Source: an uncultured Lachnospiraceae bacterium
Lineage (GTDB): Bacteria; Bacillota; Clostridia; Lachnospirales; Lachnospiraceae
Direction of reading: 5' to 3'
DNA length: 33,748 bases
Assembly (NCBI GenBank): GCA_946623875.1
Contig: CAMORO010000022.1
Coordinates: 1 to 33,748, forward strand
Below are positions 1-33,748 of this stretch, in pieces. A program made the translations under genes and the position numbers. The first letter of the stretch is position 1. The number at the start of each line of letters is the position of its first letter. The notes beneath the pieces are model-generated. The model was not told where the DNA came from. It saw nothing but the letters and a program-made list of their open reading frames with translations, and ran no database searches.

Positions 1-790
1 AGAAGGTGCGCACCCTGTCCTCGTATTTCTCCGTACGGTACACTATCTTGCTCTCGTACAGTTCATCCGTCAGGTGCGAGAAGATCACCGCGGGAAGTTC
101 CACCCGGACACCTATATCCACCCTGTTTGATTTTGTCTTGATATCAAGGTCCCTGCATACCGCTTCCATCCACTTGCTGCCGCTCCGACCCACTGAGAGG
201 ATACACCTTGTACAATCCGCCTCTCCGCCGTCGTACAATACCCTGTAACCGTCATTAAGGACTTCGATCTTACTTACGGGAGTATCAAAATAGAACTCCA
301 CCTTATCCTTAAGCTCCGCATATAGATTCTCAAGCACGACATAGTTCACATCCGTTCCAAGATGCCTTACCGAGGCATCTAAGAGCTTAAGCTTATTCTG
401 CATGCATATCTTCTTAAACCTTGTATCGGTAGTTGAATACATCTGGGTTTTGGCACCACCGTGTGTACAGTTGATATCATCTACATATTTCATCAGGGCA
501 ATTGCCTTGTCCTTCCCTATATGTTCATACAGGGTTCCGCCAAAGTCATTCGTTATATTGTACTTACCATCGGAAAAGGCACCTGCCCCTCCGAATCCGC
601 TCATGATCGCACAGGTCTTGCAGTTGATGCAGGACTTAACCTTATCTCCGTCTATAGGACATTTACGTTCCTTCAGTGAATGTCCCTTCTCAAATACAGC
701 CACCTTAAGTTCAGGCCTTCTCTTAACCATTTCATAAGCCGAAAATATGCCGCCGGGTCCCGCCCCGATAATTATCACATCGTACTTCAT
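1..790 (-). CDS. FAD-dependent dehydrogenase (COG2509-like), N-terminal part; gene runs off the left edge
   Basis: Open frame from the ATG at 790 to the window edge, 263 codons without a stop. The start begins MKYDVIIIGAGPGGIFSAYE, a Rossmann dinucleotide-binding motif (GxGxxG at residues 9-14) followed by an acidic residue at the end of the second strand (E34), as expected for FAD binding. A cysteine cluster (C44, C54, C57, C60) leads into a GFGGAGAFSDGK segment, which is characteristic of the COG2509 'FAD-dependent dehydrogenase' family. Its substrate is not known to me. The RBS AGGGG lies 4 bases before the ATG. Probably a cytosolic redox enzyme unrelated to the pilus locus that begins to its right. 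The C-terminal half lies outside the window, so whether the gene is intact cannot be judged. Confidence 0.85.
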   Translation of the reverse strand, partial: MKYDVIIIGAGPGGIFSAYEMVKRRPELKVAVFEKGHSLKERKCPIDGDKVKSCINCKTCAIMSGFGGAGAFSDGKYNITNDFGGTLYEHIGKDKAIALMKYVDDINCTHGGAKTQMYSTTDTRFKKICMQNKLKLLDASVRHLGTDVNYVVLENLYAELKDKVEFYFDTPVSKIEVLNDGYRVLYDGGEADCTRCILSVGRSGSKWMEAVCRDLDIKTKSNRVDIGVRVELPAVIFSHLTDELYESKIVYRTEKYEDRVRTF

Positions 791-838
791 AATACCCCTT
801 TCCTTACCTGAAATCCCGAAGGTAAAACCAGATCATGC

Positions 839-907
839 AAACAAGAACCTTCCCAATACCTTAAGACAGATTGAGTTCAACACTGCTGCAATATTATAAA
901 CTACATA
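839..907. repeat. Deleted copy of the repeat found at 1869-2107
   Basis: Positions 839-878 match 1869-1908 almost base for base; 872-892 match 2001-2021; 895-907 match 2094-2107. Compared with the longer copy this one has lost the 99 bases between two TGAGTTC direct repeats, and a second segment after that. Read on the minus strand it keeps the tail of the same small reading frame (CSSVELNLS, then stop). It is a decayed accessory-gene remnant between the FAD dehydrogenase and the first pilin. Confidence 0.75.
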
Positions 908-908
908 G

Positions 909-937
909 GGGCTCAGGAGTTATTCACTCCGGAGCCC
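909..937 (-). terminator. GGCTCCGGAG-family hairpin, likely terminator
   Basis: Stem of 11 bp with one mismatch (909-919 with 927-937) and a 7-base loop TTATTCA. The same stem and loop recur at 5854-5880, and related hairpins occur at 2109, 7756 and 8491. Lies downstream of the pilin gene that ends at 1068 and before the FAD gene. The U-tract is poor, so termination strength is uncertain. Confidence 0.5.
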
Positions 938-980
938 TTCCCCAATACTTTATATTTTACTACTTTAATACAAGTTATAC

Positions 981-1043
981 CCCTGTCAGCCTGCAGCTGT
1001 CATTACCTTTTATGTAAGACAGTAGAACCGTCCATGTGGCTTC
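981..1043. repeat. Dispersed repeat containing GACAGTAGAACCGTCC, copy 1
   Basis: Near-identical to 8605-8663: a CCTGTCAGCCTGC block, a CAGC/GCTG mini-palindrome, then GTAAGACAGTAGAACCGTCC and TGTGGCTTC. Resembles the 'AGAACCGTCCC' motif scattered in many clostridial genomes (from memory). Lies about 25 bases beyond the stop of the pilin at 1068-1706. A related block is at 3912-3935. Confidence 0.65.
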
Positions 1044-1067
1044 TGATTATTTTGAAATATGATAATA

Positions 1068-1706
1068 TCAAGGCATAGTTATATCAGTAAATATTGAATC
1101 ATTAAGCGTCCACATACTATATGCACCTATGTTTCCACTTGCATCCTTTGTTGCCCGATAGAATTCTCCTTTATTATACAATTCCTGTATTGCCTCACGA
1201 TATGTCATATCCGTATGCCATTCATTTCCATCAAAATAAGCTACCGGAGTACTTCTTTCACAAATACCTTCCCAATATATAATCCTTTTTACAGTCCACG
1301 CATCATGACTATCTGCTTTAGCTGCCTTATTCTGAGCAGTATAATCTCCCTCAGCCGCCATACCAAAAATAAAACCTGATGGAGCAGGGGTATCTGCCAC
1401 TTTCATAGCTTTTTTTATCGGTCTGTAATTTGTGTGATCAATCAAATAATCCCTAACTGTTTTTTCTCCTTTAGCATATCCCTCAATAGCAACCGTTTGC
1501 GCTGCATTTAATGCATTCTTCCCATTGATGATTAATTGCTGCCCCTTCGCTTTATCAATATATCCAAGCAAAGCCGGTACAAGGATCGCTGCAAGGATTG
1601 CCAAGATAACCAGCACTACGATAAGCTCTACTAATGTGAAACCTTTATTGTCCTGTATATCTTCCGTCCGACTCATCTTATATTTTCCCAACATTTTTTT
1701 GATCAT
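1068..1706 (-). CDS. Type IV pilin (prepilin), paralogue 1
   Basis: Predicted 212-residue prepilin. The class III signal has a 22-residue leader ending ...DNKG, then FTLVELIVVLVILAIL with the conserved Glu at mature position 5, followed by the usual hydrophobic alpha1 helix and GYIDKAKG. Prepilin peptidase should cut after G22. The C-terminal half shares a block with the pilins at 3975 and 8676 (AWTxxxxxYxE ... AYFDGxxW). The start at 1706 (MIKKM) is chosen over an upstream in-frame ATG at 1796 because GGAGG lies 9 bases before it and because a sigma-D-like promoter (1826-1853) would place the upstream ATG within its leader. Function: a pilus subunit, major or minor not decidable. Monocistronic, judging from its own promoter and the hairpin downstream. 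Confidence 0.9.
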   Translation of the reverse strand: MIKKMLGKYKMSRTEDIQDNKGFTLVELIVVLVILAILAAILVPALLGYIDKAKGQQLIINGKNALNAAQTVAIEGYAKGEKTVRDYLIDHTNYRPIKKAMKVADTPAPSGFIFGMAAEGDYTAQNKAAKADSHDAWTVKRIIYWEGICERSTPVAYFDGNEWHTDMTYREAIQELYNKGEFYRATKDASGNIGAYSMWTLNDSIFTDITMP

Positions 1707-1748
1707 GCCATTTATCCTCCATGATAAATTGAACTCAGCTTGTGGTGA

Positions 1749-1777
1749 CAGACATCCGGTTCTGATAAACATGTCCG
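1749..1777 (-). other. Leader hairpin of pilin paralogue 1
   Basis: CAGACAT (1749-1755) pairs with ATGTCCG (1771-1777) as a 7-bp stem with one G-U pair and a 15-base loop, within a roughly 110-base 5' leader. No known riboswitch class recognised. Confidence 0.3.
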
Positions 1778-1825
1778 AAACCCTGCATAAAGACATACTA
1801 CTCTTATATATAGCCTACATAATAT

Positions 1826-1853
1826 TTATCGGTAAATAGCAGAGTTTTCATTA
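1826..1853 (-). promoter_or_regulatory. Sigma-D (sigma-28) type promoter for pilin paralogue 1
   Basis: On the minus strand: TAAT, 16 bases, ACCGATAA. The -10 is one base from the GCCGATAA form and the -35 is 3/4 of TAAA. It lies 120 bases upstream of the chosen start. Confidence 0.55.
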
Positions 1854-1868
1854 GTGAATTTGTTACTT

Positions 1869-2107
1869 AAACAAGAACCTTCCCAATGCCTTAAGACAGA
1901 TTGAGTTCGATCCTCTCGATTATCTCCGGTAAAGCCCTTACCGAGTTGACCGGAAAGCGAGCCCTTAAAGTATTGAGAAGCTCCTTTTTGTCACTGTCAA
2001 TGAGTTCAACACTGCTGCAATAAATGCATTATTGATATCAGACAACCTGACCATCAATATGAAGCCACATGGATAGTCTAATACCTTTACCTTTTATAAA
2101 CTACATA
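1869..2107. repeat. Longer copy of the 839-907 repeat; decayed accessory DNA
   Basis: Holds AACAAGAACCTTCCCAAT...TTGAGTTC, a 99-base segment absent from the other copy, TGAGTTCAACACTGCTGCAAT, and TTATAAACTACATA just before a GGCTCCGGAG hairpin. Positions 2081-2090 contain an inverted piece of the TGTGGCTTC repeat end. The stretch 1707-2396 has no intact gene: it is leader and promoter, this repeat, a hairpin and a broken antitoxin copy. Confidence 0.7.
1891..2033 (-). pseudogene. C-terminal remnant of an unrecognised small protein
   Basis: A minus-strand frame reads CSSVELIDSDKKELL through ...PEIIERIELNLS to a TAA at 1891-1893, with a stop a few codons upstream and no usable start. The copy at 839-892 keeps the same tail with an exact 33-codon in-frame deletion (CSSVELNLS), which supports past coding. 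I do not recognise the family. Confidence 0.4.
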
Positions 2108-2108
2108 A

Positions 2109-2136
2109 AGGCTCCGGAGCGTTTGCCCCGGAGCCT
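2109..2136 (-). terminator. GGCTCCGG hairpin, likely terminator
   Basis: AGGCTCCGG (2109-2117) and CCGGAGCCT (2128-2136) form a perfect 9-bp stem with a 10-base loop. On the minus strand the stem is followed by TTTATG. It lies after the broken antitoxin copy, exactly as the 7756-7781 hairpin lies after the intact one, so it was copied along with the gene. Confidence 0.55.
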
Positions 2137-2180
2137 GTCCAAGATAACCGTATGCGGAATCCTTGGTCAATAATAACTTA

Positions 2181-2394
2181 CACACTTTTTAATAAGCTCA
2201 GAGTCATTTAAAGCAGCAGACAGTAAACTGCCTAATCCTTTTATAGTCTTTACCAAATTCTTTGATCTTTCGTGAGTCCTCCGCAGAAACAGGAACAACA
2301 ACACTATTCATACGTTGAAATTGGGACAACATATCTTTTGTCATTTTAGGACTATCATCATCATATACTACTTGAAGCCTTTCTGCTTGCTCGA
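2181..2394 (-). pseudogene. Broken copy of the BrnA-like antitoxin
   Basis: Nearly identical at DNA level to the 3' part of the intact antitoxin (7819-8042). The segment 2109-2394 corresponds to 7756-8042. Differences: the N-terminus is missing, since homology starts at ...EQAERLQVVYDDDSP immediately after the stop codon of the neighbouring pilin; a 2-base deletion after KRI shifts the frame; and S becomes A in the VPVSPED segment (P to A). No start codon or RBS of its own. A short frame 2204-2419 that reads out of the pilin 3' end into it is not a gene. Confidence 0.85.
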
Positions 2395-2396
2395 AT

Positions 2397-3035
2397 TCAC
2401 CAGCCGGTATTCCATACATTGTTCATGTTCAGGCCACCGTCAAAAGCATATCCTTCAATGCCTAATCGTTCTTCAAAATCGTCCCCATCATCTATATCGT
2501 CCAACTTTTTTCCATTCAATATCCGGTTAGCCACTCTTTCGCATGTCCATAAATCCTTATCCTCGTCCGGAGCACCGGTTTCCTCATTCTCTTTCATAGC
2601 ATCCATATCCCAGGTAACCAATATCGAGTCTGTTTTATCATAATAATACAGCTTGCTTATCGTCCATGAATCCTTGTTTTGCGGCGTTGCTATCTTCGGT
2701 TCTCCATCCTTCATAACTACAAGCACATAAGTATTGCCCCTTAAATCCGTTTCACTGGCTGCCTTGGTTTGAAAATCACTCTTGCCAAAGATATCGTCAA
2801 TATTTTCACCTATAGCCCTTTCATATCCCTTAGAAGCCTGTCCCTGCATATATGCCAAAATACTCTTAGCTTCTGCAAGACATTTTTCTTTATTCTGATT
2901 CTCGGCAAAAGCAAGCAATGTAGGAACAGCAACAGCAGCAAGGATCGCAAGAACAGTGAGTCCGACAACGAGCTCCACCAGAGTGAAACCCTTATCATTT
3001 TTATTCAGTTGTCTATCACGGAAGCTTATCCCCAT
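2397..3035 (-). CDS. Type IV pilin-like protein, paralogue 2
   Basis: 212 residues. Leader of 16 residues ending KNDKG, then FTLVELVVGLTVLAILAAVA (Glu at mature position 5). The rest is polar and acidic, with an SWTISKLYYYD segment in place of the AWT...AYFDG block of paralogues 1, 4 and 5, so it is the most divergent of the five. The start at 3035 is set by AGGAG 8 bases upstream; an ATG at 3068 lacks an RBS. Only 58 bases separate it from the pilin ending at 3094 and no promoter is visible in between, so the two are probably co-transcribed from the sigma-D-like promoter at 3868-3894. Its stop codon abuts the broken antitoxin copy, so the original downstream sequence has been replaced. Likely a minor pilin or pseudopilin. 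Confidence 0.85.
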   Translation of the reverse strand: MGISFRDRQLNKNDKGFTLVELVVGLTVLAILAAVAVPTLLAFAENQNKEKCLAEAKSILAYMQGQASKGYERAIGENIDDIFGKSDFQTKAASETDLRGNTYVLVVMKDGEPKIATPQNKDSWTISKLYYYDKTDSILVTWDMDAMKENEETGAPDEDKDLWTCERVANRILNGKKLDDIDDGDDFEERLGIEGYAFDGGLNMNNVWNTGW

Positions 3036-3093
3036 AATATGCTCCTGACCACCGGTACAGCATGTCATCTGCAGTTTAAAACAGTTTCTTTAA

Positions 3094-3825
3094 TTATTTG
3101 AATTTCTTTACTTTATCCCTGATATATGTCCATAGCTTATCGGATGTAACAGGGTATGCTGATGGATCGGGACCTGCAAAGACATAATACTGTATTTGTG
3201 TTCCTGCATATTTTCTCCCTGATTTGATAATATTACTGTTTCCCGCGTTATATACAATATTTGTATCACCTTTGGTATTATTCTCTTTACCCGGATAAAA
3301 TGTAGACCAGGACTCACCGTCAAAAAAAATCGGACGCGAATCTTCATCCTTCATATACATACAAATATAGCAGGTATATGCCTTACGTGAATCATCTGTA
3401 GCTTCATATTTACCCCATGCTCCGACTCCGACTATAAATAAATGCGGATGTTCATCAGCAGTCTTAAATATCTTTGCCGCGTAATCAGTCTTTTTACCAC
3501 TTGCATTTCTAAGATCTATATCTGCGTTATCATTGTTATTAACTCCTGCATATCCGGGAAAAGCCGAACTCTTATCCTTATTTCCGATCATGGCCCTTTC
3601 ACCCGACCGGTCAAAAGCATACAGGTTCATAAGCTCCGTCTGAACTGCCTGCATACAATTTCGTGCATGAATTATATCGGCATTAGTACGGGTTCTGTCG
3701 ATATAACCCAGAAGTGTGGGCACAAGCATAGCAGCCAATATGGCCAGTATTGTCAATACAACTATCAGCTCAACAAGGGTAAATCCTTTATTCTTTTCGT
3801 CTGCACGCTCTGCATAGCGCATCAT
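3094..3825 (-). CDS. Type IV pilin, paralogue 3
   Basis: 243 residues. 14-residue leader (MMRYAERADEKNKG), then FTLVELIVVLTILAILAAML with Glu at +5 and GYIDRTRT after the hydrophobic helix. A C-terminal block DSRPIFFDGESW corresponds to AYFDGTSW of the other pilins, and the protein is longer at its end (...YYVFAGPDPSAYP...). AAGGA precedes the ATG by 8 bases. First gene of a two-gene unit with the pilin at 2397-3035. It has the best sigma-D-type promoter of the window 43 bases upstream. Probable pilus subunit, exported by the PilB/PilC machine encoded at 10621-16120. Confidence 0.9.
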   Translation of the reverse strand: MMRYAERADEKNKGFTLVELIVVLTILAILAAMLVPTLLGYIDRTRTNADIIHARNCMQAVQTELMNLYAFDRSGERAMIGNKDKSSAFPGYAGVNNNDNADIDLRNASGKKTDYAAKIFKTADEHPHLFIVGVGAWGKYEATDDSRKAYTCYICMYMKDEDSRPIFFDGESWSTFYPGKENNTKGDTNIVYNAGNSNIIKSGRKYAGTQIQYYVFAGPDPSAYPVTSDKLWTYIRDKVKKFK

Positions 3826-3867
3826 TCATCTTATCCTTCCCGCACTGTACTTCATACCTATTAAATT

Positions 3868-3894
3868 ATATCGGCAAAAATCACAAATATTTTA
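3868..3894 (-). promoter_or_regulatory. Sigma-D (sigma-28) type promoter, perfect consensus, for pilins 3 and 2
   Basis: Minus strand: TAAA, 15 bases, GCCGATAT. Both hexamer-like elements and the spacing match the Bacillus/enteric sigma-D/FliA consensus exactly. Ends 43 bases before the ATG at 3825. Confidence 0.8.
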
Positions 3895-3908
3895 GGTCAA
3901 TCTAAAAA

Positions 3909-3935
3909 GGAGACAGAGAACCGATCCCTGTCTCC
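3909..3935 (-). terminator. Terminator hairpin downstream of pilin paralogue 4, built on the dispersed repeat
   Basis: GGAGACAG (3909-3916) and CTGTCTCC (3928-3935) form a perfect 8-bp stem. On the minus strand it is followed by TTTTTAGA, a fair U-tract. The sequence is a variant of the GACAGTAGAACCGTCCCTGT repeat seen at 1018 and 8641, here with compensating ends that make it a real hairpin. Confidence 0.7.
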
Positions 3936-3974
3936 CAAATGTTTTATTAGCTTTCACTAATCTGTTTTCGATGA

Positions 3975-4550
3975 TCACTTACCTACCCAATACCATTCTG
4001 ATACGGGATTGCCGTTTTTATATTTGGCTTTTCCTTTTATTTCCTCAGCTTTAGTCGATATACCACCCGATGAAATATCAAGAGTCTCCCATGATGTTCC
4101 ATCAAAATAAGCCGCACTGTCAGGCTCATAATATATTACCTGATAAACCGTCCACGCTGCATGGTTTTCACTGGTTGCCTTTGCTGACGGTGCTGCCATA
4201 CAAAACCAGGCCTGAGCACCTGCGTCTACATCTGCCAGTTTGGCCATAGCCTTAACCATATCATTATAGCCACCGGGATTACTCTCACTTCCATTTTTGT
4301 ATATCCATCCGCTAAATGTCAAATCGCCCGCCTTGGCATATCCCTGAGACGCCTCTGCCTGTATTGCGTTAAGCACATTTTTACCATTAATAAGAAGCTG
4401 TGCATCCTTTGCCCGATCTATATATCCCAACAGCGCCGGAACCAGTATTGCAGCCAATATAGCCAGTATAACAAGAACCACTATCAGTTCAACCAGCGTA
4501 AAGCCTTTGTTATCAATTTCTTTTTTCCGATTTAATCTTCCCTGATCCAT
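3975..4550 (-). CDS. Type IV pilin, paralogue 4
   Basis: 191 residues. 16-residue leader ending IDNKG, then FTLVELIVVLVILAILAAIL (Glu at +5), GYIDRAKDAQLLINGK, and a C-terminal AAWTVYQVIYYE ... AYFDGTSW block. Close relative of the pilins at 8676 and 1068. The start at 4550 is fixed by AGGAGG 6 bases upstream; the ATG at 4583 has none. Own sigma-D-like promoter at 4589-4616 and own terminator at 3909-3935, so it is a single-gene unit. Divergent from the ATPase at 4759. Function: probable pilus fibre subunit. Confidence 0.9.
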   Translation of the reverse strand: MDQGRLNRKKEIDNKGFTLVELIVVLVILAILAAILVPALLGYIDRAKDAQLLINGKNVLNAIQAEASQGYAKAGDLTFSGWIYKNGSESNPGGYNDMVKAMAKLADVDAGAQAWFCMAAPSAKATSENHAAWTVYQVIYYEPDSAAYFDGTSWETLDISSGGISTKAEEIKGKAKYKNGNPVSEWYWVGK

Positions 4551-4588
4551 CTCTGCCCTCCTGTGCTTACAAATATACCTCAATTGTA

Positions 4589-4616
4589 TTATCGGTCAAA
4601 AGCTATGTTTTCTTGA
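4589..4616 (-). promoter_or_regulatory. Sigma-D type promoter for pilin paralogue 4
   Basis: Minus strand: TCAA, 16 bases, ACCGATAA, 39 bases before the ATG at 4550. Good -10, weaker -35 (3/4 of TAAA). Confidence 0.5.
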
Positions 4617-4662
4617 TAGACCTTCGCTGTGGAATTCACATTAACTTTTTCACTCAAATATC

Positions 4663-4691
4663 TTGTCAAAAAGTATAGAAAAGTATAAAAT
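4663..4691 (+). promoter_or_regulatory. Sigma-A type promoter of ATPase A
   Basis: TTGTCA (4663-4668), 17 bases, TAAAAT (4686-4691). The first repeats of the 10-bp array lie between the two elements and the rest lie downstream, so a protein bound to the array would cover the promoter and start site. Confidence 0.45.
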
Positions 4692-4744
4692 ATATTCAAA
4701 TGTATAAAAAACTATCAAAAAGTATGAAGATTTATAAAAAGTAT
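4668..4744 (+). repeat. Array of about eight 10-bp direct repeats (CAAAAAGTAT type) before ATPase A
   Basis: The xTAT ends of successive units fall at 4676, 4686, (degenerate near 4696), 4705, 4715, 4725, 4735 and 4744, a spacing of 9-10 bases. Best units: CAAAAAGTAT, GAAAAGTAT, TCAAATGTAT, AAAAACTAT, CAAAAAGTAT, ATAAAAAGTAT. The spacing equals one helical turn, so all units face the same side of the DNA. It looks like a cooperative operator or iteron array. An analogous array with another sequence precedes ATPase B. Confidence 0.7.
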
Positions 4745-4758
4745 CAATCGAGGTGCGT

Positions 4759-5826
4759 ATGCAGAACCCTTTCACAACAACTTTCTCTAAAATACCTGAT
4801 TATACATATATTCCTACAGATCAGGTCAGTGAGATACTTGAGAACTTCAGCTATGACAGACCGTCCGAATCTCTGTACAAAATCACAGGCGTAAGAGGAT
4901 CGGGTAAAACCGTTCTCCTTGCAAAGATCGAAAAAGAACTCAGTCTTGAAAGCACTACGGATAAGAGCTGGCTTATATACCGCATATCACCCGGCAGAGA
5001 TATGATCAGACAGTTGGCTGCTTTACTGTATAAGGAAGCGTTTATTAAAGATAAATATTCATCAAAAAGCATCAATATCTCAGCCAGTGTTCTTGGAACA
5101 GGAGGAGGTATAGGAGTCTCAAAAACTGTTGCAGATGATTTTACAGATATTGGTGTTGAACTCGATGAAATGCTTAGTCTCTCAACCTCTCTTGGAAAGA
5201 AGGTATTCATAGGCGTTGACGAAGTATCCAAAACTCCCGAAATGACACTGTTTGCTTCCGAGTTCGGCAAGTGGATGCGTGCCGGGTACTCCGTATATAT
5301 GGTATGTACCGGATTATACGAAAATATCGAACAGGTATGTAATGTCCCGATCCTTACATTTTTCAGACGCGCAACTACGATAAAAACAGAACCGCTCAAT
5401 ATGATACGAATGTCTGAAACCTATAAGAGAACACTGCATACAGATGCGGTAAAATCACGGGAACTCGCTCAGATGACCAAAGGATACGCTTACGCATTTC
5501 AGGAGCTGGGTATACTGTGTTTTAAAAATCAGGACGATATCAATCTTGAAGAGATAATCTCACGGCTCAAAGAAGAACTCTTCGCATACTCATATGAAAA
5601 GATCTGGGAAGAACTATCCGATCAGGATCGTGCTCTTGTCCGGCTTATGATCAACAAGAATGAGTATAAACGTGAGGAACTGCTTGCCATGATGGATAAG
5701 CCCACCAACTATTCATCCTACAGAGACCGACTGTTAAAGCGTGGGATAATCACTGCAAGGCAAGGTTATATTTCACTTGCACTGCCTTATTTTTCAGATT
5801 ACGTCAGGGAATATTGCCAAATATGA
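4759..5826 (+). CDS. AAA+ ATPase with C-terminal winged helix (ATPase A)
   Basis: 355 residues. Walker A GVRGSGKT at 44-51, Walker B VFIGVDEV at about 149-156, and a sensor-1-like YMVCTGL near 180-186 give an ATPase of the Orc1/archaeal-ATPase type. The last 80 residues (KIWEELSDQDRALVRLM ... YRDRLLKRGII ... YISLALPYF) look like a winged helix that could bind DNA. Homologous to ATPase B (9420-10520) along its length, especially in the KIW-ELS and YR-RLL-G motifs. No membrane segment, so cytosolic. The start is ATG 4759, with GAGG 5 bases upstream; an in-frame GTG at 4753 overlaps that RBS. The only plus-strand gene of the locus, divergent from pilin 4 and convergent with the gene at 5894. Probably autoregulated through the repeat array. 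The biological role is unknown: defence, regulation or replication-like activity are all open. Confidence 0.85.
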   Translation: MQNPFTTTFSKIPDYTYIPTDQVSEILENFSYDRPSESLYKITGVRGSGKTVLLAKIEKELSLESTTDKSWLIYRISPGRDMIRQLAALLYKEAFIKDKYSSKSINISASVLGTGGGIGVSKTVADDFTDIGVELDEMLSLSTSLGKKVFIGVDEVSKTPEMTLFASEFGKWMRAGYSVYMVCTGLYENIEQVCNVPILTFFRRATTIKTEPLNMIRMSETYKRTLHTDAVKSRELAQMTKGYAYAFQELGILCFKNQDDINLEEIISRLKEELFAYSYEKIWEELSDQDRALVRLMINKNEYKREELLAMMDKPTNYSSYRDRLLKRGIITARQGYISLALPYFSDYVREYCQI

Positions 5827-5853
5827 TCCGGATTATTCAGAGATGAAATTAAG

Positions 5854-5880
5854 GGCTCCGGAGTTATTCACTCCGGAGCC
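5854..5880. terminator. Bidirectional terminator between convergent genes
   Basis: GGCTCCGGAG (5854-5863) and CTCCGGAGCC (5871-5880): perfect 10-bp stem, loop TTATTCA, followed on the plus strand by TTTCCCC. It sits between the stops of ATPase A (5826) and the ATPase/nuclease (5894). Confidence 0.7.
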
Positions 5881-5893
5881 TTTCCCCAATAAT

Positions 5894-7588
5894 CTATATT
5901 TTACTTTCGTATTTCAATGTAGTAAGCAGCTTAACCTTCGCCTGCTTTTGAAAAAATGCAACACCATAACATAGTATCTGATCATAACCGTAAAGCCCCT
6001 CCGCATACTTCTCATCAATGATCTGCTTTATCGCCTTATCACAAGCTTTGTCCAAACCCGATTCCTTATCAGATTTCTTCGCCTCTATAATGAGTGCCCT
6101 TCTGTTTTTTCTATCCTTCAAAAGTATATCAGGTCTTCCGAGACCCTTCTCTTTATTAGATTCGACCTCGTACCCTCTACCAACAAATACACCGGCAAGG
6201 AATGCGTGATAATAGTCCTCATGATAATCATTATAACTGATCGTATCCCACAACAACCCGGATAGTATTTCGCCAGATCTTATTTCGTCCTTCTCCCAAA
6301 GTGATCCCATCAGATTCTGTATCGTATCAGAGTTTACAGTATCCGTGAAATATCTTATGACGGAATCCTGAAAAATAGATGCTATCTCTTTATTTGGTAT
6401 CTTCAAAGAAACCGTATCTCCATCTTCATCAGGATCAGCCTTTGTAACATAACCTGTCATCAACAAAACACTCCATAGATTGTCTTCTGTGGAATGAATA
6501 GTGTCATAGGTTAATTCATCAGATATCATCTGAACAATAGTTCCTTCATTTAGCAGTTTTTCAAATTTACCGGCAACATCAAAATCCGAATGCTTTACAA
6601 ATGTCAGCAGAATGCCATTATGACTGGTATTTTTCCAATAATTCTTTGGTTTTGCATCCTTTCTCCTTTTTAATGCTGAAAGATAGTTTATAACATCCCA
6701 TGGACAATATACATAGCTGTTACCAAATACATAGCCATCATACCATTCCTTAATGATATCAGCTTTATCTTTCCGATCTGCCGCCTCAAGGATTGCATCC
6801 ACTTCATCACCGGAAAAGCCGAAGTATTCGGAAAAATCCTCGTCCAGAACAGAGTATGAGGCAAAATTATTGGTGCCCGTGAATATACTTTCCTTTGCAA
6901 TGCGAAGGCATCCGGTAATCACGGCAAATTGAAGGAACTCATTATCTTTAAGAGCAGTACTCATAATCCCCTTGATAACATCAAGCATTTCGGAATAGTA
7001 ACCATTCTTTGATGCATCCATTTCACTTGCCTTTGCAAGAGGAACATCGTACTCGTCAATCAGAAGAATAACTTTCTTACCATAAACAATGCTCATCATG
7101 CGCGTGAGCGTTTTTAAGGAATTTTTTATATCAGATTTTTTCCCTGATTCAGCTTTCAGTCTCCGAAATGCATTCCTATCATCTTTATCTACAGCATCCG
7201 TATCAATTGCATCTGCAAGATCTTTACATACATCTGCGAGCCTGACACCTAACATATCGTAGGCATCAGCAAATTCTTCAGCCTCAACATCCTTAAATGA
7301 AACAAAAAGGACAGGATACTGATTCATCCACTCCTTACAGAAATTCTCATGTTCTGTTATAGCAAGCCCTTCAAATATCAGCTTGCTATCCTTGCGTATG
7401 CTGAAAAAATTCTCCATCATACTCATCATGAGTGTTTTTCCAAACCTACGTGGTCTGGTGAAGAGCGTCACCTGATTATCAGTATCATTAACAAGCTCAT
7501 AAATCAGTCTCGTCTTATCAACATAGTAATTACCTGATTCCCTGAGTGCAGCAAAATCAGATTTTCCTACACCTACCTTAAACTCCAT
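5894..7588 (-). CDS. AAA-ATPase-like / PD-(D/E)XK domain protein (DUF1703 type)
   Basis: 564 residues. The N-terminus FKVGVGKSDFAALRESGNYY-VDKT and the RPRRFGKT P-loop (45-52) are typical of the AAA-ATPase-like family (PF09820). Walker B VILLIDEYD lies at 173-181. The C-terminal domain has GRPDILL (D487) and ALIIEAK (E502, K504), the catalytic triad of a PD-(D/E)XK nuclease fold (PF08011). These proteins are common, often multicopy, in anaerobes and are of uncertain function; nuclease or mobile-element activity is suspected. All key residues are present, so the gene looks intact. The start at 7588 is set by AGGAGG 7 bases upstream; an in-frame ATG at 7615 lies before that RBS. Accessory cargo inside the pilin array with no visible link to pili. 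Confidence 0.88.
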   Translation of the reverse strand: MEFKVGVGKSDFAALRESGNYYVDKTRLIYELVNDTDNQVTLFTRPRRFGKTLMMSMMENFFSIRKDSKLIFEGLAITEHENFCKEWMNQYPVLFVSFKDVEAEEFADAYDMLGVRLADVCKDLADAIDTDAVDKDDRNAFRRLKAESGKKSDIKNSLKTLTRMMSIVYGKKVILLIDEYDVPLAKASEMDASKNGYYSEMLDVIKGIMSTALKDNEFLQFAVITGCLRIAKESIFTGTNNFASYSVLDEDFSEYFGFSGDEVDAILEAADRKDKADIIKEWYDGYVFGNSYVYCPWDVINYLSALKRRKDAKPKNYWKNTSHNGILLTFVKHSDFDVAGKFEKLLNEGTIVQMISDELTYDTIHSTEDNLWSVLLMTGYVTKADPDEDGDTVSLKIPNKEIASIFQDSVIRYFTDTVNSDTIQNLMGSLWEKDEIRSGEILSGLLWDTISYNDYHEDYYHAFLAGVFVGRGYEVESNKEKGLGRPDILLKDRKNRRALIIEAKKSDKESGLDKACDKAIKQIIDEKYAEGLYGYDQILCYGVAFFQKQAKVKLLTTLKYESKI

Positions 7589-7755
7589 ACAGCTACCTCC
7601 TCCCGAAGGATCCATCTATTTCAAAATTATCCTGAAAGATAATGCTACAATAATATAGTCTATATGAAATATCTCAGCCTGTCTTTTTGCGCAATTATAC
7701 AAATAAAATACTATCATGAAACAGTCAAAAATTCAATTTTATTACAATAATAAGA

Positions 7756-7781
7756 GACTCCGGAGCGTTTGCCCCGGAGCC
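7756..7781 (-). terminator. Hairpin after the toxin-antitoxin operon
   Basis: CTCCGG (7758-7763) and CCGGAG (7774-7779), with weakened outer pairs, is a degenerate member of the GGCTCCGGAG family. It lies 38 bases beyond the antitoxin stop. The stretch 7589-7755 otherwise shows only the probable promoter region of the nuclease gene. Confidence 0.45.
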
Positions 7782-7818
7782 TGTCCAAGATAACCGTCTG
7801 CGGAATCCTTGGTCAATA

Positions 7819-8103
7819 TTAACTTACACACTTTTTAATAAGCTCAGAGTCATTTAAAGCAGCAGACAGCAAACTGCCTAATATCCTTTTATAGTCTTTA
7901 CCAAATTCTTTGATCTTTCGTGAGTCCTCCGGAGAAACAGGAACAACAACACTATTCATACGTTGAAATTGGGACAACATATCTTTTGTCATTTTAGGAC
8001 TATCATCATCATATACTACTTGAAGCCTTTCTGCTTGCTCGAGCTCTTTCTTTTCCTCTTCTGTCAGTTCACAGGGTTGACTATTCATAGTAATCATCGC
8101 CAT
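7819..8103 (-). CDS. BrnA-like antitoxin
   Basis: 94 residues. YDDDSPKMTKDMLSQFQRM resembles the D-x-D-x-P-x-xT-x-E/D-M segment near the N-terminus of BrnA antitoxins. The following VVVPVSPEDSRKIKEFGKDY and ILGSLLSAAL fit a small ribbon-helix-helix DNA-binding domain. The gene overlaps the end of the toxin by 23 bases, the usual tight coupling of a toxin-antitoxin operon in toxin-antitoxin order. I chose the ATG at 8103 because GAGAGG lies 7 bases before it; an internal ATG overlapping the toxin stop (MNSQP, at 8088) is possible. Expected role: neutralise the toxin and repress the operon. A decayed duplicate lies at 2181-2394. Confidence 0.75.
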   Translation of the reverse strand: MAMITMNSQPCELTEEEKKELEQAERLQVVYDDDSPKMTKDMLSQFQRMNSVVVPVSPEDSRKIKEFGKDYKRILGSLLSAALNDSELIKKCVS

Positions 8104-8419
8104 ACTCATACCTCTCTTTCTCTTCCTGGTCGGCAAGGCGCGCTGAAATAATCCTTACAGTATTCTCATCTCTAAACGCACAGACCAGAAACAAAACCTT
8201 ACCAACTTTTCCTAATATATCATATCTGCTCTCTCTGTTATTTGAATGTTCTTCATCAAAGCGAATGAGTTTATTTACATCTGCAAAAGCTTTACTTGCT
8301 GTGGCAAATCTGATCCCATGCTTCGTAAAATTCTTTGCTTCTTTTTCATCATCCCAGACAAAAACCGCATTTTCATAATCAAAATCAAAACTTTCATAAC
8401 CGCAGAACACTTCAAACAT
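8081..8419 (-). CDS. brnT: BrnT family toxin (RelE-like ribonuclease)
   Basis: 112 residues. FVWDDEKEAKNFTKHGIRFATASKAF, then a central R-YDILGKVGKVLFLVCAFRDENTVRIISAR segment and A-x-x-E-x-x-x-Y at the end, is the BrnT pattern along the whole length. BrnT toxins cut mRNA and arrest growth until neutralised. The start is ATG 8419, with AGAGG 8 bases upstream; the ATG at 8425 sits too close to that RBS. First gene of a two-gene operon with the antitoxin, driven by a near-consensus sigma-A promoter (8439-8467) giving a very short leader. No truncation seen. Located among other accessory genes inside the pilin array. Confidence 0.85.
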   Translation of the reverse strand: MFEVFCGYESFDFDYENAVFVWDDEKEAKNFTKHGIRFATASKAFADVNKLIRFDEEHSNNRESRYDILGKVGKVLFLVCAFRDENTVRIISARLADQEEKERYEYGDDYYE

Positions 8420-8438
8420 CTTCATTACCTCTAAAAAA

Positions 8439-8467
8439 ATTATAACTTAGCGGCTCTAATATTTCAA
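8439..8467 (-). promoter_or_regulatory. Sigma-A promoter of the BrnT/antitoxin operon
   Basis: Minus strand: TTGAAA, 17 bases, TATAAT; the toxin ATG is about 20 bases downstream of the -10. A classic vegetative promoter, unlike the sigma-D-type sites of the pilin genes. Confidence 0.7.
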
Positions 8468-8490
8468 TGAGTTTTATTCATACACATAAA

Positions 8491-8518
8491 AGGCTCCGGA
8501 GCTTTTGCCCCGGAGCCT
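8491..8518 (-). terminator. Hairpin terminator downstream of pilin paralogue 5
   Basis: AGGCTCCGG (8491-8499) and CCGGAGCCT (8510-8518): perfect 9-bp stem with a 10-base loop, followed on the minus strand by TTTTATG. It separates the pilin at 8676 from the toxin promoter. Confidence 0.65.
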
Positions 8519-8604
8519 GTCCCCAATACATTTCTTATTTTGTTCGTATTATTTATGCTTTATGAAGGAATTACATTTATTCCTGTTACCAATACGAGAT
8601 TTAC

Positions 8605-8663
8605 ACCCCTGTCAGCCTGCGGCTGATATTATTTTTGTAAGACAGTAGAACCGTCCCTGTGGC
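8605..8663. repeat. Dispersed repeat containing GACAGTAGAACCGTCC, copy 2
   Basis: Matches 981-1043. It begins 13 bases past the stop of pilin 5 and includes a CAGCC-TGC-GGCTG mini-hairpin and GACAGTAGAACCGTCCCTGT, followed by a short direct repeat of CCTGTGGCTT. Confidence 0.65.
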
Positions 8664-8675
8664 TTCCTGTGGCTT

Positions 8676-9212
8676 TTACTTATATTCTACGCCGGTAAAT
8701 GTATCACCTGATCTTGTGTATCCACCCTTTGCAGCTGTAATCTTTGATGCAACGTCCGCCTTGGTAAGACCTTCTTCCCATGAACTGCCGTTAAAGTAAA
8801 CTGCCGGAGAAGTATCTTCTTCACCTTCCCAATATGCTACCTGCTTAATAGTCCATGCGGCATGATTTCCACCTGCTGCTGCCGGTGCAATACCTGTTGA
8901 GAAATAAGCACCTGATTTATCCGGAGTATCTGCTGTCTTTCCAACCCTTGCACATACATCTGCTGTTAATTTGTTTGCTATAGTCTCTTCACCGGTAGCA
9001 GTACCATATGCATTTGAAGCCTCAGCCTGAGCTGCTGTAAGAACCGACTTACCGTTTAACAGAAGCTGTGATCCCTTTGCCCTGTCGATGTAGCCCAAGA
9101 GTGCCGGTACAAGAATTGCAGCCAAGATAGCCAAAATTACGAGTACAACGATCAACTCAACCAACGTGAAACCTTTGTTATCAACTTTCTTCTCCCAACT
9201 TTTTTTCATCAT
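8676..9212 (-). CDS. Type IV pilin, paralogue 5 (candidate major pilin)
   Basis: 178 residues, the shortest and most alanine/glycine-rich of the five, which fits a fibre-forming major pilin. 14-residue leader MMKKSWEKKVDNKG, then FTLVELIVVLVILAILAAIL with Glu at +5, GYIDRAKGSQLLLNGKSV and a C-terminal AAWTIKQVAYWE ... AVYFNGSSW block. It has the strongest ribosome binding site of the set (AAGGAGG, 7 bases before the ATG), a sigma-D-type promoter at 9330-9356, and a leader of roughly 110 bases with a stable hairpin. It is also the pilin closest to the pilB operon. Major-pilin status is inferred from these features only. Confidence 0.92.
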   Translation of the reverse strand: MMKKSWEKKVDNKGFTLVELIVVLVILAILAAILVPALLGYIDRAKGSQLLLNGKSVLTAAQAEASNAYGTATGEETIANKLTADVCARVGKTADTPDKSGAYFSTGIAPAAAGGNHAAWTIKQVAYWEGEEDTSPAVYFNGSSWEEGLTKADVASKITAAKGGYTRSGDTFTGVEYK

Positions 9213-9266
9213 AGTAATTCCTCCTTGAAATGAAATCTTTTGTTACACCTGTCTTTTCATTGCCAA

Positions 9267-9295
9267 AGTCCCTGTTTATAGGGGTTTCAGAGACT
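9267..9295 (-). other. Hairpin in the leader of pilin paralogue 5
   Basis: AGTCCCTG (9267-9274) pairs with CAGAGACT (9288-9295), an 8-bp stem with one G-U on the RNA, in the leader between the sigma-D-type promoter and the AAGGAGG. It may stabilise the mRNA or regulate translation. Not a recognised riboswitch. Confidence 0.4.
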
Positions 9296-9329
9296 AAAGC
9301 AATTACTAAGACTACTCGCTACAGAATAT

Positions 9330-9356
9330 ATATCGGCAGGTTTATGATATACTTAA
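9330..9356 (-). promoter_or_regulatory. Sigma-D type promoter for pilin paralogue 5
   Basis: Minus strand: GCCGATAT exact (9330-9337), with TAAG at a 14-base or TTAA at a 15-base spacing, 118 bases before the start. Confidence 0.65.
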
Positions 9357-9419
9357 CCCCTAATTTATATTTTTTGTCATTTTTTTAGATATTTGTGACT
9401 TTTAGATTGGCAACTGATT

Positions 9420-10520
9420 TTATAAAAATAAATGACCAACCCTTCCGACATAATCCTCAAACCGCGGAAGCTTAAACCTTAAATATCCGTATTGCGAGCC
9501 GTCAACCACTCCGGCTTCAAGCAGCCTGGAACGGTATTTGGTAAATGAATCAGATGATAGGCTGAGTTCCTTCCTTATGTTTTCAATCTTTATGTATTCT
9601 TCATCTGTTTTCAAACCCGCCATTGCTTTAAGTATTTTTTTGTCTGTTGAAGACAATTCATCCCATATCTTGTCATATGCAAGTTCGGATAAAATCTTAT
9701 CCAATTGTGCATCGACCTTCTTCATATCTACTTCCGAACTTATATCACATTTCGAAAGTTCACTCCAGTATATATATCCCAATGCCTGAAACGCCAGTGA
9801 ATATCCTCTGGTCTTAAAAGCCAGTTCATCAGCCCGTTCTCTTTCCACCTTAAGCGTATCCAGATAATCCATTTGTATTGCCGTTATATTAAGAGTATCA
9901 AGCTCCATTACCTTTGCACGGTATAAAAAAGTCAAGGACTTCTTATTACGAATATTTCTTATATTCTCTGTAAGCCCCGTCATCAGTACATATATATCTA
10001 TTCCTTCGCCCGAATATGAAGACAAGGCATGAGAAAACTTCGCCACTTCTTTGTTGTAAGTCACTTCATCAATCGTTACAAGCAACTTCTTCCCGGCTTT
10101 CTTCAATGTACGGAGCATTAACAGAAGAGCATCCTCTTCACTAGATGCTATCAGTTCGGCGCCTTCTATATGCACCCCTAATCCCATTACCGAAAAATCA
10201 AGCTTTGCCTTAACAAATAATGCCTTAAGTTCCGAAATAAGATACAATCCCCTCGCCAGCGAATCAAGAAGATTACTCTCAGGGTTTAAGTCTACAGTGA
10301 TCCAATCCTTTGCTTTATCAATGCGGTTGCGGATCTCATTGAGCATTACTGTTTTTCCGCAACCTCTGACCCCGGTTAAAAAGATTCCGGTGTATGTCGG
10401 AATCTTTCGGACGTAATTACTTATTATTTCTTCTGTTATTACTGTACGTTCTATTAATCTGGGGGGAATATAACTGAATCTTAGTGTATATGGATTATCC
10501 AATTCATTAAATGTCCGCAT
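9420..10520 (-). CDS. AAA+ ATPase with C-terminal winged helix (ATPase B)
   Basis: 366 residues. Walker A GVRGCGKT at 50-57, Walker B LLVTIDEV at 146-153, sensor-1-like YVLMTGL near 187. The C-terminal KIWDELSSTDKKILKAM ... YRSRLLEAGVV ... YLRFKLPRF segment parallels ATPase A and is a likely winged helix. Clearly a paralogue of ATPase A but distant, so not a recent duplication. AGGAG lies 6 bases before the ATG. Its promoter contains four AGTTGTGAA repeats. It lies between the candidate major pilin and the pilB operon, on the same strand, but has its own sigma-A-type promoter rather than the sigma-D-type one of its neighbours. Function unknown; autoregulation through the repeats is inferred. 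Confidence 0.85.
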   Translation of the reverse strand: MRTFNELDNPYTLRFSYIPPRLIERTVITEEIISNYVRKIPTYTGIFLTGVRGCGKTVMLNEIRNRIDKAKDWITVDLNPESNLLDSLARGLYLISELKALFVKAKLDFSVMGLGVHIEGAELIASSEEDALLLMLRTLKKAGKKLLVTIDEVTYNKEVAKFSHALSSYSGEGIDIYVLMTGLTENIRNIRNKKSLTFLYRAKVMELDTLNITAIQMDYLDTLKVERERADELAFKTRGYSLAFQALGYIYWSELSKCDISSEVDMKKVDAQLDKILSELAYDKIWDELSSTDKKILKAMAGLKTDEEYIKIENIRKELSLSSDSFTKYRSRLLEAGVVDGSQYGYLRFKLPRFEDYVGRVGHLFL

Positions 10521-10548
10521 TCATTGCTCCTTTAGCTTTTTTAGGATA

Positions 10549-10577
10549 ATTATACACCCTTTCACAACTTTTCACAA
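10549..10577 (-). promoter_or_regulatory. Sigma-A type promoter of ATPase B, embedded in the repeats
   Basis: Minus strand: TTGTGA (10572-10577), 17 bases, TATAAT (10549-10554). The -35 is itself part of an AGTTGTGAA repeat, so a repeat-binding protein would block RNA polymerase. Confidence 0.6.
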
Positions 10578-10608
10578 CTTAAAAATCCTTCACAACTCTT
10601 CACAACTG
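10561..10608 (-). repeat. Four 10-bp direct repeats (AGTTGTGAA) before ATPase B
   Basis: Plus-strand units TTCACAACTT at 10561 and 10571, then TTCACAACTC at 10589 and TTCACAACTG at 10599: two exact 10-bp tandem pairs, 18 bases from one pair to the other. The nine-base core is identical in all four. Confidence 0.85.
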
Positions 10609-10620
10609 CGGGCTCCCATA

Positions 10621-12309
10621 TCAATCATAGTATGCAACCTTTGCGAGTTCTGATACCGTGGTTATACCCTGCTCGACGAGTTCGGTTGCACTGACCTTAA
10701 GGGTGGACATGCCAAGTTTTTTGATGGCGTAATCCTTGATCTGGTCGGTGCTGGCACCTGCGGTTATCATAGTCCTTACATTCTTCGTTATCGGTAGGAT
10801 CTCATGAATTGATATACGGCCTTTGTAGCCCGTATTGTTACACTGCCTGCAGCCCTTGGCACGCATTACCTTCGGAAGCTCCTTTCCAACGTACTGAGCT
10901 TCATTGGAAGACATCGGCCCCCATTCTCCGCAGAAAGGACATACCTTCCTTACAAGACGCTGAGCTATTATACCGACAAGTGAGCTTGCAACAAGATAGG
11001 GCTCAACACCCATATCTTCAAGACGCAGAACGGACGATGCCGCGTCATTGGTATGAAGGGTCGAGAGTACGAGGTGACCTGTTATCGCAGCACGGACTGA
11101 TATGGAAGCTGTTTCGGCATCTCTTGTCTCTCCTACCATTATGATATCCGGATCCTGTCTGAGCAGTGCCCTCAGTCCGATCTCAAAAGTCAGACCCGCC
11201 TGATTGTTGACCTGCATCTGATTGAGCTTCGGGAGGTTCTTTTCCACGGGATCCTCTATTGTGGAAATGTTCACACTCTTCTTCGACAATTCCTCAAGCA
11301 TCATGTACAGGGTTGTTGACTTTCCGGAACCTGTGGGACCGGTAAGATATATGATCCCGTTGGGTGAAGTGAGCATCTTCTTAACAAGGGCATAATTACG
11401 ATCCGTCATTCCGAAGGTTCCCGAATGATCGATAGTAGTAGCGTTGGCCAGAAGCCTCAGAACCGCCTTCTCGCCAAATACCGTAGGAATGACCGATACA
11501 CGGACGTTAACGTTAACACCCTCAAGAGACATACGGAAGTGACCGTCCTGCGGTATACGACGCTCCGCTATATCAAGGTCTCCCAGTATCTTGATACGCG
11601 CGATAAGCGGGTTGTGTACGTTCTTCTGCAAGGTCATGAAATCCGCTATTACACCGTCAAGCCTCATCCTGACGGATGTAAATGTCTCAAATGGTTCTAT
11701 ATGAATATCGGATGCATTTGAATTGTAAGCTCTGACAAGGATCGAATTAAAGAGGTTAATGATGGGAGTTTCATCATCACCGTCCTCAATATTTACTTCT
11801 ATAGGTTCATATCCGGTATTGGTGCTTGCCGCTGCCGCCTTGGCTGCTGCCTTTCTTGCCGATACCTCGGAATAGTAGTACTGTATCGCATTTTCAAGAG
11901 CGGCTTTCTCACACAGTACTATGCGAAGCTCCTCTCCAACTACCTGATGTATATCCTCTATTCCATAGAAGTTAAGGGGATCGTTTACCGCAAGCGTATA
12001 AGTTCCACCATCGCTTCTTGCACCCATCATGCAGTATTTCTCGGCAAGTGCCTTGGGAATACGTTCAACCGCCTGAATATCAACATTCAGATCCTGTACA
12101 CTTACTACTTCATAATTAAGACGCCGTCCAAGAGCCTCGAGCATCTGATGCTCTGTTATATAATTAAGAGCTATAAGGGCGCCACCCATCCTGACACCCT
12201 TATGCTCCTTCTGGTATTCTATTGCTTTTCCGATCTGCTCCTCATTAACGTACCCGAATTCCTGAAGCACGTCACCTATTCGGATGTTCTGGTTCTTACG
12301 AATTTCCAT
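10621..12309 (-). CDS. pilB: Type IV pilus assembly ATPase PilB (GspE family)
   Basis: 562 residues, the usual length. An N-terminal MshEN-type domain (1-150) is followed by the GspE motor: Walker A GPTGSGKS at 324-331, Asp box STIEDPVE at 349-356, Walker B DIIMVGETRD at 388-397, and His box GHLVLSTLHTNDA at 411-423. A zinc-binding tetracysteine (C457, C460, C487, C490) is the hallmark of PilB/GspE extension ATPases as opposed to PilT. It powers pilus assembly at the inner face of the membrane with PilC. Last gene of the pilC-pilMN-pilO-pilB operon, 48 bases after pilO, with AGAGG 8 bases before the ATG. The N-terminal MshEN domain binds cyclic di-GMP in some homologues, so signalling control is possible. 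Confidence 0.97.
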   Translation of the reverse strand: MEIRKNQNIRIGDVLQEFGYVNEEQIGKAIEYQKEHKGVRMGGALIALNYITEHQMLEALGRRLNYEVVSVQDLNVDIQAVERIPKALAEKYCMMGARSDGGTYTLAVNDPLNFYGIEDIHQVVGEELRIVLCEKAALENAIQYYYSEVSARKAAAKAAAASTNTGYEPIEVNIEDGDDETPIINLFNSILVRAYNSNASDIHIEPFETFTSVRMRLDGVIADFMTLQKNVHNPLIARIKILGDLDIAERRIPQDGHFRMSLEGVNVNVRVSVIPTVFGEKAVLRLLANATTIDHSGTFGMTDRNYALVKKMLTSPNGIIYLTGPTGSGKSTTLYMMLEELSKKSVNISTIEDPVEKNLPKLNQMQVNNQAGLTFEIGLRALLRQDPDIIMVGETRDAETASISVRAAITGHLVLSTLHTNDAASSVLRLEDMGVEPYLVASSLVGIIAQRLVRKVCPFCGEWGPMSSNEAQYVGKELPKVMRAKGCRQCNNTGYKGRISIHEILPITKNVRTMITAGASTDQIKDYAIKKLGMSTLKVSATELVEQGITTVSELAKVAYYD

Positions 12310-12357
12310 GCTGATTACCTCTTATAATCTTATGATTCAGGGGTCAAAACTTTCACA

Positions 12358-13095
12358 TCACTCTTTATACATAAACAAACTGACCGTGAACTCCACACGA
12401 TCCGTGTTGTCCACCTCATATTCACCGGATGCATTATTCAGGACAACATCACTCTTTCTTGACCATGAATAGGAATCAAGCAGCATTTTGTCCTTTTTAT
12501 TGGACAGATCGTCAATAAGCCTCTGCATGTCATCGACCCTGCCGCCCACCTGCATGTTTACCCTTGCCTCGTATATACCGGTCTGTGGCTTCTCATCCTC
12601 GAATTCGGGAATTGCATACTGATCCTCGGCGTAGTCATCCACTGCCTGGGCATCATACGTATCCAGCTCCTCGGGCGGTTCCTCTTCCTCCCCGGCTTCA
12701 AGTCCCAGTGCCTTATTCGAGTATTGGTAAGGTTCCGACTGAAGTTCTTCATCATCTATACTTATACGGAGAAAGTATGAATACAGATTGTAATCAAGAA
12801 CCATCGTCGTGAACATCTTATCAATCTCATCTGAACTCATTATCGGATAGAAGCTCTGTCTCGCAGCCACGATATCTTTCTCCAGTTCCTCATTATCTTT
12901 CTCATATACGGGAAGCTGTGATATCTTAAGTTCATTGCTTTCCTTAAGCGCCTGAGCCTCTTCTATCGCCTCGTCCGTCTCCTTAATATTCTTATAAATG
13001 GGTCTGAGCCCCCAGTATCCGATACCTACCACGATAACGAACAGGCTTAAGAATATGAGTAGCTTTTTATCTCTTTCGGTTAATGTCGTCTGCAT
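12358..13095 (-). CDS. pilO: PilO-like pilus assembly protein
   Basis: 245 residues. A short basic cytoplasmic N-terminus, one transmembrane segment at about 13-30 (LLIFLSLFVIVVGIGYWGL), a coiled-coil region (about 34-75), then an extracytoplasmic domain. That domain is interrupted by a very acidic loop near 135-170 (AGEEEEPPEEL ... EDQYAIPEFEDE), an insertion not usual in PilO. Position after the PilM/N fusion and topology give the assignment, since PilO sequence conservation is low. It should pair with the PilN part of its neighbour to form the inner-membrane alignment complex. The ribosome binding site lies in a tandem 18/19-base duplication (13101-13137). Confidence 0.8.
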   Translation of the reverse strand: MQTTLTERDKKLLIFLSLFVIVVGIGYWGLRPIYKNIKETDEAIEEAQALKESNELKISQLPVYEKDNEELEKDIVAARQSFYPIMSSDEIDKMFTTMVLDYNLYSYFLRISIDDEELQSEPYQYSNKALGLEAGEEEEPPEELDTYDAQAVDDYAEDQYAIPEFEDEKPQTGIYEARVNMQVGGRVDDMQRLIDDLSNKKDKMLLDSYSWSRKSDVVLNNASGEYEVDNTDRVEFTVSLFMYKE

Positions 13096-13100
13096 ATCTC

Positions 13101-13137
13101 TTCCTTATCCGCTGTTTCTTCCTTAATCCGGTGTTTC
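13101..13137 (-). repeat. Tandem 18/19-bp duplication carrying the pilO ribosome binding site
   Basis: TTCCTTATCCGCTGTTTC (13101-13118) and TTCCTTAATCCGGTGTTTC (13119-13137) are tandem near-copies. On the minus strand each ends in AAGGAA; the last lies just before the pilO start. Confidence 0.6.
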
Positions 13138-13157
13138 TTCACTATCTGAACAGTTCC

Positions 13158-14894
13158 TTAATCCCAGCTTATTACTTCTTCCTCTGTTTCGCCTGACGGT
13201 TCATCCACTGCTTCTTCGGATGACTCTTCCTCTGATTCAATGCCGTACCTCTTGCGCGACTCTTCCAGAAGTTTTTTAGCATCTCCTCTGCCTGCCGATT
13301 CCGCAAGCGTGCATGTTATGTTTATCTTCCATTTATCCTCGTTATCGATATAGTCATACCCGGTATAGTCAACATCCTCAAACGTCTCCTCATCCATAAG
13401 CCTGCGTATGAATTTGTTTATCTGCTCAACCTCTGATGCTTTGGCAGTTATGGACAGCGATCCGTTTTTGGCATCAAAGGCACCGAACTCAATATCGGCA
13501 TAGCCGGCCGCACATGTCCTGAACACCTGTATGACATCCGTATTCCCACAAGGGAAAGTCAGTATATCTTCATCTATCTCATTTATCGCTTTGTATTGTG
13601 CAGATAGGAATTCAGTCCTTTCCTTAAGCGAATCAAACAGCGCCGTATCCATCATTACATCGGGACGCTCATTATACTCATTAAGCGCATCAAGTTCTTT
13701 ATTCTTACCGGATTTCACAATATACATGGCTATAAAAACAACAGCCATAATGATGAAAACAATAAAGGCAGGAATGAAAAGCCTGAGTGTTTCATTGATA
13801 CCCTTACTTCCCTTACCGCTCTTCTTATGATGAATGGTCTTCTGAAGGAAATCCTGTGTCTTATATGTTCCGTAAAGACCGCTGACCGTATGCAGATACT
13901 TCTGAAGTTCGGGATCCGCCGATGCCGCTCCCGTAGGTGTATACAGTGATACCGGTGCTTCCGTTCCCTGTGATTCTATGGCGTTGGCATACATAGCCAT
14001 ATCGTCCGGGTTTATTCCCGCTATTTCTATCCCTTCAAGTACCGCATCACTTTGATTGGACTTAAGGAACTGGACAAGCTGGCTTATTGTTCTTGCCACA
14101 TCATCGGCATATTCGGGAGTTCCCTGATCAAAAAAGCAGCGTACAGTATTCCCGTAATTAAATGAACCGTTGACCCAGAGTATCGTAGTAAGCGTCATCG
14201 CATCGGCAACGAGAAGGACGAAGGTTCTTCGCCTTTTTGCCGAAGTTGCTCCGCACAGGGTTATAAGATTACTTCCATCCGAATATATGGCAGATAACTT
14301 AAGACCGGCTCTTGTGAAAAGTTCCACACAGTCATTTACGTAATCGTAATCAACACCTTCAACATACAGTCTGTTCAGCCTTGCCTTGGCAGTGACTTTC
14401 TTATCTTCCACAGACTTAACAGCTTTAGCTTTGGATGCCGCCTTAGCCTGTTTCACTTTTTTAGTACCTTTTTTCTTATCTGCGGATACCTGTTTATCCG
14501 GAACAGGAGCTTTCACCTCAGAAGAGGTCTCAGCCTTACCGATCGGAATATATGAGAATATCTGGTCTGCATCCTCACGACCGACTTCGGCGAACTCGCG
14601 TCCTATAAATTCATATGTACTCTTCTCATTTAATACAGGTAATTCGAGCGTACGTCCTACGAACTTCGTACTGTTGATGACCAGTATTACGTCCTTTGTC
14701 GGAAGCTTAGCTTCACTCCATGCTTTGGATATGAATTCGACAAAGGCATCCTCGTTCATTACCACACCATTTATGACGCTGCCTTCCGGAGCCTCCAGGG
14801 TAAGATAACGCCTGACGGATGCGAGACCCTTTCCGGTCCTGTTTCCTTCTATTACCTGTATCTGCTGATTGGCCAGATATATTACTGTACTCAT
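13158..14894 (-). CDS. PilM-PilN fusion protein
   Basis: 578 residues. The N-terminal two thirds (about 1-350) are a PilM-type actin-like fold (MSTVIYLANQQIQVIEG start; LYVEGVDYDYVNDCVELFTRAGLKL; an FVLLVADAMTLTTILW strand pair). One transmembrane helix at 371-393 (LFIPAFIVFIIMAVVFIAMYIV) and a membrane-distal domain (about 394-550) then match PilN. So two proteins that are normally separate are one polypeptide. A lysine/alanine-rich insertion at about 130-172 interrupts the PilM part, and the C-terminus is acidic (EEESSEEAVDEPSGETEEE). The start at 14894 is set by GAGAGG 6 bases upstream; the ATG at 14927 overlaps the pilC stop and lacks an RBS. It should link cytoplasmic PilB/PilC to PilO across the membrane. 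Confidence 0.85.
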   Translation of the reverse strand: MSTVIYLANQQIQVIEGNRTGKGLASVRRYLTLEAPEGSVINGVVMNEDAFVEFISKAWSEAKLPTKDVILVINSTKFVGRTLELPVLNEKSTYEFIGREFAEVGREDADQIFSYIPIGKAETSSEVKAPVPDKQVSADKKKGTKKVKQAKAASKAKAVKSVEDKKVTAKARLNRLYVEGVDYDYVNDCVELFTRAGLKLSAIYSDGSNLITLCGATSAKRRRTFVLLVADAMTLTTILWVNGSFNYGNTVRCFFDQGTPEYADDVARTISQLVQFLKSNQSDAVLEGIEIAGINPDDMAMYANAIESQGTEAPVSLYTPTGAASADPELQKYLHTVSGLYGTYKTQDFLQKTIHHKKSGKGSKGINETLRLFIPAFIVFIIMAVVFIAMYIVKSGKNKELDALNEYNERPDVMMDTALFDSLKERTEFLSAQYKAINEIDEDILTFPCGNTDVIQVFRTCAAGYADIEFGAFDAKNGSLSITAKASEVEQINKFIRRLMDEETFEDVDYTGYDYIDNEDKWKINITCTLAESAGRGDAKKLLEESRKRYGIESEEESSEEAVDEPSGETEEEVISWD

Positions 14895-14923
14895 GTTTAT
14901 CCTCTCAAGGTAATTATTTGTCC

Positions 14924-16120
14924 TCACTGCCCCGCTATCGCGTTATATGAACCGTAGATAGGCTGGATAACGGATATCATTATAAAACCGACGACCGTTG
15001 CCATCACAACTATCATAACCGGCTCCAGATAGGAAACCATTCTGTTAAGAGCCATTTCAGAATCGTACTCCATCTGATTGGCTACAGAGGTCAGCATACT
15101 GTCAAGCGCACCGGTCTCCTCTCCTACCATTATAGTCGAAACAAGTTTTTTCGTGAATCCGTCAACTTTATTTATTGCATCGGAAAGCTTCTCGCCGGCA
15201 CGGATATCAAGAATAACCTGTTCAAACTGTTTCTCGATATATGAATTGCCTATCGTATTCTTGGCTATTACCATACAGTTGGATATTGATATGCCCGCTG
15301 AATAAAGACTTGATAATGTACGGGCAAAACGTGCGGTGTAAATGACTTTGCGAAGATATCCTATCTTGGGAAGCCTAAGTTCCATCTTATCGCGCCATAT
15401 CCTGATATCCGGAATGGAAAAAAGAAGCTTAAAGACTATATAAATAATGATACCGATAAGCCCCAGAACATACCATTTACTCTTGACATAATTACTTATG
15501 GCAAGAAGGATACGGGTACTTACGGGCAGGGAAGGCATGGTTTCAAACAGGCTCTCGAACTGCGGGATAACATATCCCATGATTATCGCAACAACGATCA
15601 CGATAAGCACACTTAGGAGCTTGGGATAAGTCATGGAGCTCTTAACCTTCTGATTCATCCTGTGATCCTTGTCGTAATATACCGCCATCTGCATTGCGAT
15701 ACCGTCTATATCACCCGTCTCCTCAGCAGATCTGAGCATGTTTATAAGAAGCGGAGGGAATGCTCCGCCCTGTGCTTCCATCGCATCCGACAGGGCAGTA
15801 CCTGTCAGTACCATCTTAAGAATATTGGAATAAAGTGCTCTGATATTAGGCTTATACGCCTCATCCTCTGACATGATCCTGAGTGACCTTACCATGGATA
15901 CGCCGGCACCGATAAGTTCACCTAAATTCCGGCAGAATTCCGATAACGCATCACTCTTAAGCTTCTTGGTCCTGACTTCCTTTATTTCCTCCTTGGAAGA
16001 GATAAGGAACTTGTTATCGGACTTAAGCTTATTGTGCAGTTCACGCTCGTCAACCGCCTGCATCCTGCCGGTTACTGTCTTGCCGTTTTCGTCTTTTGCC
16101 ACATACTTGTAAGCTGCCAT
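14924..16120 (-). CDS. pilC: Type IV pilus inner-membrane platform protein PilC (GspF family)
   Basis: 398 residues, the standard length. Two GspF domains are visible, each with the SAEETGDIDG / VGEETGALDS signature (131-140 and 332-341). Three transmembrane segments lie at about 168-188, 217-237 and 366-388. The N-terminal YKYVAKDENGKTVTGRM strand-turn is typical. It forms the membrane platform that PilB turns to add pilins. First gene of the pilC-pilMN-pilO-pilB unit, with a sigma-D-type promoter 73 bases upstream. The downstream gene starts 29 bases after its stop. Confidence 0.96.
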   Translation of the reverse strand: MAAYKYVAKDENGKTVTGRMQAVDERELHNKLKSDNKFLISSKEEIKEVRTKKLKSDALSEFCRNLGELIGAGVSMVRSLRIMSEDEAYKPNIRALYSNILKMVLTGTALSDAMEAQGGAFPPLLINMLRSAEETGDIDGIAMQMAVYYDKDHRMNQKVKSSMTYPKLLSVLIVIVVAIIMGYVIPQFESLFETMPSLPVSTRILLAISNYVKSKWYVLGLIGIIIYIVFKLLFSIPDIRIWRDKMELRLPKIGYLRKVIYTARFARTLSSLYSAGISISNCMVIAKNTIGNSYIEKQFEQVILDIRAGEKLSDAINKVDGFTKKLVSTIMVGEETGALDSMLTSVANQMEYDSEMALNRMVSYLEPVMIVVMATVVGFIMISVIQPIYGSYNAIAGQ

Positions 16121-16151
16121 CAGGATTGTTTCTCCTTGTCTAATTATCTAT

Positions 16152-16168
16152 CCCACTCCCCATGTGGG
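16152..16168 (-). other. Small hairpin in the pilC leader
   Basis: CCCAC (16152-16156) pairs with GTGGG (16164-16168), 5 bp, between the sigma-D-type promoter and the pilC start. Weak; could be incidental. Confidence 0.25.
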
Positions 16169-16192
16169 TTAAAAATAATTCACCCTTTCTAT

Positions 16193-16220
16193 ATATCGGC
16201 AATAATAATGAATTTGTTTA
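16193..16220 (-). promoter_or_regulatory. Sigma-D type promoter of the pilC-pilMN-pilO-pilB operon
   Basis: Minus strand: TAAA, 16 bases, GCCGATAT. Both elements are exact and the spacing is within the 14-16 range of sigma-D promoters. It lies between the end of the minor-pilin operon (16291) and pilC (16120). Confidence 0.75.
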
Positions 16221-16290
16221 GTATCTGTCTGAATATAAATTATTTATGACTCTTAAGCAAAAAATACCTGCAGCTATTCAGAACCTCGCA

Positions 16291-16944
16291 TCAGGTCCAT
16301 CCGGTATATGGATCGTATTTCGGTGCCCTTATATAGTATTCCGAAGTATATTCACCGTATTTTCCGCTCTCTATGGTCAGTCTCATATACACAACATTGG
16401 GTTCATAAGTACCTCTTCTTTCAGCCATGGCAAAAGTTATATCTTTGATCTTATAACCAATATAGGCTTTCTCATCGAATTTCCATTCATGTACTTCATA
16501 TTCGTCGGGAATCTCATTGTATTTTATGACCAGAAAGCCGTTTTCATCCACACCGATCTCTACCGCAACCTCATTTCCGTCCTTAAGCAGTATGTGGTCA
16601 TCTCCACCTACCAGAAATCCTTTGTCAAAGCCATTGCTCTCAAGTTCGGTTCTTTCCTCATCCCGGAGCTTATACACATAGTTATAATCGGTTACAATAA
16701 GTGTAGAATCTTCGATCACTCCTCTCACTCTCGCTGCGATCATATCATTGACCTGCATCCCGAATGCCGCTCCCTGTGTTTCATGATAGAGCGTTACGGT
16801 ATAGCTGATCATTCTCGTAACCGCAACAAGAAAGATCCCCAAGAGTGCAAATGTTGTTACCATTTCCACTAATGTAAAACCCCTGTTATCAGCAAGGCTC
16901 TTATTCCCTTTATTTACTTGTTTACGTCTTAAAGATCCGACCAA
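16291..16944 (-). CDS. Minor pilin, PilW/GspJ type
   Basis: 217 residues. 22-residue leader ending SLADNRG, then FTLVEMVTTFALLGIFLVAVTRMI with Glu at +5 and a long helix continuing into SYTVTLYHETQG, as in PilW/GspJ pseudopilins. No cysteines in the C-terminal half; ends ...APKYDPYTGWT. The start is a TTG at 16944 with GGAGG 8 bases upstream; no ATG lies nearby. 15 bases after the PilV-type gene and last of the operon headed by the giant prepilin. Expected to be part of the tip complex that primes pilus assembly. Confidence 0.82.
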   Translation of the reverse strand: MVGSLRRKQVNKGNKSLADNRGFTLVEMVTTFALLGIFLVAVTRMISYTVTLYHETQGAAFGMQVNDMIAARVRGVIEDSTLIVTDYNYVYKLRDEERTELESNGFDKGFLVGGDDHILLKDGNEVAVEIGVDENGFLVIKYNEIPDEYEVHEWKFDEKAYIGYKIKDITFAMAERRGTYEPNVVYMRLTIESGKYGEYTSEYYIRAPKYDPYTGWT

Positions 16945-16959
16945 AACAAAAGCCTCCGA

Positions 16960-17526
16960 TCAATTAGTTATCTTGTTAAATACAATAAAATTAGTCGTTG
17001 AAAGATCTCCAAGCTGAGCCTTCTCATCATCCGTGACCCAATCCGAAATGTTTATCTGCACAAAGTTCTTACCCATTGTCACCGAATCCGAATTGTTAAA
17101 GCCCGGACTTCCGGTCATTGTGGCCTTATTTGGAAATACATTATCCAATGCATCTCCCGAAGATGGCGAATATACAGCTCTGCCGCCACTAAAGCTCTGC
17201 CTGATCAGTGCAATGTTATATATGCCGGTATCATTACCGCCTTCATCCTTCACAGGTTCGACCCGGTACACCGGCAGATATTCAGTAACGGTCTCGTCAA
17301 TGCCTCTGGCTGAAGCGTTGTTCTTCACATCATAGAATTCCTTCGTATATATGATTCTCTGCAATACCTCCTGAGCTCTCCTCTGGTCGGCAGCCTGCAT
17401 ATACATTCTTTTCGAAAATGCTATAATGCCACTGAGAAGACCCATGATTATTGCAAGAATGACAAAGGCCATCAATACCTCTGTCATCGTCATTCCTCTG
17501 TTGTCATCCTTCAATTTCATGCACAT
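16960..17526 (-). CDS. Minor pilin, PilV/GspI type
   Basis: 188 residues. Short 11-residue leader MCMKLKDDNRG, then MTMTEVLMAFVILAIIMGLLSGIIAFSKRMY: methionine replaces phenylalanine at mature position 1 while Glu at +5 is kept, which is common in PilV/GspI. The RAQEVLQRIIYTKEFYDVKN stretch after the helix is typical of the family. Starts 9 bases after the PilX-type gene, so translationally close. The start could instead be the in-frame ATG two codons later. Likely a tip-complex subunit. Confidence 0.82.
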   Translation of the reverse strand: MCMKLKDDNRGMTMTEVLMAFVILAIIMGLLSGIIAFSKRMYMQAADQRRAQEVLQRIIYTKEFYDVKNNASARGIDETVTEYLPVYRVEPVKDEGGNDTGIYNIALIRQSFSGGRAVYSPSSGDALDNVFPNKATMTGSPGFNNSDSVTMGKNFVQINISDWVTDDEKAQLGDLSTTNFIVFNKITN

Positions 17527-17535
17527 ACGATCCGC

Positions 17536-18138
17536 CTATCTTTTTACATTCATCCTGTAATTGTTGTGTATTGTATATGATCGACTATCATCCATCCTGT
17601 ATCCCTCTCCATCCCTGTAGGGAATTCCTTTCATGCATTTGATCGTAATATCCAGATTTCTTGAAACAGACACCGTACCGTCTCCACCCATTGCCAGACT
17701 TGCTTCGGTTTCGGTATCATCGTTCAATTCATATCCGACAGTCAGATATACACAATAATTACCCATACTGTTATCATCGCCGTAATCATTATCATAATAA
17801 ATCATGAGATTCAACTCATTTGAATAATCCTCATGTTTATTCTTTTTAACCTGCTCTTTCCTGATCTCCGTATCGATGTACTTACTCAGGGATGAATTCG
17901 ATTCAGCCGAATTCAGTTCGGATTTAAGCGCATTTTCAAATGACTCGGCCGCTACCCTGAGCTGAAGGTCTGAAGTATCGGCTGATACCTGAGCATACAG
18001 ATTGTAACTGACCATAAGCAGCATAAGGCAAAACACCATTGCCACAGTACCTGCGATCAGCGCATAGATAAGGGCTACGCCTTCATTATTCAGTTGTAAT
18101 CTCTTAAGGCGTTTCGCCCTTTCTATTGCTGTTTTCAA
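17536..18138 (-). CDS. Minor pilin, PilX/GspK type
   Basis: 200 residues. Basic 20-residue leader ending LNNEG, then VALIYALIAGTVAMVFCLMLLMVSYNLYAQ. Valine at +1, no Glu at +5, and the VALxxAL pattern are typical of PilX/GspK, the subunit that caps the pseudopilus. The rest is polar and acidic with no recognised domain. It follows the giant prepilin by 42 bases and lacks a clear ribosome binding site, so it may depend on translation of its huge upstream neighbour. Confidence 0.75.
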   Translation of the reverse strand: MKTAIERAKRLKRLQLNNEGVALIYALIAGTVAMVFCLMLLMVSYNLYAQVSADTSDLQLRVAAESFENALKSELNSAESNSSLSKYIDTEIRKEQVKKNKHEDYSNELNLMIYYDNDYGDDNSMGNYCVYLTVGYELNDDTETEASLAMGGDGTVSVSRNLDITIKCMKGIPYRDGEGYRMDDSRSYTIHNNYRMNVKR

Positions 18139-18180
18139 TACTAAACCACCGCTATCCTAAGCTATCATCTTTATTCTTCT

Positions 18181-21100
18181 TTATTCTTCCTTATTCTCAT
18201 CCTTCTTCCCTGTTTCGCTCTCCCCGGGCACATCAGCTTCGTCAGGTGCCTGTGTGGGAGCCGGGACTGCAGTAGGAGCAGGTGTGGTTATCGCCGGTGT
18301 CGGAACAGGCGTTACAGCCGAAGCTGTAGTCGGTGTCGGAACCGGTGCTTTTGTCGGCGCCGGAGTCGGAGCTTCTGTCGGAGTCGGAGCTTTGGTCGGT
18401 ACGGCAGTTACGCCTGTCACTCCTGCAGGTGTTGGAATTACAAGTAAGATATCATTGTCTGATGAATCATCAATAAGGATATCCTCTTCCGTTCCATCGA
18501 TCATCCGGGCATCACCGTTACCTGTTTCATTTCCGCTTCCATCTTCAATAATGATCACATCCGAAGAACCCGTACCGGTAATATCAGTTGTCCCGGGATC
18601 AACACTTTGCGTTGTAAGTCCTTCTTCATCTTCCAACGGCTTCCTTATATACGGCAGATGGATCCACCTGTAGTTGATACTCTCTCCCGCAGCATCCTGA
18701 TCGCTCCATCTTGAATCTACATTCGTTTCACTTATTGCCTTTAAGGTTACCTTGATCCATTTACCCGCAAATCGAGCACCATATCCATCAGCCTCATCAC
18801 CAAGGATTATTTGTACCTTATCGCCATCCGAAACGAAATCGAGCACCAACGGAACATCCTTTTCATTGAGTACGGTGTCTGCATCCTCCTTCCATTTCTG
18901 ATAGGAATCTGCTATTACTTTAGTCCTTTCATTCATTCTTTCAGCCGCCTGTATTTCATCCTCATCCTCCTTTGCAGGAAGCTCAAGATCATCAGGCGCA
19001 CTGTTATATACTGCTATTGCCGCATTTACACTGACGGATGTATCATCGAAGTAATTGGTACTGTCAGCCGAATCCTCACCTGTCTTATAACTGATCCACA
19101 GACCCTGTTTCCACGTCTCGTAGTCCACAACATTGTATTCATCCCCGGAAACTACCGTCACTTCATTGGCTGATACGGAATCCCCTGTTACGGTCATCAG
19201 CTTCTCACTTGTTATATCGTCATATTCGGGCATACCGTTTTCACTGTCAACAACCAGCTTCATGACATCAGGAGCATGCAGCGCATTGGTAACAGTTAAT
19301 TCAAACGGAACTCCGTCTTCACCCTCACTGTAAGTGCCGGCATGCTTCTTAGGTATTGCCCTAACCGAAACATTAACTATATCTCCGTCGTAGAAATCGC
19401 TGAAGTCAAGATCAACACTTCGGTCGTATTCACTTCTGTCTTCGCCACCCTTTATGTAATTAGCCGATACCGTATCAACTATCTGAAGGATCCCACCCTC
19501 TTCAAGCGACTCTGTATTCAGCTCATAGGATGCTTCCTCAGCTTCATCATCTTTCTCCTCAACGAAATAGTAATGCGTCTTAGCCTGTTCACCCTCCTTT
19601 TGTGATTCTACAAGGTCTGCCGTGATCAGATAACCGCCAAGCTCATTAAGCTCATCAGGATTGGTAAGACCCGTCCATGAAACGGTGTAATCAAGACCCC
19701 CATCATAGGATCCGCTCTCCACATCTGCCTTTATACGTACATCATGAGGCATATCAAGGGTTGTGAACGGGATCATGGGGTTCAGATCAAACTCCTTATA
19801 CTTAGGCGTCCTGTAATAACACATATTCTCATCTTCATCTACAGAATCGATGTCATCATACGGTGTGTCGTAATACAGAACACCTATATGACCGCCGGGT
19901 GTAGCATCTTCTCCTATTCCCATCTTAACGCCATCTCGATCAGTCACTCCTTCAAGCTGACTGTACAGACTTCCATTGTTGGTTATCCTGATCTTATATT
20001 TATCGTATACCCAATCGGCTCCTTCCGTAAATGTCGCCTTGTACACCCACTTTTTATATTTTGGAACCTCAACCGGCTTTCCGTTAATCTCAAACCCGTT
20101 ACCATAAGAATCTTTAGGCTGATACAGTATTGATGTATATGCATCCTCTACCGGCACTTTCTGTTCTGCTTTTATATTCTGTGAAGCAAGCTTAACCTCT
20201 GTACCGTCTTCTGTGATTCCGAGAAGATCAACAGTATAATCTGCATTCCTGTAGTACATTAAATAGTACGCATTCATTATCGCCTTACGCTTATTATCCT
20301 GATTTTCATCATCATCTGGTATCTCATAATATCCTGTCTTACCGGTAAACGCAGTCCAGGTATTCGCAACATACTTATCGTCACCGTCATCCGGATCTTT
20401 GTGATAAGGATCATAGTACTCGTATGCCTCCATTGCTGCTGCATTATCCGGTACAAGCGGATTAAGTTTTGCTCTGTTCCACGTCTCCTCATTGCGATAG
20501 AATTCGTCCCACTTAACCGTATATGTAGTATTCCCGTCCGCATCCTTACTCTCTATTATACCTCCTGCCAATATAGGTTCAGGTGATGTATCCTGATATA
20601 TTCTGCTCGAATACTTGTCATTAGTCCTTGAGAACTGATAACTTTCATTATAATTAGTTCCCACTGTATGACGCTTACCATCTTCATCGGGTTCAAGTTG
20701 TATTGTACGGTGATCAATAGCGCGTATTCCATTGGTACTTACCGTCTCAGTCTCGTCGCTATTCTCGTATTCTATCAGAGTAGAGTTAACCGTGGTATCA
20801 TATACCTTATACACTACATCAAAGAGGTAATATTCATATGGATTGCCATACCGATCAGACTCACCCTCCTCAATAGCATTATTCTTTGCAAGCATCAATG
20901 TGGAATTGAAGTAAATACCATATGTTTCACTTCCATCATCTGTATTCTCCTTATAAAGAACATATCCGGGCTTAAGATCATTGGTTTCATCATCCCATAT
21001 GGATCTGTCTTCCTCCACTTCAACACAATATGTTTCTATATACTCCTTTCCTTTGCTGGTTTTGAATATAGTGATCTCTCCTGATTCTTTCGCCGCCTCT

Positions 21101-24100
21101 GTAGCATCCCAGTCTATTGTCAGATAATACGGATCTTTGTACTGCTTAAGTATCTCCTTATTGGCTTCAGCCGAACCTCCGTCCAGTTTAATTCCGGTAG
21201 CTATTGTACGTCCGTACTTAACTATATCATTCTCAGATCTGTCAAGGTAATTACGCACAAGGAGTTCCGTTGGATTCTCTCCTGAGAACCATTCTTTCGG
21301 AATATTCCCAAGGGATGTTATATAATCCGATGACCTTAGATTAGATCCTATATGTGCCTCATTAGTTGTAACAGCCACCCACATTTCAAGATCTTCATCA
21401 TACACGGAAATATCTGACCTCATCCATGCGTCACGGTCTCTGACATCGCTATATTGGATTATATACTCCATATGCTCAACATCATCGCCTTTAAAACCAC
21501 GCAAACGCTTATGATAATTGTATGGGAAGTAAGTCTGTCCCCTGTATTTCTCATATTCTTCATTGTCAAAGGAGGAATCTCCGTTTACAAGCTCCTCACA
21601 GTCAGCCAGATGACCGGAACTCACTATTTCTTCCGATTCGGCATAGCTGTCATATATTCCCTCATTGGGTACTGCCTTTGCCTTTATCTGTGCCATCCTG
21701 CTGTCTTCATCATCAAGCTCCACCCACTTACTCATGGTAGAGAATCTGCTGTCCTTAACATTGATCACAAAGCTGTCACGCCTCTCCCTGGCAATATCTA
21801 TACCTCTTGCGTTGTAAGAAACCTCTATCCAGCAATCAATATAACCCTCTGTTCCATCTGCATAAGTGATCCTGTAATCATCCCTGTTATCGAGCACCGC
21901 TACCATGTTGTTGTCATCGGTAAGCTCAAGATGAACCTTTGGTGCCGGAAGCACCTTCTTACTTATTTGCTTTGTGAGTATGGACGGATTCGAGTCATAG
22001 CGTGTATCCCCGTCTGCTTCATACCTAAAGCCGTTCACTGCAACAACGCTGAAAATAATATCGCATCCGTTCCACTCGGCACGGTTGTTTATCATATATG
22101 ACAATGTTTCTTGTCCCAACAGCAATGTATTGCCCTGTTCTATCACAGCATTAGCATTGCCGTGCTCTGTTACCTTATAGGAAACCTCATAAGCATACGC
22201 ATCCAGAACCGCATCCCAGCCAAACGTCAGATAACCGCTCTCTTTGATCATCCTAAGGTTCCCGGGCGAATCGAGTTTTTCTTTAAATACATACTTCTTT
22301 TTTATAAATTCCATAAACTTAGGGTCGAGTTCCCTATATACGCTTATACGCCCGTTAATTCCCTTGGAAACAGACTCCTCATACACACTGTTGTCACTAT
22401 AGTACTTAACGTTCCCGGGGTCATTGGCTTCCATATTGAAGCCTCTGGAACGATCAAATCTGTAATACACATAAGGTGCTGATTCACTGTTACTGTAATC
22501 CAGTTCAAGCTTGTTATTTATCTCTTCGTTCATTACGCGAGAAATGCCTTCATATGTTGTTGCCGGAGCCATCAGACATTCCTGACTCTCTCCTCTCGGA
22601 ATTATATAAAATCCCCGTAATGTAAATCTGTCATCCAGATAACCGCTTCCCGTCGAACCGCCGCTTCTCCTATAAATATCCCCCAATGTTATATCGATCT
22701 GACTTATACTCTTCTCGAGATAGTTCTGCACGTCTATCTCAAACCTTGAAGATTTTTTGGACGTATTGACGGTTACCCAGTAATTATCTTTATCTAACGG
22801 TATATATTCAGCTGTTCCGGTATAAGCTGCCGGAACTCTCTGTCTCATATCGTTATCACCATAAATGATCGCCTGATATTTATACTTGTATTCATATGTT
22901 TTTTCCTGTGGCGCTCCCGTGTAGAATACTATTTTATCTATGCCCTTAAAATCACTGTCTTTGTTGACAATTATACTTATTGTGGCATCATTGCCTTTGG
23001 TACCTGATTTGCGCAGATAAAATGTTTCATTATCTAACCAGTCTATTCCGAGAACATCTGTCGGATATGAATCTGATATATTATGTTCTCCGTTTCCGGT
23101 TGCCATTGAAAAATGATCATTTACGCCTTCCCCCTCAAAGGACGCTACCGTAAAATCCGCACCATATTTTTCAGACAGATATGTACACTGATACTCTGAA
23201 CCATCGTTCTCCGGCGTCCATGTAAATCCTCTGAAATATATATATTTGTCTGTTTCTTCGTCAGAAATATCTTCGTCACTTCCGGTAGCATCGATATATT
23301 TCATATAAACTACCACTCTTCTTATCTTTTTATCCAAACCTGAAGGAACAGGGAAAACCACCTCTGAACTCTTAAGGTCAGAACCTGCCTCCACCGTTCT
23401 GACTTCCGTTGTACCGACTTTATTATTGTAATCGACAAACTTAGCGCTTACTTCGTAATGATATCTGATATCGGACACATAATTCCTGTAATTCCACATA
23501 TATACATTGAAGGCTGACATACCGGGACTGTCCGGACCATAGCTGACATCAAATTCGTAAGCCGCCTCTCCGCTATTATCTCCATTATACATACCGGTAA
23601 GCTGATTCGGAGGCGTCAAAAACAGTCCGGGCGATTTAACACTGGTATAACTTGTCCCGGATCCTACATACCGTATATTTCCTTTTGCCCGTGAAAATGT
23701 AAAATACGTATCGAGCTCATCAGTTTCATATACAGTATCATTATTTATATAATAACATTCCCGCATTGAGACCTCATCACCCCGATTTGTCAAAAAAGGA
23801 GAATACTTTCTGTTCTTTGTGATGAGCGCACTGTCATCAAAACAGTTTGTGAAGCTTTCCGAAGCCATCCTGTTGGATGTGCCTATGAAGCCTTCAGTTG
23901 TATCCTTTATCGGATTATAATTCCTGCATGTGTCAAAATGCCAATAACATCTGTATTCCTTTAAGTTGGCAAATCCTCCGCCCACAAAGCTGCCGACATT
24001 TTGGGCTATGGTATCAATATCCGGATCATCGCCCTCCTTCCAGTTTTTTTCAATGATCCCTGTATTAACACAGTCATAAAGATAAATATGCTCTTCTCCG

Positions 24101-27100
24101 TTTGTGTCATTATAGCTTCCAAGCATGCCTCCTGCCGCACTGCTGCTGTGTCTGCTTTTTCCATCCCACGTATTTCTGGGAAGATGTACCCATCCATGAT
24201 TGATACATGAGGTAAAATAGCTGCTTGCATTAAGCATATAGCTGGATCCGATGATGCCGCCCGCATCATCATACTCCGATCTTATTTCGCCGTAATTCTC
24301 ACAGTCAGCAAAATCAAACCCTGCATATCTGACGGTTCCCACAATTCCGCCGGCTGCCGAATAAGCCGTCACATCGCCGAAGCCTTCTTTTTTGGGACTT
24401 CCGTTTCCGTAATAATATACATGATCAAAGGTCACTCTTCCTCCGTTTGAAGGAATGCAGGCCGCAACAACACCGCCACCGTAGACATCACCATGGTAGC
24501 GTGCCTGAACAAAGGTCTTGCTCTTAATATACTGTATCGTCCCTCCGGAATGATCAACGCCTATGACTCCTCCTGCTCCGCTTCCGGTCTCTGACCCATG
24601 CATGGCAACCTCAGTCTTGCCGGCTCCGCAGGTAGTCATATATCTCTCTGTCCCGTCAGCTCTTACATAACCGCCTACACTTCCGCTCTCATTAAGACCT
24701 ACAATACCTCCGACAGTTCCGTTGAAGCCGATCACTCCGACGTAATCCGTGGTATTAAGATGATTGGATGTTGTATCTTCATACAATCCATCCATATCTA
24801 TTTCCCTGACGGTTCCGTAATTCTTACCGACAAAACCGCCCAGATATGAATATGCATTCATATCCGGATTCCAGCTGTAATCCCTTCCGTAGAAATCACC
24901 TGATGCTATCCATGTGGTGTTTCCACTGTCTGACTTTTCAAAGCCGTCATTATGACCGGTTACACCCACGCCGCAGAACTCAACGACTCCGTTGCTTCTG
25001 TTGATCCCCGCAATACCTCCGGTTGCAGTAGGATTCGCCGCATCACCGAAGGTATTCATTACGCCGTCATAGGTACAATAGCTGATCGTACCGTAGTTAT
25101 TTCCCGCTACGCCGCCGTAACCTATATTGTTATTCCCTTTACCGCCGGTTATCTCTGCATCAACGGATATATTCTTTATTATCCTGTTGTTGATTCCGGC
25201 CACTCCGCCAATAGAAGCGCAGTCACACCCATCCATCTTTATCTTTGGATTAACCCACGCCCTCTTTGTACTTGATTCTCCCGTGATCGTACCTGTATTT
25301 GAACCTGCGATACCACCTGCATTTGTGTAATTACTCTTAACCGTAATATTACAGTTGATTATCCTGTCCAGACTGTTCTCTGCATCATCGGTTCCCGCAA
25401 GTTCAATATAACCGTATTTATTCCTGTGTTCTTCATTGTCCCAGTCATACTCTCCCGTATGTACCGAATCCTTCACAGGGAATATATTCTGTCCTACAAC
25501 TGCTCCAAGGTAGGCGTACTCGTACCCGCTCTCGTTCATAACATCTACATTGGCAATATATATTCCTTTTATCTTTCCGTAATTTCTTGCTGCCAATGCG
25601 CCGCATGCAGTCTTTGATCTGAATACTATGTTTCCTCCGATACCGACGGGTTTTTCAACGTAATTATTGTACAGTTCTCCATTTTCCTGATTAATGGCAA
25701 CAATACCGCCGCTCATGCCGTTGACAGCCGTTACTGTCGCGTAGTCATGACAGTTGCTTATGATACCGTTATTCTCAGCTATTATTCCGCCGGAATTGCC
25801 CGACAGAGGAGACGAAACACTGCCGTAATTCTTACAGTAAGCAATGTTTGACCTTCCGTCCGTACGACCCACTATTCCGCCTGCCGTTCCCTTGTCGGCA
25901 ATAACTTCAGACGAATTCATAAGACCCTGCAGCAGATAGTACTCTGCCTCTTCGTCTGTATTTGCCACTATGTCATTTCTTCCGATGAAACCGCCCACTA
26001 CAGATGCACCTCTGACACTGCCCGAACAGTTCAGATAGCTTGCATCTGCCGGTTCCGATTCCAAAGTGCCGGATGCTATTTTGGTATTCTTAAGCCTGCC
26101 CTTGTTAACTCCTGCAATGCCTCCCACATAGCTTCCTGTCGAGATTACATCTATATCTTCAATATTATCCTCAAGTTCGATGATGCCTGTCTCTCCGTTA
26201 ACACCTGCGTAGGTTCCCGCAACACCATCGCCTGTGCCCATGGCGCGGATGTGGGATTTATTTATGTTGTTATTACGGAGGGTTCCGTAATTCTCGGCAA
26301 CAAGACCACCGACAACATTCCTGCCGCTGATCGTCTTATTGTCTATACTGCATTCCCTGATACTGCCCTTGTTAAGACCGCACAGACCACCGACGTAATC
26401 ATGTGTACTGTATCCAAGGTTAGCTACCGAACAGTTGTACAATGTTCCGTTATTTACTTCGCAGAGACCGCCAAGATATGTTCCTGTTGTGTTTATAAGT
26501 CCCTGCTGTGCATTACGGCAGTTGTTAAGAGTGGTACGGCTGCCGACTCTTCCTATGATACCGCCTCCGTAAGAATAGGTGAAAACAACCTCTTCGCCCT
26601 TATAATCATTGGGATATGAATTGTTCCTGATTACCCTTTCTTCGGAAGCTGCTATTGCCTTAGTTGCTTTGACAGGTGTTGAATTCTCCACATCTTCGAT
26701 GTAAAGGAAGGTATTCTCATCATTGTAGCCCATTACTCCGCCGACAAACAATTCACCGGTAACAGAGTTTAATATCGATACCTCTCCGCCTCTCTGACCC
26801 TTAATATACACTCTCATGTATGAATCGTCCCCTGAGGCTGTATTTACAGGCTTAAGTCCTTCAATGGATGTTAAGGTTTCATTCGTCAGATTATCAAGTA
26901 TCATCTTATTTGAAGCCAGATCACCTTTACTCATGGTGTCAGCCAGATAGTCAGCAACGATACGTGTAGCATATTTACTCTCATCATAACCGGGCGCACT
27001 GCTTAAATCCGTTGTTTTATTGTCAATTATGAGGTTATATCCGATATATCCGCCTACAAATTCCTTACCGGTCAGCCTTCTGAAGAAACCGGTCGATCCG

Positions 27101-30100
27101 AATGAACCGGCAACTATATTTGTTACACTCCTGTTTTCCTGCTTATTAAGGATATTTCCTCCTATATCCCCACCGACGAAATAATCGCCTGTTACAACAT
27201 CCGCATTCGAATAAATAGTATGTGAAGCCTTGTACCGGTTCTTATCTTCTTCATCGGAGTTGTCTGATGCCGGATCCATAAGAAGTCCTACAGCACTGTT
27301 TAATCCGGCATAACCACCGACAAAGCTGCTTCCTGTTCCTCCGTACACGTAACCTTTGCCTACTGAATAGTCTTCAATTATGGAATCCGAATCATTGTAT
27401 CCTACGATACCTCCAAGGAAGTTGTTACCTCTTACATAGCATGAAGCTTCAATGACTCTTCCCGTATCCGCAGAAGTGTCAACCTCACTTGTCTTCCCGT
27501 CTGCCGATACGGTTCTTACGGTATTGCCAATGATTCCGTTGTTATATCCCGAAATACCTCCGATGTAGTTTCCTTTATAATTAGCTTCGATCTCCGCAAT
27601 TATCGGTGTGTTTCCCGTCTGATAGAAGATACTGTTGTTATTGTACAGATAACCTGTATTATAGCCTGTTATTCCTCCGCTGTAATTGCCGCATGCATAT
27701 ACCTGAGCCTTGTTAACGAAATCGGTCACTTTATTCCTGAAATCACTGTCTTTAACGGGAACTATCCTGTAATCCCCGACTTCTCTTAATGACTGTATAG
27801 CTTCAGGATCGAAGCTGGTAATATCAGTATATGTTGTTCCGTTCAGATATTTGTAATCTGCATTGGCTCCCACTATTCCGCCAACATAATTCTTTCCTGC
27901 TACCTTATTCTCGTTCACACCCTTCGCAGGATCCTTACTTCTCTCGTTGGCAGCCACATTACCGCCAAGATATCCTCTGTTGAAGCCTGCAATACCGCCG
28001 ACGTAACTCTTCCCGATAACATAGACTGACTCCTCTGTCTCAGGCTTGCTGTAACATCTGCTTATCTGCCCGCCGTAATTGTATCCGGCAATACCGCCGG
28101 AGGAATTACCTTCCACGTTATTGCCAAATACTTCCCCCGTGCTGAACATGGCTGATATTTCTTCCGCATCGTATGCAGCAGCTCCGTTACAGTCATCTAT
28201 GACAATGTGAGAAACAACCGATCCGGCATCGGAAGGATCTTCGTAATACCGATCATAAACATAGCCGGCAATACCGCCGATATATGCTATATCATCGCCG
28301 GTTATCCTATTGCTTCCGGTTCCTTTCGTTGCGGTTTTAACCGTACCATAATTGGTACAATTTGTTACAAGGAAATCAACATCCCTGTTTCCGTTGACTA
28401 TCTCTTCTGCTATCTCTTCTGCTGTTTCCCGCCCTGTATCTTTTCCAAAGCCAAAGCCTGTGAACAGAGCAGCCAGTTCATCATCTGTCAGCCCTCCATT
28501 TTCATCCTCTCCTTCATACATACCCTTTATAAATGCATAATCATTTCTGACAGCGCCTGCTATTCCACCGACTGCCTGCGCTCCGATAACCGTTGCTCGG
28601 TTAACAAGGTTTTCCATAATCTCAACATCGGAAAGAGCCTGGTCGCTTCCGGTCTTCATGCTGTAAACTGTTCTCTCTTTAGCATGAAGTCCGGAGGGAA
28701 GTACAATACCTGCCATACCACCCACATATTTACGCCCTTCCACCTTGCAGTTATCAGTAAGAGTAAGGTTTACAGCTTCACAGGCATTAACGCCAAAGAA
28801 TCCACCGGTGAAATCACCGCCGGATACAGTAGCCCGGTCAAGCGTAATATTCCTGACCGTACCATAGTTACAATTTATGAATCCCGTAGGATGAAACGCG
28901 CTATACTCCCTGCCGTCTTCCTCGTCATATCTGATATTTATGTTCGAGATCACACTGTTACCGTTACCCGAGAGTACGTCATTTGCCCTGAGTCTTACCA
29001 TACCGGGATATTCATCCGCATTGGATATTACACTCTTCTCTTTTCCTTCCTCAACTGTCTCTCCGGTTTTTTCCTGCTTAAGTCCTATACGATAGGGTAC
29101 GACATCAACATCATCCGTATACAGAGCATTCCATTTGATATCATTTCTTATGTTGAAGCTGACTGAAGCAACGTCCGCATGTCCTGACCCTGCCGTTCCC
29201 TCACCGTTCTTTTTGATCACTATATCCTGCTTATCGTAATCAAGAGCCTCTATATACCTCATGTTATACAGGTGTCTGGTTCTCGTAACGGAATAGGAAT
29301 GCCTGTTTACGATCCTGTATTCATCCGAAGCATCTTTCTTCTCTTCTTTACTTGTGGAATTTCCGCTGTCGGCAAAGCAGGTATTCTCCTTGTTATTTCT
29401 AAGAAAATCTATATTGTCTTTTGGTTCCGGACTCCTGTATTTTGTTGAATTACCTCCTTCAACCTTAACAAACACGTCATCAGGGGCAAGTCCGAACCTG
29501 AAAAAGCTCTGTGTACCCATGAAGCTGTTACTCTCCTCGGGGATTACAGAATCCTGTGCTTTGCCGTAATTTTCCGGACTTTCATAATACTTCTGCACTT
29601 CATCATTGTATGCCCTGTAGCTTTCCTGCGTCGCCGTAAGATCGATCATATCCAGTATTACGTGGATCATGGGCACCTGCGAACTGAGAGTGTTTATATA
29701 ATTCCCGTTATGATCCGTTGCTTCCGACCATACTATCATGGGTACATAACCAAGTTCCACTCCGTTGCTGAGTTCTCCGCAGCCTATTTCCTGAACTCTT
29801 TTGGTTCCCCCTTTCCCGCTCTCATATGCAAGATCATATCTTTTTACTTTACAAAGGACAGGTTCAATACCTTCAGGTCCGTATAACACGCTGTCTCTGT
29901 TTTTTATCTTGCTTCCCTCAATCTCAATAACAAGCTCAGGCTTATTATCCTTATCAGCATCCAGAAGAGAAAGCGTATAATTCATCTGATTAACAGCTTC
30001 GGGCTCTTTGCTGATAATGAAGGTTGCGTACAAAGCCTCCTTGTTGTGAAGTGTTACTTCGTCAATAACGGGCTGTTTCCGGTTTGCTGTGGTCGTAGCC

Positions 30101-30960
30101 TTATACAGTGCTTCAACATCATAGTATCCAACCTTTCGTCCCCGTCTTATATCCTCAGTACGGTTGTTCTTTGTTACATCAAAAATACTGCCTGTATCCG
30201 CGTCGGGTTCCCCGGTGCTTCCGGCATATGTATACCTTTCATTTTTATCACTGTAGAAAACAGAAAAAACCTGTCCGTCGGCAGGTGTGAATTCGATACA
30301 TATTGCTGCATTATTGAGTATTGACGGATCATAAATATATGATGACAGCAGCTCATATACCCAGTACTGTTCATCATTTTTTGTAAAACCGTTATTTAAA
30401 TATGTGCTGTAATCTCCCTTGCCTGCACGTATGCTTATTATCCTGTCCTGGTATTTCTCCTCCGACTTACTGTTTTCCCAGATACTGTTTATCTCTTCCC
30501 TTGTATAACCGGACTCAACGAAGTGTTCGTTTGACGAATCCCCGTCATATACTTTCCAGTTCTTGCCTACGCCGAACTCGACCCTGTTTCCGTTAACGCT
30601 TCTGAGCCTGCTGATAACATCCATATCATCTTCAGTACTTCCGCCGGCTTTGTTGAAGTCAGGCTTCAGTGCCTTCTGCATCGCTTCCAGCCGGCCGCTC
30701 GCACTGTAATCATTCAACTGATTCTGGGCAGCAACAAAGAGAGTCTCGGCGTATTCGTTCTCACGATTGAAATCAGCCCAGTCTCTCCATGCAAGTATCC
30801 CGCCAACTGTGAGGCCTGCCATTATCGCTATTAATACCATAACGACTATCAGCTCAACCAGAGTGAAACCTCTGTTGTCCTTCACTTTCCGTGTTTTGCT
30901 GTTCTGTATTCTGTTTAAACTTATATCATCAATACGATGCACTCTGCCTGTTCTTCTCAT
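18181..30960 (-). CDS. Giant GLUG-repeat prepilin, putative pilus-tip adhesin
   Basis: 4259 residues, roughly 470 kDa, 38% of the window. N-terminus: 31-residue basic leader ending KDNRG, then FTLVELIVVMVLIAIMAGLTVGGIL (Glu at +5), a true class III prepilin signal, followed by a pilin-like helix (RENEYAETLFVAAQNQLNDY). Residues about 690-2370 hold some 38 GLUG-type repeats (VGGIAGxNxGxIxNC pattern; PF07581), expected to form a long beta-solenoid. Residues about 2370-4150 are beta-sandwich-like; one part (PGNLRMIKESGYLTFGWDAV, about 2898) looks fibronectin-III-like, as do later strand-rich units near 3463 and 3738. The last 85 residues are Pro/Thr/Ala-rich and end KKDENKEE, with no LPXTG and no second membrane helix. 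Heads an operon with three minor pilins. No frameshift, so the gene is under selection. Adhesion is inferred. Confidence 0.9.
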   Translation of the reverse strand: MRRTGRVHRIDDISLNRIQNSKTRKVKDNRGFTLVELIVVMVLIAIMAGLTVGGILAWRDWADFNRENEYAETLFVAAQNQLNDYSASGRLEAMQKALKPDFNKAGGSTEDDMDVISRLRSVNGNRVEFGVGKNWKVYDGDSSNEHFVESGYTREEINSIWENSKSEEKYQDRIISIRAGKGDYSTYLNNGFTKNDEQYWVYELLSSYIYDPSILNNAAICIEFTPADGQVFSVFYSDKNERYTYAGSTGEPDADTGSIFDVTKNNRTEDIRRGRKVGYYDVEALYKATTTANRKQPVIDEVTLHNKEALYATFIISKEPEAVNQMNYTLSLLDADKDNKPELVIEIEGSKIKNRDSVLYGPEGIEPVLCKVKRYDLAYESGKGGTKRVQEIGCGELSNGVELGYVPMIVWSEATDHNGNYINTLSSQVPMIHVILDMIDLTATQESYRAYNDEVQKYYESPENYGKAQDSVIPEESNSFMGTQSFFRFGLAPDDVFVKVEGGNSTKYRSPEPKDNIDFLRNNKENTCFADSGNSTSKEEKKDASDEYRIVNRHSYSVTRTRHLYNMRYIEALDYDKQDIVIKKNGEGTAGSGHADVASVSFNIRNDIKWNALYTDDVDVVPYRIGLKQEKTGETVEEGKEKSVISNADEYPGMVRLRANDVLSGNGNSVISNINIRYDEEDGREYSAFHPTGFINCNYGTVRNITLDRATVSGGDFTGGFFGVNACEAVNLTLTDNCKVEGRKYVGGMAGIVLPSGLHAKERTVYSMKTGSDQALSDVEIMENLVNRATVIGAQAVGGIAGAVRNDYAFIKGMYEGEDENGGLTDDELAALFTGFGFGKDTGRETAEEIAEEIVNGNRDVDFLVTNCTNYGTVKTATKGTGSNRITGDDIAYIGGIAGYVYDRYYEDPSDAGSVVSHIVIDDCNGAAAYDAEEISAMFSTGEVFGNNVEGNSSGGIAGYNYGGQISRCYSKPETEESVYVIGKSYVGGIAGFNRGYLGGNVAANERSKDPAKGVNENKVAGKNYVGGIVGANADYKYLNGTTYTDITSFDPEAIQSLREVGDYRIVPVKDSDFRNKVTDFVNKAQVYACGNYSGGITGYNTGYLYNNNSIFYQTGNTPIIAEIEANYKGNYIGGISGYNNGIIGNTVRTVSADGKTSEVDTSADTGRVIEASCYVRGNNFLGGIVGYNDSDSIIEDYSVGKGYVYGGTGSSFVGGYAGLNSAVGLLMDPASDNSDEEDKNRYKASHTIYSNADVVTGDYFVGGDIGGNILNKQENRSVTNIVAGSFGSTGFFRRLTGKEFVGGYIGYNLIIDNKTTDLSSAPGYDESKYATRIVADYLADTMSKGDLASNKMILDNLTNETLTSIEGLKPVNTASGDDSYMRVYIKGQRGGEVSILNSVTGELFVGGVMGYNDENTFLYIEDVENSTPVKATKAIAASEERVIRNNSYPNDYKGEEVVFTYSYGGGIIGRVGSRTTLNNCRNAQQGLINTTGTYLGGLCEVNNGTLYNCSVANLGYSTHDYVGGLCGLNKGSIRECSIDNKTISGRNVVGGLVAENYGTLRNNNINKSHIRAMGTGDGVAGTYAGVNGETGIIELEDNIEDIDVISTGSYVGGIAGVNKGRLKNTKIASGTLESEPADASYLNCSGSVRGASVVGGFIGRNDIVANTDEEAEYYLLQGLMNSSEVIADKGTAGGIVGRTDGRSNIAYCKNYGSVSSPLSGNSGGIIAENNGIISNCHDYATVTAVNGMSGGIVAINQENGELYNNYVEKPVGIGGNIVFRSKTACGALAARNYGKIKGIYIANVDVMNESGYEYAYLGAVVGQNIFPVKDSVHTGEYDWDNEEHRNKYGYIELAGTDDAENSLDRIINCNITVKSNYTNAGGIAGSNTGTITGESSTKRAWVNPKIKMDGCDCASIGGVAGINNRIIKNISVDAEITGGKGNNNIGYGGVAGNNYGTISYCTYDGVMNTFGDAANPTATGGIAGINRSNGVVEFCGVGVTGHNDGFEKSDSGNTTWIASGDFYGRDYSWNPDMNAYSYLGGFVGKNYGTVREIDMDGLYEDTTSNHLNTTDYVGVIGFNGTVGGIVGLNESGSVGGYVRADGTERYMTTCGAGKTEVAMHGSETGSGAGGVIGVDHSGGTIQYIKSKTFVQARYHGDVYGGGVVAACIPSNGGRVTFDHVYYYGNGSPKKEGFGDVTAYSAAGGIVGTVRYAGFDFADCENYGEIRSEYDDAGGIIGSSYMLNASSYFTSCINHGWVHLPRNTWDGKSRHSSSAAGGMLGSYNDTNGEEHIYLYDCVNTGIIEKNWKEGDDPDIDTIAQNVGSFVGGGFANLKEYRCYWHFDTCRNYNPIKDTTEGFIGTSNRMASESFTNCFDDSALITKNRKYSPFLTNRGDEVSMRECYYINNDTVYETDELDTYFTFSRAKGNIRYVGSGTSYTSVKSPGLFLTPPNQLTGMYNGDNSGEAAYEFDVSYGPDSPGMSAFNVYMWNYRNYVSDIRYHYEVSAKFVDYNNKVGTTEVRTVEAGSDLKSSEVVFPVPSGLDKKIRRVVVYMKYIDATGSDEDISDEETDKYIYFRGFTWTPENDGSEYQCTYLSEKYGADFTVASFEGEGVNDHFSMATGNGEHNISDSYPTDVLGIDWLDNETFYLRKSGTKGNDATISIIVNKDSDFKGIDKIVFYTGAPQEKTYEYKYKYQAIIYGDNDMRQRVPAAYTGTAEYIPLDKDNYWVTVNTSKKSSRFEIDVQNYLEKSISQIDITLGDIYRRSGGSTGSGYLDDRFTLRGFYIIPRGESQECLMAPATTYEGISRVMNEEINNKLELDYSNSESAPYVYYRFDRSRGFNMEANDPGNVKYYSDNSVYEESVSKGINGRISVYRELDPKFMEFIKKKYVFKEKLDSPGNLRMIKESGYLTFGWDAVLDAYAYEVSYKVTEHGNANAVIEQGNTLLLGQETLSYMINNRAEWNGCDIIFSVVAVNGFRYEADGDTRYDSNPSILTKQISKKVLPAPKVHLELTDDNNMVAVLDNRDDYRITYADGTEGYIDCWIEVSYNARGIDIARERRDSFVINVKDSRFSTMSKWVELDDEDSRMAQIKAKAVPNEGIYDSYAESEEIVSSGHLADCEELVNGDSSFDNEEYEKYRGQTYFPYNYHKRLRGFKGDDVEHMEYIIQYSDVRDRDAWMRSDISVYDEDLEMWVAVTTNEAHIGSNLRSSDYITSLGNIPKEWFSGENPTELLVRNYLDRSENDIVKYGRTIATGIKLDGGSAEANKEILKQYKDPYYLTIDWDATEAAKESGEITIFKTSKGKEYIETYCVEVEEDRSIWDDETNDLKPGYVLYKENTDDGSETYGIYFNSTLMLAKNNAIEEGESDRYGNPYEYYLFDVVYKVYDTTVNSTLIEYENSDETETVSTNGIRAIDHRTIQLEPDEDGKRHTVGTNYNESYQFSRTNDKYSSRIYQDTSPEPILAGGIIESKDADGNTTYTVKWDEFYRNEETWNRAKLNPLVPDNAAAMEAYEYYDPYHKDPDDGDDKYVANTWTAFTGKTGYYEIPDDDENQDNKRKAIMNAYYLMYYRNADYTVDLLGITEDGTEVKLASQNIKAEQKVPVEDAYTSILYQPKDSYGNGFEINGKPVEVPKYKKWVYKATFTEGADWVYDKYKIRITNNGSLYSQLEGVTDRDGVKMGIGEDATPGGHIGVLYYDTPYDDIDSVDEDENMCYYRTPKYKEFDLNPMIPFTTLDMPHDVRIKADVESGSYDGGLDYTVSWTGLTNPDELNELGGYLITADLVESQKEGEQAKTHYYFVEEKDDEAEEASYELNTESLEEGGILQIVDTVSANYIKGGEDRSEYDRSVDLDFSDFYDGDIVNVSVRAIPKKHAGTYSEGEDGVPFELTVTNALHAPDVMKLVVDSENGMPEYDDITSEKLMTVTGDSVSANEVTVVSGDEYNVVDYETWKQGLWISYKTGEDSADSTNYFDDTSVSVNAAIAVYNSAPDDLELPAKEDEDEIQAAERMNERTKVIADSYQKWKEDADTVLNEKDVPLVLDFVSDGDKVQIILGDEADGYGARFAGKWIKVTLKAISETNVDSRWSDQDAAGESINYRWIHLPYIRKPLEDEEGLTTQSVDPGTTDITGTGSSDVIIIEDGSGNETGNGDARMIDGTEEDILIDDSSDNDILLVIPTPAGVTGVTAVPTKAPTPTEAPTPAPTKAPVPTPTTASAVTPVPTPAITTPAPTAVPAPTQAPDEADVPGESETGKKDENKEE
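18200..18440 (-). repeat. Low-complexity region coding the Pro/Thr-rich tail
   Basis: Repeating GGAGTCGGAGCTTCTGTC-like units on the plus strand encode PTKAPTPTEAPTPAPTKAP-type sequence. Such short repeats tend to vary in number between strains and often carry O-linked sugars when secreted. Confidence 0.7.
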
Positions 30961-31131
30961 TACATCCCTGTTCCCTGTTTACATCCTATAACCGGTAATA
31001 GCGAGACCGATCTATATCCTGTATCACACAATATCCTCACCACATCATATTGTTATGGCATGGCTCATCTTTTCAAAGTATCGATTTTACAGCATCATTA
31101 ATAGACAGATGAGCATATATCACCATTCAGT

Positions 31132-31158
31132 ATATCGGCATAAAAGCCCATTTTCATA
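31132..31158 (-). promoter_or_regulatory. Sigma-D-like promoter of the giant prepilin / minor pilin operon
   Basis: Minus strand: GCCGATAT exact (31132-31139). The -35 is weak: TATG at 15 bases or GAAA at 12. The leader to the ATG is about 165 bases and contains GCTCATCT and AGATGAGC, which can pair as an 8-bp stem. The possible sigma-A box TATAAT further upstream is an alternative. Confidence 0.5.
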
Positions 31159-31248
31159 ACATAAATTATATCATTTTTTAGGGGAAATGTAACTATAATG
31201 TTTTATGTAAACATACCATCCACTTCTTCCCGAATGTCGTTCTTATTG

Positions 31249-31276
31249 TTGACGTTGTATTCTTTTTGAATATGAT
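31249..31276 (+). promoter_or_regulatory. Plus-strand sigma-A type promoter in the intergenic region
   Basis: TTGACG (31249-31254), 16 bases, TATGAT (31271-31276). It points toward the hairpins at 31289-31309 and 31339-31364 and away from both flanking genes, which are on the minus strand. Confidence 0.4.
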
Positions 31277-31282
31277 GGATTC

Positions 31283-31370
31283 GAGATAGATATGGCAACG
31301 ATCCATATCCGTTAAGGAGCTGTTACTTACCTGCAAAAATAAGCACCCGCGAACGGGTGCTTATCTTTCA
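31283..31370 (+). ncRNA. Candidate small RNA
   Basis: A predicted transcript of about 85 nt would run from the promoter at 31249-31276 to the hairpin at 31339-31364. It would contain a 7-bp hairpin (GATATGG 31289-31295 with CCATATC 31303-31309), an exposed TTAAGGAGCTG segment (an RBS-like sequence), and the terminal stem. A seven-codon frame (MATIHIR) overlaps the first hairpin. No match to a known RNA family; inferred only from signals. Confidence 0.25.
31339..31364 (-). terminator. Rho-independent terminator of ppdK
   Basis: Stem AAGCACCCG / CGGGTGCTT (perfect, extendable to 11 bp) with loop CGAA on the plus strand. On the minus strand it is followed by ATTTTTG. Lies 38 bases after the ppdK stop. 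The palindrome could also stop plus-strand transcription. Confidence 0.85.
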
Positions 31371-31401
31371 GTAAGATCAATTTTGTTCTTTACCGGTTTA
31401 T

Positions 31402-33748
31402 TTATTCCTTCGTATTTTCATCATAGGTTCTCTTAGCTTCTTCAAAGCCTGCCTTTATACCTGCAAACCCTGCCTTGGCTACTTCCATTCCTACCTTTGC
31501 CACCTCGGCGCCGACCGAAGCAACTGCTTCTACCACCTCCTGGACTACCTCTACCGCCTTATCGGTGAATTCCTTGGCATCATCAGCCTTCTCCTTAAAT
31601 CTCTCGCCGCTGTCCGAACTCTTGTCAGCCTTCTGAGCGATTGCAGCCTGCGCTGCCGCAAGCCTTGCGATGGGAACACGGAACGGTGAGCAGCTTACGT
31701 AGTCAAGTCCGATCTTATTGCAGAACTCAATGGATGTGGGATCACCGCCATGCTCTCCGCAGATACCGATGTGGAGCGAAGGATTTACCGGTTTTCCAAG
31801 CTTTATTGACATCTCCATGAGCTTGCCTACACCGGACTGATCCAGCCTTGCAAAAGGATCATTCTCGAATATCTTGGTATCGTAGTAGGAATCAAGGAAC
31901 TTACCCGAATCATCTCTCGAGAAGCCGAAGGTCATCTGTGTAAGGTCGTTGGTACCGAAACAGAAGAAATCAGCCTCGCCTGCGATCTCATCAGCCGTAA
32001 GACATGCTCTCGGGATCTCGATCATCGTTCCAACCTCATACTTAAGGGATGAGCCTGCTGCCCTGATCTCCTCATCGGCTGTCTCAACAACTATTCTTTT
32101 GATCATCTTAAGTTCTTTAACATCACAGATAAGCGGGATCATGATCTCGGGCTTAAGATTCCAGTCGGGATGTGCGTCCGAAACCTTGATAGCAGCCCTT
32201 ATAACGGCCTTGGTCTGCATCCTGGCTATCTCAGGATAGGTAACCGCAAGACGGCAGCCCCTGTGACCCATCATGGGATTGAACTCATGGAGCGACTGGA
32301 TGTATTCCCTGATCTTCTCAACCGACTTGCCTGTATTGGCTGCAAGCTTCATAATATCAGCTTCCTCTGTGGGAAGGAACTCATGAAGAGGCGGATCGAG
32401 GAACCTTATCGTAACCGGACATCCTTCCAATGCCTCATATATCTGTTCAAAGTCACCCTGCTGGTAGGGAAGTATCTTATCAAGTGCCTTCTCCCTCTCC
32501 TCTACGGTGTCGGAGCAGATCATCTGACGGAAGGCTTCGATACGTGTTTCTTCGAAGAACATATGCTCTGTACGGCACAGACCGATACCTTCCGCACCGA
32601 GCTCACGTGCCTTCTTCGCATCTGCGGGAGTGTCGGCATTGGTACGGACCTTAAGTGTACGGTACTTGTCAGCCCATGCCATAACCCTTCCGAACTCGCC
32701 TGCTATCTGTGCGTCGACGGTAGGGATGATTCCCTTGTAGATATTACCTGTTGTACCGTCGATACTTATCTCCGAACCTTCGGTGAAGGTCTCGCCTGCA
32801 AGTGTGAACTTTTTGTTTGCTTCATCCATTACGATATCGCCGCAGCCCGATACACAACACTCGCCCATACCGCGGGCAACTACTGCTGCGTGACTCGTCA
32901 TACCGCCGCGAACGGTAAGGATACCCTGTGCAGCCTTCATACCGGTGATATCCTCGGGTGATGTCTCAAGACGTACCAGAACCACCTTCTCACCTCTTCC
33001 GGCCCATTCCACGGCCGTCTCCGCCGTAAATACGACTTTACCGCAGGCAGCTCCGGGTGAAGCGCCAAGACCCTTGCCAAGAGGTGTTGCTGCCTTAAGT
33101 GCGGCAGCATCAAACTGAGGATGCAGCAGAGTATCAAGGTTACGGGGTTCGATCATTGCAACCGCTTCCTCTTCAGTCCTCATTCCGTCATCTACGAGAT
33201 CGCAGGCGATCTTAAGTGCGGCCTGTGCGGTTCTCTTACCGTTTCTTGTCTGGAGCATGTACAACTTGCCGTGCTCAACGGTGAATTCCATATCCTGCAT
33301 GTCACGGTAATGACTCTCAAGCTTGTGGCACACATCCTTGAACTGTTCGAATGCCTCGGGGAATTTCTCCTCCATCTCGGCTATCTTCATGGGTGTACGA
33401 ACACCTGCAACAACGTCCTCGCCCTGTGCATTGGTAAGGAACTCACCAAACAGTCCCTTGTTTCCGGTTGCGGGATCACGTGTGAACGCAACACCGGTAC
33501 CGCAGTCATCACCCATGTTACCGAATGCCATGGACTGTACGTTAACAGCGGTTCCCCAGGAATACGGGATATCGTTGTCACGACGGTAAACGTTTGCACG
33601 CGGGTTATCCCAGGAACGGAATACGGCTTTGACAGCCTCCATCAGCTGCTCTTTCGGATCTGTCGGGAAGTCAGAACCGATCTTTGCCTTGTATTCAGCC
33701 TTGAACTGGCCTGCAAGCTCTTTTAAGTCATCCGCTGTCAGATCGATA
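31402..33748 (-). CDS. ppdK: Pyruvate, phosphate dikinase, C-terminal part; gene runs off the right edge
   Basis: The frame is open from the right edge (IDLTADDLKELAGQFKAEYK...) to the TAA at 31402, 782 codons, so the first 150 or so residues are outside the window and the apparent ATG at 33642 is internal. Catalyses the reversible conversion of pyruvate, ATP and phosphate to PEP, AMP and PPi. Visible marks: the phosphohistidine swivel-domain motif GGMTSHAAVVARGMG, the PEP/pyruvate-domain LCRTEHMFFE, GHRGCRLAVTYPEI, CFGTNDLTQMTFGFSRDD, and the catalytic GICGEHGGDP cysteine. The normal enzyme ends at RVPIARLAAAQAAI. Here about 78 extra residues follow, helical and charged/alanine-rich. Probably a central-metabolism gene bordering the pilus locus. 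Confidence 0.97.
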   Translation of the reverse strand, partial: IDLTADDLKELAGQFKAEYKAKIGSDFPTDPKEQLMEAVKAVFRSWDNPRANVYRRDNDIPYSWGTAVNVQSMAFGNMGDDCGTGVAFTRDPATGNKGLFGEFLTNAQGEDVVAGVRTPMKIAEMEEKFPEAFEQFKDVCHKLESHYRDMQDMEFTVEHGKLYMLQTRNGKRTAQAALKIACDLVDDGMRTEEEAVAMIEPRNLDTLLHPQFDAAALKAATPLGKGLGASPGAACGKVVFTAETAVEWAGRGEKVVLVRLETSPEDITGMKAAQGILTVRGGMTSHAAVVARGMGECCVSGCGDIVMDEANKKFTLAGETFTEGSEISIDGTTGNIYKGIIPTVDAQIAGEFGRVMAWADKYRTLKVRTNADTPADAKKARELGAEGIGLCRTEHMFFEETRIEAFRQMICSDTVEEREKALDKILPYQQGDFEQIYEALEGCPVTIRFLDPPLHEFLPTEEADIMKLAANTGKSVEKIREYIQSLHEFNPMMGHRGCRLAVTYPEIARMQTKAVIRAAIKVSDAHPDWNLKPEIMIPLICDVKELKMIKRIVVETADEEIRAAGSSLKYEVGTMIEIPRACLTADEIAGEADFFCFGTNDLTQMTFGFSRDDSGKFLDSYYDTKIFENDPFARLDQSGVGKLMEMSIKLGKPVNPSLHIGICGEHGGDPTSIEFCNKIGLDYVSCSPFRVPIARLAAAQAAIAQKADKSSDSGERFKEKADDAKEFTDKAVEVVQEVVEAVASVGAEVAKVGMEVAKAGFAGIKAGFEEAKRTYDENTKE

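Follow-up and report, generated by a model that had tools for sequence, protein, structure and literature searches.

A 4,259-residue Lachnospiraceae prepilin with GLUG-type repeats is a candidate giant tip subunit of type IV pili

What could a type IV pilus (T4P) do with a prepilin of several thousand residues? The question is raised by the window, by which we mean the whole 33,748-nucleotide stretch analyzed here from an uncultured Lachnospiraceae bacterium (contig CAMORO010000022.1), which is related to members of the family from gut and rumen. One unbroken minus-strand frame of 4,259 codons occupies exactly positions 18181..30960 and encodes a protein with a computed mass of 468.8 kDa and a pI of 4.5, as expected from a sequence-only reading that had described an uninterrupted 12.8-kb frame for a product of about 470 kDa. 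That reading took the product to be a prepilin with a long repeat stalk, displayed as an adhesin on the pilus. The features of the giant and its neighbors are collected in Table 1.

Table 1. Features of the giant prepilin gene and the neighboring pilus genes in the window
Feature	Positions	Strand	Basis
Leader peptide, residues 1-31, ends ...KDNRG	30868..30960	-	read from sequence
Pilin (carrier) module, residues 32-420	29701..30867	-	N_methyl 8e-7; alignments A1, A4; C-terminal boundary approximate
Connecting region, residues 421-640, conserved RHLYNxRY motif from R562	29041..29700	-	alignment A4
GLUG-type repeat stalk, residues 641-2360, probably solenoid	23881..29040	-	core counts, HMM stretches, Pfam GLUG sub-threshold
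Distal region, residues 2361-4140, homologous in a minority of relatives	18541..23880	-	coverage count, alignment A6, null Pfam/PDB searches
Pro/Thr-rich acidic tail, residues 4141-4259	18184..18540	-	sequence, motif and hydropathy scan
K-like (PilX/GspK-position) minor pilin, 200 aa, mature N-terminus VALIY, without Glu5	17536..18138	-	alignment A5
I-like (PilV/GspI) minor pilin, 188 aa, Glu5 present	16960..17526	-	N_methyl 1.5e-5; gene order
J-like (PilW/GspJ) minor pilin, 217 aa, Glu5 present	16291..16944	-	N_methyl 6e-6; gene order
PilC/GspF platform protein	14924..16120	-	T2SSF 1.7e-50; GspF, PilC models under cut-offs
PilM-like, possibly PilM-PilN fusion	13158..14927	-	TIGR01175 pilM 1.9e-5, under cut-off
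PilO-like inner-membrane protein	12358..13095	-	T2SSM 0.008, weak, under cut-off; position as in relatives, by eye
PilB extension ATPase, MshE-type c-di-GMP motif	10621..12309	-	T2SSE 3.7e-124, MshEN 3.4e-11
Major-type prepilin, 178 aa	8676..9212	-	N_methyl over cut-off
Four further major-type prepilins	3975-4583, 3094-3825, 2397-3068, 1068-1796		N_methyl over cut-off on each

The clean class III prepilin signal noted in the sequence-only reading is present: the giant has a hydrophilic leader ending in Gly, about 20 hydrophobic residues and the Glu at mature position 5. Both Pfam N_methyl (8e-7; 28.8 bits against a cut-off of 21.2) and NCBIfam TIGR02532 (25 bits against 16.3) score above threshold. 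From the motif, prepilin peptidase is predicted to cut between G31 and F32 (KVKDNRG / FTLVELIVVMVLIAIMAGL). An in-frame GTG at residue 26 (position 30885) is preceded by GGAAA, and an alternative leader of 6 residues could result. Behind the hydrophobic helix with its Glu5, the carrier module continues with the family motifs NEYAxTLFxAAQNQL, YxYDTSIL, ICIEFxPEDGQVFSVLYSD and GYYGVDTL. With this module as query, a PDB profile search found known pilins chiefly through their generic N-terminal helix, with PilE1 at the top (1.9e-11). Further on, R531, H532 and N535 of the RHLYNxRY motif (mature numbering) are invariant among the 31 sequences of alignment A4.

The neighborhood of the gene suggests which pilin this module represents. 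A search for other giants beside minor pilin genes, which the sequence-only reading had proposed, showed that in 18 of 21 loci the giant is followed directly by K- and I-like genes; as these loci were chosen for their long frames, the count describes gene order among giants and not prevalence. A J-like gene is present in 17 of the 18, and in the other (L043) the examined stretch ends before J. The I-like genes of L048, L053, L056, L057 and L058 were identified by eye. In the three exceptions, K-I-J lies upstream (L054) or was not seen within the 20 kb examined (L055 and L059). Position 5 of the K-like pilin is not Glu in any of 29 distinct loci (L052 by eye), a count in which the pairs L081/G012, L088/G180, L067/G036, L063/G086, L084/G148 and L086/G052, each with contigs of equal length, were taken as the same genomes and none appears twice. 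Every listed giant whose N-terminus is inside the stretch carries a prepilin motif with Glu5. In three genomes (G172, G152 and G582) a bare 191- to 213-residue form of the module holds the slot before K-I-J, and we therefore favor reading the extension as a graft onto a core minor pilin at the H (GspH/FimU) position. We infer this H identity from gene order, in a set with I, J and K, and from size. The family score falls short, as TIGR01708 GspH gave 23.1 bits against a cut-off of 80 with the helix alone matched, and we thus call the giant "H-position" and do not file it as a GspH member. This refines the sequence-only reading, in that the slot filled by the giant is that of a core minor pilin of H type and the giant is not an extra pilin. 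In a modular pilin, a pilin module is followed by a domain that is not specific to T4P; here the module also exists in bare form, and in the giant GLUG repeats follow it. We consider it reasonably probable that the giant is a modular minor pilin of a type IV pilus, in which the H-position module would carry a stalk and a distal binding part near the tip.

A T4P machine is encoded with the giant, comprising PilB, PilC, a PilM-like protein, the K-I-J pilins and five major-type prepilins. The K-like pilin of the window has no Pfam or NCBIfam match, the I-like pilin matches PilV and ComGE (both under cut-off), and the extension ATPase matches the PilB model at 3.6e-158 (under cut-off) and NF053729 at 45.7 bits (cut-off 38). 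PilT is found on contig 58 of the same genome (4e-119). Searches of the 83%-complete assembly with PF06750, PF01478 and a relative's peptidase did not find a T4P-type prepilin peptidase, the one PF01478 match being on a Tad-like contig; in relatives, a prepilin peptidase lies near the giant or the bare form in 5 of 5 loci tested. The lack of a PilD match in this assembly would fit a surface protein that uses the pilin helix solely as secretion signal and membrane anchor, an unpolymerised (pseudo)pilin whose GLUG stalk passes through the wall. So would a relative (G126) in which pilin module and GLUG repeats stand behind an ordinary membrane segment with no pilus neighbors, which implies that the stalk can work off the pilus, and a folded 470-kDa chain on a filament should be hard to pass through peptidoglycan. 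However, the Glu5 motif of the giants, their position before K-I-J in 18 of 21 loci and the bare pilins in the same slot all argue against this explanation, which we regard as unlikely.

A minor pilin enlarged in this way is not confined to the window. Prepilins of 1,542 to 7,664 residues with the giant's pilin module occur in 23 of 200 sampled family-level genomes. The module was matched in 30 of the 200, and 24 of these have a frame of at least 1,400 residues at the match, from which G126 was removed because it lacks a prepilin signal; the remaining six have frames of 200 to 867 residues. The sole genus-mate in the sample (G193) gave no module match. The complete Blautia parvula chromosome encodes a pilin-module giant in a 3,997-codon frame. 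Among 31 named loci with the module, 30 have it on frames of at least 1,158 residues, and the signal is visible in 28 of those 30, the frames of L065 and L087 beginning inside the module. Homologues thus do not consistently separate signal from repeats, the outcome that the sequence-only reading had named as counting against it. In the remaining locus, L079, signal and module are both present on a 321-residue frame. We rejected this frame as a stand-alone form, as it is interrupted by a run of N and by the end of the contig, and past the gap an open stretch continues in a different frame. Fusion is not universal, given the bare forms, mid-size forms of 483 to 862 residues and the membrane-anchored form. 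What stands of the earlier interpretation is that signal and repeats belong to one conserved, T4P-linked family. A further 190-residue frame was seen in G644. Two more giant prepilins (L041:2551 and L042:8549) carry BspA-type LRR repeats; both have a pilin module of major-pilin type and were for that reason excluded from alignments A1 and A2, from the coverage count and from the tree.

The sequence-only reading had put the number of GLUG repeats at about 38, close to our counts. A loose core motif matches 36 times in the giant, and residues 641-2360 hold 33 GGxxG-type cores, whereas 1,000 shuffles averaged 3.4 and reached 10 at most. Pieces of the window protein did not reach the gathering score of Pfam GLUG (PF07581; 14.6 and 13.3 bits against 20.5), with E-values of 0.045 and 0.12 in the stalk and 0.22 in a separate search. 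We built a repeat HMM from a relative with Pfam-certified GLUG repeats (L101). In the window protein, 18 stretches scored over 3 bits with this HMM; shuffles averaged 0.01 such stretches and never had more than 1, and 100 of the 200 shuffles returned any score. Homology to certified GLUG repeats is borne out by this stretch test and not by the whole-protein score of 5.9 bits (E 0.21), which is not above the best shuffle (6.4). Three of the four stalks in alignment A7, that of the window included, match Pfam GLUG at E up to 0.5, with the best match (8.1e-5) in a relative. Two relatives exceed the 20.5-bit cut-off, L059 with a C-terminal piece (21.4 bits) and L101 (94.1 bits). The stalk is probably a solenoid, a shape suggested by the link between GLUG and PDB 3N6Z in the accessible part of PMC4021314.

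How much of the protein is conserved? A homologue in G086 is collinear with the giant at 31.8% identity over 4,277 aligned columns. Comparison with L060 gave a dN of 0.25 and a dS of 1.62 (0.18 and 1.86 in the GLUG part), and over the 1,547 aligned codons of the proximal part dN/dS is about 0.15, with purifying selection on the proximal 1,600 residues. These results bear on whether the frame is an artefact, a chance or mis-assembled join of a pilin gene and a surface-protein gene. Such a join might be suspected in a draft assembly of 155 contigs that is 83% complete, but it is refuted by the independent genomes (G086 and the complete B. parvula chromosome) and by dN/dS, and we find it scarcely credible. 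Conservation is uneven along the chain. About 13-20 of 23 giants match per block up to residue ~2230 and 3-7 from 2432 to 4231, a fall that is due in part to length, as six of the 23 have fewer than 2,400 mature residues. Carrier and stalk are common to many of the giants, whereas the distal end is variable. On the tree the giant label needs 6 changes and the starred branches force at least 5; label shuffles were as low in 500 of 500, so that the tree favors neither gain nor loss.

The distal region gave no Pfam or PDB sequence match over cut-off in residues 2361-4140, and these searches recognized no binding domain. It aligns with five relatives at 23-31% identity (alignment A6). Some blocks look FN3-like by eye, but because Pfam and PDB gave nothing above cut-off we do not claim an FN3 or beta-sandwich label, and the "beta-sandwich-like domains" that the sequence-only reading placed in residues 2370-4150 have no sequence match behind any fold. 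That reading was right that a sortase signal and a second membrane anchor are lacking: motif and hydropathy scans found no LPxTG-like motif, as a sortase-anchored adhesin would have, no C-terminal membrane segment and no second membrane-spanning segment (best 19-residue hydropathy past residue 70, 1.5), and the giant presumably has no other anchor in vivo. The C-terminal beta-propeller of PilC/PilY1 (PF05567) has no Pfam match in the window protein; across the family genomes this model matched 0 of 200 in a search whose control was silent too.

Could the distal region act on its target instead of binding alone? A tip that works as an enzyme on peptidoglycan, host protein or plant polymer would be in keeping with the 7,664-residue relative in G179, which carries NlpC/P60 (1e-15) and cell wall hydrolase (2.8e-14) domains at its end, and with the occurrence of GLUG in IgA proteases described in the accessible part of PMC4021314. 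We think it very unlikely for the giant, as the distal 1,780 residues and the five aligned relatives show no enzyme family over cut-off (nearest, GH85_C at 0.019 in two of the six). Highly improbable, too, is a DNA receptor or uptake tip comparable to Thermus ComZ. The available text of PMC8179133 describes ComZ as a modular pilin with a beta-solenoid module that has a DNA role, and the GLUG repeats are probably solenoid as well; yet the giant is strongly acidic, its pI of 4.5 arguing against a large DNA-binding surface, and the variable distal end suggests varied ligands.

The sticky tip that we favor would work as follows. The N-terminal module would take the H-type slot, being encoded with K-, I- and J-like pilins of the kind that normally prime pilus assembly and remain at the tip. 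Once prepilin peptidase had cleaved after G31, the N-terminal helix would be packed below K-I-J at the top of the filament, and extension by PilB would move the giant outward. This would display a GLUG stalk of ~1,700 residues and a lineage-variable distal region of ~1,800 residues, the latter being the putative adhesive part that meets the ligand, and PilT, encoded elsewhere in the genome, would retract the bound pilus. In related bacteria, too, the giants most likely form a very large sticky tip. More tentatively, we speculate that giant H-position pilins (~1,500 to more than 7,600 residues) form a standing class in Lachnospiraceae and some neighboring Clostridia, where they would hold tools covalently at the T4P tip. 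Carrier and GLUG stalk, perhaps tens of nanometres in length, would be the conserved part, and the distal ends would be interchangeable, made for binding or for cutting and including wall hydrolases in one relative.

As far as the accessible literature goes, the sticky end of monoderm T4P has been worked out for Streptococcus sanguinis, with modular pilins of ~50 kDa. If gut and rumen bacteria have a family of pilins of roughly 170 to 800 kDa (sizes derived from the number of residues), the cargo of pilin-type subunits would become much wider, and one would have to ask how such subunits are processed, loaded and moved through the wall. Named isolates with giants (Blautia parvula NBRC 113351, Faecalicatena faecalis AGMB00832) would allow tests of tip display and of attachment to fibre or host. 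We found no paper on giant prepilins in literature searches that mostly excluded subscription papers. We take IPR011493 to be the GLUG entry. The InterPro survey of Raynaud et al. 2021, in its accessible part, names a prepilin domain joined to IPR011493, called M26 peptidase there; its largest named multi-domain pilin has 860 residues, against 4,259 here, and that part holds no discussion that we found of the giant size, the H slot or the family (PMC8179133). The remark in the sequence-only reading that minor pilins normally have fewer than 300 residues overlooks modular pilins of about 450-860 residues reported in the available portions of PMC8179133 and PMC9934059.

Among known systems, GspH/FimU, the H of the H-I-J-K tip complex, resembles the giant locus in its slot beside K, I and J and in the size of the bare 191- to 213-residue forms. 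Known H pilins are small, the grafts of the KilLMN pilins are far smaller than the giant's, and CofB and ComZ measure hundreds, not thousands, of residues. KilLMN of Myxococcus Tad pili are like the giants in that tip sets can be exchanged and a large modular pilin sits at the end, according to the accessible part of PMC12075869, but they belong to a Tad pilus with different machinery and their grafts are not GLUG-based. ETEC CofB and Thermus ComZ are, like the giant, minor pilins with beta-rich grafts, CofB being predicted at the tip (PMC8179133, available text); CofB belongs to type IVb pili and ComZ to competence pili. PilB and PilC of S. sanguinis share with the giant a class III signal, a pilin module, a large C-terminal graft, a monoderm T4P and a pilin without Glu5 encoded alongside. 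In the available portions of the same sources (PMC8179133, PMC9934059), PilB has 454 residues when processed (50.5 kDa), PilC is 52.8 kDa, and their modules are recognizable as vWA and as Ig-like plus lectin, whereas the giant has ~4,230 mature residues, GLUG repeats, a distal region of no known family and an H-K-I-J order. The function that we propose, that of a very large and variable effector displayed at the tip, is also that of PilC/PilY1, the tip adhesin of diderm T4aP, which the accessible part of PMC9934059 gives as absent in monoderms. If our proposal is true, giant H-position pilins would fill in monoderms the role that PilY1 has in diderms; PilY1, however, is not a pilin and is held by the minor-pilin complex, whereas in the giant the graft is covalent.

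The sequence-only reading had described a giant prepilin with GLUG repeats, and this observation is borne out by a single unbroken frame of 4,259 codons, encoding a protein with a computed mass of 468.8 kDa and pI of 4.5. The class III prepilin signal has a leader ending in KDNRG, followed by FTLVELIVVMVLIAIMAGL, with a Glu at mature position 5 (Glu5), and it passes the cut-offs of both Pfam (28.8 bits vs 21.2) and NCBIfam (25 vs 16.3). Residue 26 is encoded by an in-frame GTG with GGAAA ahead of it, and translation could also start there, giving a six-residue leader. Behind the N-terminal pilin module, the stalk (residues 641-2360) contains 33 GG-x-x-G cores, whereas 1,000 shuffles average 3.4 and never exceed 10; a looser pattern finds 36 cores across the whole giant. 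The window protein scores under the cut-off of Pfam GLUG. The repeats of a relative's locus, L101, reach 94.1 bits to the same family, and an HMM built from them finds 18 stretches above 3 bits in the giant vs at most one in shuffled copies, with a whole-giant score of 5.9 bits that is not better than shuffles (best 6.4). Pfam GLUG also matches three of four aligned stalks, the window's among them, at E values up to 0.5 (best 8.1e-5). The GLUG label, for which we take IPR011493 to be the entry, is based on how many cores there are and how they are spaced, and on the relatives. PMC4021314 describes the repeats of PDB 3N6Z as distantly related to GLUG, and from this tie we infer that the stalk would form a solenoid.

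Downstream of the giant, the window encodes a 200-aa pilin-like protein without Glu5, two Glu5 prepilins, PilC, PilM-like, PilO-like and PilB proteins, and major-type prepilins. We compared gene order at 21 loci, comprising the window and 20 loci picked for long frames, with a tandem pair in genome G184 counted once. The giant is followed by K-like and I-like genes (GspK/PilX and GspI/PilV positions) in 18 of the 21, and a J-like gene (GspJ/PilW position) comes next in 17 of those 18, the stretch examined at L043 stopping short of J. At L054 the three genes lie upstream of the giant instead, and at L055 and L059 none was seen within 20 kb. Glu5 is absent from the K-like protein at all 29 distinct loci (L052 read by eye), in agreement with PMC9934059, where this residue is described as missing from the K subunit and from S. 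sanguinis PilA. At L049, L052, L114 and, by eye, L098, Ser replaces Glu5 in the I-like minor pilin, leaving two tip pilins without Glu5 there. The G184 pair (L050 and L098, contig C36) consists of tandem giant prepilins of 3,220 and 3,167 residues ahead of one K-I-J set.

The clearest sign of what the module represents comes from three genomes that carry it as a bare pilin right before K, I and J (G172, 213 residues; G152, 198; G582, 191). These forms suggest that the module by itself makes up a complete H-position pilin (GspH/FimU), with the thousands of residues after it being a graft. On a tree of 46 modules the giant label needs six changes, with gain and loss not told apart.

The N-terminal 640 residues match 51 of 200 sampled family-level genomes, many through the common pilin helix only. 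When the same 200 genomes were searched with a module profile that leaves out most of the helix, 30 matched. In 24 of them the match lies in an open frame of 1,400 residues or more, and 23 of these frames have a prepilin signal. These giants span 1,542-4,537 residues, plus a single one of 7,664; the frames in the other six genomes measure 200-867 residues. Of 291 genomes sampled at class level, 9 match, including the window's own, and four outside the family have giants of 2,035-2,780 residues. Among named genomes, a further scan found 31 loci. Of these, 21 come from records titled Lachnospiraceae, many of which bear ruminant sample names; the others include a complete Blautia parvula chromosome, Faecalicatena faecalis, Hespellia, Eubacterium sp. 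MSJ-21 and one Oscillospiraceae MAG. Frames are at least 1,158 residues at 30 of the 31, most being minimum lengths ended by the examined stretch or contig, and at the last, L079, the frame is broken by an assembly gap. Full frames at 15 of 16 checked loci span 1,594-4,449 codons (1,594 being ended by a contig end; the B. parvula giant has 3,997), the sixteenth being the gapped L079. G193, the sole genus-mate sampled, is 99% complete and gave no match, which argues against a universal trait.

The nearest relative, L060, is 67% identical over 1,547 aligned codons. Over residues 1 to ~1,608, where L060 ends, dN is 0.25 and dS 1.62, and for the GLUG part 0.18 and 1.86, values that are rough at such high dS. 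By blastp of 23 other giants against blocks of the window protein, mean coverage is 16-20 giants in residues 32-1831, declines to 14.5, 12.7 and 9.6 in blocks up to residue 2431, and is only 3-7 per block in residues 2432-4231. Length accounts for some of this fall, as six of the 23 do not reach 2,400 residues. The pattern indicates that carrier and stalk are common to many giants and that the far end is lineage-specific. Residues 2361-4140 align with five relatives at 23-31% identity, and have no Pfam family above cut-off and no PDB sequence match.

Several variants were seen among the relatives (see table). The 7,664-residue frame comes from a genome with a 7% contamination rating; its 92 GLUG-type cores were counted in two pieces that overlap. 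NlpC/P60 and cell wall hydrolase domains form its end, and by eye it adjoins a T4P gene set with K-I-J; one could ask whether these enzymes make an opening in the wall through which the pilus passes. L041 and L042 each encode, immediately upstream of the GLUG giant, a second giant whose N-terminus is of the major-pilin type and whose repeats are BspA-type LRR/DUF285. In G126 the module and GLUG repeats follow an ordinary membrane segment without a prepilin motif, and inspection by eye of 9 kb on the upstream side and 6 kb on the downstream side recognised no pilus genes.

Coordinates of the giant, selected window genes and variant loci
Feature	Location	Strand	Detail
Giant prepilin	window 18181..30960	-	4,259 codons
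P-loop ATPase	window 4753-5826	+	sub-threshold match only
AAA-ATPase-like/PD-(D/E)XK protein	window 5894-7615	-	8.8e-45 and 2e-12
P-loop ATPase	window 9420-10520	-	above Pfam cut-off
PilB	window 10621-12309		NF053729, 45.7 bits vs cut-off 38
Giant prepilin	G179:C19 (L091, L092), ~310450-333540		7,664 residues
Second giant prepilin	L041:2551-7629		1,692 residues
Second giant prepilin	L042:8549-15211		2,220 residues
Module without prepilin motif	L122:9459-13751 (G126)		

PMC9934059 and PMC10191384 describe an H-I-J-K tip complex that starts the filament and remains at its end, with H linking to the major pilin. With a giant H, a stalk and a binding region would be suspended at the top of the pilus shaft. 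In monoderms there is no outer-membrane secretin that a pilus must cross. The analysis itself establishes the gene, its open frame, the prepilin signal, its conservation and the surrounding genes; we infer that the giant is processed, sits at the tip, adheres and is retracted under load. Retraction is possible, as PilT is encoded on contig 58 (L123) of the same genome (4e-119). Several relatives have a PilT-like gene directly upstream of the giant (by eye; L044 confirmed), unlike the window's genome. A T4P-type prepilin peptidase was not found in its own assembly (83% complete); a peptidase with both A24 domains above cut-off lies near the giant or bare form at all five relatives' loci tested. 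On contig 24 (L124) of the window's genome, a Tad-like set was recognised by eye close to a flagellin-like gene, with T2SSE and A24 peptidase matches. The window PilB carries an MshE-type c-di-GMP binding motif, and extension driven by it may be under c-di-GMP control. Five major-type prepilin genes are interspersed with the two P-loop ATPase genes and the AAA-ATPase-like gene.

The sequence-only reading had also proposed a giant pilus-tip adhesin. This proposal is partly supported: there is good support for a giant modular minor pilin whose place among pilus genes is conserved, while tip adhesion is the best, but unproven, function. Modular pilins were established by 2021, with more than 1,200 proteins in 264 architectures, the most extreme multi-domain example named in the relevant part of PMC8179133 being of 860 residues. 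The same part names a prepilin plus IPR011493 combination, which it interprets as an M26 peptidase; 'prepilin plus GLUG' has therefore probably been published already as an architecture. The giant size, the H-position family and the spread in Lachnospiraceae were not found described in the literature searched. We therefore class the giant among the modular pilins, to which these three features appear to be new.
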